From Arthrobacter ramosus (lineage in GTDB: Bacteria; Actinomycetota; Actinomycetes; Actinomycetales; Micrococcaceae), in contig NZ_BAAAWN010000001.1 of assembly GCF_039535095.1 (NCBI RefSeq), positions 2,604,001-2,668,000 on the forward strand: a stretch of DNA of 64,000 bases, written 5' to 3'. A model generated the notes under the pieces. That model made no database searches. It had not been told where the DNA came from and saw only the letters and a program-made list of their open reading frames with translations. Shown here in pieces: positions 1-64,000 of the stretch; within the stretch, counting starts at the first letter, position 1, and every line of letters starts with the position of its first letter. The translations under genes and the position numbers were made by a program.

Positions 1-48
1 GTCGCGATAGTCGGTGACGGCGACGTGCCTGTCGGTGTCGATGATCAT
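1..48 (-). CDS. Amidohydrolase family protein, N-terminal 16 codons only
   Basis: The reverse strand has an ATG at 48 preceded by an AGGAAAG ribosome binding site, and the frame stays open to the window edge. The 16 visible residues (MIIDTDRHVAVTDYRD) have the acidic/His start (IDTDRH) typical of amidohydrolase-2 proteins. It follows the amidohydrolase at 79-1197 on the same strand with a 30-base gap, so the two are probably co-transcribed. The family call rests on a very short stretch plus context. Confidence 0.6.
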   Translation of the reverse strand, partial: MIIDTDRHVAVTDYRD

Positions 49-78
49 GGTTGACTGTCTTTCCTGCAATGTCATGGC

Positions 79-1197
79 TCAGAGCGTGAACGGGGTACGG
101 AAGATCTTGTCGCCGAACACGCCGAGTGCGTTTTCGTAGCACACGGCGCGACGCAACCCTTCGGGGATTTTGTTGTGCAATACGAAGAAGGGGTCGTCGG
201 TGTCGTAGTGGGGATAGTCGGAGCTGAAAAGCAACACGTCCGAGACCCCGGCGGGCGAGAAGAGGGCATCCAGCTCAGCCTGCGTCTCAACCTCATCAAG
301 AGGCTGGGTGGTGAAGGTGATGTGTTCGCGAATGTATTCGCTCGGCTTCTTCTTGATCCGCAGCGCGGCGCCCGGGTCACGCTCCCAAAAAAGGTCGAGG
401 CGGTTCATCAAAGAAGGCAGCCAGCTGAAGCCCCACTCCACAAAGACCACCTTGAGGCTGGGAAACGCCTCGAATGTTCCGTTGACGATGAGGTCAGCAA
501 CGTTGGCCGCGCCAACCTGGGTGAGCACCGAGTGACGCTCACCATACGAACGCGGCACGCCGCCGGCCGGTCCCTGGGAGAACGTGTAGCAGCCCTCGGA
601 CCCGCTCTGGTGGACGGCGATGGGCAGCCCGGCTTCGACGGCCGCCTCATAAATCGGGTTGTACCAGGAATCCCCTAGCATCCGCTCCATGACGAGCAGC
701 TGCACGGCGACTACGCCAGGCGTGCCAGCGTGGCGGCGGATTTCCGCTGCGGCCTGGGCAGGATCGTGAGGTGAAACAGTGATGGCGAGGCCGAAGCGGG
801 GGTCACGGTCGACCCAGGTCTCAACGAAGTAGTCATTGGTGGCGTTAACAAAGGCGTTCGCGGCATCAATGTCACCCCACGCGGTGGTGCCGTACGGCTG
901 TTGCGGGAGCAGGAGCGCCGTGGTGATGCCATACGGGTCCAGATGCCGCTCAATGACGAGTTCCGGGTCTGACCCCGCGGGACCCCCGTCGGCGGGGTAG
1001 GCGTCCAGCCGCTGCGTGTCGGCCGGATGGTTGTACCGGTCGCGCGCCCGGGCGTAGGTACGTACGCCACGCTCCTCGAAGTGTCGACGCCAATGCGCGG
1101 TCAAATACGGATAGAAGTCTTCGGTGGTGCGTGCCATCGGATGCACGTCACAGTCCACGATGGGATCCCTGCCGGGTGGATTCAACGCCGTTGTCAT
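79..1197 (-). CDS. Amidohydrolase-2 family metal-dependent hydrolase/decarboxylase
   Basis: A 372-residue TIM-barrel amidohydrolase (PF04909 type). The start at 1197 is chosen because GGAGG stands just upstream and the protein then begins close to the metal-binding motif IVDCDVHP (residues 13-20). Further metal or active-site motifs are AVHQSG mid-protein and SSDYPHYDTDDP near the C-terminus. Relatives hydrolyse C-C or C-N bonds or decarboxylate aromatic acids such as resorcylate or ACMS; the substrate cannot be told here. A second amidohydrolase begins 30 bases downstream, which suggests a two-gene operon. An extended frame reaches 1287, but its extra residues look non-coding. Family is certain, reaction is not. 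Confidence 0.9.
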   Translation of the reverse strand: MTTALNPPGRDPIVDCDVHPMARTTEDFYPYLTAHWRRHFEERGVRTYARARDRYNHPADTQRLDAYPADGGPAGSDPELVIERHLDPYGITTALLLPQQPYGTTAWGDIDAANAFVNATNDYFVETWVDRDPRFGLAITVSPHDPAQAAAEIRRHAGTPGVVAVQLLVMERMLGDSWYNPIYEAAVEAGLPIAVHQSGSEGCYTFSQGPAGGVPRSYGERHSVLTQVGAANVADLIVNGTFEAFPSLKVVFVEWGFSWLPSLMNRLDLFWERDPGAALRIKKKPSEYIREHITFTTQPLDEVETQAELDALFSPAGVSDVLLFSSDYPHYDTDDPFFVLHNKIPEGLRRAVCYENALGVFGDKIFRTPFTL

Positions 1198-1230
1198 GAT
1201 CTCAACCTCCGTGATTAGTCTATGATCATG

Positions 1231-1258
1231 ATTATATTCAAACGGTAAGGAATTGCAA
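1231..1258 (-). promoter_or_regulatory. Promoter of the amidohydrolase operon
   Basis: Reading the reverse strand, TTGCAA (1258-1253) is followed after 16 bases by a perfect TATAAT (1236-1231), about 34 bases ahead of the start codon at 1197. The palindrome ATGATCAT (1222-1229) overlaps the expected transcription start and could be an operator. Confidence 0.6.
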
Positions 1259-1894
1259 TCATCTGAGATGCTCGTCCAACGGCGCACGGTCTCGTTTGGG
1301 TTTGCGTGACCTCGCGGATCCAGAGCTGCGGCTCACAAACGGCAGATGTGTTCCCGCTAAATGAAAGGGACCTGCCTGGCGGTCTCCGAAACAGCCAGCC
1401 AGTGGTGTACCTGTGCTCGGAGGGCCGTGGGATCGAGGTGCCTGCGCAGAGCCGGATGTGCTTCGGTGACGCTCTCATGCCGACATCGACGTCAGCCATT
1501 CAGGCTGGGACTCGGAATCACTCCGGGCCATGAAGATCGCCGCCGAACGGGACAAGGACGCCCTCGACGTCGAGCGCATCCTGCGCCGCAAGGTGCTGAG
1601 GATGACATCACCAGGTTCGCCTGTTCCGCCCCCGTGCGATAGAAGGGCCTGGGCAGCCGGCTGCATGCGGAAATCATGCCGGAGTCCTGGCCGTTTTCTC
1701 CCTTGATGACCTGCTAGCCAACCCCGATTGAATCGCCAATTATCTGTTGCGACGTTGAACGGGGAAGCCGCCTCACACGCGGCCGCCCCTGCTGGACTCC
1801 CGGACACAGGTGCGCCCTCTGCGCCCGTGGCGGCAATGCTAGCCTTGGAAGGGCTCCGGCAGCACGGTGTTCTATGTAGCCCTTACAAGATTTG
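1259..1894. other. Gene-poor stretch with decayed coding scraps
   Basis: No intact gene seen. Around 1495-1620 on the plus strand one frame reads WDSESLRAMKIAAERDKDAL, followed by DVERIL. This resembles the C-terminal part of small nucleotidyltransferase-like (DUF6036/AbiEii-type) proteins but has no intact start or domain. Other frames look random. It is probably debris from past insertions or deletions, like the truncated genes that follow. Confidence 0.35.
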
Positions 1895-2640
1895 TCAGAC
1901 TACGGCGTTCTCAATGGCTTCGAGGTCGAGGCGGTTCGGGGCCTGGGCTACGCTTCGTCCGGCGAGACGGCCAGAGACTATCGCCCATCCGATATCCAGG
2001 CCGTGGTTGAGGAGCTGGAGGCCTCCTTGACCCGTGGAACCGGCGGCCCACAGCCCCGGTATTGCCTCGCCATCGGCCTGTGTCACACGCAGCTCCGTGT
2101 CGACGGCGAGGCCGCCGTCGGCAAGGGTGATGAAGGCGTTCATTGGGCCCAGACCATAGAACGGTCCTTCGCTGACGCCGGCGCCAAGGTGCTGCCGGCC
2201 AAACCTGCTGTCCTTTCCGTTTGCAACATCGGCGTTCCATTCATCGACGGTGGAGTTCAGAACGGAGGAGGCAACGCCGATGCTCGCGGCGAGCTCCTCG
2301 ATGGTTTCAGCCCGGTGGTAGACGTCCGAGCGGAATCGCTTGTAATCGTTGACGTAGGCGTAGGCCACGCCGGGGAAGGTCGAGACGGGATGGGGCCACG
2401 CTGAAAACTTTCTGGCCACCCGTTCGTCGAAGATCATGAAGGCCGTGTTCTTCTCATCAGCGGCTGCGGCGCGCGCCATGAGTTTGTCGGAGTCCTCGTT
2501 GGCTATCCGTTTCCCGGAATGCCCGATCAGGATGGCACCAGCCTGATACATCGTGTTGTTCGGGCCCACCCAGCTGGTCAGGGCGCTACGGATGACGTAT
2601 GCGAGCAGCTTCTTTGGCAGTCGAACAGCCCATCCGCAAT
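1895..2640 (-). pseudogene. C-terminal half of an FAD-dependent fumarate-reductase/ketosteroid-dehydrogenase-like oxidoreductase
   Basis: The reverse-strand frame has the C-terminal part of the FAD_binding_2 family: GAILIGHSGKRIANEDSDK, the substrate-domain segment ending FGRQHLGAGVSEGPFYG, and the FAD-binding end GLWAAGSTGQGGLQLLNHGLDIGWAIVSGRLAG. Family members are about 450-580 residues and start with a GxGxxG dinucleotide fold; here roughly the first half, including that fold, is missing. Just upstream the reading changes frame into a toxin fragment, so the gene was cut by a deletion or recombination near 2615-2640. It is not expected to bind FAD on its own. Confidence 0.75.
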
Positions 2641-2860
2641 CGGGATGTTCGTTTTGTACCACTTGCTCCAGTTACCTGCCTTGTCGCCTGCAATGAGCAA
2701 AATCGCATGCCGCTCCGGGTCGAAGGCAAACAAGATCCGCAACTCACACCGACCGCTCGATCCAGGCCGCAGCTCCTTCATGTTCTTATGCCGCGAACGA
2801 ACCGCCGGATCGACAAGCGGACGGTCGTGGCCTCAAACTCATGGAACTGCCATACCTCGT
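2620..2860 (-). pseudogene. HigB/RelE-type toxin (Gp49/DUF891 family) remnant
   Basis: On the reverse strand RPLVDPAVRSRHKNMKELRP and then SSGRCELRILFAFDPERHA, AGDKAGNWSKWY and NIPIADGLFD match the conserved core of HigB-like mRNA interferases. The N-terminal third is not in frame: an upstream frame ending EFEATTVRLSIRRF runs into a stop, pointing to a frameshift. The C-terminus is lost where the flavoprotein fragment begins. No antitoxin (HigA-type HTH) gene is visible beside it. This is a dead half of a toxin-antitoxin module. Confidence 0.65.
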
Positions 2861-2991
2861 GCAGCTAGAAATAGGTGCACTCCCTACGGATCACGGCCGG
2901 AGCGCTGAACGGCGCCTGACAGCTGGGCACCGACGATGCCGTGGGAACCGTAGAAGTAGGAAATCTGGCTGACCTCGTGTCACGCTCCGCC

Positions 2992-4146
2992 TTATGAAAG
3001 CAGCGCAAGCGCACCTACCTTTGCCGCGCCAAGGAGCGCCAACTGCTTCCCCATGGGTTCCATCGAGATACTGAGGTTCCTTGTAGCAATCGGAAGCGCC
3101 TCACGGTATACAACACTTCTAATCCCCGCGAGGACTTCGTCAGTCAGCCGGACCATTTCTCCGCCCAGAATGATTGTGCGGGGGTTGAAAATGTCGACCA
3201 GTTCTGCTGTCAGCTCCCCCAGGCGGGTCGCTGCATCACGCACGGCGGCAGTAGCCGCGGGGTCACCGGACTTTATCAAACCGCGCAGGCGGTGTTCGTC
3301 ATTGATCTCGTCGCTATCCTCGTCATGAATGCGCAACTGGGTAATGACCGCACGCAGGCTGGCAGATGCTCCCACACACCCTGTTTTACCGCAAATACAG
3401 ACAAGGTCTCGGTTTCCGCCCGCCTTAAGGTGACCGATGTCGCCCGCGGAACCGTCAGCGCCACGATGGATCTTTCCATCAGCAGTGATCAGGCCTGCTC
3501 CGATACCCATCGACAAATGGAGATGCAGCAGAGGCAGTTGTGCTGGTCCACCTTCAGTGAAAGCACCCAGCGCCATCATGTTGGCGTTGTTGTCAACCAG
3601 TGCAGGCGCGTCGAAGTAAGCGCTCAGGGACCGGCGAAGCTCGAAGCCCTCCCATCCGGGCATGATGTATCGATGGGCAGTGACTCCGTTGACAAAGTCA
3701 ACCGGCGCCGGGATGCTGGCGACAACTTGGTGCACGTCCTCATTCAACAGGCCATTGCGTTCAAGCAGTTCCTTGGCTGACGCGAGTACGAGGTCTAGCA
3801 CGTCGGTCGGCGACGACGACAGAGAAACTCGAACTTCCTCCGTATCCAGCAATGCCGCGGTTGCATCGGACAGTGCCAAGTGGGTGAAGGAGCGCTCAAA
3901 ATCAAGGGCAATCGTGAATCCGGCGCTTCGGCCCAACCGAAGACCAAGAGAAGGGCGCCCCCGCTGACCTTCGCGGGCAGTTTCCTCGGACAACAGGCCC
4001 CTTCCGATCATCTGATCCACGTGATGTCCGATCGTGGAGCGCGCCATGCCAGTCTGGCGTGAGATGTTGGCTCGACTCGTGGCCACACCCGAGGCGACCA
4101 TCCGCAAGATGATCTGAGGAACCAGCTCCAAAGACGTAGATTTCAT
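2992..4146 (-). CDS. ROK family transcriptional repressor (ROK1)
   Basis: A 384-residue regulator with an N-terminal winged helix (SRANISRQTGMARSTIGHHV, residues 24-43) followed by a ROK sugar-kinase-like fold. The zinc motif is GH (238-239) with Cys250, Cys252 and Cys257. At the position where ROK sugar kinases have the catalytic Asp of NDAN, this protein has NNAN (Asn187), so it should sense sugar rather than phosphorylate it. It is transcribed away from the sugar isomerase at 4321 and has an inverted repeat between the two genes. Close paralogue of the regulator at 6466-7665. Likely represses the neighbouring isomerase/dehydrogenase genes; the inducer is unknown. Confidence 0.9.
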   Translation of the reverse strand: MKSTSLELVPQIILRMVASGVATSRANISRQTGMARSTIGHHVDQMIGRGLLSEETAREGQRGRPSLGLRLGRSAGFTIALDFERSFTHLALSDATAALLDTEEVRVSLSSSPTDVLDLVLASAKELLERNGLLNEDVHQVVASIPAPVDFVNGVTAHRYIMPGWEGFELRRSLSAYFDAPALVDNNANMMALGAFTEGGPAQLPLLHLHLSMGIGAGLITADGKIHRGADGSAGDIGHLKAGGNRDLVCICGKTGCVGASASLRAVITQLRIHDEDSDEINDEHRLRGLIKSGDPAATAAVRDAATRLGELTAELVDIFNPRTIILGGEMVRLTDEVLAGIRSVVYREALPIATRNLSISMEPMGKQLALLGAAKVGALALLS

Positions 4147-4171
4147 ACATTAATCTTGCCACATGTGAGGA

Positions 4172-4196
4172 TTTAAGTTCGGTGATCGAATTTAAA
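4172..4196. promoter_or_regulatory. Probable ROK operator between ROK1 and the isomerase gene
   Basis: Inverted repeat with arms TTTAAGTTCG (4172-4181) and CGAATTTAAA (4187-4196), 9 of 10 positions symmetrical, 5-base spacer. It lies 26 bases upstream of the ROK1 start in a divergent intergenic region. A related AT-rich repeat lies before the second ROK gene. Confidence 0.5.
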
Positions 4197-4320
4197 ATGT
4201 CATCTGTTTCCCAAAACATCTGGGGAATAGCATCTAATTCACGGGGTTACTGTCCCTAACAATCGCCCTCCACCAGTTAGGCCGCCAGGCCTGCATTCAA
4301 TCCACGAGAAAAGTGCTCAA

Positions 4321-5244
4321 ATGTCGATTGCACCCAGCCAGTTTGCGCTGAATCCAATCCAGTGGCTCGCGACCCCGGACGGGTGGGTTGACCAGTCGCT
4401 GAAACCGCCCTTGGAACGCAGGCTCCCGGTAGTCGCATCTGCCGGCTTTACTGCCATAAAGTCTGAAGTTCCGCTCGGAATGACGGCGCAGACCTATCGG
4501 TCTCGGCTCGGCGAGTACGGGATCCGTCCGGGTCCCGGCTACGTTCCGATGCCCTGGTTCGAGGACAAATCCTCCAGAGCTCCCTTTTTGGAGCGGGCGC
4601 GCACGATCGCCGCCACAAATGCCGCCCTGGAGGCCCCGCTGGTTTTCCTCGCCATGGGCATGGACAAGAATGCGGCGAGGGTACTCCATCCAGGAGTCGG
4701 ATTCGGACAGAGTTCAGACAGACTTGAGTCGGTCAGGGACTATCTTGCTGAGGCTGCGCAGATCATGGTGTCTGAAGGAGCCGTTCCTGCTCTCCACCCA
4801 CATGTCGGGACGTGGGTTGAGACGGCGGACGAAGCTCGATTTGTTCTCGACACGGTTGATGAGAACATCCTGAAATTCGGTCCCGACGCGGGGCACCTTT
4901 CATGGACCGGAATCAACCCGGCGGAATTAATTGCGGAGTATGCCCCAAGGGTGGCTGGTATTCACATCAAGGACTACTTTGATGTCCTGTCGATGCGCAG
5001 TCGCACTGACGACATCGACTACCGCTCCACGGTGCTTGCGGGCTTCTGGACCGAACCTGGCTATGGCGATGCAAACATCGATGAGGTCCTGGATGCCGCC
5101 GGTCCGAGCTTCGACGGTTGGGTCGTAGTTGAAGTTGACCGGGGAACGGTCGCTCCGGACGAGAGCATCCGAAGGTGCGGAGAGTGGCTCGCCAGCAGAT
5201 TTACGGACCCTCTTCCGGCTAAGGCGCATTCTCACACGTCTTGA
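4321..5244 (+). CDS. Xylose-isomerase-like TIM-barrel sugar phosphate isomerase/epimerase (copy 1)
   Basis: 307 residues of the AP-endonuclease-2/xylose-isomerase-like fold (PF01261). Motifs that fit the usual Glu/Asp/His/Glu metal site are HPHVGTWVET, FGPDAGHLSW, AGIHIKDY and VVVEVDRG. No signal peptide, so cytoplasmic. The next gene, a Gfo/Idh dehydrogenase, begins 38 bases later, and this pairing is typical of inositol-like or 3-keto-sugar catabolism, where such proteins act as isomerases, epimerases or dehydratases. A close paralogue lies at 8928-9836. The exact reaction cannot be assigned. Confidence 0.85.
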   Translation: MSIAPSQFALNPIQWLATPDGWVDQSLKPPLERRLPVVASAGFTAIKSEVPLGMTAQTYRSRLGEYGIRPGPGYVPMPWFEDKSSRAPFLERARTIAATNAALEAPLVFLAMGMDKNAARVLHPGVGFGQSSDRLESVRDYLAEAAQIMVSEGAVPALHPHVGTWVETADEARFVLDTVDENILKFGPDAGHLSWTGINPAELIAEYAPRVAGIHIKDYFDVLSMRSRTDDIDYRSTVLAGFWTEPGYGDANIDEVLDAAGPSFDGWVVVEVDRGTVAPDESIRRCGEWLASRFTDPLPAKAHSHTS

Positions 5245-5282
5245 CTATTGGCCAAATATCCCTTCCTGCAGCGGAGTTACCC

Positions 5283-6371
5283 ATGAAAAGCCCAACAAAG
5301 ATACGCTTCGCCCTGGTCGGGGCCGGCGTCATAGGAAACCATCACCAGAAGGTCATGAAGGAGCTCTCCCCCGAGATCGAACTCGTCGCCGTCGTCGACC
5401 TGGAACTGCCCAAAGCGGAAAAAATCGCTTTCGCCCATGATGCACTCGCATTTACTTCGCTCTCAGAAGCGCTCGCTAACTGTGACTTTGATGCTGTTGC
5501 CGTCTGCACACCCACAGGGGCTCACGCAGCGGTGGGAATCGAGGCCCTGAACTCCGGCAAGCATGTCGTGATTGAAAAACCGGCCGAGATCAGCCTGGCA
5601 GCTACAGACGAGATAATCGCAGCGCAGCGAAGGTCTGGCTCGAAAGTCACCGTCATCTCCCAGCACCGCTTCGATCCGGCCGCGGAGATCCTGATGCAGG
5701 CGATCAGTGAGGGCGGACTTGGACGCCTGACGTCGGGGGTGGCAGCGATCAACTGGTGGCGCGGACAGAACTATTACGACTCGGGTGACTGGCGTGGCAC
5801 TTGGGCCCTGGACGGCGGCGGGGCCCTCATGAACCAGGGCGTCCACACTGTCGATCTTCTAGTAGCTGCAATGGGCAAGCCAGTGGAAGTCTTTGCCTAC
5901 ACTGCTTGCCTCGCGCACGACCGCATTGAAGTCGAAGACGTCGCTGTCGGTGTCGTGAAATTCGACAGCGGCGCTCTAGGAGTCCTACACGGAACGACGG
6001 CGGCTTATCCGGGTCTGAGTGCCCGCCTTCAGGTGCACGGCGAAAGAGGCTCTGCCATCATCGACAATGACCAGCTGACATTCATCCACACCACTCCGGT
6101 TGGACATCCTCGGCCGGAGAAGCCACTTGGTGTCTCAGACTCCGCCAACCAAATTGACCGCCATGAGGTCTCCAACGGTTCAATACCCACCGCCGGCGCC
6201 AACCCGGGACAACTCTCTGACGCTCACCGCTATCAGTACAGCAATTTCCTCGCATCAATCCGTGGTGATGAGGAGCTTCGGGTTGGACTCGCTGAAAACC
6301 GTCAATCGCTCAGCGTCATACTCGGAGCCTACGAGTCTGCGCAGACCGGGTTGCCTGTGCGTTTGGCCTGA
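5283..6371 (+). CDS. Gfo/Idh/MocA family NAD(P)-dependent sugar dehydrogenase (A)
   Basis: 362 residues from the ATG at 5283, chosen over an upstream TTG because GGAG lies before it and the protein then starts just ahead of the nucleotide motif VGAGVIGNHH. The family motif EKP is present (VVIEKPAEIS) and the central region has the substrate-side WALDGGGALMNQGVHTVDLL, where Asp and His are typical of the active site. Co-transcribed with the isomerase upstream. Members oxidise or reduce hydroxyls of sugars, inositols or glycosides. Convergent with ROK2. Confidence 0.88.
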   Translation: MKSPTKIRFALVGAGVIGNHHQKVMKELSPEIELVAVVDLELPKAEKIAFAHDALAFTSLSEALANCDFDAVAVCTPTGAHAAVGIEALNSGKHVVIEKPAEISLAATDEIIAAQRRSGSKVTVISQHRFDPAAEILMQAISEGGLGRLTSGVAAINWWRGQNYYDSGDWRGTWALDGGGALMNQGVHTVDLLVAAMGKPVEVFAYTACLAHDRIEVEDVAVGVVKFDSGALGVLHGTTAAYPGLSARLQVHGERGSAIIDNDQLTFIHTTPVGHPRPEKPLGVSDSANQIDRHEVSNGSIPTAGANPGQLSDAHRYQYSNFLASIRGDEELRVGLAENRQSLSVILGAYESAQTGLPVRLA

Positions 6372-6465
6372 CTCGGCACCATCGCGGGTTTTCAAGCGAT
6401 CCTTGGTTGCCAGGCTTCGCCCCGCCGCGGAAACAGAAAGTATGCGTCCCGGAAGAGCGGCGTAC

Positions 6466-7665
6466 CTACTCAGCCAAATACCTGGCCTGCCCGACCTGGG
6501 GCGACATGTCGAGCAGCTCATCCGCGCCAAGCCTCGCAGCACCGACCAAGGCCGCCTTATTTCCAAGACGCGACGGGCTAATCACCAAGCGGCGAGTGGC
6601 GATGGACAACGCCTCCTGATAGACAACGCCCCTGATTGTTGAGAGCACATCATCGCTGAGCTCAATCATTCCGCCACCCAGGACAATCGTCCTCGGGTTG
6701 AACATGTCAACCAAAATCGCCGTCAGCTGCCCCAAGTGACCTGCCGCATCTCGCAACGCCGCCAATGCGGCCGGATCCGCCTTTCGAACCAGCTGAGTCA
6801 GAGCCTCTCGCCCGGCCCGCGGATCTGTAACACTGTCTGTTTCGATACCAAGCTGGGACATGACGGCATGAAGACTCGCGTAGGCGCCGATGCAACCCAC
6901 CTTGCCACACTGACAGCGCGCCTGAGCTCGGCTATCTATGCGCAAATGGCCAATGTCGCCCGCGGAACCGTCGGCACCGCGGTGGATTTTTGCGTCCGCC
7001 GTAATAAGCCCGGCACCGATCCCGGTCGAAAGCTGCAAGTGCAGCAATGGCAGCTCGTCGCGATGCACTGTTGTCGCTGCCCCCAACGCCATAAGGTTTG
7101 CATCGTTATCCATGAGTGCCGGAGCACCGAAGTGCTCACTCAGGATTTTCGCGATCTGAATCCCTTCCCAGCCAGCCATGATGGATCGGTGTGCCGTGAC
7201 TCCCTCGTGGAAGTCCACGGGTGCCGGGACACTCGCTATGACCTGACGGACGTCGGAGAGTACGAGACCATGGCCGGAGAGGAGATCGGCCGCAGCATCG
7301 AGAACTTTCCCAATCACGGCCTTCGGGTCCGGATTCAACAGGATATCGATAGTGCGTGAGTCCACTACAGCGGCGCTGGCATCGGATATGGCAACGCAAG
7401 TGTTCGTACGATCAAAAATCACATCCACGACATATCCGGCGCCCCTGCCGACCGTCAATTCTCTCGCCGGGCGCCCCCGTGCCCCTTGGGACTCCTCCAA
7501 CTCGGCGAGGACCTCATCGCGGAGCATTTGATCCACGTGTAGGCCAATCGTCGAGCGCGCCATCCCGGTCACACGCGCCGCCTGGGCCCGGCTCGTCACT
7601 TTACCTTCAGCAACCAAACGCAGGATCGTATTGGCTGGCGATCGGTCGGTTGATAACTCGCTCAT
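6466..7665 (-). CDS. ROK family transcriptional regulator (ROK2)
   Basis: 399 residues from the ATG at 7665; this start aligns with the start of the paralogue ROK1, while the frame continues upstream to 7782 without a convincing ribosome site. It has an N-terminal winged helix (AARVTGMARSTIGLHVDQ), the ROK fold and a zinc motif (GH followed by CQCGKVGC). Unlike ROK1 it keeps the kinase-like DNDAN (Asp188), so the catalytic Asp of ROK kinases is present. It diverges from dehydrogenase B at 7793 with operator-like repeats between, and is the likely regulator of that pair and perhaps of the ABC operon at 10.4 kb. Confidence 0.9.
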   Translation of the reverse strand: MSELSTDRSPANTILRLVAEGKVTSRAQAARVTGMARSTIGLHVDQMLRDEVLAELEESQGARGRPARELTVGRGAGYVVDVIFDRTNTCVAISDASAAVVDSRTIDILLNPDPKAVIGKVLDAAADLLSGHGLVLSDVRQVIASVPAPVDFHEGVTAHRSIMAGWEGIQIAKILSEHFGAPALMDNDANLMALGAATTVHRDELPLLHLQLSTGIGAGLITADAKIHRGADGSAGDIGHLRIDSRAQARCQCGKVGCIGAYASLHAVMSQLGIETDSVTDPRAGREALTQLVRKADPAALAALRDAAGHLGQLTAILVDMFNPRTIVLGGGMIELSDDVLSTIRGVVYQEALSIATRRLVISPSRLGNKAALVGAARLGADELLDMSPQVGQARYLAE

Positions 7666-7692
7666 GCACTCATTATGACCCATATCATCACA

Positions 7693-7759
7693 TTTAGTCT
7701 GAAGATCGGACTTAAATCGGCATCTTGTGGCACAAAGATGTCCGCAGATAGCCTGCGGA
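7693..7759. promoter_or_regulatory. Cluster of operator-like inverted repeats between ROK2 and dehydrogenase B
   Basis: Three repeats lie in 67 bases: an AT-rich one with arms TTTAGTC (7693-7699) and GGACTTAAA (7708-7716) similar to the repeat before ROK1; TTGTGGCACAA (7725-7735, perfect 5-base arms); and TCCGCA...TGCGGA (7741-7746, 7754-7759). The string TCGGCATCTTG (7717-7727) recurs at 10149-10159 upstream of the ABC importer operon. Confidence 0.5.
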
Positions 7760-7792
7760 TAGTGGCTTTCCAACCCATCCAAAGGAACATCA

Positions 7793-8887
7793 ATGACTCA
7801 TAACATCGGCATCGTTGGCGCCGGCAATATCTCCGCGCGCTACATGCAAGGCCTGCAAAAGTACCCCGAACTGAAGGTCAACTACATCGCAGACATCGAC
7901 CACGCGCGGGCCGCCACACTTGCCTCAGAATTCGCCGTGCCGCGTTCCGGCAGCGCTGATGCGCTCCTTGCGGACGACAGCATCGACATCGTCATCAACC
8001 TGACACCACCGAATCTGCACGCCCGGACTGTCATCCAGGCGCTGGAAGCCGGGAAGAGCGTCTACGTAGAGAAGCCTCTGGCAACGACCCGGGAGGATGG
8101 GCTGCTCATGCTGAAGGCTGAACGCGAGAATCCCGGCATTCTCGGTTCCGCACCGGACACGTTCCTGGGCAGCGCAGGACAAACCGCCCGGCACGCCATA
8201 GACTCCGGCTACATCGGCACGCCGATCGGAGCAAGCGCATTCGTCCGCTCTTCACGAGCAGAAACCTGGCACCCCAGCCCCGGCTTCCTCTTCCAGCAGG
8301 GAGGCGGACCGGTCATGGACATGGGCCCGTACTACATCGCAGCCCTCGTGAACTGCCTCGGTCCGATCCGCCGAGTAAGCGCCGACGCACGCATCGGGTC
8401 CGAAACGAGAATTGTCACAGCCCCCGACCGGACCGTGGACGAAATCCCGGTCACCGTCAATACACACGCATCCGCTGTCTTCTCTTTCGCCTCCGGCGCC
8501 ATCGGGACGGTTCTTATGAGCTTCGATATCTGGGACACCACTCTGCCCAGAATCGAGATATACGGAACCGAAGGAACACTGAGCCTGAATGACCCGAATA
8601 CCTTCGACGGCGATGTGCGGCTCAAGCGGCGCGAGCACGGCGAGTGGCAGGTGCTTGAGCCTGTGACACCCCTGTTCGGAACCGTCGGCACGCCAGAGCA
8701 GCACCGCCGTGGACTTGGCGTGAATGACCTTGCTGGCGCATTGGCCGGCGGACCGCACCGGGCCAGCTCAAGCTTCGCTTTCCACGTTCTGGACGCCATG
8801 CTAGCGATCGACGAGGCAGCAGCCGCCAAACAAACCATCCTCCTTGAGAGCCGGACCGAGCGTCCGGCACCGTTGTTCAATTCCTGA
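7793..8887 (+). CDS. Gfo/Idh/MocA family NAD(P)-dependent sugar dehydrogenase (B)
   Basis: 364 residues. N-terminal Rossmann motif GIVGAGNISARY, family motif VYVEKPLATT, and a C-terminal alpha/beta domain with FQQGGGPVMDMGPYYIAAL near the active site. AAGGAACA upstream serves as ribosome binding site. It is followed by isomerase copy 2, mirroring the isomerase/dehydrogenase pair at 4.3-6.4 kb but in the opposite gene order. It is clearly a different subgroup from dehydrogenases A and C, so the locus probably carries out more than one oxidation or reduction on related substrates. Confidence 0.88.
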   Translation: MTHNIGIVGAGNISARYMQGLQKYPELKVNYIADIDHARAATLASEFAVPRSGSADALLADDSIDIVINLTPPNLHARTVIQALEAGKSVYVEKPLATTREDGLLMLKAERENPGILGSAPDTFLGSAGQTARHAIDSGYIGTPIGASAFVRSSRAETWHPSPGFLFQQGGGPVMDMGPYYIAALVNCLGPIRRVSADARIGSETRIVTAPDRTVDEIPVTVNTHASAVFSFASGAIGTVLMSFDIWDTTLPRIEIYGTEGTLSLNDPNTFDGDVRLKRREHGEWQVLEPVTPLFGTVGTPEQHRRGLGVNDLAGALAGGPHRASSSFAFHVLDAMLAIDEAAAAKQTILLESRTERPAPLFNS

Positions 8888-8927
8888 ACCGGGGCTTCGG
8901 CCTCACATCCTTGAAAAGAGTTTTCAT

Positions 8928-9836
8928 TTGCCTATTTCCCCCAGCCAGTTCGCCATCAATCCGCTCCAGTGGGTCGCCACGGACGACGGATGGATCAACC
9001 CCGGGCTTGCCCCTGCGCTCCCCGATCGTCTAGCCAGGATTGCTGCCGCGGGATTCACCGCGATCCAGTCCGAGGTTCCGTCCGGCTCCAGCGTGGCCGA
9101 ATATGCTCACGCCCTTGAAGTCGCTGGTATTCGCCCGGGCCCGGGATACGTCGGATTGCCCTGGGAAGAGCAATCTGCCGACAGGGCGCAATACCTCGAA
9201 CGCGCCAGGGTTCTTGCCGCCAACAATATCGAGCTTGGCAATGGGCTGCTCTTCCTGGCAATGGGTATGCAACGTGACGCACCGCGCGTGGCACATCCCG
9301 CCGTCGGTCACGACCACAACCCCGCGCGGCTGGAGCGGGTCCGGGACTACCTCTCCGAGGCCGCTGAAATCATCACCGCCGAAGGCGCAGTCGCCGCCTT
9401 GCACCCACACATCGGAACCTGGGTGGAAACCGCAGACGACGCCCGCTTCGTCCTGGACACGGTGGACGAGAAAATCCTGAAATTCGGTCCCGACGCCGGA
9501 CACTTTGCTTGGACTGGCATCGATCCAGCCCTGATCATCGCCGAATACCGCACTCGAGTAGCCGGGATCCACATCAAGGACTACCGATTGGATGTAGCAC
9601 TCAGGAGCCGCACCGAAGATATTGATTACCGATCCACGGTCCGTGCTGGAATCTGGACCGAGCCCGGAGCCGGCGACGCCGATATCCCTGGAATCTTGGC
9701 CTCCGCTGGTGATGACTTCACAGGCTGGGTGGTCGTCGAAGTGGACCGCGGAACCACGGAAGCCCCTGAAGACAGTGTTGATCTGTGCGGTCGCTGGTTT
9801 ACGAGCCACTTCGGACTGGAGAATGCTTCGCGCTGA
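8928..9836 (+). CDS. Xylose-isomerase-like TIM-barrel sugar phosphate isomerase/epimerase (copy 2)
   Basis: 302 residues starting at a TTG (8928). This start is chosen because GAAAAGAG precedes it and the sequence PISPSQFAINPLQWVATDDG then lines up with the N-terminus of copy 1 (4321); a longer frame begins at 8844 inside the preceding gene. The same metal-site motifs are present (HPHIGTWVET, FGPDAGHFAWTG, GIHIKDY, VVVEVDRG). Very similar to copy 1 throughout, so the two arose by duplication and probably act on the same or sister substrates under two ROK regulators. Followed by a terminator. Confidence 0.85.
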   Translation: MPISPSQFAINPLQWVATDDGWINPGLAPALPDRLARIAAAGFTAIQSEVPSGSSVAEYAHALEVAGIRPGPGYVGLPWEEQSADRAQYLERARVLAANNIELGNGLLFLAMGMQRDAPRVAHPAVGHDHNPARLERVRDYLSEAAEIITAEGAVAALHPHIGTWVETADDARFVLDTVDEKILKFGPDAGHFAWTGIDPALIIAEYRTRVAGIHIKDYRLDVALRSRTEDIDYRSTVRAGIWTEPGAGDADIPGILASAGDDFTGWVVVEVDRGTTEAPEDSVDLCGRWFTSHFGLENASR

Positions 9837-9852
9837 ATCTGCGGGAAGTCCT

Positions 9853-9886
9853 CGGCCGGCTGCTCATCTTTTTGAGCGGCCGGCCG
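9853..9886 (+). terminator. Intrinsic terminator after isomerase copy 2
   Basis: Stem arms CGGCCGGCTGCTC (9853-9865) and GAGCGGCCGGCCG (9874-9886), one mismatch, with a T-rich loop. It lies 17 bases after the stop codon. Confidence 0.65.
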
Positions 9887-10375
9887 ATCCTGTCCCCCGC
9901 CCCTTGGCTGGCGGGTTACGTCACGCGCGCTTAGGCGAGCACCTCGAACTCAGTCACCTTAGGAGCACACACGTTTTGACCCCTCGAATAAGGATCCGCT
10001 CCGTCTTGGCTTGGGCCGGATCGATTTGTGCCCAGTACAGCATGATCATGGCCGGATTGACGCGCGAATCCGAGGCGTCTCTCGCCGTCGGACCCGACGG
10101 TAGGCAACGCCGACCTTTGCATCAATTACGTCGATTAGAAAACTAATTTCGGCATCTTGCGAACAGCTGAATGCTAAATGATGCTTAAACAAAGCAGTGA
10201 CGGGGACCACAGCAAGGTCTACGGAAAGGTCGCAGGCGTGCCGAGCGCAGAAGCGGCTTCCCGTGTTCACCAAGCAAGCCCCGAACCACGCGGGGGCGAC
10301 AATCCTGAATCTTACAAACGCCAAAGCAAGCACTAGCTTGCAGTTGAAATTCCAGTTCCTTCAAGGAGTAAGACC
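9887..10375. promoter_or_regulatory. Leader region of the ABC importer operon
   Basis: About 490 bases without a convincing gene. It holds the inverted repeat ATTAG-AAAA-CTAAT (10134-10147) directly followed by TCGGCATCTTG (10149-10159), an 11-base string also found between ROK2 and dehydrogenase B. This suggests shared ROK control of the importer. AAGGAG at 10363-10368 is the ribosome site for the lipoprotein gene. Confidence 0.45.
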
Positions 10376-11896
10376 ATGAAACGAAAGCTCATACTTGCCG
10401 GCGCCGTGTCGCTGGCGCTGGCGATGTCGGCCTGCGGGGGTAGCGGGGGCGCTGCATCAGGTGGCGCCAAAGCCGGTGGCACCCTGAATCTCGCTGTATC
10501 CCAGTCCCTGAAGTCCTGGGACCTCGCCGAAGCAAGCATGGGGAATGCCGAACAGTACTACGAACCGGTCTTCGATGCGCTGCTTCACATGGACTCCAAG
10601 GGTGCTCCCACCGCGAACCTCGCCACTTCGTGGGACTACGACGCATCCCTGACAACTCTGACGCTCAAGCTGCGGACCGACGTGAAGTTCAGCGACGGAG
10701 CGCCGCTTGACGCAGACGCGGTCAAGGCCAACCTGCTGCACACGAAAGCCGGAAAAGGTGAAGCTGCAGCCCTGATCAAAGCAATTTCTGACGTTCAAGT
10801 TACAAATCCGTCAACTGTCGTGGTTAAGTTGTCCACCCCGACTCCATCGCTTCTGAGGAGCCTGGCGAATGTTCCCGGTATGATCGCCAGCCCGAAGTCA
10901 CTCACGAGTCCCCAGGTCCCCGTGGGTTCGGGACCCTACACCCTCGACGCGGCAACCACTACGGCCGGCACCGAGTACGGATTCGTCGCGAATCCGAACT
11001 ATTGGGAGAAGAATTCCTACCCGTTTGAAAAGGTAGACATCAAGACGATGTCCGACCCGACTGCGCGGACCAATGCGCTTCTGTCTGGTCAACTCGACGG
11101 CGCCGGCATTTCCCCGGACCGTGTCGACGCTGTCAAGGCCGGCGGCCTCAAGGTTGACACGGTTACTCCCGGGGTCGTTGAAGGACTCTACATCTGGGAC
11201 AAGAAGGGCGCGATCGTACCGGCTCTTGCCGATGTCCGAGTGCGTCAAGCTCTCAACTACGCGTTCGACAGCGCATCCATTGTAAAAATCGCCAAGAAGG
11301 GCCTGGGGACGCCGACGACCCAACATTTCACGTCTGACAGCGAAGCTTTTGTGCCCGAATTGGATCAGACTTACAAATATGACCCTGCGAAAGCCAAGGC
11401 GCTACTCGCCGAGGCCGGCTACGCTAACGGTTTCGACGTTGTCATGCCCGACATTTCATCGCTCTTCCCAGAGATGCAGGCTGCCATGGTTGAGCAGTTG
11501 GGGAACGTCGGTGTGAGGGTCAAACTGGACAAAATTCCATTCGATCAATTCATGCCCTCAATTCTTGCCGGCAAGTACGCCATGTCCTACTTCAAGACAG
11601 GAGGCGCCGATCCCTGGATCGCCATCCAGCTCATCGTTTCCAAGCAGGCCACATGGAACCCATTCCACTACGAAGACAAGCATGTAACTGACTTGTTGTC
11701 CCGGATCAGTACCTCCACCGGATCTGCGCAGGTCGCCCTGTATAAGGAGCTGAACACGTACTTGGTCCAGCAGGCCTGGGATGCACCTTGGGATGTTGTG
11801 AAGGACGTCTACGCTTCCTCGAAGAACGTCCAGGTCACAATGCATCCGTTCTACCAGACCCCGCCCTTGTTCAACTTCAAGCCAGCTAGCCAGTAG
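10376..11896 (+). CDS. Family 5 ABC transporter substrate-binding lipoprotein
   Basis: 506 residues. A lipoprotein signal (Lys/Arg start, hydrophobic stretch, lipobox LAMSAC with Cys21) anchors it outside the membrane. The rest is an SBP_bac_5 protein (dipeptide/nickel/oligosaccharide class), with the family pattern KLRTDVKFSDGAPLDADAVK and the later VRQALNYAFDSASIV. First gene of a five-gene operon with permease, permease-ATPase fusion, ATPase and a Gfo/Idh dehydrogenase. Family 5 importers also carry oligosaccharides and glycosides, and with sugar dehydrogenases next door that is more likely than peptides. Confidence 0.9.
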   Translation: MKRKLILAGAVSLALAMSACGGSGGAASGGAKAGGTLNLAVSQSLKSWDLAEASMGNAEQYYEPVFDALLHMDSKGAPTANLATSWDYDASLTTLTLKLRTDVKFSDGAPLDADAVKANLLHTKAGKGEAAALIKAISDVQVTNPSTVVVKLSTPTPSLLRSLANVPGMIASPKSLTSPQVPVGSGPYTLDAATTTAGTEYGFVANPNYWEKNSYPFEKVDIKTMSDPTARTNALLSGQLDGAGISPDRVDAVKAGGLKVDTVTPGVVEGLYIWDKKGAIVPALADVRVRQALNYAFDSASIVKIAKKGLGTPTTQHFTSDSEAFVPELDQTYKYDPAKAKALLAEAGYANGFDVVMPDISSLFPEMQAAMVEQLGNVGVRVKLDKIPFDQFMPSILAGKYAMSYFKTGGADPWIAIQLIVSKQATWNPFHYEDKHVTDLLSRISTSTGSAQVALYKELNTYLVQQAWDAPWDVVKDVYASSKNVQVTMHPFYQTPPLFNFKPASQ

Positions 11897-11935
11897 CCCC
11901 GGCTCAAGACCACCAGAAACTAGAAGGAGGACGGG

Positions 11936-12877
11936 ATGGCCGTGTTTCTGATTCGGCGCCTGTTGGCAGGGATCCTACTCGTGATCCTCGTCGCCAGCGC
12001 GACCTACATCTTGCTGAATTACACAGGATCTGACGTGGCTCGCAACATTGTGGGGGAAACAGCGACGCCGGAACAGGCCCTGGCCAAGGCCGCGGAACTC
12101 GGGCTCGACCGACCGCTGGGGTCCCGCTATTTCGATTGGCTCGGTACAACCCTCAGCGGCGACCTGGGCAAGTCGTGGTTCAACAACGTTCCTGTTTCGA
12201 CCACATTGTTGAATGGCCTTCCGGTAACCCTGTCGATCATTTTCGGTGCCTTGGTCCTGTCAGCCTTGGTCAGTGTCATCCTGGGCTCGCTGGCAGCTGT
12301 CCGTGCTGGCTGGTTTGATAAGACCGTCCAGGCTTCGGCGGTACTGGCCGATTCGATCCCCGGGTTCCTCGTGGCGCTCGTTCTGGCCATGGTGGTCGCG
12401 GTCAACCTCGGTTGGCTGCCAGCGACAGGTTTCGTGCCATTCCAGCGCTCTGCGGTTGAATGGTTGCGATCCATTACGTTGCCGTCGGTTGCACTGGCAT
12501 TCGGAGCCACCGCAGCAACCACCCTGCAACTTCGCGGCTCCATGCTTGACGTGCTCAAACTGGACTACGTGCGCACACTCCGCAGCCGCGGCTTGAGCGA
12601 CCGGCGGGTTGTATTCAAGCACGTCCTCCGCAATGCGGCACCTCCGGCTGTTACCGTGCTCTCCCTTCAATTCATCGGCCTGGTCGGAGGAGCTGTCATC
12701 GTCGAAAAAGTCTTCGGGCTTCGGGGCATCGGCAGCATCGCGACTTCGGCGGCGGTCCAGGGAGACGCGCCGGTGGTGCTGGGCGTCGTGATCGTGATGG
12801 TCCTGATCGTTGTCGTCGTAAATCTCATTGCTGACCTTGCCTACGGCTGGCTCAACCCCAAGGTGCGTGCAGAATGA
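11936..12877 (+). CDS. ABC transporter permease, DppB/OppB type
   Basis: 313 residues, an inner-membrane permease of the peptide/nickel class with about six membrane segments. The cytoplasmic coupling (EAA-like) region reads LDYVRTLRSRGLSDRRVVFK, with the GLS/R signature of this class. Preceded by a strong AAGGAGG. It overlaps the next gene by 4 bases (ATGA), indicating translational coupling. Confidence 0.92.
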   Translation: MAVFLIRRLLAGILLVILVASATYILLNYTGSDVARNIVGETATPEQALAKAAELGLDRPLGSRYFDWLGTTLSGDLGKSWFNNVPVSTTLLNGLPVTLSIIFGALVLSALVSVILGSLAAVRAGWFDKTVQASAVLADSIPGFLVALVLAMVVAVNLGWLPATGFVPFQRSAVEWLRSITLPSVALAFGATAATTLQLRGSMLDVLKLDYVRTLRSRGLSDRRVVFKHVLRNAAPPAVTVLSLQFIGLVGGAVIVEKVFGLRGIGSIATSAAVQGDAPVVLGVVIVMVLIVVVVNLIADLAYGWLNPKVRAE

Positions 12878-14688
12878 CCATCCCTCCTATTGACGGCACA
12901 GTGACCGCCACAGCTGCGAGCGGGGAGACGGCTAAGCGACGTCACATCGTCGTCAGGCTGCTCCAGGACCCCGTCGCGATCTGCTGCATCTTCGTCCTGT
13001 TGCTGCTGACTGCCGCGAGCGTTCTGGCTCCTTTCCTCACGGACCAAGATCCGATTAAGTCTTCGCTTGCCGAGACCCTTGCGCCAATGAGCCAGCAACA
13101 CCCCCTTGGTGCCGATGGCGTGGGGCGCGATGTTGTGGCCCGATTGCTGTACGGAGGCCAGACCAGTCTGGCTGCAGCTTGCGTGGCCGTTTTGGTCGCG
13201 TTTGCCGTGGGTGTACCCGCCGGTCTCTTTGGCGGCTACTATCGCGGTCGCGCCGACGCCATCCTGGCCTGGGCCAGCAACTTCATCATGGCGGTCCCGG
13301 CCATCATCATCCTCCTTGTGGTCATGGCCGCGGTTTCCCAGAGTACTTACGTCGCCATGGCGGTCCTGGGACTGATCGTTTCGCCGTCCGTCTACCGCTT
13401 GGTTCGGGCATCCGTAGTGTCAGTACGCGAGGAACTGTTCGTTGACGCGGCGAAGGTCTCGGGTCTGTCTGATGCGCGGATCATGCGCCGGCACATCCTT
13501 CCTGTTGTCCAAGCCCCTTCCATCATTCAGGCTGCCCAGATCTTCGGCGTTTCAATCGGTATCCAGGCCGGCATCGCCTTCCTGGGTCTGGGTTCGCCCA
13601 CCGAAGCCAGCTGGGGCGCAATGTTGAACGACGCGTTCGCCAACATCTACTCCGCGCCGCTGTTGCTCCTATGGCCTGCACTGATCATCTGCATGACCAC
13701 GGCCTCGCTCGCCCTGCTGGCCAACTCCCTGCGCGACAGCCTCTCTGGCTCCAGGAGGCGGCCCACACGGCACTCAGATCGCGTCCGTGATGGCGCACCG
13801 TCGAGCGAAGGATCGGCTGCTGGGGATTTCGCCGAAGTGGCGGACGATGTCTTGCTCGCAGTGGACCATCTGAAGGTGGATTACCCGGTCGACGGCGGTC
13901 GGCGAACCGTGGTGGACGGGGTATCCCTGACCGTCCGCCGCGGTCAGGTCCTGGGACTGGTGGGAGAATCCGGTTCGGGCAAGAGCCAGACAGCCTTTTC
14001 CCTTCTCGGCCTGTTGCCTCCGGAGGCGAGGGTTTCGGCTGGCCGGCTGCTGTTTGATGGCGCGGAGATGAAAGGACTGGGGCGTAGCGCCATGAATCGA
14101 CTTCGTGGAAAGCGCATCGCTTACGTGCCACAGGAGCCTATGTCCAACCTGGACCCATCGTTCACCATTGGTTCCCAATTGGCAGAGCCGGTACGCCAGC
14201 ACATGAAGGTCTCAGCCAAGGAGGCAAAGGCACTCCTGCTCGGTCTCCTTGAACGCGTGGGCATCAACGACCCCGCCCGGGTGTACTCCTCGTATCCGCA
14301 TCAAATATCAGGAGGCATGGCACAGCGGGTACTCATCGCCGGCGCGATTTCCTGTGATCCTCATCTGTTGATCGCGGACGAGCCGACTACCGCTTTGGAC
14401 GTCACGGTCCAAGCCGAAATACTCGACCTGATCCGGTCCCTGCAGGCGGAACGCAACATGGGCGTCATCCTCGTGACCCACGATTTCGGCGTGGTTGCCG
14501 ACATCTGTGATCGCGTGGCCGTCATGCATACCGGAAAAATCGTTGAAACTGCCTCCGTCAAGGAGCTGTTCTCGACCCCGCACCATGAATACACCCGGAT
14601 GTTGCTGTCATCCACTTTGGAGGACGCCAAGCCGAGGTCCCCTTTGAAAAGCACGCCGAAGTTGCCTAAAAGGGCACAAACCGCCTGA
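12874..14688 (+). CDS. Fused ABC permease (DppC type) and ATP-binding protein (DppD type)
   Basis: 604 residues in two parts. Residues about 1-290 are a DppC-like permease (LGADGVGRDVVARLLYGGQT; coupling loop VDAAKVSGLSDARIMRRHIL). After a polar linker at about 290-325, residues about 327-600 are an ABC ATPase with Walker A GESGSGKS, signature ISGGMAQR, Walker B LLIADEP and the oligopeptide-type C-terminal tail HHEYTRMLLSS. Permease-ATPase fusions of this kind are known in actinobacteria. No frameshift or stop is seen at the junction, so the fusion looks native. Confidence 0.92.
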   Translation: MTIPPIDGTVTATAASGETAKRRHIVVRLLQDPVAICCIFVLLLLTAASVLAPFLTDQDPIKSSLAETLAPMSQQHPLGADGVGRDVVARLLYGGQTSLAAACVAVLVAFAVGVPAGLFGGYYRGRADAILAWASNFIMAVPAIIILLVVMAAVSQSTYVAMAVLGLIVSPSVYRLVRASVVSVREELFVDAAKVSGLSDARIMRRHILPVVQAPSIIQAAQIFGVSIGIQAGIAFLGLGSPTEASWGAMLNDAFANIYSAPLLLLWPALIICMTTASLALLANSLRDSLSGSRRRPTRHSDRVRDGAPSSEGSAAGDFAEVADDVLLAVDHLKVDYPVDGGRRTVVDGVSLTVRRGQVLGLVGESGSGKSQTAFSLLGLLPPEARVSAGRLLFDGAEMKGLGRSAMNRLRGKRIAYVPQEPMSNLDPSFTIGSQLAEPVRQHMKVSAKEAKALLLGLLERVGINDPARVYSSYPHQISGGMAQRVLIAGAISCDPHLLIADEPTTALDVTVQAEILDLIRSLQAERNMGVILVTHDFGVVADICDRVAVMHTGKIVETASVKELFSTPHHEYTRMLLSSTLEDAKPRSPLKSTPKLPKRAQTA

Positions 14689-15601
14689 TGGGAAGCCACA
14701 TGATCGCCTCTGTTGAAGCCCCCGCAGAATCACACAATGGATCGGACGGTCCGTTGCTGAGCATTGAGAACGTAACGGTCCAATACCCTTCCAAAAGATG
14801 GCGCAGCCCCGATTTCCTGGCCCTCAAGGGGGTCTCACTGGACATACGGGCGGGCGAAACAGTTGGATTGGTGGGCGAATCAGGCTCGGGAAAGACCACC
14901 CTCGGACGGGCAGTCCTCGGACTTGCACCGGTTACCACTGGACTCATCCGCTACGACGGCCAAGTCATCTCGGCCATGAACCGCAAGCAGCGGCGGACCC
15001 TCAGCGATGAAATCCAGGTCGTGTTCCAAGACCCTTACACGTCACTTAATCCGGCCCTGACCGTGCTTGACATCCTTACGGAGCCTTTGCTCACCGCAGG
15101 CACCAGGCGGGCTGAGGCCGAACAGCGGGTGAAAGACCTGCTTGAACAGGTCCATCTTCCACGGGACGCATCAAACCGGCTGCCCCGGGAATTCTCCGGC
15201 GGACAACGTCAGCGTATCGCCATCGCCAGGGCACTGTGCCGGGATCCGCGCCTGATCGTCTGCGACGAGCCTGTCAGCGCACTCGACCTGTCGAACCAGT
15301 CACGTGTCCTTGACCTATTTATCGAAATCCAGGAGCGCACGGGGGTTTCGTACCTCTTTGTGACCCACGACCTCTCGGTGGTGCGCTACATCAGCCATCG
15401 TGTTGCGGTCATGTACAAAGGAGAAATCATCGAAACCGGAGACGCAGCCAAGGTCACCACTCAGCCGCAGGAGCCCTACACGCAGAGGCTGCTGCTGGCC
15501 GCGCCTGTTCCCGATCCTGCCCGGCAGGCAAGCCGCCGGGCTGCCCGCCAAAAGTTCAGCGCCCAGCTGCGCGTGGCCGGTCCAATAGATAACCGTGCCT
15601 C

Positions 15602-15605
<4 letters not shown>
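14688..15605 (+). CDS. ABC transporter ATP-binding protein, DppF/OppF type
   Basis: 305 residues with Walker A GESGSGKT, signature FSGGQRQR, Walker B LIVCDEP, and the OppF-like end QEPYTQRLLLAAPVPDP. The start overlaps the previous stop (TGATG), and a second ATG at 14700 is possible. It should pair with the ATPase half of the fusion protein to drive import through the two permease parts. Confidence 0.92.
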
Positions 15606-16771
<1,166 letters not shown>

Positions 16772-16812
16772 GCATTAGGACCTAACGAGCATCGCAAACG
16801 TAAACCCGACGT

Positions 16813-16850
16813 CATGGACCCTTGAGCGCCCCACCGCTCAAGGGTCCATG
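16813..16850. terminator. Bidirectional terminator between dehydrogenase C and the sensor kinase gene
   Basis: Perfect 16-base arms CATGGACCCTTGAGCG (16813-16828) and CGCTCAAGGGTCCATG (16835-16850) with a 6-base loop, placed between two convergent genes. Confidence 0.8.
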
Positions 16851-16887
16851 GCTTTGAATCCCAAAAATCGGCCGACTGGTTGTCACC

Positions 16888-18561
16888 TCATGAGCCAAAG
16901 TCTCTGGCCAAAGGCAATTCGAACGTGAACGAGGCACCCCTGGACTCATTTTCCACGGCGTAGATTCTGCCGTGCTGACGCGTGATAATGCGGTGGCTGA
17001 GAGCTAGGCCAATGCCGCTTCCCGTGGACTTCGAGGTGAAAGCTCCGTCGAAGATGCGGCCGTCCGGAATGTGGGACAGGCCTTTGCCGCGATCAGCCAC
17101 CCGGAAAACGCCGGCCGTCTCGGTCGCGTACGTCGTGATGACGACGTGCCGCTCTCGCTGCGGCCAGCCAGACATCTCATCGATGGCATTGTGGCAAAGG
17201 TTCAGGATCACCTGCCCCGTAAGGACTTTCTCGCAGCGGATCCAGATCGGGCTCTCGCTCATGACCAGCTGCAATTCCGTCTCGTGTTGATCGGCCCGCA
17301 ACCGAACGAAGTACAGGCAATCCCTGACGATCTCGTTCAAGTCCGCCACTTGTTCGGAATGCTCCAACCGCACGACGAAATCGCGCAGGCTCTTCACGAT
17401 CTGGTTTGCCCGGTCGATTTGCAGCCGGGCATTATCCAGCCCATAAATAAGATCATTGATGCTACTCTCGGGATCCCTTACCCGGCGGGATACTCCGTCC
17501 ACGAAGTTCGTTGCTGCCGCAAGTGGTTGGCCGAGCTCGTGGGCGATCGCCATGGCCATATCACCCATCGCGTTGTACCGTCCCAGGTAATTCAGGTGCT
17601 CAAGGTCCCGCCGATGCTCTTCTTCGGCAGCAACCTGCTCCGTAATGTCCTGGAGCAGCAGCATAGCGCCGGTGAGATCCTTTTCAAGTGCTAGGTACTG
17701 GCAGCTGACGCCGAACCATTTGTTGGCACCGTCGGGATGCGCAACTTCGATGCGCAGACTCGAGGAGGATCCGTCAGCGGGGTCCCTGGCCAGAGCTTTC
17801 TCCAGGGCAGGCCTCGAGGAGACGGCGCAGAGGTCAACGAAGCTCTCCCCCACCAGCTCGTCCACTGCGTGCCCAAGTTGACCCGCTGCTGCTCCACTGG
17901 CGAAAGTGATTCGGCCATCCCAGTCCAGCACGAGGATACCCTCAGCCATGCGCCGCAGGAATGCCTGCAAACGCCCCTCTGTCCTCTGTAGGTCCGATTT
18001 CAGGGATTCTTCCTTCTCGATGTCCCGGAACTGAACCATGATGGCCTCGCCGGCTGTCAGTCCGACCCGGACCGCAATGGCTTCAGTCAGGAATTCCCGC
18101 CCCGTCTTGGACCGGTACATCCACTCGGTTCTGCTGATTCCGTGGTCGGCCGCATCCTGAAGCCATTGCACACCCACCGAGCGGCGGAATCGGGAATCCG
18201 CGCTACTCATGTCCGGCGCCTTGAGCGGTTTCAATTCCTCCAAGGTGAAGCCCAGCATTTCGCAGGCAGCCTGGTTGGCCCAGAGGATGTCCTTGGTGAC
18301 GGCGTCATGGATCAGGATGCAGTAACTCAGCGACTGGACGAGACGTTCATAATCCTCGGTGGTGGGGCCTGGCCGGACAGAAAGGCCCGGACCGGAAGAA
18401 ACCTTCGGTCCGGCGGACGGATCCGGCTGTATGGACGGAGGGGGACTAATGTCGCTGGGCTCGACAGTCCGGCCCAGCGGTTCGCCCGGCAAGGAAATAG
18501 GCACAAACAATCTTAGCGCGTGAACGCCATTTCCCGCATAGGTATTTCCTTTACTTTTCAT
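16888..18561 (-). CDS. Cytoplasmic PAS-PAS sensor histidine kinase of the iac locus
   Basis: 557 residues with no clear membrane segment. A proline-rich head (about 35-68) is followed by PAS 1 (about 68-182, ILIHDAVTKDILWANQAACE), a coiled linker, PAS 2 (about 195-310), a dimerisation/phosphoacceptor helix with His341 in IAHELGQPLAA, an N box (ILNLCHNAIDEM) and a G box (TGSGIGLALSHRI). The architecture resembles FixL and soluble aromatic sensors of the TodS/StyS kind. No receiver domain is present, so it needs a partner; the only response regulator in the window is the FixJ-type one at 27984-28604. It diverges from iacA. AAGGAAA lies before the start. Confidence 0.88.
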   Translation of the reverse strand: MKSKGNTYAGNGVHALRLFVPISLPGEPLGRTVEPSDISPPPSIQPDPSAGPKVSSGPGLSVRPGPTTEDYERLVQSLSYCILIHDAVTKDILWANQAACEMLGFTLEELKPLKAPDMSSADSRFRRSVGVQWLQDAADHGISRTEWMYRSKTGREFLTEAIAVRVGLTAGEAIMVQFRDIEKEESLKSDLQRTEGRLQAFLRRMAEGILVLDWDGRITFASGAAAGQLGHAVDELVGESFVDLCAVSSRPALEKALARDPADGSSSSLRIEVAHPDGANKWFGVSCQYLALEKDLTGAMLLLQDITEQVAAEEEHRRDLEHLNYLGRYNAMGDMAMAIAHELGQPLAAATNFVDGVSRRVRDPESSINDLIYGLDNARLQIDRANQIVKSLRDFVVRLEHSEQVADLNEIVRDCLYFVRLRADQHETELQLVMSESPIWIRCEKVLTGQVILNLCHNAIDEMSGWPQRERHVVITTYATETAGVFRVADRGKGLSHIPDGRIFDGAFTSKSTGSGIGLALSHRIITRQHGRIYAVENESRGASFTFELPLARDFGS

Positions 18562-18573
18562 TGGTATTTCCTT
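18541..18573. repeat. Tandem 11-base repeat at the start of the sensor kinase gene
   Basis: GGTATTTCCTT occurs at 18541-18551 and 18563-18573, start to start 22 bases. Read on the reverse strand the outer copy (AAGGAAATACC) is the ribosome binding site of the kinase gene and the inner copy covers codons 4-7. Near-copies lie upstream of catB (31032-31042) and in the response regulator/iacG intergenic region (28687-28696). Confidence 0.45.
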
Positions 18574-18670
18574 GGTTCACGGCTACGAATCACCGATTGA
18601 AGGCAATCGGCCCGACAAATACTCTTAATGCCAGAAGACATTTGTCCGCAGTATTGATTGGAGAAATTCG

Positions 18671-19810
18671 ATGACCGACGTTCTGGATACAGCCCTGCAA
18701 ACCACCCTCGACGGCGTGCTCGAAGTCATCGCCCGGCGCCGGGAAGAATTCGGAGAAAAGAAATTTGTCCCTCGGGACATCATTTCAGAATTCAAGAAGG
18801 TGGGTATTTACCGTGCCGCCACGCCGCGGCGCTTCGGCGGCGATGCCCTTCCGCCGAGCCGGTTTCTCCGGATCATCGAACAAATCTCCGCGGTGGATGC
18901 CTCAGCCGGCTGGGTCGCCAGCTTTGGCTCCTCTGTCTACCTGGCTGCCCTCCCCCTCGATACCCAGGCCGAGCTCTACGCGGACGGCCCCGACGTCGCA
19001 TTTGCCGGGGGGCTTTATCCGGTGCGGAAGGCCGAACGCAGTGACGACGGCTGGAATGTAACGGGCGAATGGAAATTCTCCAGCGGCTGCAGGGGCGCCG
19101 ACATCCTTGGCGTTGGACTCGTGGGCAACGAACACACCGGCGGCAAGCCGCTGACCGCCCTGCTCCGCCCCGAGCAAGTCGAGATCGTTGAGAATTGGGA
19201 CGTCATCGGCCTCAACGGCACGGGCAGCCATGACCTGAGAGTCACCGGCCAGGTGGTCCGGGACGAATGGACTTTTGTCCGCGGCGGCGAGCCCACCGTT
19301 GACGAGCCCTTGTACCGCTACCCCGCCATTGCCTACGCAGCCCAGGTACTGGCCGTCGTCAATCTCGGCGCGGGCCGCGCGGCCCTGGACTACGCCATCA
19401 GCACGGGCAGCGGGCGCACCGGAATTACCGGTGCACCCAAGCTTGCAGACAGGGCATACTACCGGATGGACGTGGCCAAAGCCGAGGCGGAACTCCGCTC
19501 GGCACGGGCGTTCTTCTACGAGATCTCCGATGAGGTGTACGCCACGGTCGAGGCTGGCGACCCGGCGACGGACAAGCAAAAGGCGCTGTTGCGCCTGGCT
19601 TCCACCCATGTTGCACGTGTCGGTGCCAAGGCTGTGCATACTGCCTACACTCTCTCCGGAACGGCGGCCATCTACGACGTCAACCCGATGCAGCGCTATT
19701 TGCGCGACGCGTCGGTCGTCACGCAGCACGCCTTTCTGGGCGACGGGATCTACGACGGCGCGGGCGCTGTCCTGATGGACGTCCCGCCGTCGATCCCTGC
19801 CTTCATCTGA
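18671..19810 (+). CDS. iacA: Indole-3-acetate monooxygenase, IacA (group D flavin monooxygenase)
   Basis: 379 residues with the acyl-CoA-dehydrogenase fold of reduced-flavin-dependent monooxygenases (HsaA and HpaB-C2 relatives): FGGDALPPSRFLRIIEQISA, WKFSSGCRGADILGVGL and the C-terminal DASVVTQHAFL. It has no flavin reductase domain and would take FADH2 or FMNH2 from the reductase at 28835 (iacG). In characterised iac clusters IacA oxidises indole-3-acetate at C2. The following genes keep the known order A-B-I-C-D-E-F, which makes this assignment strong. GGAGAAA precedes the ATG. First gene of the operon, facing away from the sensor kinase. Confidence 0.87.
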   Translation: MTDVLDTALQTTLDGVLEVIARRREEFGEKKFVPRDIISEFKKVGIYRAATPRRFGGDALPPSRFLRIIEQISAVDASAGWVASFGSSVYLAALPLDTQAELYADGPDVAFAGGLYPVRKAERSDDGWNVTGEWKFSSGCRGADILGVGLVGNEHTGGKPLTALLRPEQVEIVENWDVIGLNGTGSHDLRVTGQVVRDEWTFVRGGEPTVDEPLYRYPAIAYAAQVLAVVNLGAGRAALDYAISTGSGRTGITGAPKLADRAYYRMDVAKAEAELRSARAFFYEISDEVYATVEAGDPATDKQKALLRLASTHVARVGAKAVHTAYTLSGTAAIYDVNPMQRYLRDASVVTQHAFLGDGIYDGAGAVLMDVPPSIPAFI

Positions 19811-19832
19811 TATCGCACCCCAAGGAACTGAC

Positions 19833-20213
19833 ATGAGCGAAACCGCAACCACACAGCCGCTGCGCGTACTGTTCTGCATTGGCATCAACCAGAATTTCTT
19901 CGATCTACCCAAGAGCGAAATCGGCACGGTCTGGACTGCCTTCTCAGGAATGATGGCCGAGATGTCTCGCATGTCCGGCGTCGAGGTCATCGGCAACATG
20001 GATGACGATTCCCACCTGGTGGGACCGTCGGACGGCTGGCCGTGGACGTGCTACATCCTGGCCGACGTTGACACCCAAGCGACCGTCAAGGCAGCCTGCA
20101 ATCTCTTCCGGACCACCGTGGTGGGCCAGTATGCCCTGTGGCGGTACGCCAAGATCGAGGCGCGCATCGGCCGAGCCCTGACCATCCGCGACGACGTCGA
20201 AACGGCTGGCTAG
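19833..20213 (+). CDS. iacB: IacB-like small protein of indole-3-acetate catabolism
   Basis: 126 residues, soluble, starting with RVLFCIGINQNFFDL after a short head. No classical enzyme motif; the end GQYALWRYAKIEARIGRAL is well structured and looks like a ferredoxin-like or dimeric alpha/beta fold. Its place directly after iacA and its size match iacB, a gene of the Pseudomonas putida iac cluster needed for processing oxidised indole-3-acetate. AAGGAA lies before the ATG. The name rests mainly on gene order. Confidence 0.75.
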   Translation: MSETATTQPLRVLFCIGINQNFFDLPKSEIGTVWTAFSGMMAEMSRMSGVEVIGNMDDDSHLVGPSDGWPWTCYILADVDTQATVKAACNLFRTTVVGQYALWRYAKIEARIGRALTIRDDVETAG

Positions 20214-20217
20214 CCAC

Positions 20218-20715
20218 ATGGCCCGCGACACGGCAGCCGCCTTGGCCGAGCGCTTGGCGGTGCTGGAGTTCCAGGAGGCGGCACGAGCCACGCTCTCCCG
20301 CTACATGGACCTTTGCGACGTCCCGCGTCCTTCCTTCCACAGGGATGACATGGCCTCGCTATTCACCGAGCAAGCGGTCTGGGAAGGCATCGGCCCCGAA
20401 TACACCGCGAAGTTCGGCCGTCTGGAAGGTCGTCCCGCGATCCTCTCGATGCTCGCGGACTTCCTCCCGCCGTCGTCGCACTTCAAACGCAACGTCCATC
20501 TGCTGGGCAATGGCAGCGTCGCCGCAGCCGGCGGCGGCACCGCCAGCGGCCAGTGGATCATGCAGCAGCTTTCGGAGTACGACGGCGGCGGGACGGAGCT
20601 GATCTCGGCCCGCCTCACGGTCGATTTCGAGCTCAGCGAAGGAACGGCCCGGATCCGCCATTTCCGCACCGAAAAGCTGTTTACCGCCGATCTCGTCAAC
20701 CCAGTCCATGCATAG
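20218..20715 (+). CDS. iacI: SnoaL-like (NTF2 fold) protein, IacI
   Basis: 165 residues beginning 5 bases after the iacB stop. Pattern ALAERLAVLEFQEAARATLS, then YMDLCDVPRP, DMASLFTEQAVWEG, and a C-terminal SARLTVDFELSEGTARIRHF as in SnoaL/NTF2-like proteins, which are also the fold of dioxygenase beta subunits. In iac clusters iacI sits between iacB and iacC, as here. Exact role is uncertain; an accessory part in early indole-3-acetate oxidation is likely. Confidence 0.78.
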   Translation: MARDTAAALAERLAVLEFQEAARATLSRYMDLCDVPRPSFHRDDMASLFTEQAVWEGIGPEYTAKFGRLEGRPAILSMLADFLPPSSHFKRNVHLLGNGSVAAAGGGTASGQWIMQQLSEYDGGGTELISARLTVDFELSEGTARIRHFRTEKLFTADLVNPVHA

Positions 20716-20743
20716 CACCCAGAGAGATACCAAGGAGTACCCG

Positions 20744-22024
20744 ATGACTTCACCAACGTCAGAGAAGGCCGGCGGGTTCGCAGGCCTGGCCGAAGGCGAC
20801 CGCGTCGCCGCACAGCTTTACACCGACCCCGAGATCTTCGACTGGGAGATGGAGAAGATCTTCTACAGCACCTGGGTCTGGGTGGCGCATGAGAGCGAGA
20901 TCCCGGACGCCGGCAGCTTCAAGATGTCGCACATCGGCCTGCAGCCGGTGATCGTGAACCGGGACCGCAAGGGCAATTTCAACGTCTTGCTCAACCGCTG
21001 CCGCCACCGCGGCGCCAGCGTCTGCGAGGTCCCCAAGGGCAAGGCGAACGGCTTCACCTGCCCTTACCATTCCTGGTCCTACTCCCTGGAAGGCAACCTG
21101 CGCGGCATCCCGTACCCGGACGGCTACGAGGGCGTGACCGAGAAGCGCGACCTGCCCCTGCAGCGCCTGCGCGTAGAGAGCTACAACGGACTCATTTTCG
21201 CCAGCTTCAAGACCGACATCGAGCCGCTCGAGGACTTCCTCGGCGATGCGAAAATCTGGATCGACCGCTTCATGAAACAGGGCGCCGGCTTCCCGGTCAA
21301 GGTCCAGGGAGAGCACAAGTTCCGCTTCAACGGCAACTGGAAGATCCAGCTGGAAAACACCACCGACGGCTACCATTTCCCCATCGTCCACCGCTCCTGG
21401 ATGGCGTCCGTAGATGCCGAAACCGCGGACATGCTGTCCTTCATGACCGATGAGAGCGCGGTCACCCATGCCCTCGGCAACGGGCACAGCGTCGCCATCA
21501 TGGTCCCCGAGCACGTGGACCTGGAGGAGGACGACGGCACCGAGGAACTGCAGGAGCGCTTCCGCCACATCATCGATGAGCTTTCCGAGACCATGCCGCA
21601 GGACCAGGTCCGCCGGATCGTTCGCTCCATGCACGGCGCGGGCTACAACCTGAACCTGTTCCCCAACCTTTCACTGTCCATGTCCTTCTTCCGGGTTCTG
21701 CGCCCGATCTCCGTCAACGAGACGGAAATCCAACACATGGCGCTTGGCCTCGACGGCGGCCCGGAGAGCGTGAACCGCGAGCGCCTGCGGATCCACGAGC
21801 ACTTCCAGGGGCCGTTCGGCTTCGGCACCTCGGATGACTCCGAGGCATGGGACCGGGTTCAGCGCGGCGCCGTGGCAAACCCGGACATGCCGATCCTGGT
21901 CAACCGTGGCCTGGGACGTGAGGTGACCGTGGACGAAGGCTGGAAGACCTCGCATGTGACGGACGAAACCGGCATGCGTGAATCGTATGCAATGTGGAAA
22001 AGGATGATGAGCGATGAAAACTGA
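20744..22024 (+). CDS. iacC: Rieske non-heme iron ring-hydroxylating dioxygenase, alpha subunit (IacC)
   Basis: 426 residues from the ATG at 20744 (AAGGAG upstream; a longer frame starts inside iacI). The Rieske [2Fe-2S] ligands are in RCRHRGASVCEV and CPYHSWSY. The mononuclear iron site is NTTDGYHFPIVHRSW, with the bridging Asp and both His ligands. A catalytic C-terminal domain follows (FPNLSLSMSFFRVLRP). Paired with the beta subunit gene, which overlaps by 11 bases. In the iac pathway this oxygenase acts on dioxindole-3-acetate on the way to catechol. Electrons should come from the reductase at 23386. Confidence 0.93.
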   Translation: MTSPTSEKAGGFAGLAEGDRVAAQLYTDPEIFDWEMEKIFYSTWVWVAHESEIPDAGSFKMSHIGLQPVIVNRDRKGNFNVLLNRCRHRGASVCEVPKGKANGFTCPYHSWSYSLEGNLRGIPYPDGYEGVTEKRDLPLQRLRVESYNGLIFASFKTDIEPLEDFLGDAKIWIDRFMKQGAGFPVKVQGEHKFRFNGNWKIQLENTTDGYHFPIVHRSWMASVDAETADMLSFMTDESAVTHALGNGHSVAIMVPEHVDLEEDDGTEELQERFRHIIDELSETMPQDQVRRIVRSMHGAGYNLNLFPNLSLSMSFFRVLRPISVNETEIQHMALGLDGGPESVNRERLRIHEHFQGPFGFGTSDDSEAWDRVQRGAVANPDMPILVNRGLGREVTVDEGWKTSHVTDETGMRESYAMWKRMMSDEN

Positions 22025-22571
22025 GACCGTCGAAGAAGTGGCCGCCATCGACAACCGCCCGGCACCCGTGCCCTTCGAGCTGGGCCTCGGCAGGTTGTCC
22101 GAGCCCCTCGTGGGCCGCGCCATCGAGCTGATCTGGCGCGAAGCGCAGCTCTTGGATGACAAGGATTACGAGGCCTGGCAGACCCTCTACATGAAGGATG
22201 GCAAGTACGTCATCCCTGTCGACCCGGATACCGAGGACTTCGAGTCGTCCCTGAACATGGTGTACGACGACGCGCGGATGCGCCACATGCGCGTCACCCG
22301 CCTGGTGCAGGGGTACTCGATGTCCGCCGTCGCCGCCGCCCGCACCTCACGAACCATCTCCCGTTTCACCGTGGAAGAGATCACGGAGAACACCGTCACG
22401 CTGCGCTCCGCGCAGGTCCTGGTGGGTTTCAAGCGGGACAAGTTCCAGATGCTCGGGGCCGACCTCACGCACCGTATCCGCTTCACTGGGGACGACGCCC
22501 GGATCGAGCTTAAACTCATCCGCCTGGTCAACTCCGACTCCGCCGTCAACGCCTCCGGCTTCCTCCTTTAG
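22014..22571 (+). CDS. iacD: Ring-hydroxylating dioxygenase, beta subunit (IacD)
   Basis: 185 residues of the dioxygenase beta-subunit (NTF2-like) family: RAIELIWREAQLLDDKDYEA, WQTLYMKDGKYVIPVD, MRHMRVTRLVQGYSMS and the RTSRTIS motif typical of beta subunits. The start overlaps the end of iacC by 11 bases, so translation is coupled to give equal amounts. It has a structural role in the alpha-beta oxygenase. Confidence 0.92.
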   Translation: MKTETVEEVAAIDNRPAPVPFELGLGRLSEPLVGRAIELIWREAQLLDDKDYEAWQTLYMKDGKYVIPVDPDTEDFESSLNMVYDDARMRHMRVTRLVQGYSMSAVAAARTSRTISRFTVEEITENTVTLRSAQVLVGFKRDKFQMLGADLTHRIRFTGDDARIELKLIRLVNSDSAVNASGFLL

Positions 22572-22579
22572 GACCAACC

Positions 22580-23338
22580 ATGAACTTCGGACCCACAGTG
22601 AACCATGTCGCACTGGTCACCGGCGCCGCCCGCGGACTCGGTGAAGTCATCGCCCGTAAGCTGCACAAGGAAGGCTTCCGGGTCGCCATCACCGGCACCA
22701 GCGCCGCCTCCGTGCAGCCCATCGCGGACAGTCTGGATCCTTCCGGGGAAACCGTTTGGGCGGGCGCCCTGGATGTCCGCAAAAAGGCCGATTTCGAGGC
22801 CGTCCTGAACCTTCTGGCCGAAAAATGGGGCGGCACGGACGTCCTGGTGAACAATGCCGGACGTTCACAGGTTGCCCCCTTGCTTGAGATCACCCCCGAG
22901 GAGTTCTCCGCGAACGTGGAGATCAACCTCAACGGCACCTTCCTGGGCTGCCAGGTGTTCGGTCCGCATTTCCGGGACCGAGGCTACGGGCGGATCATCA
23001 ACATCCACTCCTTGGCAGGCCACAACGGCGGCACGGCCACGGGAGCCCACTACGCGGCGTCGAAGGGCGGGGTGTCGACTCTGACTAAGGTGTTCGCGCG
23101 GGAGTTCGCGTCCTTTGGGGTCACGGTCAACGCGGTCTCCCCCGGACCGCTGGACCTTCCCGTGGTGTACGAGACGGTGGACCCGGACAAGCTGGACGCG
23201 ATCAAGGCCAACATTCCCGTCGGCCGCTTCGGAGACGCCGGATTCATTGCGGAGACGGTGGCCTTATTGGCATCCCCCGGCGCCGGCTCCGTAACGGGGG
23301 CGTGCTGGGACATCAACGGCGGCCTCTACATGCGTTAG
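22580..23338 (+). CDS. iacE: Short-chain dehydrogenase/reductase (IacE)
   Basis: 252 residues of classical SDR type: cofactor motif TGAARGLGEV near the N-terminus, NNAGRSQ, and catalytic Tyr and Lys in HYAASKGG with an upstream Ser in NIHSLAGHNGG. The C-terminus CWDINGGLYMR is normal for the family. Spaced 8 bases after iacD with AGGA as ribosome site. In the known pathway IacE acts between the first hydroxylation and the dioxygenase step, forming dioxindole-3-acetate. Confidence 0.9.
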   Translation: MNFGPTVNHVALVTGAARGLGEVIARKLHKEGFRVAITGTSAASVQPIADSLDPSGETVWAGALDVRKKADFEAVLNLLAEKWGGTDVLVNNAGRSQVAPLLEITPEEFSANVEINLNGTFLGCQVFGPHFRDRGYGRIINIHSLAGHNGGTATGAHYAASKGGVSTLTKVFAREFASFGVTVNAVSPGPLDLPVVYETVDPDKLDAIKANIPVGRFGDAGFIAETVALLASPGAGSVTGACWDINGGLYMR

Positions 23339-23385
23339 CGCCGGCTGGCCCATTACAAGCTGAGAGAAGAAAGGAGCGTTGCCCC

Positions 23386-24345
23386 ATGGGTATGTTCAAG
23401 GTACGAGTAGCCGAAGTGCTGGAGGAAACCAGCAACATCAAGTCTTTCCGCCTCAAGCGCACGGATGGGGCACCGTTCGATCCTTATCCGGCGGGGGCGC
23501 ATATCGACGTCGTCGGCCCGACCGCCGTTGTCAGGCAGTACTCGCTGTGCAGTCCACCGGACGATCTTGACGACTACGTGGTTGCAGTCAAGCTCGAACC
23601 GGAGTCACGGGGTGGTTCCTTGGCACTCCATGACCACGTCCAGGTAGGCCACGAGCTGGAGATCAGCGCCCCGCGCAATCTCTTGTCCGTCGCCGGGGGC
23701 GCCGACCGGCACATCCTGGTGGCTGCGGGCATCGGCGTCACCCCGATGATCAGCATCGCCTACCACCTGCACCGGAGAGGAGAAGAGTTCGAGTTGCACT
23801 ACTTTGCCCGTTCCCGTGAAGATGCCGCGTTCTGCGAACTCCTTGAGAAGCGCAGCGGTTTCGGCGAACGCGTCCATTTCCATTTCGGACTGGAGCGTGA
23901 GCAGCAGCCGGCCGTTCTGAATGGCGCATTCGCCCGCCTCGGTGCCGCCTCGCACGTCTATACCTGCGGACCTCAGGGGTTCATGGAGCGTGTACGGGAA
24001 AGCGCGGCTTCGGTGATTCCTGAGGACAATGTGCATGTCGAACACTTCCAGGCGGCCGAGCCCGTGGACAGAGCCGGCGATACCCCTTTCGAGGTGGAAC
24101 TCGACGACGAAGTCTATGAGGTTCCCGTAGGTCAGTCTATCGTGCAGGTCCTCGCGGATAACGGGGTCGAAGTGGACACATCGTGCCAGGAAGGGATCTG
24201 CGGCACGTGCATCATGGGCGTCCTGAAGGGCGAACCGGACCATCGAGACCAGTGCATGTCCAGCAGCGAAAAGAAGGCCAACGGCCAGATCGCGGCCTGC
24301 GTTTCCCGGTCAAAATCCCCCAGGCTGGTTCTGGAGCTATTCTGA
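23386..24345 (+). CDS. iacF: Oxygenase reductase with C-terminal [2Fe-2S] ferredoxin (IacF)
   Basis: 319 residues from the ATG at 23386 with AAAGGAG upstream; an earlier in-frame start at 23302 lies in iacE. Phthalate-dioxygenase-reductase type: flavin-binding RQYSLCSPP, NAD-binding LVAAGIGVTPMISIA and TCGPQGFMERV, then a plant-type ferredoxin domain with Cys ligands in SCQEGICGTCIMG and a final Cys in IAACVSRS. It passes electrons from NADH to the IacCD oxygenase. A stem-loop follows, so transcription probably ends or drops here. Confidence 0.92.
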   Translation: MGMFKVRVAEVLEETSNIKSFRLKRTDGAPFDPYPAGAHIDVVGPTAVVRQYSLCSPPDDLDDYVVAVKLEPESRGGSLALHDHVQVGHELEISAPRNLLSVAGGADRHILVAAGIGVTPMISIAYHLHRRGEEFELHYFARSREDAAFCELLEKRSGFGERVHFHFGLEREQQPAVLNGAFARLGAASHVYTCGPQGFMERVRESAASVIPEDNVHVEHFQAAEPVDRAGDTPFEVELDDEVYEVPVGQSIVQVLADNGVEVDTSCQEGICGTCIMGVLKGEPDHRDQCMSSSEKKANGQIAACVSRSKSPRLVLELF

Positions 24346-24377
24346 CAGCCGCTTGCCTTACATACGGAACAACCTGA

Positions 24378-24417
24378 GGTCACGACCGGTCCGGTCCCGA
24401 GCGTTCCGGCCGTGACC
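24378..24417 (+). terminator. Stem-loop after iacF
   Basis: Arms GGTCACGACCGG (24378-24389) and CCGGCCGTGACC (24406-24417), 11 of 12 paired, 16-base loop, no strong T-run. It separates the iacA-F operon from the rhamnosidase gene. Confidence 0.5.
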
Positions 24418-24462
24418 ATTCTGGTTCGAATTCAAGATTGAAGAAGAGGTCGACTAAGAACC

Positions 24463-27400
24463 ATGGCTCGATTGACAAATCTGCGCGTCAACAGGCTAAC
24501 TCGGCCTTTGGCCATTGATACGGACACTCCGCGTTTCGGCTGGGCACTCGAATCTGATGATTTCAATCATCGCCAGGAATACTTCCAAATAGAAGTAACT
24601 ACTGCGGCCGGAGATCCCGTGTGGGACTCGGGCCGCGTCATTTCCGCTTGCTCCCAGGAGATTGCTTTCGGCAATTGGGGCGAACTGCATGGTCAGCTGA
24701 CCCCCGAAGGAAAATACACGTGGACTGTAACGGTCTGGGATAACAAGGGCCGTGAACTGTCCGCGGTGTCCACGTTCGAGACAGCGATGTTCGCCACGAA
24801 CATGTACGCCTGGGACGGGGCGCAATGGATCGGCGCAAGCCGCCCCCACCTTGATTCGCACAGCCTGGTTGTGTACCGGGTCAGGTGCCTGTTCAGGATC
24901 CCGCAGGGCAGCACGATGGCCTCCTTCATTCTGGGGGCCAATGACTTCCGGCTTCGCCACGAAATGCTGAACGAGTACCGTCTAGCAGGCGAAAACCATG
25001 TTCGTTTTTCCGTGGACGTCGGAGATCCATCAAATCCGGCATTCCGCATATTTCGGCTGGGATATGCTATCGGCGACCGGCCAGACCTACCGCTGATCGA
25101 TATAAATGCAGGCGCTTGCGCCACAAACCTGCCCGAACTCTTGCCGGGGCCACAGGCCCATCAGGAGAACGAGATTGAACTCATCTGCGAGTCGTCCACA
25201 TTCAAGGTGCGAATCAACGGAAAGTACCTGTTGTGGAATGGGAGCGATATTCTCCAAGTAAACCCGCGAGGCATGGACGACGTCGCCGCCTATCCCGTCC
25301 TTGGCGAAGTCGGCTTTCAAGTTCTTCCCGCCGAGCAACTCGACATCAGGAACTATGAGATCAGGAACTACCGGGACCCCCAGGAAGCCCTGTTCGATTC
25401 GGGGGACTATCATGTCTTCGCTCAGGCCGGAGGGGTCGGGATTGATGGCAATTGCCTGGCGGTGCACGGCGGCGAAGACGGACGGACCATCATCCGGGAC
25501 CCTAGTCGAGGCGCTTTGCCCATTCTCCGCCGAAAGTTCCAGGCCCAGCGGGATGTCACCGGGGCCAAGATCTACATCACTGCACGAGGAATTTACGAGT
25601 TGCACGTCAATGGCGAGAAGATCGGCAACGATTGGTTCAATCCAGGCAGCTCGGACTATCGGTACACCATCGAATACTCTGCCTATGACATCAGCGAACA
25701 AATTCGCACGGGAGACAACACTCTCACGGTCACTCTCGCCCCAGGGTGGTGGGCGGACATGATGAGTTTCATGGAAACCAACACCAATTTCTATGGGGAC
25801 CGGCCTTCCCTATTGTGCAAAATGGTCCTCGACTATTCCGACGGAAGCAGTCAAATACTTGTGTCCTCGCCGGGCAGTTGGGAGGTGCACACAGGCGGCC
25901 CCACGAAGAACGGCAGCTTCTTCCAGGGTGAGCGCTACGACGCTCGTGACGAATTGTCCCTCACTGACGAAAACCGATGGGGACCGGCCGCAGTGGTTCT
26001 GCCTTTGGAGCGAAATGCGCAGCCGCAGCTTGTTTCGAAACCCGATGAACCCGTGCGTGTATTTGAGGTGCTCGAATCGACCCTTATTGGCGAGGCACGG
26101 CCCGGTTCGGACTCCTGGATATACGACATGGGCGTAAACATGGTTGGAGTACCCGAGCTGACGTTTGACGGTCGTGAAGGCCAAGAAATCGTCATTCGTA
26201 CTGCTGAGGTCCTGTATCCTCCCCTGGAGGAGTACCTTGAGCGGGACATCGATGGACTCCTGATGACGGAGAACCTACGCGAGGCCATGTCCACAGACGT
26301 CTACACGTGCCGTGAAGGGCTACAGAAGTTCACCCCGCGCTTTACGTTCCACGGTTACCGATACATCCAGATTTCCGGGACCCGGGGCCCGATCCCCGCA
26401 GCGAACGTCAAGGGCATCGTGCTCAGTTCCATCGCTGAGCTAACTGGAAAAGTGAGCACTTCCAACCCCCTTTTGAACCAGCTCGCAGACAATATCCACC
26501 GCTCACAGATCGGAAACTTTCTTTCGATTCCAACTGATTGCCCCCAGAGAAATGAGCGTATGGGATGGCTCGAGTCTGTCACCGAGTTTGCCCGGACTTC
26601 CTGCTTCAGCAGCGACGTCCAGAAATTCTACGAACACTATCTGCGCATTGTCCGGGACTCACAGGTTACCAAGGAGATCCTCTCTTCTAAGACTGATGCC
26701 ATGGGTTTCTATGGACCTGGATCCCGGCTGTTCAAGGGAGACGTTGTCACCGGAATGTACCCCAGCTACGCTCCGGCCTACGACGCCTATCGGTCGTGGG
26801 GAACGCCATGGAGTTCTGCCGGTGTCCTTCTGCCCTTCGAGGTCTATTCCCAATACGGCACGACGTCAGTCATCGAGCAGTCGTTTGAATCAATGCTGAC
26901 TTATCTGGAGGCCATGGAGGGCCTCAGGATGCGCGGTGCAAAATCCATTTCCATCGACGGAGGGGTGTGCGGGGACTGGCTGTCGTTGGACAAGCCGCCG
27001 TACAGCTACACCGATGCCAGCATTTACGTCTACATGCTCGGCTGCTTCGCCAAGATGGCCACGGCTATTGGTGAGGACGAAGTTGCCAGCAGCTACCAGT
27101 CTCGCCACGCTGCAGCCAAGGAAGAGTGGAATGAGTTATACATAGACCCGGGAACGGGCGGTTTCCGGGATGATTTGACGCTCGTAAACGTCTCACAATC
27201 GTCGTGCTCGCTGGCACTACACTTCGACCTTCCTCTGGAAAAGTACAGCGCCTCCATTTTCGAAGCGCTCTGCGAAAAGGTCGCGGAAGGCTATGCGGGA
27301 CGGCCGTACTGCATCACGACGGGACTCTTCACCACGCCGATCATAAATCTCGTGCTCTCGGACCATGGTCGGTCAGATCTGGCCTACAGGATGATTGAGA

Positions 27401-27930
27401 ACACGGCCTTCCCGTCATGGCTGTATCCCGTCACGCAAGGAGCCACATCCAGTTGGGAGCGATGGGACTCGTACACTGCAGAAGATGGTTTCGGCGGCAA
27501 CAATGCCATGAATTCGTTTAATCACTTCTCGCTTGGCGCAGTAGGAGCCTGGCTTTTCAACCGCGTTGCGGGAATCGACCGCGATGCGGGGTCGGCCGGA
27601 ATGCAGCACTTCGTCCTGCACCCGGTGCCGGGGGGTTCGCTGACCCATGCCTCAGCCGCCGTGATGACCGACTACGGCCGCATCCAGGTCCAATGGACAA
27701 GGGAAGACGAAGGCCACTCGTGGCATTGCCGTTTACGGATTCCGGCCAACATGTCTGCGAGGATCGAACTTCCCTGGGCGCCGCACAGCGCGCATTCTTC
27801 CGTGCCGGCCGACGTCAATGTGGTGGACGATAAGAACCGCCATTTTCAGGTTCCCTCGGGCAGCTGGCACTTGAGCGTTGATCAAGAACTCCTGGTCATC
27901 GAGAAAAGCCCCGAGAAATTCACTGCGTGA
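24463..27930 (+). CDS. Alpha-L-rhamnosidase, glycoside hydrolase family 78, cytoplasmic
   Basis: 1155 residues, no signal peptide. The N-terminal beta-sandwich starts VNRLTRPLAIDTDTPRFGWA, an inserted lectin-like domain covers about 140-310, the rhamnosidase N domain about 360-520 (IYELHVNGEKIGNDWFNPG), the (alpha/alpha)6 catalytic barrel about 640-1040, and a C-terminal beta domain follows. Catalytic motif PTDCPQRNERMGW gives Asp692 and Glu698, and SSWERWDSY gives Glu999. The further acidic residue usual in GDAQ after GW is Ser705 here (GWLESVTEFA), a notable change. It sits between iacF and iacG, where no rhamnosidase is expected. It may release rhamnose from imported plant glycosides. Confidence 0.85.
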   Translation: MARLTNLRVNRLTRPLAIDTDTPRFGWALESDDFNHRQEYFQIEVTTAAGDPVWDSGRVISACSQEIAFGNWGELHGQLTPEGKYTWTVTVWDNKGRELSAVSTFETAMFATNMYAWDGAQWIGASRPHLDSHSLVVYRVRCLFRIPQGSTMASFILGANDFRLRHEMLNEYRLAGENHVRFSVDVGDPSNPAFRIFRLGYAIGDRPDLPLIDINAGACATNLPELLPGPQAHQENEIELICESSTFKVRINGKYLLWNGSDILQVNPRGMDDVAAYPVLGEVGFQVLPAEQLDIRNYEIRNYRDPQEALFDSGDYHVFAQAGGVGIDGNCLAVHGGEDGRTIIRDPSRGALPILRRKFQAQRDVTGAKIYITARGIYELHVNGEKIGNDWFNPGSSDYRYTIEYSAYDISEQIRTGDNTLTVTLAPGWWADMMSFMETNTNFYGDRPSLLCKMVLDYSDGSSQILVSSPGSWEVHTGGPTKNGSFFQGERYDARDELSLTDENRWGPAAVVLPLERNAQPQLVSKPDEPVRVFEVLESTLIGEARPGSDSWIYDMGVNMVGVPELTFDGREGQEIVIRTAEVLYPPLEEYLERDIDGLLMTENLREAMSTDVYTCREGLQKFTPRFTFHGYRYIQISGTRGPIPAANVKGIVLSSIAELTGKVSTSNPLLNQLADNIHRSQIGNFLSIPTDCPQRNERMGWLESVTEFARTSCFSSDVQKFYEHYLRIVRDSQVTKEILSSKTDAMGFYGPGSRLFKGDVVTGMYPSYAPAYDAYRSWGTPWSSAGVLLPFEVYSQYGTTSVIEQSFESMLTYLEAMEGLRMRGAKSISIDGGVCGDWLSLDKPPYSYTDASIYVYMLGCFAKMATAIGEDEVASSYQSRHAAAKEEWNELYIDPGTGGFRDDLTLVNVSQSSCSLALHFDLPLEKYSASIFEALCEKVAEGYAGRPYCITTGLFTTPIINLVLSDHGRSDLAYRMIENTAFPSWLYPVTQGATSSWERWDSYTAEDGFGGNNAMNSFNHFSLGAVGAWLFNRVAGIDRDAGSAGMQHFVLHPVPGGSLTHASAAVMTDYGRIQVQWTREDEGHSWHCRLRIPANMSARIELPWAPHSAHSSVPADVNVVDDKNRHFQVPSGSWHLSVDQELLVIEKSPEKFTA

Positions 27931-27983
27931 GTTGAGTCAGGTGCTTGGCATCTCCCAACGCAGTAGCTGAAGGTGCTGCTGCC

Positions 27984-28604
27984 TCAGGCCACAGTGATGT
28001 CGTTTTGCAGGATGTCCCGCACCAGGGTGGCGATGCTGTCTGCCCCAGTCTTTGCCTTGATCCTGGTGCGGTGGACGTCGATGGTTTTCACGCTGGTCCC
28101 CAGCTTCCTCGCAATGTTCTGGCTCGGCAGGCCATCGATGACCAGGGCCAGGATCTCGCGTTCGCGCGGTGTCAGGCCAGCGATCCGCTGTTCGATTTCC
28201 CGCCGTCCGCGGCTGGATTCGAAGCGTGTCCGGGCGAGCTCGAGGGTTTCCTGCACAACATCGAGCATCTGCTGGGGATCGTATGGTTTCTCCAGGAAAT
28301 TGACGGCCCCCTGGCGCAGCGCCTTCACGGACATCCGGATGTCGCCATGGGCGGAGACAAAAATGATGGGAATCGGCGAAGCGATCTGGTTCAGGGTCTC
28401 CTGCAGTTGAAACCCGCCAGCCCTGGGCATGCGGACGTCCAGGACAAGGCAGGACGGGATGTCCGGATCGTACTCGGCCAGGAACGACGCAACGTCATAA
28501 AAACTGCGGGACTGGATACTGACGGACTCGAGCAGCCAGGCCAGTGAGGCACATAGCTCCCGGTCGTCGTCGACGATGTAAACGAGGGCTTCTGATGAAT
28601 CCAT
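27984..28604 (-). CDS. FixJ/NarL-type response regulator of the iac locus
   Basis: 206 residues from the ATG at 28604 (AAGG upstream); the frame runs on to 28745 but the extra residues look non-coding. Receiver domain with acidic pocket VDDDRE, phosphoacceptor Asp56 (LVLDVRMP), a conserved Ser in FVSAHGD and Lys in FLEKPYD. A LuxR-type HTH follows (LTPREREILALVIDGLPSQN, then GTSVKTIDVHRTRIKAK). It lies on the opposite strand between the rhamnosidase and iacG. It is the only response regulator here, so it is the probable partner of the kinase at 16888-18561; such pairs (TodS/TodT-like) activate aromatic catabolism. Confidence 0.9.
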   Translation of the reverse strand: MDSSEALVYIVDDDRELCASLAWLLESVSIQSRSFYDVASFLAEYDPDIPSCLVLDVRMPRAGGFQLQETLNQIASPIPIIFVSAHGDIRMSVKALRQGAVNFLEKPYDPQQMLDVVQETLELARTRFESSRGRREIEQRIAGLTPREREILALVIDGLPSQNIARKLGTSVKTIDVHRTRIKAKTGADSIATLVRDILQNDITVA

Positions 28605-28834
28605 GTAGGGCGACCTTGCACTGCCTGAGCATAGTAGGGAACTCGACCGTATCGAGCCCAGGGCATGGCAGTCAATCAATAACGCGGTAAGGAAACTACT
28701 TATACAACTGAAGCGAATTCTGAAATGGAGTGGAACAAATCGCAATATCCATTAAGTCCGCTCCGCCATAGATTTTTGTTACAAGGATTCATGGAATGAC
28801 CAGAAGTACGGGTCACGACGGTTGGAGAAGAGAA

Positions 28835-29350
28835 ATGACTGAGCTCACGCAAATCCAGAAAGATTTTCGCTCTGCGATGGCGCACCTGCCTGCGGCAGTG
28901 AACGTTGTGACCACGGCCGGCCCGCACGGGCGCGTGGGAATCACCGTCAGCGCTGTCTGCTCCGTTACCGACTCCCCGCCCACGGTCCTGGTCTGCGTCA
29001 ACCAGAACAGCGCCACGCACGATATCTTCAACAGCAACGGCCAGGTCTGCATCAACGTCCTCAGCGGCGAACACGAGGAACTCGCCCGGCATTTCTCCGG
29101 AGCGACGCGCGTACCCATGGAGGAGCGCTTTGGCTGGGACATCTGGGAGAAGGGCACTGACTCCGTGCCCGTGCTGCGTGACGCCCTCGTCAAGATCGTG
29201 GGTCGCATCAGCGGGCGCAGCGTCCAGGGATCGCACTCAGTAATTTTCGTCCAGGTGGAACGCGTTGAGGTCCAGGAGGAGCGTGACAGCCTCATTTACT
29301 TCAAGAGGCAGTTTCATCGCCTTTCCGTAACTCCGGGGCTCGTCGCTTGA
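28835..29350 (+). CDS. iacG: Flavin reductase component (IacG)
   Basis: 171 residues of the flavin-reductase-like FMN-binding split barrel: FRSAMAHLPAAVNVVTTAGP, GRVGITVSAVCSVTDSPPTV and LVCVNQNS, ending HSVIFVQVERVEV. The start at 28835 has GGAG 7 bases upstream; an ATG at 28796 with AAGGA is an alternative giving 184 residues. It should supply reduced flavin to the monooxygenase IacA. It overlaps the amidase gene by 4 bases. Separated from the main iac operon by the rhamnosidase and regulator genes. Confidence 0.88.
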   Translation: MTELTQIQKDFRSAMAHLPAAVNVVTTAGPHGRVGITVSAVCSVTDSPPTVLVCVNQNSATHDIFNSNGQVCINVLSGEHEELARHFSGATRVPMEERFGWDIWEKGTDSVPVLRDALVKIVGRISGRSVQGSHSVIFVQVERVEVQEERDSLIYFKRQFHRLSVTPGLVA

Positions 29351-30627
29351 GCACCAACGGTTCGCTCCGCCAGCTCTCCATGGCCCTGGCGTCCGGCGCA
29401 CTGACGCCGAGCTCTGCCGTCGAACAGGCCTGGCAGCGCATGCAGGCTACGGAACCCGAGATCCGGGCCTGGGTCGAGATCGATGCGGCCGGCGCCCGCT
29501 TCGCTGCACGGGAACTGGAGCGCTCGACAAATCCCCGCGGGCCACTTTGGGGAGTGCCTGTGGGCGTCAAGGACCTGATCGACGTCCAGGGGCTTCCCAC
29601 CCGCTGCGGCAGCGGGCTGCGCGGCGGCGAACCAGCCGGCACAGATGCCGATTGCGTGAAACTTCTCCGGCAGGCAGGCGCCGTGGTCATGGGCAAGACA
29701 GTCACCACCGAGTTCGGCTACTTCGCCCCCGGCCCTACACGGAATCCCACCAATCCCGCCCACACACCAGGCGGCTCATCCAGCGGATCGGCGGCCGCCG
29801 TCGCAGCAGGAATGGTCCCCTTGGCCCTTGGAACTCAGACGGCAGGATCACTTACCCGCCCGGCGTCGTTCTGCGGAGTCGCAGGGTTCGTCGGAGCCAA
29901 GGGCCAGTTTTCCACGAGCGGCATCACAGGACTGAGCCCCTCATTGGACTCCCTCGGCTTCCTGGCCCGCACGGTGGCCGATCTTCATCTCGCGTGGAGC
30001 GCCATGATTGGGGATGAGCTGGCGTCGGAGGACAAAGCTGACGGCGATTCCGTGCGCCTCCTGCTATGGAACGGCAGTGGCTTGGGCGAGGTCTCTGCAG
30101 ACATGGTCGCCGCCGTCGAACAGGCTGTCGCCGCGATCAGTCATGAAGGTGTCCACTGCGAAGACTGGACCGACCACGATGTCGTCCGCAGGCTCGCCGA
30201 CGACCACGCCACAATCATGGCCTTCGAAGCGGCTCGCGAGCGCTTCTGGGAGCTGCAACAGCCAGACCGGCTGAGCGTCCCGCTGGCCGAATTATTGGCA
30301 ACCGGCGCCACCACACCCGAGGCGGACTATGTGGCAGCCCTCTACCGTGTCGCGGACGCCCGAACGTTCGTGGATGCTGCCCTTGCTCAGTTCGATGCCA
30401 TCCTTGGCCCGGCCGCCCTCGGCGCCGCGCCCGCCGGCATCGAAGCTACCGGCACTCCGGTGCTCAGCCGGCCCTGGCAGGCCTTGGGCCTCCCGGTCAT
30501 CACCATCCCCGGCCTCCGGGACTCCGGCGACATGCCCCTCGGCCTTCAACTCATCGGGGCCCCCGGCCGCGAACACCGCCTTTTCTCCATCGCGGAACGG
30601 ATTGAAGCTTCCCTGGCTCACGTATAG
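29347..30627 (+). CDS. iacH: Amidase-signature hydrolase (IacH)
   Basis: 426 residues starting at TTG, overlapping iacG (TTGA). Amidase signature enzymes use a Ser-Ser-Lys triad: Lys75 in GVPVGVKDLID, the Gly/Ser loop TPGGSSSGSAAA (Ser145/146) and nucleophile Ser168 in GTQTAGSLTRPASFCG. In Pseudomonas iac clusters iacH encodes such an amidase, possibly used to open indole-acetate conjugates or a pathway amide. A strong terminator follows 22 bases after the stop. Confidence 0.85.
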   Translation: MSTNGSLRQLSMALASGALTPSSAVEQAWQRMQATEPEIRAWVEIDAAGARFAARELERSTNPRGPLWGVPVGVKDLIDVQGLPTRCGSGLRGGEPAGTDADCVKLLRQAGAVVMGKTVTTEFGYFAPGPTRNPTNPAHTPGGSSSGSAAAVAAGMVPLALGTQTAGSLTRPASFCGVAGFVGAKGQFSTSGITGLSPSLDSLGFLARTVADLHLAWSAMIGDELASEDKADGDSVRLLLWNGSGLGEVSADMVAAVEQAVAAISHEGVHCEDWTDHDVVRRLADDHATIMAFEAARERFWELQQPDRLSVPLAELLATGATTPEADYVAALYRVADARTFVDAALAQFDAILGPAALGAAPAGIEATGTPVLSRPWQALGLPVITIPGLRDSGDMPLGLQLIGAPGREHRLFSIAERIEASLAHV

Positions 30628-30649
30628 CCAGGCAGGTCCGATGCACGAG

Positions 30650-30688
30650 GGAAGGTCCCGCTTGGATTTCCAAACGGGACCTTCCTTT
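30650..30688 (+). terminator. Intrinsic terminator after iacH
   Basis: Perfect 11-base arms GGAAGGTCCCG (30650-30660) and CGGGACCTTCC (30675-30685), with inner TTGG/CCAA pairing, ending in TTT. Confidence 0.8.
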
Positions 30689-30721
30689 ACATGCGTCAAA
30701 ACTACACTGCGCCTCTCGGGA

Positions 30722-30991
30722 TCATGCCCAGGCCGCGTCGGCAGTCCAGTACTCGGAACCGTTGGCGCTGATTCCATGCTTCCATTCAGTCATCCGCTTC
30801 AGCTTGGGTTCAATCCGGGCTGTAATGGCGTCGGCGGCCTCCGGTCCGTCATGGTCCGCCTGCCAGTGGACCCAGTTCACCTCCAGGTCGTTTTCGTCGT
30901 GGACGAACAGGTCCACATGGTGCCAGCCGTAGCCGAAGGTGTCCGCATAGCAAGTCAGGAACATCCGGTCGTGCTTCCCGGGATGGGCCAT
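30722..30991 (-). CDS. Small protein of unknown function between iacH and catB
   Basis: 89 residues from the ATG at 30991, chosen because AAAGGAG lies 8 bases upstream; the frame can begin 18 bases earlier. The sequence is rich in Trp, His and Asp (FGYGWHHVDLFVHDENDLEV, then NWVHWQADHDGPEA) and has no signal or membrane segment. I do not recognise the family. It is on the opposite strand to its neighbours, between the iacH terminator and the cat operon. Confidence 0.6.
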   Translation of the reverse strand: MAHPGKHDRMFLTCYADTFGYGWHHVDLFVHDENDLEVNWVHWQADHDGPEAADAITARIEPKLKRMTEWKHGISANGSEYWTADAAWA

Positions 30992-31173
30992 CGGGTGTTC
31001 TCCTTTCACGTCGTTTATCAGCAGGGTATGGGGGATTTCCTTACTTCGGAAGGGTATAAAGCTTTACAACTGCCTGTGGTTTCTCGCATTTTCACGCACG
31101 GAATTCAACGCAAGGATATTGAGGGAAAGCATCACCTTCGTGACCAACCATTCCAAATCCCTGAAGGCATTCC

Positions 31174-32277
31174 GTGAAGATTGAGCGCATTGAAGCGATC
31201 CCATACTCGATCCCCTACTCCAAGCCCTTGGAGTTCGCCAGCGGGCGAGTGTCCGACGCCGAGCACGTCCTCATCCGGATCCACACCGACGACGGCGTGG
31301 TGGGCACGGCGGATGCGCCACCCCGCCCGTTCACCTATGGCGAGACGCAGGATTCCATCATCTCGGTGATCACCAAGATCTTCTCCCCCGCCGTTACGGG
31401 ACTCGACCCCATGAACCGCGGGAAGATCCACCAGATCCTGGCCAGGACAATCCATAACCAGGCGGCCAAAGGCAGCTTCGACATCGCCCTCTGGGACATC
31501 ATCGGCAAAGCCACCGGAACTCCGGTCAACAGGCTGCTTGGCGGCTTCACCGACTCCATGGAAGTCAGCCATATGCTCGGCTTCCAACCGGCGCAGCAAC
31601 TACTGGACGAGGCCCTGCGGTTCCAGGACGAATACGGCATCAACACCTTCAAGCTCAAAGTCGGGCGCCGCCCGCTGTCATTGGACATCGAGGCCTGCCG
31701 CGTACTGCGTGCGGGGCTGGGCCCGGACACCGAGTTGTACCTCGATGCCAATCGCGGCTGGACCGCCAACGAGGCGCTCGAGGTGCTGCGCCGCACGGAC
31801 GGCCTGGGCCTTTCCCTCCTGGAGGAACCATGCGACGCCAAGGAGGCCATGAGTCGCCGACGCCTGGTGGAGAAATCCCCCATTCCCGTGGTCGGTGATG
31901 AAAGCGTCCCCACGGCCGGCGACGCATCCCGGGAGCTGCTCTCCGGCGGATGCAACGCCATCAGCATCAAGACCGCGCGCAGCGGATTCACCGAGGCGCA
32001 GCAAATCCTTGGCCTTTGCACCGGACTGGGCGTCGACGTCGTGATGGGAAACCAGATCGACACGCAGCTTGGAACGATCGCCACCGTCACGTTCGGCGCC
32101 GCGTACGAGGCCACGTCGCGGCGTGCCGGCGAATTGTCCAATTTCCTTGACATGTCTGATGACCTCTTGGCCGAGCCGATAGCCATTCAGGACGGACGGA
32201 TCGGAGTCCGGGATGTCCCCGGCGTCGGAGCGGATATCGACGAGGACAAGCTCGCGCGCTACAGGCAGGACAAATAG
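31174..32277 (+). CDS. catB: Muconate cycloisomerase (CatB)
   Basis: 367 residues from GTG, enolase superfamily, muconate-lactonizing type. Catalytic Lys pair in TFKLKVG, metal ligands in YLDANRGW, LEEPC and VVGDESV, and the general acid/base Lys in SIKTARSG. Converts cis,cis-muconate to muconolactone. It leads catB-catC-catA, directly after the indole-3-acetate genes whose product is catechol. GAAGG serves as ribosome site. Confidence 0.93.
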   Translation: MKIERIEAIPYSIPYSKPLEFASGRVSDAEHVLIRIHTDDGVVGTADAPPRPFTYGETQDSIISVITKIFSPAVTGLDPMNRGKIHQILARTIHNQAAKGSFDIALWDIIGKATGTPVNRLLGGFTDSMEVSHMLGFQPAQQLLDEALRFQDEYGINTFKLKVGRRPLSLDIEACRVLRAGLGPDTELYLDANRGWTANEALEVLRRTDGLGLSLLEEPCDAKEAMSRRRLVEKSPIPVVGDESVPTAGDASRELLSGGCNAISIKTARSGFTEAQQILGLCTGLGVDVVMGNQIDTQLGTIATVTFGAAYEATSRRAGELSNFLDMSDDLLAEPIAIQDGRIGVRDVPGVGADIDEDKLARYRQDK

Positions 32278-32323
32278 CCGGCCAAGGCAAACCACCCACC
32301 CCTCTCGAATGCAAAGGAGCATT

Positions 32324-32602
32324 GTGCTGTACCTGGTCCGCATGGACGTGAACCTCCCCGCCAATCTGCCCGAAGATCAGGCCACCGCCATCAAGGAGAA
32401 AGAAAAAGCCTACTCCCAGGGCCTCCAGCGCGACGGCCGTTGGCCGCACCTATGGCGGGTGGTGGGGCAATACGCCAATTACTCGGTCTTTGATGTCGAA
32501 AGCAACGACGAGCTGCAGGAGCTTCTACAGAACCTTCCGCTGTTCCCCTATATGGACATTGAGGTCACCGCCCTCGCCAAACACCCGTCGTCGATCTCCT
32601 GA
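32324..32602 (+). CDS. catC: Muconolactone delta-isomerase (CatC)
   Basis: 92 residues, the normal length. The start is GTG at 32324, four bases after AAAGGAG; a longer frame begins inside catB but does not look coding. Motifs of the family: YLVRMDVNLPANLP, LQRDGRWPHLWRVVGQYANY and LPLFPYMDIEVTALAKHPS. Forms 3-oxoadipate enol-lactone from muconolactone. Second gene of the cat operon. Confidence 0.93.
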   Translation: MLYLVRMDVNLPANLPEDQATAIKEKEKAYSQGLQRDGRWPHLWRVVGQYANYSVFDVESNDELQELLQNLPLFPYMDIEVTALAKHPSSIS

Positions 32603-32673
32603 CGGCGTCGATTAACCCACCCCTGCTATTACCGCCTCGCCGCTGAGTCGGAATGACAACGAAAGGACAAACC

Positions 32674-33522
32674 ATGTCTGTCGAAACCACCGCAACCGCC
32701 GCCGCATCCGGCGCCAACGCAACCGAACGCTTCCGCTCGGACAAGTCCGCGGCCGCGGAAGTCAGTACCGAACGCGTCAACGCGCTTGCCTCGCGCGTCG
32801 TCAAGGCACTTGTGGACACAGTGATGGAAGAAAAGGTCTCCTACGACGAATACAACGCGCTGAAATCCTGGCTCATCAAGGTGGGCGAAGACGGCGAATG
32901 GCCGCTGTTCCTGGACGTTTGGATCGAGCACGCGGTCGAGGAAGTGGCCAACGCGGATAGGGAAGGCAGCAAGGGAACCATCGAGGGGCCCTATTACGTT
33001 CCAGGGTCACCCGTTCTCGAGACCCCGGCAACGCTGCCCATGCGCGACGACGAGCCCGGCAGGCCGCTGCTGTTCCAAGGCCGCGTCACAGGCGTCAATG
33101 GTGAACCCCTGGCGGGCGCCAGCGTGGAAATCTGGCACGCTGACGACCTCGGTTTCTACTCTCAATTCGCCCCCGACGTTCCCGAATGGAACCTTCGCGG
33201 CACAGTCATTGCCGACTCCGAAGGCGTCTACCAAGTCAACACCGTGCAACCCGCGCCCTACCAGATCCCCACAGACGGCGCCTGCGGGCAGCTCATCGCT
33301 TCCGCCGGTTGGCATGCCTGGCGTCCGGCGCACCTCCACCTCAAAGTCAGCGCGCCCGGATACCAGCTCATCACCACGCAGCTGTACTTCACAGCTGACG
33401 AGCACCTCTCGGACGACATAGCCTCGGCCGTCAAACCCGAGCTCGTCCTCGAGCCGAAGGACAAAGCGGACGGCACCGGCCGCGAGGTCAGCTACGACTT
33501 CGTTCTCGCTTCGGCGGCGTAG
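32674..33522 (+). CDS. catA: Catechol 1,2-dioxygenase (CatA)
   Basis: 282 residues from the ATG at 32674 (GAAAGGA upstream). Intradiol dioxygenase with an N-terminal helical dimer domain and the Fe(III) ligands Tyr in GPYYVPGSP, Tyr in APYQIPTDG and two His in RPAHLHLKV. Cleaves catechol to cis,cis-muconate. Third gene of the cat operon and the one that takes over the catechol from the iac genes. Followed by a terminator. Confidence 0.94.
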   Translation: MSVETTATAAASGANATERFRSDKSAAAEVSTERVNALASRVVKALVDTVMEEKVSYDEYNALKSWLIKVGEDGEWPLFLDVWIEHAVEEVANADREGSKGTIEGPYYVPGSPVLETPATLPMRDDEPGRPLLFQGRVTGVNGEPLAGASVEIWHADDLGFYSQFAPDVPEWNLRGTVIADSEGVYQVNTVQPAPYQIPTDGACGQLIASAGWHAWRPAHLHLKVSAPGYQLITTQLYFTADEHLSDDIASAVKPELVLEPKDKADGTGREVSYDFVLASAA

Positions 33523-33541
33523 GCACCGTCAGTACCCGACG

Positions 33542-33579
33542 GAGGCGTGCAGCTCGGCTCGATCCGAACTGCACGCCTC
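33542..33579 (+). terminator. Intrinsic terminator after catA
   Basis: Perfect arms GAGGCGTGCAG (33542-33552) and CTGCACGCCTC (33569-33579) with inner TCGG/CCGA pairing. Confidence 0.75.
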
Positions 33580-33604
33580 TGTGGTCTTCTGCACGGTCTT
33601 CCGG

Positions 33605-33965
33605 CTGTACGCGGTGCCGGCGTCGTTCTGGAAACCCGTTCTGGCCGAGGTGCGGCGCGCATATCCGGAGGCCTACTTCATCGGCGAGTAAATTCACGGT
33701 AACTACGCCGACGAGGTACCCAAAAGCACCATGGATTCCGTCACCGCAACGCCCTCGGAGCTGTCACAGGCCGGCTGGCCGTCTACCACCTGCACCAGGA
33801 ATTGGTCAGCCTCCGCCGCCGGCACCCCTGGCTGCACCGCGCCCGCACCAGGGTTCGGACGCTCGGCAACGAACACATCGTCTACGAAGCCAGCGGAAAC
33901 GGCGGCACGCTCACCGTCGCACTGAACCTCTCGGCCGCGCCCGCTAGCGCAAAGGTACCGGGGCA
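33605..33965 (+). pseudogene. Decayed GH13 glucosidase/amylase gene
   Basis: One frame reads LYAVPASFWKPVLAEVRRAY, then PEAYFIGE, a stop (TAA, 33689-33691), then IHGNYADEVPKSTMDSVT. This is the family 13 segment around the catalytic Glu of the GE motif. After an internal deletion and frame change, HQELVSLRRRHPWLHRARTR and NEHIVYEASGNGGTLTVALN match the C-terminal part of the same family. The barrel start and most of the catalytic domain are gone. Confidence 0.7.
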
Positions 33966-34034
33966 ACGTCGATCACACGTTGCCGATAGCAACGCCTACC
34001 TACCCAGCGGGACCGAAGTGGGCTTTCCGGACTT

Positions 34035-34245
34035 GCGCCTAGGGTCCAGCACGAGGGCGACAGCGATGCCGAACATCCAGACATCCTTCGCCAGCGCAGT
34101 CCCCTTCTGGCTCGGACGGATGCCGCGCGCCTCGGTCATACCCGGAGTCCTCAAATAGATGGTCAACAGCGATCCCGAAAAGATTCCGAGACCGACCGCG
34201 ACCAGGCGGCGCCCAGTCAGGCCCTCGGCTTCGCCACTCGAGCAA
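34035..34245 (-). pseudogene. Possible fragment of a small membrane protein
   Basis: A reverse-strand frame reads GRRLVAVGLGIFSGSLLTIY, then LRTPGMTEA, SQKGTALAKDVWMFGIAVAL. It resembles the last two membrane segments of DUF417/DoxX-like proteins, but I see no start or upstream part. It could equally be a chance frame. Confidence 0.3.
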
Positions 34246-34257
34246 AGAGTAAAACGA

Positions 34258-35151
34258 TTAGAGACCTCCGGATCCCGTCATGTCGAGCACGAGGTCTTCG
34301 AAGGCTTGTCCGGCAGCGGAGGCTCTACGTTTCGTTGAAACAGCGAGGGCAATCTCCCATTCCAAGGGCGGATCGAGAGGGACGAATTCAACCCGGTCCG
34401 AGAGCCGGGCGACGGACTGGGGTATCAAGCCCAGCCCGAGACCTGCCCGCACGAGTTCGACGACGGTCGCCAGATCAGCGACCTCCACGCTGATGGACCG
34501 ATTGACATGAGCATCGGCAAACGCCCGGTCCGCGACAAAACGCGTTCCCCAACCGACGGGAGCCTCGACGAAGATCTGTCTGTCAAGTTCGGGAATCGTC
34601 ACCGCGGCCTGCCCGGCGAGGGGGTGTCCGACCGGGACGGCGAGAAGAAGAGGTTCGCGTGCCAGCGAAGTCAATTCGACTCCGGCGAAGGCATGACCCG
34701 CGACAGAGACGAAGGCCACATCAAGCTCGCCAGACTCCACTTCCCGGCTGAGCTTCAGGGAGCCACCACGTGCCGGTCTCAGTCGCAGCTCGACTCCGGG
34801 TCTCTCGTCACGGAAGCGAGCGAGGATCGATGCGAGATCGACGGCGAGCATGGACTGCATGATGCCGATGCGAAGAGTGCCGCGCAGACCACCCACAGTC
34901 GCCTGGACGGCATCGAGTGCCGCCGCCGCGGCCGCAAGAGTCGCGCGGGCTTCCGGAAGGAACACCCTCCCGACATCCGTCAGCTGGACATCGTGTGTAC
35001 TTCTCTCGAAAAGGCGCACACCCAGCTCCTTTTCCAAACCCCGCACCGAGACAGAGAGCGCGGACTGGACCAGATGAACGCGGCGAGCAGCGCGCGTGAA
35101 GCTGCCTTCCTCGGCGACGGCGACAAAATGCCCTAGCCTCCGAAGCTCCAC
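34258..35151 (-). CDS. LysR family transcriptional regulator
   Basis: 297 residues from a GTG start (GGAGGT upstream). Winged helix at residues about 3-60 (FVAVAEEGSFTRAARRVHLV, then SALSVSVRGLEKELGVRLFE), then a substrate-binding domain (LRIGIMQSMLAVDLA...). It diverges from the MFS transporter at 35239, the classic LysR arrangement, so it probably controls that gene. The effector is unknown. Confidence 0.9.
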   Translation of the reverse strand: MELRRLGHFVAVAEEGSFTRAARRVHLVQSALSVSVRGLEKELGVRLFERSTHDVQLTDVGRVFLPEARATLAAAAAALDAVQATVGGLRGTLRIGIMQSMLAVDLASILARFRDERPGVELRLRPARGGSLKLSREVESGELDVAFVSVAGHAFAGVELTSLAREPLLLAVPVGHPLAGQAAVTIPELDRQIFVEAPVGWGTRFVADRAFADAHVNRSISVEVADLATVVELVRAGLGLGLIPQSVARLSDRVEFVPLDPPLEWEIALAVSTKRRASAAGQAFEDLVLDMTGSGGL

Positions 35152-35238
35152 GCAGAACCTCCTTCATGAGTGTTATGAATAATCGTAGTTCAGAAATTGC
35201 GTTGGCTTTTATAGGCCTGCCCGGGGATTATCAACCGT

Positions 35239-36438
35239 ATGTCCACAATAGTTGCCCCCGCCCACCATCGAGGCTTTTGGGTCGTCGCAAGCGCCTTCCT
35301 CCTCAACATGGCCTTTTCAGCAGTTCCAACGCCCCTCTATGCGATCTATGCGGCTCAAGACGGCCTCACCAACGTGCAGATCACCCTGGTCTACGCCGTG
35401 TATGCCGCAGGCGTCATCCTCAGCCTTTTCTTCGGCGGCCATGTATCGGACTGGGTCGGACGGAAAGTGGTGTTCGTCCCGGCCCTCCTCGTGAACGTGC
35501 TGGCCGCAGCCGTCTTCATCCTTTGGCCAAGCTTCACCGGCCTCATGGTTGCGCGGGTCATCTCTGGGATCTCCATCGGATTGACCACAGCCACCGCCAC
35601 TGCCTACCTGTCCGAATTGCATCTGGGCGCCACCGCCGATTCGTCCAGCCGGAGGGCGCAGGTTATCGCCACGGCCGCGAACCTCGGTGGAATCGGCGTC
35701 GGGCCTCTCGTTGCCGGAGTTCTGGCCCAGTTCGCCCCGTACCCCCTTCAGTTGTCGTACATCGTGGTAGGAGCCGCGATCGCCGTCCTGGCCATCCTGG
35801 TCGCCCTGTCTCCTGAAACGGCCGTCCAGCCAGAACCCGCGCCCCCGTACCGGCCCCAGCGCGTGGCTGTTCCGCGGGAGGCCAGGAGCACGTTCTTCGG
35901 CGCGACCGCAGCGGGGATCAGCGCATTCGCGGTATACGGACTCTTCAACTCCCTTGTCCCAAGCTTTCTCGCGAACACCATGCACGAGACATCTCATTTC
36001 GTCGCAGGACTCGTCGCGTTCGCCGCATTCGCAGCCGGTGCCATCGCGCAGATCACCTTCAGCCGGTGGAGGACCCGCATGATGCTGATCCGCAGCGTGG
36101 GCATCGTCGTTCTAGGCCTGGCGCTGTTCACCGGCGGTATGTGGCTGCCGAACGTAGCCCTGTTCATCACCGGCGGCATCATCACAGGAGCAGGCGCCGG
36201 CCTCCTCTTCCGTTCCGCGCTCGTGACCGCCGGATCCGCAGCGGCGCCCGAAGCGCGCGCAGAAGTTCTCGCCGGGTTCTTCCTCGGCGCCTACATCGGC
36301 CTCTCCGTGCCAGTCATCGGTCTTGGCATTGCTACACAGTACTGGCCTGCCACGAACGCGGTCCTCGGATTCGTCGCCCTGGTGGTCATCGCGATAATCG
36401 CCTCCGTCCGCGGACTGACGCGAACGGAGACTATGTGA
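35239..36438 (+). CDS. Major facilitator superfamily transporter
   Basis: 399 residues, about 12 membrane segments. The MFS loop 2-3 motif is GGHVSDWVGRKVVF, and ISGISIGLTTATATAYLSEL covers segment 5. Similar to drug/sugar efflux-type MFS proteins. Divergent from the LysR gene with an 87-base gap that contains TTAT-GA-ATAA (35173-35182). Substrate unknown. Confidence 0.88.
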   Translation: MSTIVAPAHHRGFWVVASAFLLNMAFSAVPTPLYAIYAAQDGLTNVQITLVYAVYAAGVILSLFFGGHVSDWVGRKVVFVPALLVNVLAAAVFILWPSFTGLMVARVISGISIGLTTATATAYLSELHLGATADSSSRRAQVIATAANLGGIGVGPLVAGVLAQFAPYPLQLSYIVVGAAIAVLAILVALSPETAVQPEPAPPYRPQRVAVPREARSTFFGATAAGISAFAVYGLFNSLVPSFLANTMHETSHFVAGLVAFAAFAAGAIAQITFSRWRTRMMLIRSVGIVVLGLALFTGGMWLPNVALFITGGIITGAGAGLLFRSALVTAGSAAAPEARAEVLAGFFLGAYIGLSVPVIGLGIATQYWPATNAVLGFVALVVIAIIASVRGLTRTETM

Positions 36439-36566
36439 CTGTTAGCGGCGTCGCTGACGCTCCGTGGTTAGGGAAAGTCGCGGACGGGTCGCCTTTCTGC
36501 TGTGGCCGCGGGACCCGCGTCGGGGTGACCATGGGAGTGCCTGCTGCGGTCGACGCCGATTCCAAC

Positions 36567-37702
36567 TAGTGTCCTGCGCCTGAAATTCGCTTCGTAATTA
36601 TAGAATGGGGTATGGCGAACGTTGGACGGCCGAAGGCCCCACTGGAACTGTCGGATGAAGAGCGGGAAACGCTGTCCCGGTGGGCCCGCAGGTCCAAGTC
36701 GGCACAGGCGCTGGCCACGCGCTCCAAGATCGTGCTGGGCAGCGCCGAGGGCCTGAGCAACATGGACGTGGGCGTCCGGTGCGGAGTCGAACCTCATACG
36801 GTAGCGAAGTGGCGGCGCCGTTTCCTGGAGCGCCGGCTGGACGGGTTGGTCGATGATCCCAGACCCGGCCGTCCTGCAAGTATCACCAGCGATCAGGTCG
36901 AGGATGTCGTGGTTGCGACGCTGGAATCGACGCCGAAGAACGCCACGCACTGGTCAAGGGCGAAGATGGCTGAGCGGTCGGGTCTGTCGAAGTCCACGAT
37001 CGGGCGGATCTGGAAGGCGTTCGAGCTCAAGCCCCACCGCGCAGACGGGTTCAAGCTCTCGAACGACCCCTTCTTCGTGGAGAAGGTGTACGACGTCGTG
37101 GGTCTGTACCTGAATCCGCCCGAATCAGCCGTGGTGCTCAGTGTGGATGAGAAGTCGCAGGTCCAGGCTCTGGCCCGGTCCCAGCCGGCCTTCCCAATGA
37201 TGCCAGGGATGCCGGAGAAGCGGACCCACGACTACGTCCGGCACGGGACCACAACCCTGTTCGCGGCGCTGAACACCGCGGACGGGTCCGTGATCTCCAG
37301 CCTGCACCGCAAACACCGGGCCATCGAATTCAGGAAGTTCCTGGCCAAGATCGACGCTCAGGTCCCCGAGGGCCTGGACGTGCACCTGATCTGCGACAAC
37401 TACCAGACCCATAAGACGCCTGTTGTGAAGACGTGGCTGCAGAACCACCCGCGTTTCCACATGCATTTCACTCCGACTTACTCATCCTGGCTGAACCAGG
37501 TCGAGCGGTTCTTCGGATTCGTCACTGAAGACCTCCTGCGCCGCAGCGACCACCGCAGCGTCCAGGCGCTCGAGTCCGACATCCGCAAATGGGTCAGTGA
37601 ATGGAACACCAACCCCACACCCTTCACCTGGACCAAGACGGCAGAACAGATTCTCGAATCAATCGGCCGACTTCTGAACCGAATTTCAGGCGCAGGACAC
37701 TA
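36567..37702 (+). mobile_element. Complete IS630 family insertion sequence
   Basis: Perfect 23-base terminal inverted repeats (36567-36589 and 37680-37702; outer part TAGTGTCCTGCGCCTGAAAT) enclose a single transposase. The outermost TA on each side fits the TA target duplication of IS630/Tc1-type elements. The transposase gene is intact, so the element may still be active. It has landed at the stop codon of the hxlR gene. Confidence 0.9.
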
Positions 37703-37703
37703 G
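36612..37703 (+). CDS. IS630 family transposase
   Basis: 363 residues. N-terminal helix-turn-helix (VGVRCGVEPHTVAKWRRRFL) and a second DNA-binding part (GLSKSTIGRIWKAFELKPHR), then the DDE catalytic core: Asp in VLSVDEKSQVQAL, Asp in HLICDNYQTHKT and Glu in WLNQVERFFGF. The stop codon TAG is formed inside the right inverted repeat, so coding and end sequence overlap (RISGAGH). Confidence 0.95.
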   Translation: MANVGRPKAPLELSDEERETLSRWARRSKSAQALATRSKIVLGSAEGLSNMDVGVRCGVEPHTVAKWRRRFLERRLDGLVDDPRPGRPASITSDQVEDVVVATLESTPKNATHWSRAKMAERSGLSKSTIGRIWKAFELKPHRADGFKLSNDPFFVEKVYDVVGLYLNPPESAVVLSVDEKSQVQALARSQPAFPMMPGMPEKRTHDYVRHGTTTLFAALNTADGSVISSLHRKHRAIEFRKFLAKIDAQVPEGLDVHLICDNYQTHKTPVVKTWLQNHPRFHMHFTPTYSSWLNQVERFFGFVTEDLLRRSDHRSVQALESDIRKWVSEWNTNPTPFTWTKTAEQILESIGRLLNRISGAGH

Positions 37704-38158
37704 GTGCTGTGGTTTGGCCCGCCTGCTAGCGTGGCATCGAAGCGTTCGCGGCTGGCGAGCACGCTGAGATAGCTCTCTGTCGCCCAACTCCCCAACGCGC
37801 GAGCCGGCTCGATGAGTGTTGTGCCGATGTCGGTCAGCTCGTATTCGACTCTGGGCGGGACTTCGGCGTGCAAGGTACGACGGACCAGGCCGTCCCGTTC
37901 GAGGTGTCGGAGTGTCACCGTGAGCATCCGCTGCGAGATGCCGGGGATGTGCCGTTGGAGCTGAGTAAACCTCAGCCGAACTCCCACGGAAAGCGCCCTG
38001 ACGATCAGAAGAGTCCATTTGTTACCGATGTGGTTGAGTACATCCCGGATCGCCTCACCCTGGCCCCCGGCCACGCACGCACTCTCGTATTCGGATATCC
38101 GAGCATTGCTGTTCTCGGCTGCGGTCGTCTCTTCCAGCGTCGGTGGACGAATCGCCAT
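37700..38158 (-). CDS. HxlR family transcriptional regulator
   Basis: 152 residues from the ATG at 38158 (AAAGGTC upstream). HxlR winged helix: CVAGGQGEAIRDVLNHIGNK, WTLLIVRALSVGVRLRFTQL, GISQRMLTVTLRHLERDGLV. Divergent from doxX and azoR, a common set in which HxlR proteins sense reactive electrophiles or quinones. The stop codon uses the target TA of the IS630 insertion plus one element base, yet the protein end is unchanged because the native flank would also give TAG. Direct GTAAC repeats (38228-38232, 38242-38246) lie in the divergent promoter region. Confidence 0.88.
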   Translation of the reverse strand: MAIRPPTLEETTAAENSNARISEYESACVAGGQGEAIRDVLNHIGNKWTLLIVRALSVGVRLRFTQLQRHIPGISQRMLTVTLRHLERDGLVRRTLHAEVPPRVEYELTDIGTTLIEPARALGSWATESYLSVLASRERFDATLAGGPNHST

Positions 38159-38273
38159 GATGACCTTTCTGTTCCTCGCACACACAAGTGTGCCTTTTGT
38201 GAGCGTCCCAAAACTAACTCATGATGGGTAACACACTAGTAGTAACTATAGACATCTCAAAGGAAGCCCCTCG

Positions 38274-38633
38274 ATGGATATCACGCTCTGGGTCATCCAG
38301 ATTCTGCTCGCCCTTGTCTTCCTCGCCGGTGGACTCGGGAAGGCCACTCAACCCGGCGAGAAGCTGCGCGCCGGGCTCCCCGAATTTCACCCGGGCGTGA
38401 TCCGGCTTGTCGCAGCGGCCGAAATACTGGGTGCGCTCGGGCTGATCCTGCCCGGCGTCACAGGAATTGCCCCCGACCTCACCCCGGTGGCAGCTAGTGG
38501 GCTCTCCATCATCATGATTGGCGCGATCGTTACTCATGCGCGCCGGAAGGAAGGTAAGTCGGTTGCGATGAACCTCGTGCTGCTCGTCCTCGCCGTGGTC
38601 GTAGCGGTGGGACGATCCGTGCTCTCGCTGTAA
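38274..38633 (+). CDS. DoxX family membrane protein
   Basis: 119 residues, four predicted membrane segments: WVIQILLALVFLAGGLGKA, VIRLVAAAEILGALGLILPG, LTPVAASGLSIIMIGAIVTH and the C-terminal VLLVLAVVVAVGR. The GLGKATQPGE loop after the first segment is typical of DoxX-like proteins. Divergent from hxlR and 45 bases before the azoreductase. Probably part of an HxlR-controlled oxidative or electrophile stress response. Confidence 0.85.
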   Translation: MDITLWVIQILLALVFLAGGLGKATQPGEKLRAGLPEFHPGVIRLVAAAEILGALGLILPGVTGIAPDLTPVAASGLSIIMIGAIVTHARRKEGKSVAMNLVLLVLAVVVAVGRSVLSL

Positions 38634-38678
38634 CGACGCTGACCTTGAATCTTTTCAACTCACTAAAGGAGCGATGGC

Positions 38679-39197
38679 ATGCCCACGATCTTTCGACTTG
38701 ACGCAAGCATCCGGAACGAGGGCTCGGTGACCCGCGCGGTTGCCACGACCCTGGAATCCGCACTCCTTGCCAACGCCCCGGACACGAAAATCCTCCGACG
38801 AGACCTCGCCCATGCTCCGCTCCAATCACCAGTATGGGCAGCCGCCTTGACCGGATCCCATGCCCCGCAGGGTCAGAGAACCCCGGAACAGCACAAGGCG
38901 CTGGCGCTGGCGTCTGAACTTGGAGACGAACTGTCCCAGGCCGACGCATTCATCTTCGCGGTTCCGATGTACAACTTCGGCGTACCACCCCACGTGAAAG
39001 CGTGGTTCGACGTACTCATTAGCGACCCGCGATTCTCCCCCCGGTCGGCCAAGCCGATCGCGGGAAAGCCGGCATACCTCGTGCTCGCACGCGGTGGTGC
39101 GTACGGTCCGGGCACACCTCGTGAAGGCTGGGACCACGCCACGGGATGGCTGAAACTGAGCCCGCCCGTGTCCGTATGGAGCGTGCTCACTCTGTGA
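38679..39197 (+). CDS. azoR: FMN-dependent NADH:quinone oxidoreductase/azoreductase, C-terminus altered
   Basis: 172 residues of flavodoxin-like AzoR type: RLDASIRNEGSVTR (FMN phosphate loop), FAVPMYNFGVPPHVKAWFD (the family hallmark MYNF) and LVLARGGAYG. The family is usually about 200 residues. Here the match stops after GWDHATGWL and the tail KLSPPVSVWSVLTL is unlike it, suggesting a frameshift or 3' deletion. Core flavin site is complete, so activity is possible but doubtful. AAAGGAG upstream. Confidence 0.75.
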   Translation: MPTIFRLDASIRNEGSVTRAVATTLESALLANAPDTKILRRDLAHAPLQSPVWAAALTGSHAPQGQRTPEQHKALALASELGDELSQADAFIFAVPMYNFGVPPHVKAWFDVLISDPRFSPRSAKPIAGKPAYLVLARGGAYGPGTPREGWDHATGWLKLSPPVSVWSVLTL

Positions 39198-39326
39198 TCA
39201 CGGGTGCAGAGAAGAATCTTCATATCGTTTTAATTCCTATTGAATCCATTCTTACCCGTTCTAGTGAGCAGACGGTTCACTAGAACCATAAGCAGTTGAT
39301 TCAAGTCCACTTGAATACTTCCTCGC

Positions 39327-39660
39327 GTGTTCCAGGGGAAGCGCTTACTGCCAGCATCGGCGGCCACAGCCAGCGCGTCCGTTGTGACAGAAGTCGCTGC
39401 CAGCCTTCGGGAGCTCAACGTGGACGGCGTAGCCCCGGTCCGGGACCTTCCCGCCGACGCCCAGCCGCTGTGGTGCGCAGGCTGGGTGCCGATCCCGTGG
39501 CCAAACCGGGGTGGCTGGAGGCGCGTGGGGCTCCGGCGACCGCCGTCACGGTTGAACCGACGACGGCGCCCGCAGATGCCTTCAACCGTGGCGAAGGCCT
39601 GCGCTGGCTGGAACCCGGAGAGGTCTGGGAGCCAGCCGGGGCATCCGGCACCGGCAGGAC
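39327..39660 (+). pseudogene. Decayed aldose 1-epimerase (GalM-like) gene
   Basis: The first frame reads VTEVAASLRELNVDGVAPVR, then DLPADAQPLWCAGWVPIPWPNR, the N-terminal part of galactose mutarotase-like proteins (normally ending in PWPNR). After a deletion and frame change the end reads ATAVTVEPTTAPADAFNRGE, GLRWLEPGEVW, the family's C-terminus. The middle, with the catalytic His residues, is missing. Fills most of the gap between azoR and the ferredoxin gene. Confidence 0.65.
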
Positions 39661-39690
39661 CAGCAGGGCGAAAGCGCCTAGCTACCCGCG

Positions 39691-40017
39691 CTAGCCCTCA
39701 GGGGCCAGCGTGACCGTCACGCCGTCGAGGTTCCGGCTGAAGTCGACCTGGCAGGAGAGCCGGGAGCCGCATTCCTGGTAGCCCTCGGCTTCGACCAGCA
39801 GTTCGAGTTCGTCCTCGCTGCGTTCGCTCAGGTTTTCGAAGACGTCCTTCTCCAGGAACACGTGGCAGGTGGCGCAGGATGCGGTGCCGCCGCAGGAGGC
39901 CAGGACCGGGAGGTCGTTGTCCCTGAGCGCCTCCATGAGTGTCTGGTCCGGCTCCCATTCAAGGTTGTGGGTGGCGCCTTCACGGTCGACGACGGTTACT
40001 TTGTTGTTGTTGCTCAT
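39691..40017 (-). CDS. [2Fe-2S] ferredoxin, adrenodoxin/putidaredoxin type
   Basis: 108 residues. Cluster ligands Cys42, Cys48, Cys51 (CGGTASCATCHVF) and Cys89 (SRLSCQV). The acidic helix ERSEDELELLVEAEGYQE is the usual docking surface for reductase and P450. Last gene of P450-reductase-ferredoxin on the reverse strand, 11 bases after the reductase. Carries electrons from the FAD reductase to the P450. Confidence 0.93.
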   Translation of the reverse strand: MSNNNKVTVVDREGATHNLEWEPDQTLMEALRDNDLPVLASCGGTASCATCHVFLEKDVFENLSERSEDELELLVEAEGYQECGSRLSCQVDFSRNLDGVTVTLAPEG

Positions 40018-40028
40018 AGTGGTTCCTT

Positions 40029-41282
40029 TTAAAGTGAGGGCTGCAGGGCAGCGTCAGTCAGTGAAATGCTGGGGTCCGCGGCGAGCGCGGGATCAATTGC
40101 CGCCGCTTGGGCGATGAGTTTCTTGGCCGGGCGGAAGTCGCTGAGGCCTCCCACGGTGTCGACGGCGGAGAGCCGTCCGTTCCGGAGATAGACCACCGAG
40201 AACTTTCCTTCCGAGGGCGTTCCGCGGACAACGACGTCGTCGTCGGGGTGGCGCACTCCTGCGGTTTGCAGGCGGACGCCGTGCTGAACGGTCCAGAACC
40301 AGGGGATCTCGGGATCCGACGTCGGCTGGCCAGTGATGTGCGCGGCGACGCTGTCGGCTTGGGACATGGCGTTCTGGATGCATTCGAGCCGCTGGCTCTG
40401 GCCATCGATCCTGCTCGTGAAGCGGGTGACGTCGCCGGTGGCGTAGATTTCCGGGTCCGAGGTGCGTCCGTCGTCATCCACAAAGATGCCGTCCTTGCAG
40501 TGCAGTCCGGCCGCTTCGGCGATCTCCTGGTTGGGGATCACGCCTATTCCGGTGAGGACGACGTCGGCGGGGAACCGCGCGCCGTCAGCCGTCACCACGT
40601 GCTCGGCCCAGTCCGTTCCCTCGATGGCGGTGACCGCGGCGCCGAAGACGAAGCGGACGCCCTTTTGCTCGTGGACATTCTCGAAGAAGCGCGAAACGGG
40701 GGCCGAGGTCACCCGGCTCATGACCCGGTCCTGGAATTCGAGGACGGTAACTTCGCAGCCCCGCGCGGCCGCCGCGGCCGCGACTTCCAAGCCGATGTAG
40801 CCTGCGCCGATGATGGCAACGCGAGCGCCCGGGAGCAGGACGCGCTTGAGTTCGAGCGCGTCGTCCTTGGTCCTCAGGGCAAGGACACCAGGGAGATCGG
40901 CGCCGGGAACGGTCAGGGCCCGGGCCCGTGAACCGGTGGCAATGACGAGGCGATGGTAGGCGTGGCGGCTGCCGTCGGAGAGGAGCACGGTCTTGCCTGG
41001 ACGGTCTATGGACTCGACCGTGAGTCCCCCCACCCGTTCGATACCTTTGTCTTGGAAGAACTTTTCCTTGCGCAATGGCGTGGACTCGTTCGGCGCACCG
41101 GCCTTCAGGAGTTCCTTCGAAAGCGGTGGGCGCTCGTACGGTGTCTCCTTTTCGGCGTCGAGCAGGAGGATCCGGCCCTGCCATCCCTTGGTGCGGAGTC
41201 CCGTCGCGACAGCGACGCCGGAATGGCCGGCACCGATAATGACAACGGGCTGGTTCTTATGTGGGATCTGCTGTTCAGGCAT
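40029..41282 (-). CDS. NAD(P)H-dependent ferredoxin reductase (putidaredoxin reductase type)
   Basis: 417 residues with two nucleotide folds: FAD site VVIIGAGHSGVAVATGL and NAD site VAIIGAGYIGLEVAAAAAAR, plus the FAD-contact IYATGDVTRF and a C-terminal reductase domain. Overlaps the end of the P450 gene by 8 bases. Completes a class I P450 electron chain with the ferredoxin at 39691. Confidence 0.93.
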   Translation of the reverse strand: MPEQQIPHKNQPVVIIGAGHSGVAVATGLRTKGWQGRILLLDAEKETPYERPPLSKELLKAGAPNESTPLRKEKFFQDKGIERVGGLTVESIDRPGKTVLLSDGSRHAYHRLVIATGSRARALTVPGADLPGVLALRTKDDALELKRVLLPGARVAIIGAGYIGLEVAAAAAARGCEVTVLEFQDRVMSRVTSAPVSRFFENVHEQKGVRFVFGAAVTAIEGTDWAEHVVTADGARFPADVVLTGIGVIPNQEIAEAAGLHCKDGIFVDDDGRTSDPEIYATGDVTRFTSRIDGQSQRLECIQNAMSQADSVAAHITGQPTSDPEIPWFWTVQHGVRLQTAGVRHPDDDVVVRGTPSEGKFSVVYLRNGRLSAVDTVGGLSDFRPAKKLIAQAAAIDPALAADPSISLTDAALQPSL

Positions 41283-42537
41283 TGAACTTCTCCAGTTTCA
41301 CGTGCAGGTGCTCCGGGCCCGAGTTCGTGAGGTTGTTTCCGCGAACGTATTCAATCGGTTTGTCCTGATCGAGTATCAGGGAACCCAGCTTCTGCGCCAG
41401 GATTTCGATCGTCACCTGGGTTTCCAACCGGGCCAAGGGGGCGCCGAGGCAGCTGTGCACGCCATGGCCGAAGCCCAAGTGACCGTCGTTGTTGCGGTCG
41501 ATGTCGAATTTCTCGCCGTCGGGATACTTGGCGCTGTCCCGGTTGGCGGCCGCGGGCAGGAGCCGGACGATGGCCCCGGCTGGCAGGGTGACCCCTGCAA
41601 CTTCGACTTCTTCGGTGGTGATGCGGCTGACGCGCTGCACCGTTCCCCGGTAACGGGCCAGTTCCTCGAGGAAGAGGCTCGCATCCTCGGGACGCTCGCG
41701 GATCCGATCCAGCAATTCGGGGTGCTCGCTGAAGAGCCTGAAAGCGTTGGCGAGCAGGATGGTCGTCGTGTCATGTCCTGCAACGAAGACGAACGCGCAC
41801 AGCTCCTTGGCCTCTTTCTCGCTGAGCAGGCCTTCTTTCCACATCCTCGCGATGTGGCCGCCCACGGACTCGCTCTCCTCGCGGTAGAGGCGCTCCATGG
41901 TGTCCTTCAGGTAGGCGAAGAACTCGAAGGTGCTTTGTTCATCGGTGCCGGTTCCCTCCGCGTTGCGGGCGAGCCTGCCGAAGTAGCTGAACGTCTCGTC
42001 GGACCAGAACTTCATCTTGTCGAAGTCCGCGGCCGGCACATCAAGAAGGGCGCTGATGGTGGACATGCTCAGTGGAATGGCGTAGTCGTCCACAGCATCC
42101 CCGCCCCCGGCAGCAATCATGGGGTCCAAGTACTTGTGCGCGTTTTCGCGGACCCGTTCCTCGAACCGGCCGATCGCCTTCGGAGTGAAGGCCTGTGCCA
42201 CTACTTGGCGCAGCCTGGTGTGGTTCGGCGCGTCGAACAAGGTCAGGAAGGTCAGGGGAACCGGCTCCACCACCTGGGAGGAAAAGACCTTGGGAGCCCG
42301 CATGGCTTTGCGGACGTCGTCGTACCGGGAAATAAACCATACGTCGGAGACCGGCGAGTAGGACCGAAGGACGGGAGCGTGCTCCCTCATCCATTCATAG
42401 TGCGCGTACGGGTCCCCTTGCGATCCGTCGTCGACCACTTTGAAAGGTGCCATTCCTTCCGGCCAGTTCAGTTCGTGGGAATACGGGGGAAGCGTCGCTG
42501 GTCCGCTGGTATTTTCTGTGGTGGGAACAGACATCAT
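41275..42537 (-). CDS. Cytochrome P450 monooxygenase (class I, bacterial)
   Basis: 420 residues. I-helix oxygen-activation motif FVAGHDTT, K-helix ExxR in LEELARYRG, and heme-binding loop FGHGVHSCLGAPLAR with the axial Cys. AGAAGGA precedes the start. Soluble, no membrane anchor. It lies in one reverse-strand unit behind a ketosteroid-dehydrogenase-like flavoprotein and an IclR regulator, and next to an SDR and a second flavoprotein. This suggests hydroxylation of an alicyclic or terpenoid compound. The substrate cannot be read from sequence. Confidence 0.93.
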   Translation of the reverse strand: MMSVPTTENTSGPATLPPYSHELNWPEGMAPFKVVDDGSQGDPYAHYEWMREHAPVLRSYSPVSDVWFISRYDDVRKAMRAPKVFSSQVVEPVPLTFLTLFDAPNHTRLRQVVAQAFTPKAIGRFEERVRENAHKYLDPMIAAGGGDAVDDYAIPLSMSTISALLDVPAADFDKMKFWSDETFSYFGRLARNAEGTGTDEQSTFEFFAYLKDTMERLYREESESVGGHIARMWKEGLLSEKEAKELCAFVFVAGHDTTTILLANAFRLFSEHPELLDRIRERPEDASLFLEELARYRGTVQRVSRITTEEVEVAGVTLPAGAIVRLLPAAANRDSAKYPDGEKFDIDRNNDGHLGFGHGVHSCLGAPLARLETQVTIEILAQKLGSLILDQDKPIEYVRGNNLTNSGPEHLHVKLEKFNA

Positions 42538-42610
42538 CGTCCTTCTTTCCGGGATAGTGATCCATGTCTCATAAACAATGACGACGGCGGCACTCGCGCG
42601 CCCACAAGAC

Positions 42611-42624
42611 TTCCGTTCATCGGC
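42611..42624. promoter_or_regulatory. IclR-type operator candidate before the P450 gene
   Basis: TTCCGTTCATCGGC lies 74 bases upstream of the P450 start. The same 14 bases occur at 46165-46178 before the SDR gene, and a looser copy at 45212-45226. It has the TTCCG...CGG layout seen at many IclR-family sites. Confidence 0.5.
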
Positions 42625-42642
42625 CCAAGTTGCCGAAAACCG

Positions 42643-43413
42643 TTAGCGGCGCGAAAAAGACCCGGTGGATTTCAGGGCGCGGGAAATGCCATGAGCAGCC
42701 GTCAATAGTGCAGGAACCGTGTAAGGAATGTCTGCTTCGTCCCTCGGAACAATCGCGTTCAACGCCGCGGCAATCTCGTTGTTGGCCCCGAAGACTGGCA
42801 CGGCGATGCCGGTCCATTCAGTGACGCCGATTCCAGGGAGGGCAACGTACCCGCGCTGCCGGATCTCCGCCAGGTGCTTCCGAATCAGCAAGGGATCCGT
42901 GATCGTCTCAGGAGTCACCTTCGCCAGTGGGGCAGAGAGTACCTTGTCCTGGAAGGCTGGCGGAGAATACGCGAGCAACACCAGGCCGGAGGATGCCGCG
43001 TGAATGGGCATTCTTTGGGCGATGTGCGCCGCGTTGAGCTTGGAATCCGGCGATGACAGCCGCTCAACGTACAGCACGGCGCCTTGGTTCAACACCGCCA
43101 GGGTGGTGTGCTGGTGGACTGTCGCCTGGACATCCTCCATGAACGGAAGTGCCAACTCCTGGAGGTTTAGGGCCCGTGAAGCGCGCGCAGCGAGCTCCCA
43201 CATCCGCATCCCCGGCCGCAAATCGCCGTCGGGAAGCCGCTCAATCAGGCCGTGCAGGACTAGGTCTTCAAGCAGCCGGCGGGTGGTGGTCAGCGGCAAG
43301 TCTGCGCGGCGAGCCAGGCCGGACAGTGTCATGCTCGGCAAATCCCGGTCGAACGCACTCAAGAGACGCACGACCCGGCTGATCACGGATTCACCTGTTG
43401 GGGAATTCGCCAT
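42643..43413 (-). CDS. IclR family transcriptional regulator (IclR1)
   Basis: 256 residues: winged helix (MTLSGLARRADLPLTTTRRL) and an IclR effector domain (VLYVERLSSPDSK, PIHAASSGLVLLAYSP, GIAVPVFGANNEIAAALNAI). GGAG 9 bases before the ATG. It lies between flavoprotein 1 and the P450 on the reverse strand. Paralogue of the regulator at 45369; together they probably control the two divergent units. Confidence 0.9.
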   Translation of the reverse strand: MANSPTGESVISRVVRLLSAFDRDLPSMTLSGLARRADLPLTTTRRLLEDLVLHGLIERLPDGDLRPGMRMWELAARASRALNLQELALPFMEDVQATVHQHTTLAVLNQGAVLYVERLSSPDSKLNAAHIAQRMPIHAASSGLVLLAYSPPAFQDKVLSAPLAKVTPETITDPLLIRKHLAEIRQRGYVALPGIGVTEWTGIAVPVFGANNEIAAALNAIVPRDEADIPYTVPALLTAAHGISRALKSTGSFSRR

Positions 43414-43484
43414 AGTGAAATTCTCCTACGTGGCGCCCGCGGGCGGCAGCACCCGGACGGCAACCCCCACGGACGCCCCTATCC

Positions 43485-45203
43485 TCAGCTCGCCGCAACG
43501 CGGGAGACCCCACGTTCGGCAGCTAGCGCTGCGATGTCACGGCCAGCCCGGTACCCGAACACAAGGGCTGGGCCGATATGCGAGCCGTAGCCCGGGTAGC
43601 CGCCGCCGAAGACGCTGACTGCTGCGGCGCCGACGGCGATCAGGCCGGGAACGGGGGTTCCTTCTGCCGTCACCACTTCGGAGCGTTCATTGACGCCGAT
43701 GCCGGCAAAGGTTCCCAAGTCACCCATCTGGATCTTTGCGGCGTAGTACGGCCCCTTGCCGACGGGAGCAAGGTTGGGGTTCGGCTTGTGTTCCATGTCG
43801 CCCCTGAAGTGGTTGTACAGGGTGGAGCCGCGGCCAAAGGCCTGATCCTCGCCACGTTCTGCCGCGGGGTTGAATTCGGACACGGTAGCCTTCAGGCCTT
43901 CGGCGTCGATGCCGAGCTTGCCCGCGAGTTCTTCCAAGGTCTTCCCCTTGACCAAATATCCGGTCTTGTAGAAATAGCCGCGCGGCATGGGCCAGGGCTT
44001 GGCGTAGCCGATGCCGTACTTGTGCATTGTCTTGGCATCGCCGATCACGTAGCCGAACGTCTTTTCTTCGCCTTTGTTATGCGCGATCATCGCCCCTCCG
44101 AAGTCGTGATAGCTAAGGGCCTCGTTTCCGAAGCGCTTGCCATAGCGGTCGACGGCGATCAGGCCCGGGAGTCCGATGGCGCGCAGGTGCGGGAAGAGTC
44201 GCTGGGCACCGTTGAGGTATTTGAAAACGGTCACGGGCGCCCAGGATCCCACGCTGAACACGGAATCGTCGATGTGTCCGCCAGCACTGATCGCCAGGTT
44301 CGCCGCGTCCCCGCCGTGGCCAACGGTCGGTGTGAAGTGATCATCGCCATTGGAGTCGTGCGGGAAGTACTCTTGGCGCAATTTCTTGTTGCCGGAGAAT
44401 CCGCCCGCAGCGAGGATGACCCCCATCCGTGCCGTCACGGTGGCGGCATGCTCGCCGCCGATGACCGCTCCGGTGAAGGCGCCGTCGTCGCCACGCGTCA
44501 AGGAAAGGGCCGGGGAGGCATTCCACAAACGCACCCCCAAATCGTCGGCGCTCTTCACCATGCGGGTCATCAGCGCGTTGCCATTCGACCGCAGCACGGG
44601 ACGCTTGTAGCGCGCCGCGTCGACCCAGGTCCGCAACAGCTTTTTCGCCACATAGACGAAGGACTTGATCGATTGGTTGACGTGGAAGAACTCGTTGATG
44701 TCCGGCCCAACCTGCGGCATGTAACCGAACACAGTGTAGGAACTCATGTACGGCTGCATCAGGAGGCGCTTGTCTCCAAGCACCCGAGCGTCGACGTCAC
44801 GCGGCAGGATCGCACGGCCGGATAGTTTCGCGCCGGGCAGGTCCATTTTGTAATCCGGCGCTTTCTCCGGGTACGTGAATTTCACCTCGGTCTCGTTCTC
44901 GAAAAAGGAGATCGCCTCCGGCACGGTATCCAGGAATTCCCGGACCCCTGCCTCGTTGAAAGTGTCCGGGGCGAGGTTCTTCAGGTAGGTCTCCGCATCC
45001 TCGCGGGTGTCCCCTTGCTCCACGCCCTGTTTGTTTCCGGGGACCCAGGCCCAACCGGCCGAAATCGCAGTGGTGCCGCCGAAGTACCGGTCCTTCTCGG
45101 CAACGATCACGTTCAGTCCTTGGGAAGCGGCCTTCAGCGCCGCGGCCATTCCGGCGACGCCGGAGCCGACCACCAGGACATCACACACAACGGTCTTACT
45201 CAT
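43485..45203 (-). CDS. FAD-dependent 3-ketosteroid-dehydrogenase/fumarate-reductase-like oxidoreductase (1)
   Basis: 572 residues from the ATG at 45203 (GGAGC upstream); the frame is open 51 bases further but those codons look non-coding. FAD motif DVLVVGSGVAGMAAALKAA, the family's AEKDRYFGGTTAISAGWAW, and C-terminal VFGGGYPGYGSHIGPALVFGY. Such enzymes introduce a double bond next to a ketone in steroids and other cyclic ketones. A homologue lies at 47073. First gene of the reverse-strand unit. Confidence 0.9.
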   Translation of the reverse strand: MSKTVVCDVLVVGSGVAGMAAALKAASQGLNVIVAEKDRYFGGTTAISAGWAWVPGNKQGVEQGDTREDAETYLKNLAPDTFNEAGVREFLDTVPEAISFFENETEVKFTYPEKAPDYKMDLPGAKLSGRAILPRDVDARVLGDKRLLMQPYMSSYTVFGYMPQVGPDINEFFHVNQSIKSFVYVAKKLLRTWVDAARYKRPVLRSNGNALMTRMVKSADDLGVRLWNASPALSLTRGDDGAFTGAVIGGEHAATVTARMGVILAAGGFSGNKKLRQEYFPHDSNGDDHFTPTVGHGGDAANLAISAGGHIDDSVFSVGSWAPVTVFKYLNGAQRLFPHLRAIGLPGLIAVDRYGKRFGNEALSYHDFGGAMIAHNKGEEKTFGYVIGDAKTMHKYGIGYAKPWPMPRGYFYKTGYLVKGKTLEELAGKLGIDAEGLKATVSEFNPAAERGEDQAFGRGSTLYNHFRGDMEHKPNPNLAPVGKGPYYAAKIQMGDLGTFAGIGVNERSEVVTAEGTPVPGLIAVGAAAVSVFGGGYPGYGSHIGPALVFGYRAGRDIAALAAERGVSRVAAS

Positions 45204-45332
45204 GGTTCTTGCTCCGCTCAATCGGCTGCCCGCTTTGATGGGCTGCCGCCTCAATCAACTGCCGCTTCGGTGCGGCCAGCCGGGCAGATTGCCAAGCTTC
45301 AGGACATACCTTGGAAGGGCAGCCGGGGAGCA

Positions 45333-45355
45333 GGATTACCATTGAGTGGGAATCC
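45333..45355. promoter_or_regulatory. Operator-like inverted repeat before IclR2
   Basis: Arms GGATTACCA (45333-45341) and TGGGAATCC (45347-45355), 8 of 9 symmetrical, 5-base spacer, 13 bases before the IclR2 start in the divergent region with flavoprotein 1. Confidence 0.4.
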
Positions 45356-45368
45356 GGGAGGAGGAAGA

Positions 45369-46154
45369 ATGGCCAACTCGGCATCGGGAGAGTCGATCAT
45401 CAGGCGGTTCATCAGGATCATCAGCGCCTTCGACGACAAGCACACGTCCATGAGCGTCGCGGAACTCAGCCGCCGTACCGGGCTTCCCGTCACCACCACC
45501 TACCGGCTGGTCGACGAACTCCTGCTTGAGCGGCTCCTTGAGCGCGACCCCCACGGGAACATCCAGCTTGGAACCCGGATGTGGGAGCTCGCGTCGCGGG
45601 GATCCAAAACGCAGGGCCTACGGGAAGCTGCGTTGCCTTTCATGGAGGATGTGCAATCGGTGGTCCAGCACAGCACCACCCTGGGCGTGCTGGATTCGGA
45701 CGAGGTCCTGTATATCGAACGGCTTGGCAACGCCTCGACCATCGTGGACATCACCAAGATCGCCGGCCGCCTTCCCGTGCACGCGACGTCGTCCGGGATG
45801 GTGCTGCTGGCCAACTCCCCCTCTGCCTACCAGGACTTGATCCTGTCCCGTCCGCTCACCAAATACACCGAAACAACACTGACCGACCCTGCCGCGCTAC
45901 GCCGACACCTGGCTGAGGTCAGGCAACGCGGTTTCGCGGCCATGCCCGGAGTGATCGTGCCCGAATCCAGCGGCATCGCGGTCCCGGTCTATGGTCCGGA
46001 CAACACGGTAGTCGCCGCGCTCAGCGTGGTGGTGCCGCGGGACGAGGAAAACACCGCTTCCCGCGTGCCCGTCCTCATGGCCGCCGCCCGCGGTATTTCC
46101 AGGGCCTTGGGCTGGCGCGGCAAACTCAAGGGCACCCTCCGCCAAAGCCACTAA
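45369..46154 (+). CDS. IclR family transcriptional regulator (IclR2)
   Basis: 261 residues from the ATG at 45369 with a strong GGAGGAGG; longer frames start inside the opposite gene. Winged helix (MSVAELSRRTGLPVTTTYRL) and effector domain (VLYIERLGNASTIVDITKIA, LPVHATSSGMVLLA, GIAVPVYGPDNTVVAALSVV). Clearly related to IclR1 over the full length. Faces away from flavoprotein 1 and precedes the SDR/flavoprotein/Dabb genes. Confidence 0.9.
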   Translation: MANSASGESIIRRFIRIISAFDDKHTSMSVAELSRRTGLPVTTTYRLVDELLLERLLERDPHGNIQLGTRMWELASRGSKTQGLREAALPFMEDVQSVVQHSTTLGVLDSDEVLYIERLGNASTIVDITKIAGRLPVHATSSGMVLLANSPSAYQDLILSRPLTKYTETTLTDPAALRRHLAEVRQRGFAAMPGVIVPESSGIAVPVYGPDNTVVAALSVVVPRDEENTASRVPVLMAAARGISRALGWRGKLKGTLRQSH

Positions 46155-46164
46155 GGGATACATT

Positions 46165-46178
46165 TTCCGTTCATCGGC
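46165..46178. promoter_or_regulatory. IclR-type operator candidate before the SDR gene
   Basis: TTCCGTTCATCGGC followed by AA, identical over 14 bases to the site before the P450 gene (42611-42624). It lies 87 bases upstream of the SDR start. Confidence 0.5.
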
Positions 46179-46264
46179 AATCCCGTGGTGCCCGTCACAG
46201 CTCCCCTGCGACGCTGCTAGGACGCAGCAACAGGCCGCACCGTCGCGGCAGGAGGAGCACCACA

Positions 46265-47026
46265 ATGAACCACACACCACACCGCGTGGCCGGGAAGACC
46301 GCCATCGTAACCGGCGGCCGCGGGGACTTGGGAAGCGCCACTGCGGCGCTCCTCGCCCATCACGGCGCGAAAGTCGCGAGCCTAGACGTGGCTGGAGTTC
46401 CTGCCGCGGTCAGTCACGAAAGCATCAAAGAGTACGACGTCGATGTCACCAACGAGGACAGCGTCGCCGAAGCCATCCACCGGGTCAGCGACGACCTGGG
46501 TGCTCCCGACATCCTGGTCAACGCCGCCGGAATCATCGGCCCGGCCGGCGCATCACACACTGCCTCAGTGCCCGATTTCGACCTCATTTTCAATGTCAAC
46601 GTCAAGGGCGTCTGGCTCATGACCAAGCATGTGGTTCCGGGAATGATCGGCAAGGGTGCCGGGAGCATCATCAATTTCTCGTCCATCCACGGCATTACCG
46701 GCGGCAGGAACGTGCCGCTCTACCACGCGACCAAGGGTGCAGTCCGGCTGCTGAGCAAATCCGACGCGGCGGCCTACGGCGCGTACGGAATCCGGGTGAA
46801 CTCCATTCATCCAGGCTCGATGAATACCCGGATGAGCCGCCGCTCCGCCGAGCAATCCGACATCGGTCCCGAGGCGTACTACAAGCAGTTGGTGGGCTCC
46901 AACCCCCTGCCGCGGCAAGGCGAGCCGAACGAGATTGCCTACGGCGTGCTGTACCTCGCCTCAGATGAATCCCGCTTCACGACCGGTTCGGAACTCGTGA
47001 TCGACGGCGGTTACACGGCCATCTGA
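46265..47026 (+). CDS. Short-chain dehydrogenase/reductase
   Basis: 253 residues, classical SDR: cofactor loop TGGRGDLGSATAALL, NAAGIIGPAG, Ser in NFSSIHG, Tyr and Lys in LYHATKGAV, ending GSELVIDGGYTAI. AGGAGGAG before the ATG. Likely oxidises the alcohol made by the P450 to a ketone, the substrate type of the flavoprotein that follows. This role is inferred from context. Confidence 0.9.
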   Translation: MNHTPHRVAGKTAIVTGGRGDLGSATAALLAHHGAKVASLDVAGVPAAVSHESIKEYDVDVTNEDSVAEAIHRVSDDLGAPDILVNAAGIIGPAGASHTASVPDFDLIFNVNVKGVWLMTKHVVPGMIGKGAGSIINFSSIHGITGGRNVPLYHATKGAVRLLSKSDAAAYGAYGIRVNSIHPGSMNTRMSRRSAEQSDIGPEAYYKQLVGSNPLPRQGEPNEIAYGVLYLASDESRFTTGSELVIDGGYTAI

Positions 47027-47072
47027 TTGCAGCTGCGGCACCTCGAAAAAACCCTCTTCGAAAGGCAACAAA

Positions 47073-48746
47073 ATGAAACTCGTCCATGGGACCGAGTCGG
47101 ACAGCTACGACGTCGTCGTTGTCGGCTCCGGCGCAGGGGCCCTCACCGCGGCGGCCACGGCCGCGCGCGCGGGGAAGTCCGTCGTCGTCCTCGAAAAAAG
47201 CGCCCTGCTGGGCGGAACGTCCGCGGTGTCCGGCGGCATGCTGTGGGTGGCTGACAATCATCACGCCCGCGACGCCGGAATCACCGATTCGAAGAAGGCG
47301 GCCGCCGAGTATGTGCGCGCCGTGGCCCGTAGCCGCGGCCGCGCCGAACTCCTGGACGCTGCCCTTAACTACGGCGACCAGATGCTGCGCTTCGTCGAGG
47401 AGGAATGTGGCCTTCGCTTCATCTTCCTCGACAACTTCCCGGACTACCGCCAGGATTTGCCTGGCGCCGTGGAAGGCGGCCGCACCGTGGAGCCGCAGTT
47501 GTTCAATAAGCAGGACGCCCTCGGCACTCTGAGCGATCACGTCCGAACCGATGGACGCGCGCCATTCACGATGCAGGAATACGAAGCCTGGGGCGCCTTC
47601 ACCAAGTTCCCTTGGGAGGAACTGAACCGCCGCCAGGGTGACGGACTGGTCGCCAAAGGCCAGGCCCTCGTGTCCATGCTGCTTGCCAGCCTGGTGCGCG
47701 ACGGCGCCGCGCTGGTCACGGGGGCGCGAGGACACCGGCTCGTCGTCACCAGCGACGGCCGGGTGACCGGCGTCGAACTCGAATCCGGAGAGCAGATCCG
47801 CGCGAACGACGCCGTGGTCCTCGCCACGGGCGGTTTCGAATGGGACAAAGCGCTTGCGGACTCGATGCTCGCGTCGAGGCTGTACACCATGTGCTCGCCC
47901 CCTTCCAACACGGGCGATGGCCTGCGGATGTCCCAGCGCATAGGCGGCCAAACCCGCGGGACCCGAGAAGCCTGGTGGGCGCCGATGTCGATCACCGGCG
48001 ACACCCGCGATGGACAGCCTGTGGGGACACTCCTTCGCTTCGAACGGCAAGGCCCCGGATCCATCATGGTGAACCGTCACGGCCAACGCTTCGCCAACGA
48101 ATCGCAGAACTACAACGACCTTGCCCGATGCCTCCAGTCCTGGGACTCCCCCAGGAACCAGACACTGAACACTCCGGCGCACGTGATTGTCGATCATGCC
48201 TACATGGAGTCCTACGGCATCCTCTCCCACCGCGTCGGCCAGCCGACCCCCGGGTACCTCATCGAGGCGCCGACGCTCGAGGAACTTGCCGCGAAGATCA
48301 ACGTCCCGGCCGAGAACCTGACGGCGACGATAGCCCGCTTCAACGAGTTCGCGCTCAAGGGCGAGGACCCGGACTTCGGCCGCGGCGAAAGCGCCTACGA
48401 CAAGTACTGGGGCGACGACGACTGCCCGTGGCCCAACCCGTCCTTGGGTCCACTACAGACTGGGCCCTTCTATGCGATGGAAGTGGTCAACGGAGCGTTC
48501 GGAACCAACGGCGGCGTCGTCACGGATGGACAGGCCAGGGTCCTCGACGTCGACAACCAGCCCATCCCCGGTTTGTTTGCGTCAGGCAACATCACCGAAA
48601 ACGCTTACGCAGCCGGTTATCCAGGCGCCGGTGCCACCCTCGGCCCGATCATGACCATGGGCTACATCGCCGGACGCACCATCGCCGACCAGGCCCTGGA
48701 CTACGTCCCCGCCGCCGTATCATCCACAGCACCGATTGGAGCCTGA
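47073..48746 (+). CDS. FAD-dependent 3-ketosteroid-dehydrogenase/fumarate-reductase-like oxidoreductase (2)
   Basis: 557 residues. FAD motif DVVVVGSGAGALTAAATAAR, then VLEKSALLGGTSAVSGGMLW, NRHGQRFANESQNYND and the C-terminal GLFASGNITENAYAAGYPGA with GATLGPIMTMGYIAG. Same family as the protein at 43485 but clearly diverged. Precedes a Dabb-domain gene by one base. Possibly a dehydrogenase of a cyclic ketone in the P450 pathway. Confidence 0.9.
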   Translation: MKLVHGTESDSYDVVVVGSGAGALTAAATAARAGKSVVVLEKSALLGGTSAVSGGMLWVADNHHARDAGITDSKKAAAEYVRAVARSRGRAELLDAALNYGDQMLRFVEEECGLRFIFLDNFPDYRQDLPGAVEGGRTVEPQLFNKQDALGTLSDHVRTDGRAPFTMQEYEAWGAFTKFPWEELNRRQGDGLVAKGQALVSMLLASLVRDGAALVTGARGHRLVVTSDGRVTGVELESGEQIRANDAVVLATGGFEWDKALADSMLASRLYTMCSPPSNTGDGLRMSQRIGGQTRGTREAWWAPMSITGDTRDGQPVGTLLRFERQGPGSIMVNRHGQRFANESQNYNDLARCLQSWDSPRNQTLNTPAHVIVDHAYMESYGILSHRVGQPTPGYLIEAPTLEELAAKINVPAENLTATIARFNEFALKGEDPDFGRGESAYDKYWGDDDCPWPNPSLGPLQTGPFYAMEVVNGAFGTNGGVVTDGQARVLDVDNQPIPGLFASGNITENAYAAGYPGAGATLGPIMTMGYIAGRTIADQALDYVPAAVSSTAPIGA

Positions 48747-48747
48747 C

Positions 48748-49101
48748 ATGATCCGACACACTGTGCTCTTCAAGTTCAAGGACGGGTTCCCGCCTGCCGA
48801 CAAACAGAGCTGGATCGACGGACTCAACACCATGAGGGGCAGGATCCCCGGCATGGTGAGCCTGACCCACGGTCCTGACGTCCTCAACCAAGAGCGCTCG
48901 TTCGACTACGCCATTGTGGCGGACTTCGAAAAGGTCGAGGACATCGGGGTTTACAACACGCACCCGCTCCACGAGCCGCTCAAGGCCTATTCGTTCCCCA
49001 ACAGCGAGCAGATTTTGTCTGTGGATTTCGCGTTGCAGGGATTCCCTGGGGATGACCAGAAGGAGTTCACGTGTCTATTGAAATCGACCACCACGCGTTA
49101 A
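48748..49101 (+). CDS. Dabb (stress-response A/B barrel) domain protein
   Basis: 117 residues from the ATG at 48748, one base after the flavoprotein stop (an in-frame start at 48736 is less likely). MIRHTVLFKFKDGFPPADK and YNTHPLHEPLKAYS mark the dimeric alpha/beta barrel family. Some members are small cyclases or decarboxylases; others have no known activity. As the last gene of the unit it may act on an unstable pathway intermediate. Confidence 0.82.
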   Translation: MIRHTVLFKFKDGFPPADKQSWIDGLNTMRGRIPGMVSLTHGPDVLNQERSFDYAIVADFEKVEDIGVYNTHPLHEPLKAYSFPNSEQILSVDFALQGFPGDDQKEFTCLLKSTTTR

Positions 49102-49367
49102 GTTGGCAACGAACCTCTGACGCGCTAGGAGGACCCGCCTTGCCAAGTCCAGCCGTGCCGCGGCTCGTGCAGATCCCCGATAGGGAGGAACTCGTTTCCG
49201 CACCATGGATGGGGCTCCACCACCGAATCGAACCCGGCGAAGGGATCTCCTGAGCCGGTTCACGGGAGCCGCCGCATCGTGACCCCACGGCAAGTCCGGT
49301 CTGCCGAGGCCTTGCACAGGCTCCCTGTCGCCGCACAGCAACACAGGGCTCAGTGACGGAACTCGTC
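49102..49367. other. Intergenic stretch without a recognised gene
   Basis: A short plus-strand open frame (RLVQIPDREELVSAPWMGLH, then HRIEPGEGIS) is present but matches nothing I recognise and has no clear start. Probably debris. Confidence 0.3.
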
Positions 49368-49411
49368 CGAGTCCAAGCGCGGACCGCTTCCCGTGTCCAC
49401 GCTTGGACTCG
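49368..49411. terminator. Stem-loop between the Dabb gene and the aldo/keto reductase remnant
   Basis: Perfect 12-base arms CGAGTCCAAGCG (49368-49379) and CGCTTGGACTCG (49400-49411) with a 20-base loop. Could end transcription from either side; no long T-run. Confidence 0.5.
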
Positions 49412-49429
49412 CGTCCATCTGTTCCTGCG

Positions 49430-49924
49430 TCAAGGAGAACGAAAGACATCCAGGTTCTCCTTTTCGCGCCGGTCATCGACGGATTTTGGCACTGCCACCC
49501 GACCACTCTGCACACGCCAGGGGAGCACGATCTGGCCTGGCGTCTTTCCCATTTCCGCCGCGGTTCCGGCGACGGCCGGTGAGTTCATGAAGGCGCCGTT
49601 GCGTCCCAGGGGGCTGTAAGCGGCCGTGCGGATTCCGTGCTCCCGGTGCAAGGCGAGCTGATGCTTCTGGCCGGTTTCGGGATCCACTTGGACCTGGTTG
49701 ACGGGAACCTGCAATCCTGCGGCCTGGTCCCGGCGAAGGTGTGCGGGTTTGAAGTTGGAGACACCCCACGCACGGATAACCTCTTCGTCCGCCAACTCCC
49801 GCAGACCCTTGCATGCCTCCACGAACGTGCCTTGGGCAGGATTAGGCCAGTGCATGAGGAACAGGTCCAGGTACTCAACACCCAGGCGCCCAAGGGCACC
49901 GGCAAGGGCGGTGCGGACGCCCAC
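49430..49924 (-). pseudogene. Aldo/keto reductase, both ends missing
   Basis: The reverse-strand frame holds the middle of an AKR barrel: ALGRLGVEYLDLFLMHWPNP (with the catalytic-site His), IRAWGVSNFKPAHLRR, VNQVQVDP, YSPLGRNGAFMNSP, and VAVPKSVDDRREKENLDVF of the cofactor site. The first strands with catalytic Asp, Tyr and Lys are missing, and the C-terminus ends after NLDVF in unrelated residues. Family length is about 270-280; only 164 residues remain. Confidence 0.75.
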
Positions 49925-50202
49925 TACGTCCTGCGCGCAGCGACCGGACGGTGTTTGAGATTGTGGCAGGCTCTTCGGTATGGCGCTTGATCACGCGAAG
50001 GTGCCTGGTGGCGATGTTCCGGAACAGGTTGCCGGGTCAGGCGATCTGGATCCGTTCGTCGCCGAATTCAACCTCGACACGAAGCGGCCCGCCTTTTCAT
50101 CGTTTCCGTGGCGTAAACGTGTGGCGCACATAAACCAGATCGAGTTTCGCGGGGAGTCCAACGCCACGGCCGGTACCAACACTTTTGGGGTTTTTGTCAA
50201 CA
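49925..50202. other. Stretch without a recognised gene next to repeat copy A
   Basis: Short frames on both strands do not match any family I know. It lies between the truncated aldo/keto reductase and the tRNA-like repeat, so it may be an old integration scar. Confidence 0.3.
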
Positions 50203-50383
50203 GTCAGGGGCCAAATAGGCCCCTGACCTGCGGGAACACTGTGCCCGAGGTGGGACTCGAACTGCATTCCGAGCCTTGGAAACAAAGGGAAGTCCGAAAA
50301 ACTTAGGCAATCCGAGCCAGTCCGACGGCTGTACGGCCGAGTCGGACCCAGTCCGCCGGCCAAAGGTGTGCACATTGTGCACA
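50203..50383 (+). repeat. tRNA-like direct repeat, copy A (possible attachment site)
   Basis: Starts with a perfect hairpin GTCAGGGGCC-AAATA-GGCCCCTGAC (50203-50227), then CTGACCTGCG, AACACTGTG and GAGGTGGGACTCGAAC. The reverse complement of the last, GTTCGAGTCCC, is like a tRNA T-arm. It ends with TGTGCACATTGTGCACA. A diverged copy in the same orientation lies at 59721-59886. No full tRNA cloverleaf can be folded. Confidence 0.6.
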
Positions 50384-50505
50384 CCCCGTTTGGCCCCTCT
50401 TGCAGTACCCAAGTCCCGCGTTTGGCGTCGTCATCCCTTCAGGTGTCATGACACCACGTAGACTTGATCGGGAAGCTAGAACACTCTCAGAGGCAGGAGC
50501 GGGCC

Positions 50506-51003
50506 ATGTCGGCAGGGACACCTCGGCACACGATCCGGGTAAGCGGCGAACTGTGGAACGAAGCGCACCACAAAGCCGTGCGGGAGGGCACTTCGGTGTC
50601 CGAACTCATCCGCACCCGGCTCCGCGAGTACGTCGCGGCCCCGGACAAGCACCGGCACACCATCGCCGATTCCCTCGTGTACCTGGTTCCGAACGCGTTG
50701 GACGACCTGCACGGTCCCGCGACCGGAACCGTGGAACTCCCCCTGCACCTGGACTGGGGACCGGAAAGAAGCTACCAGGTCAACGATGACGGCAGCTGCT
50801 CGGTGCTGTACCAACTCACCCTTCAGAATTCCGGGTCCATCGAAGAAATCTGCCGCATCGTCCACCCGGGACGGCTGACCGCCCTGTGGCCGACCATGAT
50901 CCTGCCCGCGCGCTGCAGGCAGCTCTGGGAGACCAGCTTCCCCGAGCTCCCCGCCACCCGCGAAGCGAAGGAGCACCCGTCATGGACCACTCTCAGCGCG
51001 TAG
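50506..51003 (+). CDS. Ribbon-helix-helix protein, putative antitoxin
   Basis: 165 residues from the ATG at 50506 (AGGAG upstream; the frame can be extended to 50464). N-terminal RHH/Arc-like DNA-binding part (RHTIRVSGELWNEAHHKAVR, EGTSVSELIRTRLREYV), then about 110 residues of unknown beta-rich sequence (VELPLHLDWGPERSYQVNDD). Overlaps the next gene, a nucleotidyltransferase of the AbiEii type, by 22 bases, the tight coupling usual in toxin-antitoxin pairs. It would bind the toxin and repress the operon; this is inferred. Confidence 0.7.
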   Translation: MSAGTPRHTIRVSGELWNEAHHKAVREGTSVSELIRTRLREYVAAPDKHRHTIADSLVYLVPNALDDLHGPATGTVELPLHLDWGPERSYQVNDDGSCSVLYQLTLQNSGSIEEICRIVHPGRLTALWPTMILPARCRQLWETSFPELPATREAKEHPSWTTLSA

Positions 51004-51707
51004 CAGCCAAGATCGCACTCGAGGTCCTGGCCGACGACGGCTTCATCCTCGCTGGCGGCCAGGCCCTGATTGAACACGGCATCACCGAACGCCTCTCGGA
51101 CGACATCGACCTCTTCGCCCTGCACCGCCACCACACCCCGGCAACCTTCGCCGCATCGGTACAGAAAATGACAGCCGCCCTCGAAGCCGCCGGATACGCC
51201 GTCGAGATCACCCGACAGTACGAGGAGTTCGCCAGCGTCACCGTAGGACAGGACGAACAAGCCGTCGTTATCGACCTCGGACTGGATTGGTGGGAGAACT
51301 CACCCGCCATCATCGACATCGGACCGATCCTCTCCCTGAAAGACTCCGTCGCGTCCAAGCTGCTCGCCGTCTACTCGCGCGGATATGCCCGCGACTACCT
51401 CGACGCCTACTCCATCATCACCAGCCACCGGTTCACCCACCAGCAACTGATCACCCTCTGCCAACGCCGCGACCCGACCCTGGACCTGCCAACCTTCGCG
51501 GCCGCCATCGCCAGACACCGGACACTCCCCACCACCGAATTCACGAAATACGGGCTCCAAGCCAGCGAACTCCCGACCCTCAGCACCACCCTCCTGGACT
51601 TCGCCAAGACAATCCACAAAACCAGCCACAACGCCGGCACAGCCAACACAGACGCAGCCAACCCCACCGGTCCGGGATACCCCGGACCAGGCCCCGGCCT
51701 GCTCTAA
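50982..51707 (+). CDS. AbiEii-like nucleotidyltransferase, putative toxin
   Basis: 241 residues from the ATG at 50982 (GGAG upstream). Nucleotidyltransferase fold with AGGQALIEHG (residues 24-33) and SDDIDLF (Asp41, Asp43 as metal ligands), then VIDLGLD as third acidic site and a helical part with KLLAVYSRGYARDYLDAY. This is the AbiEii/MenT class, whose members transfer nucleotides to tRNA and stop growth. The last 35 residues are low-complexity Pro/Gly/Thr. Canonical partners are AbiEi-type winged-helix proteins; here the partner is an RHH protein. Confidence 0.78.
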   Translation: MDHSQRVAAKIALEVLADDGFILAGGQALIEHGITERLSDDIDLFALHRHHTPATFAASVQKMTAALEAAGYAVEITRQYEEFASVTVGQDEQAVVIDLGLDWWENSPAIIDIGPILSLKDSVASKLLAVYSRGYARDYLDAYSIITSHRFTHQQLITLCQRRDPTLDLPTFAAAIARHRTLPTTEFTKYGLQASELPTLSTTLLDFAKTIHKTSHNAGTANTDAANPTGPGYPGPGPGLL

Positions 51708-52038
51708 CCAGCCCGGATCAGTTACCGCGCCGCATGCAACTCGACGCCGCGCACCCGAGGAATCCCCACCTATCCCGGACAGGCCGTCACCCCGATCCGC
51801 GAACAGCTCCACTAGTAACCGCTCAATGTGGAGACCCGCACCAGATTCGGCGCCAGGGCAGCAGACGCCGCGGCCTCCTTTGGACCCCCGCACTCAATAT
51901 TGCCTTCCGGTGATCAAGCCTCGCTCATGGTCCCCGCCGGCGCGACGTGGAAGACGAGCCGTTGTTTGTGTGCAGGCAGATTGTAAGACCACCGCCGGAT
52001 GTCGAAGTCCGTCAGGAGCGCCCCAAGGAGATAGCCCT
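51708..52038. other. Intergenic stretch without a recognised gene
   Basis: No convincing start, ribosome site or conserved domain on either strand. A reverse-strand frame (GYLLGALLTDFDIRRWSYNL, then PAHKQRLVFHVAPAGTMSEA) is open after the TetR stop but matches nothing I recognise. Confidence 0.3.
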
Positions 52039-52629
52039 TCACGCCTTGAGGTTTGGCAGGGACCGGGCTTCGGCCGAGCCGGCCAGGATTGTCCACAGAT
52101 AGCGGATGGCACGCTCAACGCCTTCCTCGTCCACGCCGGCGATAAGTTGGAGCACCAGGCCGTCGAGGGCCGCGAAGGCGGCCTGCGCCGCCCCCGAATC
52201 ACTGCTTATTCCCAGGCGGCTAAGTCCGGCCGATAGTGCCGAAATGTAGCTTTCGTAGAGACGGCGGACCGCTCCGGCGAGTTCCGGACGCCGTCTTGCC
52301 TCCAGGATCATTTCGTACTGGAATGTCTGCAGGTCCGGGTTTTCGCGAATGAGCGCCATGAGGCTGCGGCAAAAATCGTCTTCATTCGTGGGCAGGTTCT
52401 CCAGCCCGGACAGGCCAATCGACCGGCTGACCGACCACTCCAGCGCCGCCTCGATCAGGGCATCCCGGCTACCGAAGTGATGGGCCACGAGCGAGTTGTT
52501 CACGCCGGCGATCTCGGCGACGGCACGGTACGTCAGACCCCGCAGCCCCTTCCGTGCCACCACGTGCACCGTAGCGGCGAGCAAAGCTTCCCTGCCGGTG
52601 CCATAGCCGGGGCTGACGCGATCTTCCAT
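52039..52629 (-). CDS. TetR family repressor (TetR1)
   Basis: 196 residues from the ATG at 52629; the open frame runs on but that part is antisense to the cupin gene. TetR HTH (VVARKGLRGLTYRAVAEIAG, VNNSLVAHHFGSRDALIEAA), then a helical ligand domain (ENPDLQTFQYEMILEARRRP). Divergent from the cupin/amine oxidase genes with a palindrome at their promoter. Close paralogue of TetR2 at 54483. Confidence 0.9.
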   Translation of the reverse strand: MEDRVSPGYGTGREALLAATVHVVARKGLRGLTYRAVAEIAGVNNSLVAHHFGSRDALIEAALEWSVSRSIGLSGLENLPTNEDDFCRSLMALIRENPDLQTFQYEMILEARRRPELAGAVRRLYESYISALSAGLSRLGISSDSGAAQAAFAALDGLVLQLIAGVDEEGVERAIRYLWTILAGSAEARSLPNLKA

Positions 52630-52660
52630 AAGCCAGAGTCTAATGCCCTTCGAAACAGTC

Positions 52661-52719
52661 TTGACGGGAACACTAAGCAGATGCTTAGATGTGACTCTTA
52701 GCACAACTGAGCAGATGCT
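52661..52719 (+). promoter_or_regulatory. Promoter and TetR operator of the cupin/amine oxidase unit
   Basis: TTGACG (52661-52666) and TTAGAT (52685-52690, 18-base spacing) overlap the perfect palindrome CTAAGCAGATGCTTAG (52673-52688). A second half-copy CTGAGCAGATGCT follows at 52707-52719. Binding of TetR1 here would block RNA polymerase. Confidence 0.6.
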
Positions 52720-52749
52720 GAATTTCATCATCAACACCAAGGAGACGCC

Positions 52750-53103
52750 ATGTCCACACCCACGTCCGCACTTGAATTCACCGTCCACGACGCCTTTGAC
52801 CCGGAAAAGTACGAGCCGTTCGAATTGGGGCAGGTGCAGTGGGTGCGCCGCCCGGGCGACGGCAACCGCCCCGCCCTGTCCGCCGGATTCTGGCACGTGA
52901 CACCCGAGGAAGCTCCGGAACCGTTCGACCTGCTTATCGAAGCGGACGAAACCATTCACATCATCGAAGGCCACCTCCGGATCGACCTTGAAGGAGGCGA
53001 GAGCTTTGACCTGAAACCAGGTTCGGCTGCGTCCTTCAACAAGGGCGCCCAGACCCGCTGGACCGTCGTTGAAACCACTACCGAGTTCTTCGTCTACTCC
53101 TAA
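52750..53103 (+). CDS. Cupin domain protein (DUF861/EutQ-like)
   Basis: 117 residues with a single cupin barrel: FWHVTPEEAPEPFDLLIEAD, ETIHIIEGHLRIDLEGG and FDLKPGSAASFNKGAQTRWT. AAGGAG lies 5 bases before the ATG. Cupin_3 proteins of this size accompany amine catabolism genes in many bacteria. Function unknown. Precedes the amine oxidase in the same direction by 36 bases. Confidence 0.8.
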   Translation: MSTPTSALEFTVHDAFDPEKYEPFELGQVQWVRRPGDGNRPALSAGFWHVTPEEAPEPFDLLIEADETIHIIEGHLRIDLEGGESFDLKPGSAASFNKGAQTRWTVVETTTEFFVYS

Positions 53104-53139
53104 CCCCGCTCCCCGAATAAGACCACCAAAGGCATGATC

Positions 53140-54447
53140 ATGACTGAAACCATCTCCCGGACCGAACACGCCGACGTCGTCATTATCGGTGCCGGCTTTG
53201 CAGGTCTAACGGCCGCCCGCGAACTGCGCCAGGCCGGCCGCTCCGTGATCGTTGTGGAAGCGCGTAACCGCATCGGGGGGCGGACCTGGCTCGACACCCG
53301 ATTGGGCCGGCCGCTTGAGATAGGCGGCACCTGGGTGCACTGGACCCAGCCCTACGTCTGGGCAGAAATGACACGGTACGGCCTGGGGACGGCGCAGAGT
53401 CCGGTCCCGGAGACCGCCTATTGGTGGGCGGACGGGAAGCGACACCAGGGCGACCCGGAGCAACTGCTAGGTGATATCGACGCATCCAACCGGACGCTCA
53501 TGGAGGAATCACGCCGGTACTTCCCCGAGCCCTTCACCCCGTGGGCCAATCCGGATATCAAGGAGATTGATGCAACGCCCCTGCCGAAGAAAATCGCAGA
53601 GTTGCAGATCACCGACTATTCCAAGGACATCCTGGAATCCTTCTGGGCACTGAACTTCAACGGACCTATAGACGATGCGGCATTTACGCAGGCCCTCCGC
53701 TGGGTCGCGCTCACCAACGGGGACTGGATGGTCAGCTTTGAAGCGTGCGCCACGTTCAAGATCCAGGGCGGCACGGAGGCACTCATCCAGGCCATGGCCG
53801 CCGGCACGGACATCAGGCTAAATGAGACGGTTGTTGCGGTCAAATACGACGATGCGGGCGCTACCGTCAGGGCCGCCGACGGCTCGCTCTATCGGGCGAA
53901 TCACGTGGTCTGCACTCTGCCCTTGGGCGCGATGGGTGGTATCTCCTTCGAGCCACCGCTTCCTGAATCCAGCACGAAGGCCATTTCTGAGGGGCAGGTC
54001 TCCAGGGGCATTAAGGCCTGGATCAAAGTCAAAGGAACACGGAGACCCTTTGTTGCATTGGGATTGGCCGATTGGCAGCTTAATTTTGCCCAAACAGAGT
54101 ATGACCACGACGGCGACACTATCCTCGTTGCCTTTGGCCCCGATTCCTCGCGGTTGGACGTGACAGACCTCCGGCAAGTGCAGGCCGCCCTCGACCTCCT
54201 GGTGCCTGAGACGGAAGTTGTCGGGGTCGCAAGCCATGACTGGACCGCAGACCCCTTGTCCGGGGAAACGTGGCCCATGCATCGCCCCGGATATCTCAGC
54301 GAGGCTCTGGCGGTTTTCCAGAAACCGCAGGGCAGCCTCCTCTTCGCTGGCTCCGATTACGCCAACGGTTGGGGCGGTTTCATCGACGGCGCCATCGAAA
54401 GCGGCCTTGAGGCAGCCCGCGCCATTCAAGACGCAACGCCGGCTTAA
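53140..54447 (+). CDS. Flavin-dependent monoamine oxidase
   Basis: 435 residues. The start at 53140 is preferred because AAAGG is 7 bases upstream; an ATG at 53134 would be too close. FAD motif DVVIIGAGFAGLTAARELRQ, then EARNRIGGRTW and the family's GGTWVHWTQPYVW, with a C-terminal FAD contact LFAGSDYANGWGGFIDGAIE. Oxidises primary or secondary amines to aldehyde, ammonia and peroxide. An amino acid-type permease and an aldehyde dehydrogenase nearby complete the route. Confidence 0.9.
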   Translation: MTETISRTEHADVVIIGAGFAGLTAARELRQAGRSVIVVEARNRIGGRTWLDTRLGRPLEIGGTWVHWTQPYVWAEMTRYGLGTAQSPVPETAYWWADGKRHQGDPEQLLGDIDASNRTLMEESRRYFPEPFTPWANPDIKEIDATPLPKKIAELQITDYSKDILESFWALNFNGPIDDAAFTQALRWVALTNGDWMVSFEACATFKIQGGTEALIQAMAAGTDIRLNETVVAVKYDDAGATVRAADGSLYRANHVVCTLPLGAMGGISFEPPLPESSTKAISEGQVSRGIKAWIKVKGTRRPFVALGLADWQLNFAQTEYDHDGDTILVAFGPDSSRLDVTDLRQVQAALDLLVPETEVVGVASHDWTADPLSGETWPMHRPGYLSEALAVFQKPQGSLLFAGSDYANGWGGFIDGAIESGLEAARAIQDATPA

Positions 54448-54482
54448 CATGAAGTGCTGCAGTGCCGACCGGGACTAAATGC

Positions 54483-55085
54483 TCAGCTGGTGGTTGCCGG
54501 ACGCCGGGATTCGTCTGCAGTGTTCTGCAGTCCGGACACCAGCTTGCCCACCTGGATCACGGCCGATCTGATTTTCGTGGGGTTGGTGATCGTCAGGAAC
54601 TGGAGCATGAGCCCGTCCAGGGCCGCAAAGATGGCCAGGGAGGCTTCGCCTGTAGTGTCAAGGCCGCGCTTGCTCAATGCCTCTTCGACGGTTCCCACGT
54701 AGGTCTCGTACAGCCGCTCCACCATCGCCAGGATCTTGGGGTTGCGCCTGGACTCAAGGAGCATTTCGAACTGGAAGAGCTGCAGTTCGGGTTCAGCCGA
54801 CACCGTAGCCATGAGAGAGTCGGCGAATCCTTCATTAAAGTCCGCGATCCCTGCCAGGCCGGTCTCCTCGATGGAGCGCTGAATGGCCCACTCCATGGTG
54901 GCGGCCAGAAGTCCCTCGATGGATCCGAAGTGGTGCGTGACAAGCGTATGGTTCACGCCGGCCCGGGCTGCCACCGCGCGATACGTGACACCCTTGAGGC
55001 CTTTTTCTGCGACGACGTCGATCACCGCGGCCAGCAGGGCGTCTCGGCCGTCTCCGTACGGCAACCTCCGTGAATCCTGGCTCAT
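54483..55085 (-). CDS. TetR family repressor (TetR2)
   Basis: 200 residues. HTH region VVAEKGLKGVTYRAVAARAG, VNHTLVTHHFGSIEGLLAAT, then LFQFEMLLESRRNPKILAMV, strikingly like TetR1. Divergent from the APC permease with a palindrome between -35 and -10. The two TetR genes most likely arose by duplication and divide control of one amine pathway. Confidence 0.9.
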   Translation of the reverse strand: MSQDSRRLPYGDGRDALLAAVIDVVAEKGLKGVTYRAVAARAGVNHTLVTHHFGSIEGLLAATMEWAIQRSIEETGLAGIADFNEGFADSLMATVSAEPELQLFQFEMLLESRRNPKILAMVERLYETYVGTVEEALSKRGLDTTGEASLAIFAALDGLMLQFLTITNPTKIRSAVIQVGKLVSGLQNTADESRRPATTS

Positions 55086-55124
55086 AAACCGAGTCTAGCC
55101 TCGTCAGCTCGCACTGAAAGGCCA

Positions 55125-55157
55125 TTGACAGAGAAAACTATACAGATGTAGAGTTTT
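55125..55157 (+). promoter_or_regulatory. Promoter and TetR operator of the permease/MoaF/aldehyde dehydrogenase unit
   Basis: TTGACA (55125-55130) and TAGAGT (55149-55154, 18-base spacing). An inverted repeat with arms AAAACTATAC (55134-55143) and GTAGAGTTTT (55148-55157), 9 of 10 symmetrical with spacer AGAT, lies over the promoter, as at the TetR1 site. Confidence 0.65.
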
Positions 55158-55304
55158 GCATGTGGCCGGGATCACTACCCGGGCCGCAGTCCTCGAAAGA
55201 CCTCCGGACCTACCCGCTACCGCGCATCGGCGCGCGAAAGCAGGGCCTTCTAACACCCCTTCCGCATCGGGCTTCCCGCCATTGCGCTTCTGAAAGAGCC
55301 ACCC

Positions 55305-56759
55305 ATGAACCAAGAACCAGCCGAGACCTCGACAGGTCTCGGATTAGTAGAGCCGATGTCCAACGCGCCCGCAGTGCGATTGAGGCCGAACAAGCTCGGC
55401 GTCATCGCCGTCGCGTTCTTCTCCATCGCCGCAGCCGCACCCATGGCCGCCGTTGTAGGGGCCAGCCCGGTGCTTTTCTCGGCAAGCGGCCCCGGGACCC
55501 CCGTGATTTACACCATCGCGGCGCTGCTCGTTGCGCTCTTCTCCGTCGGATACCTGCGGATGAGCCACCACATCACCAACGCGGGTGGCTTCGTCGCCTA
55601 TATCGCCAAGGGACTGGGCAACAAATGGGCCACCGCCGGTGCCGGCATCGCCATCCTCACCTATCTCAGCCTGCAGATAGGCCTCTGGTCCCAGTTCGGT
55701 GTCTTCGCCCAGCAACTGGTGCAAAGCCTCACCGGAATCGGCATACCCGTCTACGTCTGGATCGTCGTTGTCCTAGTATTGACCGCAGGACTGACGATGA
55801 AGGGCGTCGACGCTAGCCTGAAGGTCCTTGGAGTCTTGATCCTGGGAGAAACCCTTGTCGTAGCGGCCCTGGTGATTTCCCTGATTACCCGGAAGGGGCC
55901 GGGAATCTTCACGTTCGAGGGTTTCACCGCATCGAGTGTCTTCGGTCCAGGCCTGGGGATCTCCCTGCTGTTTGCCTTCGCCTGCTTCACGAGTTTCGAA
56001 GCCACGGTCGTCTTCGCTGAAGAGGCGAAAAATCCACGGCGGACCATTCCCCGCGCAGCCTACCTCGTCATCGCCTTCGTCGGGGTCTTCTACACGCTGT
56101 CCACCTGGGCGATCAGCGGCTCCATCGGAATAGACCACATCCAACAAGAGGCAAGCAACAATCCCGCCGGCATGATCTTCGACCTCGCCAATGCCAGTGC
56201 CGGCCCGTGGCTAAGCGTCGCCATGCAGATCCTCGTTGTCACGAGCTTCATCGCCATGCTCCTAGGGCTGTCCAACATGTTCTCCCGGTACCTGTTTGCG
56301 CTCGGCCGGGCCGGCGCCCTGCCCGCCAAACTTTCCTCCGTCTCCAAGACCGGTGCCCCGTCTTTCGCGGGCTTCGTCAACGCCTTGGTCGTCCTGGTCG
56401 TGATCAGCGCCTTCCTTCTGGCCGGAGCCGACCCTATCGGCATTGTCTTCTCCTGGTTCGTTGCCTTGGGCACGGCCGGCTTCATCACCATCTTGCTGCT
56501 GACCTCAGTCGCGATCGTCGCGTTCTTCGCCCGAAACGGCATCCGGGACAATCTCTGGGTCACCGTCCTCGCCCCTTCACTGTCCGTCCTGGCCTTCATC
56601 GTCATCGGATACCTGACCCTGGACAACTACGACGCCCTGCTCGGCGGTGCCGGCGGAGTCGCCCGGTGGCTCCTCCTCGGCATACCGATCTTCCTCGTGG
56701 CAGGACTGGCACGGGGGACACAGAAGCCCTCGATCAACTACGCCGCAGAAATCCTCTAG
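55305..56759 (+). CDS. APC superfamily amino acid/amine permease
   Basis: 484 residues, about 12 membrane segments. Typical APC features are GVIAVAFFSIAAAAPMAAVV at segment 1, a Gly-rich FVAYIAKGLGNKWATAGAG, and CFTSFEATVVFAEEAKNPRR in the loop after segment 6. Likely imports the amine that the oxidase consumes. Followed by the MoaF-like gene, 44 bases apart. Confidence 0.9.
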   Translation: MNQEPAETSTGLGLVEPMSNAPAVRLRPNKLGVIAVAFFSIAAAAPMAAVVGASPVLFSASGPGTPVIYTIAALLVALFSVGYLRMSHHITNAGGFVAYIAKGLGNKWATAGAGIAILTYLSLQIGLWSQFGVFAQQLVQSLTGIGIPVYVWIVVVLVLTAGLTMKGVDASLKVLGVLILGETLVVAALVISLITRKGPGIFTFEGFTASSVFGPGLGISLLFAFACFTSFEATVVFAEEAKNPRRTIPRAAYLVIAFVGVFYTLSTWAISGSIGIDHIQQEASNNPAGMIFDLANASAGPWLSVAMQILVVTSFIAMLLGLSNMFSRYLFALGRAGALPAKLSSVSKTGAPSFAGFVNALVVLVVISAFLLAGADPIGIVFSWFVALGTAGFITILLLTSVAIVAFFARNGIRDNLWVTVLAPSLSVLAFIVIGYLTLDNYDALLGGAGGVARWLLLGIPIFLVAGLARGTQKPSINYAAEIL

Positions 56760-56803
56760 CGACCGACATCAAGCCCCTCATGAATACCAAAAGGAATCAC
56801 ACC

Positions 56804-57607
56804 ATGACCTCAACGGAACTTCAGGACTACATCCCCCAAGACCAGTGGCCGCCTGTATCGGCCATGCTGGACGGCTTCGGAGACCAGACCCTCCCCGCCT
56901 CCCCCGCACTGGCCGGCACCACCGTCCGCCTCCCGGCAGAGGACGGGTCCACCACTGAATACGGGTTCGAGGATGCATCCTCTCTCACATGGCGCGTCTC
57001 AGGACGTGTTGCCAACCAGAGCGGCACAGCCACCTACAAGGCTATCGAGGCACGCCCCGGAATCTTCATCATTGACTTCGTCCTGGGCCAAGGCGTCGCC
57101 GCCGAGAACGTCACCATCGTTCTCGACCACAACACCGGGGCAGTCACCGCCGGCGTTTCCAGATTCGTCACCGTCGACGGCAAAACCCGAAGCACCACCG
57201 AATTCATCCACTCGAACACATTTGGCTCAGCCGCCGTGCACGGACGCTCCACCGGGTTGGTCGGAAAGCGGATCTTCTACCGCTACAGCGACGTTGAAAC
57301 CTACGAACACATCTACCTGAACCCGGGCACCTTCACCTGGAACTGCATCCGGGGCGGCGAGGCCGGACTCGCCGACACGGACCGCTGCATGACATGGGAC
57401 GTCGCGGATAACCTGTACATCTTCTTCTGGACAGAGAAAGTCATGACCGTCGAGGCCGTGCTGCTGGTCGATCTCCGGGAGCAGCGCTCGATCGGACGCA
57501 TGTTCGGATGGGACGATCCCGCCGCAGAACCCGTGATCCTGCCTTTCAACTCCCGGCTGAGCGTGCTGAATACCACCGAATACCCACAGGACACCCACAA
57601 ACACTAA
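56804..57607 (+). CDS. MoaF family protein of the monoamine regulon
   Basis: 267 residues from the ATG at 56804 with AAAAGGA upstream; the frame extends far into the permease gene but that part is not coding. Two-part MoaF layout: PASPALAGTTVRLPAEDGST and ATYKAIEARPGIFIIDFVLG, then FGSAAVHGRSTGLVGKRIFY and HIYLNPGTFTWNCIRGGEAG. MoaF genes belong to monoamine (tyramine) regulons in enterobacteria; the protein looks like a calycin-type beta barrel. Biochemical role unknown. Its position beside an amine oxidase supports the link. Confidence 0.8.
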   Translation: MTSTELQDYIPQDQWPPVSAMLDGFGDQTLPASPALAGTTVRLPAEDGSTTEYGFEDASSLTWRVSGRVANQSGTATYKAIEARPGIFIIDFVLGQGVAAENVTIVLDHNTGAVTAGVSRFVTVDGKTRSTTEFIHSNTFGSAAVHGRSTGLVGKRIFYRYSDVETYEHIYLNPGTFTWNCIRGGEAGLADTDRCMTWDVADNLYIFFWTEKVMTVEAVLLVDLREQRSIGRMFGWDDPAAEPVILPFNSRLSVLNTTEYPQDTHKH

Positions 57608-57657
57608 CTGGCCAACGAAGCAGGGCCATCACTTAGCTACTCGAAGAGGAGTACCCC

Positions 57658-59070
57658 ATGGAAACCTATGATTCATTGCTTGCCGGGATCTCCGCGGTCC
57701 CCGGTCAGGGCAGCCGCACCATCCTCGACCCTGCCACGGGCACCGCTGTCGGCGAGGCTCCCGTTCACACCGTCGAGGACCTTGAACGCGCCATCGCCGC
57801 CGCCCAAGCGGCCCAGCCTGCGTGGGCTGCGCTGGGCCACGACGCCCGGTCCGCCGCGCTCCTCAAGGCCGCCGACGCCGTCGAACGCTCCGCCGAAGAA
57901 CTCGCCCACCTGCTCTCCCGCGAGCAAGGCAAGCCGCTCAACGGCCCCAACGCCCGTTTCGAAGTCGGCGCCTGCGCCGCCTGGCTGCGCGCCACCGCCG
58001 GCACCCCGCTCGACCCCGAAACTGTCGTGGACGACGGCGAAACCCGCGCCGAACTGCACTACCGGCCCATCGGCGTCGTCGGCGCCATCGGACCCTGGAA
58101 CTGGCCCATGATGATCACCATCTGGCAGATCGCCCCCGCCCTGCGCATGGGCAACGCCGTCGTCGTCAAACCCTCCGAATACACACCCCTGTCCGTGCTC
58201 GCCCTGGCGGCCGTTATCAACGAAGAACTCCCCGAAGGCCTCCTCACCGTGGTCTCCGGCGGCCGCGACGTCGGCGCACGGCTGGCCGAACACCCCGCGA
58301 TCGGCAAGGTCATGTTCACCGGCTCCACCGCCACCGGCAAGGCGATCATCCGCTCCAGCGCGGACACGGTCAAGCGCCTCACCCTCGAACTCGGCGGGAA
58401 CGACGCCGGCATCGTCCTGCCCGACGCCGACCCCAAGGCCATCGCCGAAGGCCTCTTCTGGGGCGCCTTCATCAACACCGGCCAGACCTGCGCCGCGCTC
58501 AAACGCCTCTACGTCCACGACTCCCTCTATGAGGCAGTGTGCTCCGAGCTCACCGCCGTTGCCGCCGCGATGCCCATGGGGGTTGGCCTGGATGAGGCGA
58601 ACGTGCTGGGCCCGCTTCAGAACCGCGCGCAGTACGACATCGTCGCCCGCCTCGTGGACGCCGCCCGCGATTCCGGCGCCCGGATCCTGCTCGGCGGCAA
58701 CCCCGACGACGGCCGGCCCGGCTACTTCTACCCCACCACCCTCGTGGCCGACATCGACAACGACAACCCGCTCGTGGCCGAGGAACAGTTCGGCCCGGCC
58801 CTGCCCATCATCCGCTACAGCACGGTCGACGAGGCCATCGCCAAGGCGAACGCGCTCGACGTCGGACTCGGCGCCTCCGTCTGGTCCTCCGACCCCGCCG
58901 CGGCGCGCGACGTCGCCGCGCGCCTCGAGGCCGGCACGGTCTGGATCAACAAGCACGGCGCCGTCGACCCGCGTATCCCCTTTGGCGGCGCCAAGCAATC
59001 CGGCTACGGCCTCGAATTCGGCGCCGAAGGCCTCAAAGCCCTCGGCGTGCCGCAGATCATCAACGGCTAA
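57658..59070 (+). CDS. NAD(P)-dependent aldehyde dehydrogenase
   Basis: 470 residues. Catalytic Cys278 (NTGQTCAAL), general base Glu244 (LTLELGGNDA), Asn148 (GPWNWPM) and the cofactor stretch KPSEYTPLSV with FTGSTATGK. GAGGAG lies before the ATG. Oxidises the aldehyde released by the amine oxidase to the acid. Last intact gene of the amine unit. Confidence 0.92.
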   Translation: METYDSLLAGISAVPGQGSRTILDPATGTAVGEAPVHTVEDLERAIAAAQAAQPAWAALGHDARSAALLKAADAVERSAEELAHLLSREQGKPLNGPNARFEVGACAAWLRATAGTPLDPETVVDDGETRAELHYRPIGVVGAIGPWNWPMMITIWQIAPALRMGNAVVVKPSEYTPLSVLALAAVINEELPEGLLTVVSGGRDVGARLAEHPAIGKVMFTGSTATGKAIIRSSADTVKRLTLELGGNDAGIVLPDADPKAIAEGLFWGAFINTGQTCAALKRLYVHDSLYEAVCSELTAVAAAMPMGVGLDEANVLGPLQNRAQYDIVARLVDAARDSGARILLGGNPDDGRPGYFYPTTLVADIDNDNPLVAEEQFGPALPIIRYSTVDEAIAKANALDVGLGASVWSSDPAAARDVAARLEAGTVWINKHGAVDPRIPFGGAKQSGYGLEFGAEGLKALGVPQIING

Positions 59071-59265
59071 CGAACAGGCCCGGTAGCCATCGTCACCCGC
59101 GGAGGCACAGGTATCGGCGTGGCGTCTTTGGGAGCCCTTGGCGCCCAAGGATGGGAGGTTGTTATCTGCGGCCGCCGTTCCGGGAATCTGACGGCGGTTG
59201 CCGCGTCTGCCGGAGGCGTCCCCTTCGTCGCTGACGCTGCATCGAACGCTGACATCCACCGGCCA
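59071..59265 (+). pseudogene. N-terminal fragment of a short-chain dehydrogenase
   Basis: Directly after the aldehyde dehydrogenase stop the frame reads GPVAIVTRGGTGIGVASLGA, LGAQGWEVVICGRRSGNLTA, VAASAGGVPFVADAAS: the first two strands and cofactor loop of an SDR. The conserved TGGGTGIG is changed to TRGGTGIG and everything after about residue 60 is lost. No start codon remains. Confidence 0.75.
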
Positions 59266-59720
59266 GTTCCGCTTACTTCCTCGCGAATTTTTGGATCATT
59301 GCCGGTACCCCAAGTTGCACTCCGACCCCTCAACCCAGCGGCGGCTCCGCTATCAGAACGACACCGAAGACTTACAGACAGCCCAGTCAATGCGGAAAGC
59401 CCGTTGAACCATCGGGAGCCGAACAGTGACATCCAAGCCGTTCCCCTTACGGGCCATCAGCCGGTCGAGGTCTCTTCCATCCCCGGTGTCACCAGCCAAC
59501 GGCGGCAGCCCAAACGCAGGGCATTGCGGGCAACTGGACCCGGCTCTGACCGGAAGTCAGACCACCGGCAGGCCATGCAACCCCGTCCTGGTCAACCCAT
59601 GGAGAAGCAGAACACAGACATGCCGACCAACACAAGGAATGAGGTACCCGGCCCCACTAGCGGCCACCAGCAAAAACGAACCCAGAAGGGTCCAATAGAA
59701 AGCTGATTGTGCACATTCCT
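59266..59720. other. Stretch without a recognised gene before repeat copy B
   Basis: Several short open frames on the plus strand have no conserved motif. Lies between the SDR fragment and the tRNA-like repeat, consistent with a decayed island end. Confidence 0.35.
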
Positions 59721-59886
59721 AGGGCGCCAAACGCTCCCTGACCTGCGATAACACTGTGCCGAGGCGGGACTCGAACCGCGATCCCGGCCTTGGAAACACT
59801 GGGCAGTCCCGAAACATGCGGAATCCGGCCTGATCCGGCGGATGTACGGACCAGTCCGGCAGGTAAGGTGCGCACATTTTGCACAT
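59721..59886 (+). repeat. tRNA-like direct repeat, copy B (possible attachment site)
   Basis: Aligns with copy A (50203-50383) over its length: GCCAAA, then CTCCCTGACCTGCG, AACACTGTG, GAGGCGGGACTCGAAC, CCTTGGAAACA, CAGTCC and GCACATTTTGCACA. Reverse strand gives GGTTCGAGTCCCGCCTC, a tRNA 3'-half look. By eye about three quarters identical to copy A, with a short deletion in the middle. No intact tRNA or integrase is next to it. Confidence 0.6.
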
Positions 59887-60104
59887 GCGTTGCTGGTCCG
59901 CAACTTACCGATCCGGAGTTGGGTGAGGACTGAACCGAGCGCCAGCACAATGACTGCCGCTGATCCGTCGCGTACTAGGCCCGGTCGGGTTCCTTCCCGC
60001 CCTCGGCGACTCCCCAAGCCTCACGCGTCTGCCAGCGGACCAAGACCCAGAAGCCGCGTACCGGACGGCAGGCGTGTCGGTTCTCAGGATGGACACCCAG
60101 GAGA

Positions 60105-60381
60105 TTCCCCTGCTGGGCATCGGGAAACTCAATGCCGGCAGGTGCACGAGAACGTCGGCGTCGAGCATCGCGGTCTGGAGTCCTTCCCCCGTCCGGACGT
60201 CCGCCGCGGCGAAGCGTGTGTCCGTAACGAGGCCGTCGACGGGGTTAAGGTCGGAGAGGGTCAACTCGTATCCAGCGGCTAGGAGACGTGGTGCGAGGCC
60301 ACGGCCGATGTTCCCGCCGGCACCGGTAATGACGACGCGCGTGCCATTCGGCGCGGGAGCGCCCTGGTCTACGTGAATCAT
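60105..60381 (-). pseudogene. N-terminal fragment of an NAD-dependent epimerase/dehydratase
   Basis: From the ATG at 60381 the first 90 or so residues are an extended SDR start: RVVITGAGGNIGRGLAPRLL, LSDLNPVDGLVTD, RFAAADVRTGEGLQTAM, DADVLVHLPAL. Then the likeness stops and the frame runs on in Arg/Ser-rich residues without family features. The Tyr-Lys catalytic region is absent. Family length is about 300. Confidence 0.7.
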
Positions 60382-60493
60382 GATGTTCCATTCCGGAAGT
60401 CAGGAAATGCCGCAATATTTCTTCCGGCATCCCTGACCCGAGCCTGTCGGGAAGGTTCCTCGCCCTCAGCACCAGGCCGGGCAGATCAATACG

Positions 60494-60541
60494 CGGGAGC
60501 GCGCCCCATGGACGGAAGCCATGCCTCGGGACGCGCTCCCG
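60494..60541 (-). terminator. Stem-loop terminator after the inulin fructotransferase gene
   Basis: Perfect arms CGGGAGCGCG (60494-60503) and CGCGCTCCCG (60532-60541), 16 bases beyond the stop codon on the reverse strand. Confidence 0.6.
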
Positions 60542-60556
60542 GCGCGCCTTCGTCTG

Positions 60557-61909
60557 TCAGGGGGTCGGCCTGATAGCGGTGTCCGTGCTGTACGAGGTGA
60601 TCTGGGAGGCGGCACCGCTGTCGAGCACTTTCGAGTGGGTGGTTGATGCGTCGAGAACGACGTGCTGGGAAGCGACGTCGCTGACCACGTGGTTGAGCGC
60701 GACCACGTTGGCGTCCCCGCCGGCGATCAGGATCTGGGTCGGCTGGGCGCCGGCCGGGGCGATGTTGCCGCGCGGGACGTTGTAGGCGAAGAGGTTGTCC
60801 GAGATGAGGTTGTTGTCTCCCGCGACATGAACGACGCCGTAGAGGTCGTCGAGGCCGTTGCCGCGGCCGATGAACGGCGGGTACCCCTCGTTGGTCCGGC
60901 GGATGTGGTTGGCCGTGATGAGGTTCTCCTTGCAGCCGTTCAGCAGGCGGAGCATGCCCGGGTAAAAGCCCTGGAGCCTGTTCGAGGAGACTGAGCACCG
61001 GTTGCAGCCGGTGAGTTCGATGAGGCTGCGGCCGCGGGGAAAGAGGTTGTTGCCCGTGACGAGGAGGCCCTCGTGGTTCTCGGCCAGGAGGGTTACCCCG
61101 TCGGGGCCGGCACCCATGTGATTGCCGCTGACAATTGTGGCCTGCCCGGCACCCGTGAGCTCTACGCAGTTGCCGCATTCGGCGATCATGTTGTCGTTGA
61201 CGCGCAGCGCGTCGGCGCCGTGCACGACCAGGGCATGTTCGAGGTAAACGAATCCAATGCCGGTGATGTGGAAGGAGTCGTTGTCGGAGGCGACTTCGAT
61301 TCCGGTCTTGCCGTTGTGGTAGCTGTTCTTGTCGGGGGTGAAACCGACCCCGTCGAGGCAGAAGTCCCGGAACACGATTCCTGAAAGACGGGGATCCCCT
61401 GTCCGGCGGACGAGGAATGCCTGTGGCGCGCTCGGAGAGGTCAGGACGCGGATGTGGCTGGCTCCGGGCTGGAGGTTCTGCCATCCGGTCGGGTTCGAGT
61501 TGTCGAGGATGCTTCGGGAGAAGAACCCATGCCCGAAGCCTGCGATTGTCAGGTAGCTTATGTCGACGACGACCTGGGTGTGCAGGTCGTAGTCGCCGGG
61601 AGGGATAATGATCGCGGCTCCGGGACGCGCGTCCGGGGATGTCTGCCTTTGCTTGATGTCGGCGATGATGTCGTTGATGACCGCCCCGATGTCGGACTGT
61701 GCGGTGACCTCCGGGTGCGCCTGGATCCTCCATGTGGTTACGTCGTAAGTGTTGGGCGAATGGAGAGGGGCGCCTTGCTGGCCGTCGGCCGCATTGGCAT
61801 TCTGCATTGTTCCAAGGGTCAAGGCAGCCGCCAGCGTTCCGGCGGCTCCCGCCCCGATCAGCCGGCGGCGGCTTGGATTCTCTTTTTCTAGATTCTTGCC
61901 AGTTACCAC
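60557..61909 (-). CDS. ift: Inulin fructotransferase (difructose-anhydride-forming), GH91, Tat-exported
   Basis: 450 residues from GTG with AGGAG upstream. A twin-arginine signal (SRRRLIGAGAAG, cleavage near NANA-AD) sends the folded enzyme out of the cell. The mature part is a right-handed beta-helix, with PGAAIIIPPGDYDLHTQVVV, VNDNMIAECGNCVELTG (Asp/Glu in the region reported as catalytic) and NLFPRGRSLIELTGCNRCSV. It strongly recalls the Arthrobacter enzymes that cut inulin into difructose dianhydride (DFA I or III). Which DFA is made cannot be decided here. Divergent from a sugar ABC importer. Confidence 0.92.
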   Translation of the reverse strand: MVTGKNLEKENPSRRRLIGAGAAGTLAAALTLGTMQNANAADGQQGAPLHSPNTYDVTTWRIQAHPEVTAQSDIGAVINDIIADIKQRQTSPDARPGAAIIIPPGDYDLHTQVVVDISYLTIAGFGHGFFSRSILDNSNPTGWQNLQPGASHIRVLTSPSAPQAFLVRRTGDPRLSGIVFRDFCLDGVGFTPDKNSYHNGKTGIEVASDNDSFHITGIGFVYLEHALVVHGADALRVNDNMIAECGNCVELTGAGQATIVSGNHMGAGPDGVTLLAENHEGLLVTGNNLFPRGRSLIELTGCNRCSVSSNRLQGFYPGMLRLLNGCKENLITANHIRRTNEGYPPFIGRGNGLDDLYGVVHVAGDNNLISDNLFAYNVPRGNIAPAGAQPTQILIAGGDANVVALNHVVSDVASQHVVLDASTTHSKVLDSGAASQITSYSTDTAIRPTP

Positions 61910-62073
61910 GGGTTCTCCTCTATGAGATAAGACTGCTGCTGTTCAGAATCAGGCACTACCGGGTCGGCCGGCCGAAGGCTTGACTGTCCTTGTCATCTGC
62001 TTCGGCGGCATCACGCGCTCATTCCCGGGAAACGGTGAATGTCCCACATTGGACTGTTGCCCCAGCTGAAATG

Positions 62074-62130
62074 CCAAACCGTTTGGGCTAACGAGAGATG
62101 ACACTAGGAGCACGGCATACCGGCTGTCAA
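62074..62130 (-). promoter_or_regulatory. Promoter and LacI-type operator of the inulin fructotransferase gene
   Basis: Reverse strand: TTGACA (62130-62125), 18-base spacer, TAGTGT (62106-62101), and the LacI-like palindrome CCAAACCGTTTGG (62086-62074) over the transcription start. The 5' leader is about 180 bases. Confidence 0.7.
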
Positions 62131-62296
62131 CGCCAAAATTCGGACTGAAGTGTTTGGCAGTGCCGACGCACCTTACCTCTGGCCGGAGCGCCGGGCTTGT
62201 AGGCCCGAGCGGTCCCGGCACTGGGCCGTAAGGCTCCGGGCCGGGGCGCCTGCTGCTCCGGATGAAAGCCAGCAGACTCTCCGCGCCGTGTAACCC

Positions 62297-62356
62297 TTGA
62301 CACCCTCCGAGCTCCCGGCATAGTCTATTGCCAAGTCGTTTTGGCAAAACGGTTTT
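62297..62356 (+). promoter_or_regulatory. Promoter and LacI-type operators of the sugar ABC operon
   Basis: TTGACA (62297-62302), 18-base spacer, TAGTCT (62321-62326). Immediately downstream are TTGCCAA...TTGGCAA (62328-62334, 62341-62347) and the overlapping palindrome AAAACGGTTTT (62346-62356), typical of LacI-family sites. No LacI gene is in the window. Confidence 0.7.
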
Positions 62357-62409
62357 TCAATCCCCATCCAGTCTTCGTGTTCCATTCCCGAGAAAGGGAG
62401 TCGACAGCG

Positions 62410-63690
62410 ATGTCCTCTCGAAAAACAATCTCCAGGCTTGCCGCTATAGGTAGCCTTTCAACCGCCGTGATCCTGGCCGCGACCGCATGCGGCGCAGGAG
62501 GCCCGGCGACGTCCGGGGGCGCCGCGGGCAGTTCCATCAACGTCCTGGTGGAGGCCGGCGGCCATGCAGAACTGCAGCCGATTGCCGACCAGTGCAAGAA
62601 GGACAGCGGGATCAACGTCAACTTCGTTGAACTCCCCTATGACGGCCTTTTCAACCGTCTCTCCAGCGAGTTCTCTTCCGGCAGTGTCTCCTTCGATGTT
62701 GCTGCCCTGGACTCCGTCTGGCTGCCCAGTTTCAAGGACGCCCTGCAGCCCATCGATGAACTATTCACCGACGAGGCAAAAAAGGATATCTTCCCCTCAC
62801 TGGTCAAGGAAGCCAACGTCGATGGCCACTTCATTGGAATGCCGGCGTGGACCAACGCCGAGATAGTCCTCTACCGCAAAGACCTCTTTGAGGACGCCAA
62901 AAACAAGGCCGATTTCAAGGCCAAGTACGGCTACGACCTCGCCGCGCCCAAGACCTGGCAGCAATATCAGGATATCTCCGCCTTCTTCACCAAAGACGGC
63001 ATGTACGGCACGGACGTCAAGGGCGGCGTTGAGACCGAGTATCTCGCCCATGTGCTGCAGGCCGGATCGCCCATGGTCCTGGATAGCAACAACAACGTGG
63101 TCATTGACAATGCGGCCCACAAACAAGCGCTGGATTTCTACACCAGTCTCGTCAAGGACGCCCCGGCCGGTGCGGCCCAGGTCGACTGGGCCGCCGCCCA
63201 GAACCTCTTCAACCAGGGCAAGACAGCCATGACGCAGTTCTGGGCCCATGCCTACCGGCAGATCCCCAAGGACTCCCCCGTCTACGGCAAGGTCGGAACA
63301 GCCCCGATGATCGGCGGGTCCGCCGGTGTTGCCGGTGTTCCCGGCCCCTGGTACCTCTCAGTACCCAAGGCAACCAAGAACACGGACGCTGCCAAGAAGT
63401 TCGTCAAGTGCGCCTTCGACCACAATGATCTGGCCATCCAGTCAAGCCTTGGCCTGGCAGCACGAGTCTCCGCCTTCCAGAAGTACCAGGACCAGCCCGG
63501 CTACGAGAGTTTCAAGCCGCTGATCGAAACACTTAACGCTCCCGCGACGGCGACCCGTCCGGCAACGGCAAAGTGGCAGCAAATCGTCGACACCGTGCTG
63601 GTTCCGATGCTCCAGAAGGCCGTCGCCGGCGGAGACAGCACGACCTTGCTGGCGGACGCCAAGTCCAAGATCCAAGCCCTCCTTAAGTAA
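62410..63690 (+). CDS. Family 1 sugar ABC transporter substrate-binding lipoprotein
   Basis: 426 residues from the ATG at 62410 (AAAGGGAG upstream; longer frames begin in the operator region). Lipoprotein signal ending in LAATACGAGG with the lipid Cys. SBP_bac_1 features: VNFVELPYDGLFNRLSSEFS, VSFDVAALDSVWLPSF and QAGSPMVLDSNNNVVIDNAA. Divergent from inulin fructotransferase and under matching operators, so it probably binds difructose anhydride or fructo-oligosaccharide. A hairpin follows before the permease gene. Confidence 0.9.
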   Translation: MSSRKTISRLAAIGSLSTAVILAATACGAGGPATSGGAAGSSINVLVEAGGHAELQPIADQCKKDSGINVNFVELPYDGLFNRLSSEFSSGSVSFDVAALDSVWLPSFKDALQPIDELFTDEAKKDIFPSLVKEANVDGHFIGMPAWTNAEIVLYRKDLFEDAKNKADFKAKYGYDLAAPKTWQQYQDISAFFTKDGMYGTDVKGGVETEYLAHVLQAGSPMVLDSNNNVVIDNAAHKQALDFYTSLVKDAPAGAAQVDWAAAQNLFNQGKTAMTQFWAHAYRQIPKDSPVYGKVGTAPMIGGSAGVAGVPGPWYLSVPKATKNTDAAKKFVKCAFDHNDLAIQSSLGLAARVSAFQKYQDQPGYESFKPLIETLNAPATATRPATAKWQQIVDTVLVPMLQKAVAGGDSTTLLADAKSKIQALLK

Positions 63691-63694
63691 GACT

Positions 63695-63732
63695 CCGCGG
63701 CCGGCAGCAGCCCATGGCGTTGCCGGCCGCGG
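63695..63732 (+). terminator. Intra-operon hairpin between binding-protein and permease genes
   Basis: Perfect 12-base arms CCGCGGCCGGCA (63695-63706) and TGCCGGCCGCGG (63721-63732), no T-run. Such hairpins commonly give more binding protein than permease from one transcript. Confidence 0.6.
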
Positions 63733-63756
63733 CCCCAACCAGCGGAAGAGAATCCC

Positions 63757-64000
63757 GTGCGCATCCCTGATCGCCGCTTCGCCCTCTACCTGATGACGCC
63801 GGCGGCGTTGTTCCTCGCAGTCTTTGTTGCTTACCCGCTGTTCCGGTTGGTCACGGACAGCTTCTTCAAAATCTCACCGATCGTCGGGGGCCCCCGTGAC
63901 TTCGTGGGCTTGGACAACTACGTCCGCGCCTTCACATCCGATGCCTTCATCGGTGCTGGATGGCGGACCCTCGCCTACACCCTGATGGTAGTGACCCTCG
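63757..64000 (+). CDS. Sugar ABC transporter permease, N-terminal part (cut by window end)
   Basis: GTG start at 63757 with GGAAGAG upstream. The 81 visible codons read RFALYLMTPAALFLAVFVAY, PLFRLVTDSFFKISP, DFVGLDNYVRAF, then WRTLAYTLMVVTL: the first membrane segment and periplasmic loop of a MalF-like sugar permease. Co-transcribed with the binding protein. Confidence 0.85.
   Translation, partial: MRIPDRRFALYLMTPAALFLAVFVAYPLFRLVTDSFFKISPIVGGPRDFVGLDNYVRAFTSDAFIGAGWRTLAYTLMVVTL

Follow-up and report, generated by a model that had tools for sequence, protein, structure and literature searches.

Does an auxin-breakdown locus that holds a glycoside hydrolase gene serve free indole-3-acetate only, or does it also reach conjugated forms of the hormone? 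The locus lies in a window of 64,000 nucleotides (the whole stretch of DNA analysed here). The first-pass annotation had called it a complete iac-type set in an actinobacterium, and this holds: the Arthrobacter-clade genome has a real, complete set, iacA-B-I-C-D-E-F and iacG-H, followed by catB-catC-catA. All nine genes, iacA-I, were found as intact open reading frames of the expected families where they had been placed, iacG and iacH included, and in synteny with named iac-type loci. Ending the locus at 30627 was too narrow, since catB, catC and catA come after that point and a histidine kinase gene stands before iacA.

16888-18561, minus strand, PAS-PAS sensor histidine kinase (profile search)
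18671-19810, plus strand, iacA, acyl-CoA-dehydrogenase-like monooxygenase (profile search, synteny)
19833-20213, plus strand, iacB, small protein (named from position and synteny; no Pfam or NCBIfam match)
20218-20715, plus strand, iacI, SnoaL-like (SnoaL_4 match, synteny)
20708-22024, plus strand, iacC, Rieske dioxygenase alpha (family match)
22014-22571, plus strand, iacD, Rieske dioxygenase beta (family match)
22580-23338, plus strand, iacE, SDR (family match, synteny)
23302-24345, plus strand, iacF, ferredoxin reductase (family match, synteny)
24346-24462, no strand, gap between iacF and the GH78 gene (proposed hairpin not significant)
24463-27930, plus strand, GH78 enzyme, 1155 aa (five GH78/Rha78A Pfam domains over cut-off)
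27984-28604 if the first ATG is the start, minus strand, FixJ/LuxR-type response regulator, presumably paired with the kinase (profile search)
28796-29350, plus strand, iacG, flavin reductase (family match, synteny)
29347-30627, plus strand, iacH, amidase (family match, synteny)
30725-31009, minus strand, smallX (named here), conserved 95-aa protein of no assigned family (synteny)
31174-32277, plus strand, catB (family match)
32213-32602 as an open reading frame, plus strand, catC, probably starting later than this (family match)
32653-33522, plus strand, catA (family match)

The adjacent iacC and iacD of iac-like loci are found at 20708-22571, overlapping by 11 bp. The gene order had been likened to that of Pseudomonas putida, which proved wrong: strain 1290 has iacABCDEFG-R-HI (PMC6624763) and a MarR regulator (PMC9613470, in the portion available), whereas the order here is A-B-I-C-D-E-F-(GH78)-RR-G-H, with a two-component pair. 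What the two share is homologues of iacA-I, catechol as the end product and cat genes nearby. A closer match in order is Marinomonas sp. NFXS50, with iacABICDEFG; it differs in having a MarR regulator, and the available part of that report mentions neither a GH78 nor a module like the one described below (PMC11373566). Of 37 actinobacterial loci, 11 have exactly A-B-I-C-D-E-F. Among Pseudomonas loci, iacI lies between B and C in 42 of 43, the remaining one being cut by a contig end, and a weakly matching amidase stands between I and C.

Consistent with a FixL/FixJ-like system, the kinase has PAS and kinase domains and the regulator a receiver and a LuxR output; judged by these domains, the two are such a pair around iacA-F. 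The HisKA domain falls just below the Pfam cut-off (22.4 vs 26.9 bits), and a Kyte-Doolittle scan of the kinase gave no 19-residue window above 1.6. A matching kinase gene immediately precedes iacA in 20 of the 37 actinobacterial loci and in 42 of the 43 from Pseudomonas. The regulator between F and G, on the opposite strand, is present as first described; that it splits the cluster did not stand, since its place is conserved. It is not an intruder, given that together with the PAS kinase it flanks iacA-F in Arthrobacter, in Rhodococcus and in many Pseudomonas loci. Among the matches listed for 20 open reading frames scanned (12874-36438), the regulators were this pair and a LysR, with no MarR-type IacR. 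MarR is in any case not universal in iac loci, as those of PsJN and LB400 have a LysR according to the available part of PMC11676955. No common exact word of 10 or more bases, as a shared operator might give, was seen between the intergenic stretches of the locus. The iac-like loci of Conway et al. 2022, in the part available, resemble this one in adjacent iacC-iacD, in iac-like content and in including Actinobacteria among their phyla; that work is a study of MarR regulators, and its main text has no two-component system, histidine kinase or LuxR (PMC9613470).

How, then, did a GH78 gene come to lie here? It is a patchy insert with a recombination edge beside it: 31 of 31 sites are carrier-like, and of the next 15, 0 of 15. 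Its GC content is lower (57.0%). Of the 206 genus genomes, 3 carry the window-type gene, every time inside iac, and it is missing from 6 of the 9 Arthrobacter iac loci. The three copies are intact in three species (DNA identity 95.9-96.5%), and among them silent codon differences (70-89) outnumber replacements (45-51). The unusual association noted at the outset is stronger than it looked from the one sequence: it recurs in relatives, and a different GH78 stands in a kinase/regulator gene row in three Streptomyces strains as well. From these placements, it seems unlikely that GH78 lies beside iac by chance.

Several sources for the gene were considered and set aside. No other copy was found in the 206 genus genomes at E <= 1e-200. 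A draw of 395 family genomes, overlapping the genus set, gave only the gene's own genome at E <= 1e-150. In a class draw of 394, 11 other genomes had matches at E <= 1e-100, with identities no higher than 40%; at that threshold there were also matches in six plasmid records, each below 60%, and viral contigs held no relative. Nor do the three carrier species form one clade, as they are not grouped in a gyrB+rpoB tree. Tblastn tables made with window proteins as queries, and with flanks reaching no further than about 10-14 kb, missed more distant GH78s, those of Streptomyces among them.

A stem-loop after iacF had been taken to make GH78 a separate unit. We reject it as a terminator isolating the gene: it folds no better than shuffled sequence (z -0.85; 38/200 shuffles fold as well, 46/200 in another run), the same gap in the other two carriers does worse (149/200 and 184/200; 121/200 for carrier L012 in a separate run), and those two genomes do not preserve the pairing. 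In contrast, all six GH78-less relatives have a strong hairpin between the convergent iacF and regulator genes, with 0/200 shuffles reaching the native fold in each. The entire gap differs between carriers and non-carriers, the strong hairpin being absent from the former; inspection of this gap by eye showed no precise insertion with target duplication.

The encoded enzyme has the domain set of an alpha-L-rhamnosidase. Glu698 and Glu999, which we take to be the general acid and base, are kept, as are the catalytic positions Asp692 and His1021, and both glutamates are also Glu in 21/21 aligned homologues. All three iac-site GH78s have Ser705 where 21/21 other aligned homologues have Asp; in SaRha78A this position, Asp643, presumably binds sugar, so a rhamnoside as the substrate is uncertain. 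No signal-peptide-like hydrophobic stretch was seen at the start of the protein, and its substrate, perhaps an auxin conjugate, a flavonoid rhamnoside or another compound, is therefore probably imported. Relative to SaRha78A (PDB 3w5m), the GH78 domains and the catalytic Glu/Asp/His positions are alike, and the differences are Asp643 to Ser705 and Asp635 to Asn697.

A candidate route of import lies upstream, in a module of sugar-type genes and an ABC importer.

2992-4146, minus strand, ROK-family regulator 1 (Pfam ROK, 117 bits); 42% to a ROK gene next to the iac genes of Streptomyces NBC_00564
4321-5244, plus strand, xylose-isomerase-like TIM barrel, IolE-like (AP_endonuc_2; TIGR04379, 90 bits, cut-off 290); 51% to a protein of L153
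5241-6371, plus strand, Gfo/Idh/MocA dehydrogenase 1, IolG-like (TIGR04380, 134 bits, cut-off 355)
6466-7782, minus strand, ROK-family regulator 2 (Pfam ROK, 139 bits); homologues (42-44%) lie next to iac in L034, L037, L039 and NBC_00564
7793-8887, plus strand, Gfo/Idh/MocA dehydrogenase 2 (profile search); 65% to the matching gene of the iac-linked Streptomyces module
8844-9836, plus strand, xylose-isomerase-like TIM barrel 2, IolE-like (profile search); 48% to L153
10376-11896, plus strand, solute-binding protein (SBP_bac_5) belonging to an ABC importer, with a start like that of a lipoprotein (Pfam, 231 bits)
11936-12877, plus strand, importer permease (profile search)
12874-14688, plus strand, importer permease-ATPase fusion (profile search)
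14688-15605, plus strand, importer ATPase (profile search)
15602-16771, plus strand, Gfo/Idh/MocA dehydrogenase 3, levoglucosan-dehydrogenase type (profile search)

A TIM barrel is the usual partner in DgpA-type oxidative deglycosylation. A Gfo/Idh/MocA gene beside an AP_endonuc_2 TIM barrel occurs twice here (4321-6371 and 7793-9836) and recalls the Gfo/Idh/MocA enzyme of DgpA-type glycoside cleavage (PMC8873060, as far as available); NCBIfam scores are far below the cut-offs for named functions. Of the 206 genomes of the genus, 6 of the 9 with iac and 0 of the 197 without it have binding-protein homologues at 66% or above, counts that are not independent, since five of the six are close relatives; in five of the six, the gene adjoins iac. 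Weaker homologues (40-45%) are present in three iac-negative genomes of the genus, other iac loci have other transporters, and importer and sugar genes without GH78 occur in both Arthrobacter and Streptomyces.

Gene by gene, the module matches that of Streptomyces NBC_00564 (binding protein 55%, other transporter genes 63/63/69%, Gfo 65%, TIM about 50%, iac genes 51-75%). There, ATPase, iacI, smallX, response regulator, kinase, GH78 and amidohydrolase genes form a packed row whose six junctions measure -8 to +17 bp, and S. prunicolor and GESEQ-35 have the same row on their iac contigs. The Streptomyces GH78, which differs from the window type, was on an iac contig in 2 of 11 genomes searched, plus one plasmid.

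We imagine a chromosomal island in which complete degradation of indole-3-acetate is coupled to capture of conjugated substrates, and would give this reading a probability of roughly 0.45. The SBP5-type importer would bring in a larger, auxin-containing molecule; the cytoplasmic IolG-like dehydrogenase and IolE-like TIM barrel, with GH78 in some strains, might oxidise or hydrolyse its sugar or cyclitol, and the aromatic acid so freed would enter the iac route. IacA/G, IacE/B and IacC/D/F, with IacI, would then convert indole-3-acetate to catechol, whose ring CatA/B/C would open and process. The soluble PAS kinase and its FixJ-type regulator, whose genes read against the operon, one on each side of iacA-F, may sense an aromatic ligand and turn the genes on; the identity of the ligand is not readable from synteny. 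GH78 would be an optional part that passed from one Arthrobacter iac locus to another through homologous recombination, and that Streptomyces recruited separately. This reading draws on the complete iac and cat sets, the flanking pair, the confinement of the importer (at least 66%) to iac-positive genomes, the packed Streptomyces row, the constant placement of GH78 inside iac, its kept catalytic residues and a rhamnose isomerase over cut-off in all three carriers. Against it stand the patchiness of GH78 in both genera, importer and sugar genes without it, Ser705, the other transporters elsewhere and the weak importer homologues in iac-negative genomes. A search limited to listings of papers showed no rhamnosylated auxin as a bacterial substrate.

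It is also conceivable, if in our view somewhat doubtful, that the genes are neighbours for ecological reasons: the sugar module, with GH78, would scavenge plant rhamnosides or cell-wall sugars, unrelated to auxin, and would gather with iac since all of them help on plants and move on one island. The iac island of P. putida 1290 likewise has methylamine, phenylacetaldehyde and opine genes (PMC6624763), GH78 is optional, recombining and of lower GC, and in 8 of 9 genomes the rhamnose isomerase passes its cut-off, whether GH78 is there or not. Such a separation of functions sits poorly with NBC_00564, where iacI, smallX and the iac kinase and regulator lie in among the importer and GH78 genes in one packed row, with the restriction of close importer homologues to iac-positive genomes, and with the arrival of two different GH78s at iac loci in two genera. 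Less probable is an importer for auxin-amino-acid (amide) conjugates, split by an amidohydrolase, IacH or both, with GH78 and the IolG/IolE-like genes otherwise employed. The transporter families, SBP_bac_5 and OppC-type, would fit a dipeptide-type ABC system, and an amidohydrolase gene directly follows the Streptomyces GH78 (Xaa-Pro dipeptidase model 294 bits, below the cut-off of 500); G120, G161, G170 and G081 have homologues of it (56-61%) within their module regions. No homologue is in the 64-kb window or the fetched G160 upstream stretch, the Gfo/TIM genes belong to the same conserved block, and SBP5 importers carry sugars too.

Most doubtful to us is that GH78 is a passenger with no current auxin function, lodged at a site prone to recombination, where two genes converge. 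Its absence from most iac loci, the altered gap without the strong hairpin and the loss of the conserved active-site Asp would fit; its intactness in three species, the excess of silent differences and the second, different GH78 in the Streptomyces row argue otherwise. Returning to the coupled island, we would only tentatively go further and propose an actinobacterial auxin-conjugate catabolic island that recruited GH78 at least twice and combines an importer for glycosylated or cyclitol-bound auxin, release enzymes in the cytoplasm, among them a GH78 whose sugar pocket is altered, a two-component system dedicated to sensing auxin, and all steps up to ring cleavage.

The published work on auxin breakdown that was consulted, some of it partial, deals with free indole-3-acetate and with MarR or LysR regulators. 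If the coupled reading is true, soil actinobacteria could tap stored plant auxin beyond the free hormone, which would alter the way root microbes set hormone levels, and the kinase/regulator pair would be a candidate auxin sensor of another type than MarR. As for smallX, which has no Pfam or NCBIfam match, it is present in at least 32 of 37 actinobacterial loci (10-kb flanks) vs 0 of 43 Pseudomonas loci, and its structure model has a pLDDT of 88.

The 5.25-Mb genome that holds the window is a single contig, and among the best 80 of 463 relatives of its iacC, the closest named ones are from Arthrobacter spp. The first-pass annotation had placed a complete iac-type locus at 18671-30627, and its gene content stood: iacA, iacB, iacI, iacC, iacD, iacE, iacF, a GH78 gene, a response regulator gene on the minus strand, iacG, and iacH are all intact, so that the full iacA-I set is present. 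Its extent proved too short, since smallX, encoding a 95-aa protein, and then catB, catC, and catA continue the locus downstream and a histidine kinase gene lies upstream.

2992-16771: two ROK regulators, an SBP5-type ABC importer, and three Gfo/Idh/MocA enzymes, two of them each paired with a TIM barrel
16888-18561, divergent from iacA and upstream of it: PAS-PAS histidine kinase
30725-31009, minus strand: smallX, small conserved gene downstream of iacH

With iac and cat genes together, and with the reactions ordered as in the published account of the iac pathway (PMC9613470), this one locus would therefore carry indole-3-acetate to catechol and on through ring cleavage. The pathway itself is known; in this actinobacterial island it comes with a two-component sensor, a conserved uptake module of conjugate type, and a GH78 gene that is optional and recombines. 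About 3 kb past catA, a transposase-like DDE_3/HTH gene (36612-37703, plus strand) is a possible island edge. The genes for an amine oxidase, an amino-acid permease, and an aldehyde dehydrogenase at 53134-59070 (plus strand) lie close together and are possibly an amine-use cluster.

The first-pass annotation also saw the regulator as splitting the cluster, a view that the wider comparison does not support: the layout kinase(-)-iacA...iacF-regulator(-)-iacG is present in Rhodococcus and Pseudomonas, and the F-regulator(-)-G order occurs in 32/43 Pseudomonas and 10/37 actinobacterial loci. Of 80 fetched named loci, those with the best 80 of 463 iacC relatives, 75 had a match to the window kinase and 64 to the response regulator, counts limited by contig ends. 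In several Streptomyces, both genes lie inside the importer gene row. Judged from sequence, the response regulator is part of the iac system. The best PDB matches of the kinase are FixL-containing chimeras, and a hydropathy scan found no transmembrane segment in it; the best NCBIfam match of the regulator is FixJ, scoring below that model's cutoff. Some iac clusters are reported to carry a LuxR-type regulator and a kinase. The published iac clusters that we consulted have MarR (PMC9613470, PMC11373566) or LysR (PMC11676955) regulators, whereas a kinase/regulator pair flanks iacA-F in the window. The main text of PMC9613470 does not mention two-component, histidine kinase, or LuxR, and a search of the literature for iac with two-component or histidine kinase, as far as the sources were available, found no iac pair. 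In a Pseudomonas putida locus (L066), an AraC-type regulator gene (13732-14652, plus strand) sits between iacF and the response regulator.

The importer module is also tied to iac within the genus. A binding protein of at least 66% identity was found in 6 of the 9 iac-positive genomes versus 0 of 197 iac-negative ones (6/206 overall; Fisher P = 9e-10, a value that overstates the association, given the kinship of the six genomes and a search limited to the seven best candidates per genome); weaker homologues (40 to 45%) occur in three iac-negative genomes. A similar block adjoins iac in four other genus genomes (G120, G160, G161, and G170), with varying ROK, Gfo, and TIM members, and in a fifth (G081) iac and a related block are about 50 kb apart. 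No module gene was found at 40% identity or above in 43 Pseudomonas loci. Elsewhere, iac loci hold a sodium symporter (Rhodococcus, L030 15330-16880), an NMT1-type ABC system (Paeniglutamicibacter, L028 13525-16311), or, by inspection of the sequence, an MFS-like protein (L017, oriented, 12467-13933). Transporter types differ by lineage, as if the uptake system had been swapped, and because other loci hold other carriers instead, the SBP5 importer fits the role of uptake system of its own locus.

The GH78 gene is a patchy and probably mobile part of the locus. iacC is present in 9/206 genus genomes (E ≤ 1e-60); the first-pass association of GH78 with iac holds in three of these (the window, G160, and G120), with the gene between iacF and the regulator, and fails in the other six. 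Every window-type copy in the genus (3/206 genomes) is at this site. The gene has 57.0% GC versus 61.8% for the window, and the three copies share 95.9 to 96.5% DNA identity. For iacA, identity between G160 and the window is only 86.3%, versus 95.3% between G160 and the GH78-less G161. At 75 sites in the G160 regulator-to-iacH stretch that split carriers (window, G120) from noncarriers (G161, G170), the 31 nearest GH78 are all carrier-like and the next 15 all noncarrier-like, followed by a carrier-like tract of 8 sites (12 carrier-like among the last 44); 0 of 5,000 shuffles reached the first break. Given this break beside GH78, iac loci have probably exchanged a segment that takes in GH78 and roughly half of the regulator gene, either as a gain in G160 or as a replacement in the others. 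In a gyrB+rpoB tree, the three carriers form no common group, the window pairing with G142 (support 0.998) and G160 with G120 (0.819). G160 has another, divergent GH78 gene (L194 4191-7031, minus strand), facing catA at about 0.9 kb.

A Streptomyces counterpart exists on a plasmid of strain NBC_00564 (L153), with iacA-B-C-D-E-F-G-H and cat genes in one direction. Its divergent row reads Gfo, TIM, Gfo, TIM, binding protein, permease, permease-ATPase, ATPase, iacI, smallX, regulator, kinase, GH78, and amidohydrolase; from the ATPase gene to the amidohydrolase gene, the spacings at the six junctions are -4, -4, +1, +17, -8, and -4 bp. Relative to the window, identity is 65% (Gfo), about 50% (TIM), 55 to 69% (importer), 64% (regulator), 50% (kinase), 71% (smallX), and 33% (GH78). 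A GH78 gene 93% identical to that of L153 is on the iac contig, in unchanged order, in S. prunicolor, where iac genes lie within the GH78-bearing stretch, and in Streptomyces sp. GESEQ-35, the contig being identified in each by its length; these make up 2 of the 11 Streptomyces genomes covered by the search, with the plasmid besides. In four other Streptomyces loci (L040, L041, L043, and L045), the importer adjoins iac and the fetched stretches are without GH78. Because the Streptomyces GH78 differs from that of the window and keeps the canonical Asp, GH78 most likely joined iac separately in the two genera.

Compared with its best PDB match, SaRha78A (3w5m), and 21 other GH78s, the window protein retains Asp692, Glu698, Trp702, Glu999, and His1021. 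At two other positions it departs from them, with Ser705 where 21/21 of the others have Asp and Asn697 where 19/21 do; SaRha78A has Asp643 and Asp635, its counterparts by alignment, which we take to line the sugar pocket. The substitution is common to all three iac-site copies and so is no sequencing slip. The predicted enzyme is probably active and may act on a sugar other than plain rhamnose.

In our reading, the SBP5 importer would act with the Gfo/TIM pairs and GH78 as a supply line bringing in and opening conjugated auxin. The iac and cat genes would be the sink for what is released, and the kinase/regulator pair the sensor. That iac, the pair, and the importer belong together is strongly suggested by the gene neighborhoods. 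Both Gfo/TIM-barrel pairs resemble IolG/IolE, below NCBIfam cutoffs; Gfo/Idh/MocA enzymes can bring about elimination of the aglycone by oxidizing a sugar hydroxyl, as described for DgpA (PMC8873060), a precedent for such a role and not a test of it. The importer could instead serve amino-acid conjugates. Likewise, GH78 could serve unrelated plant rhamnosides. A literature search, at listing level, did not find rhamnosylated auxin as a bacterial substrate. Ten of 11 genomes searched have 2 to 5 GH78 genes (G142 has none); the chance of one GH78 falling in a 35-kb locus is about 1 to 2% in each of five genomes computed. We give the hypothesis of an auxin conjugate as the GH78 substrate about one chance in three.

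The smallX product, rich in conserved Trp and His, has no Pfam or NCBIfam match, and its structure model is confident, without a clear known fold. The gene is in at least 32/37 actinobacterial iac loci (10-kb flanks) versus 0/43 in Pseudomonas. G142 has a reduced locus (L015, 20 kb) with only iacI, iacC, iacD, iacF, iacH, regulator, and kinase, followed downstream by GH3 glycosidase, transporter-like, and regulator-like genes; iacA was not found genome-wide at E ≤ 1e-20. This reduced locus may use an oxidized form of auxin.
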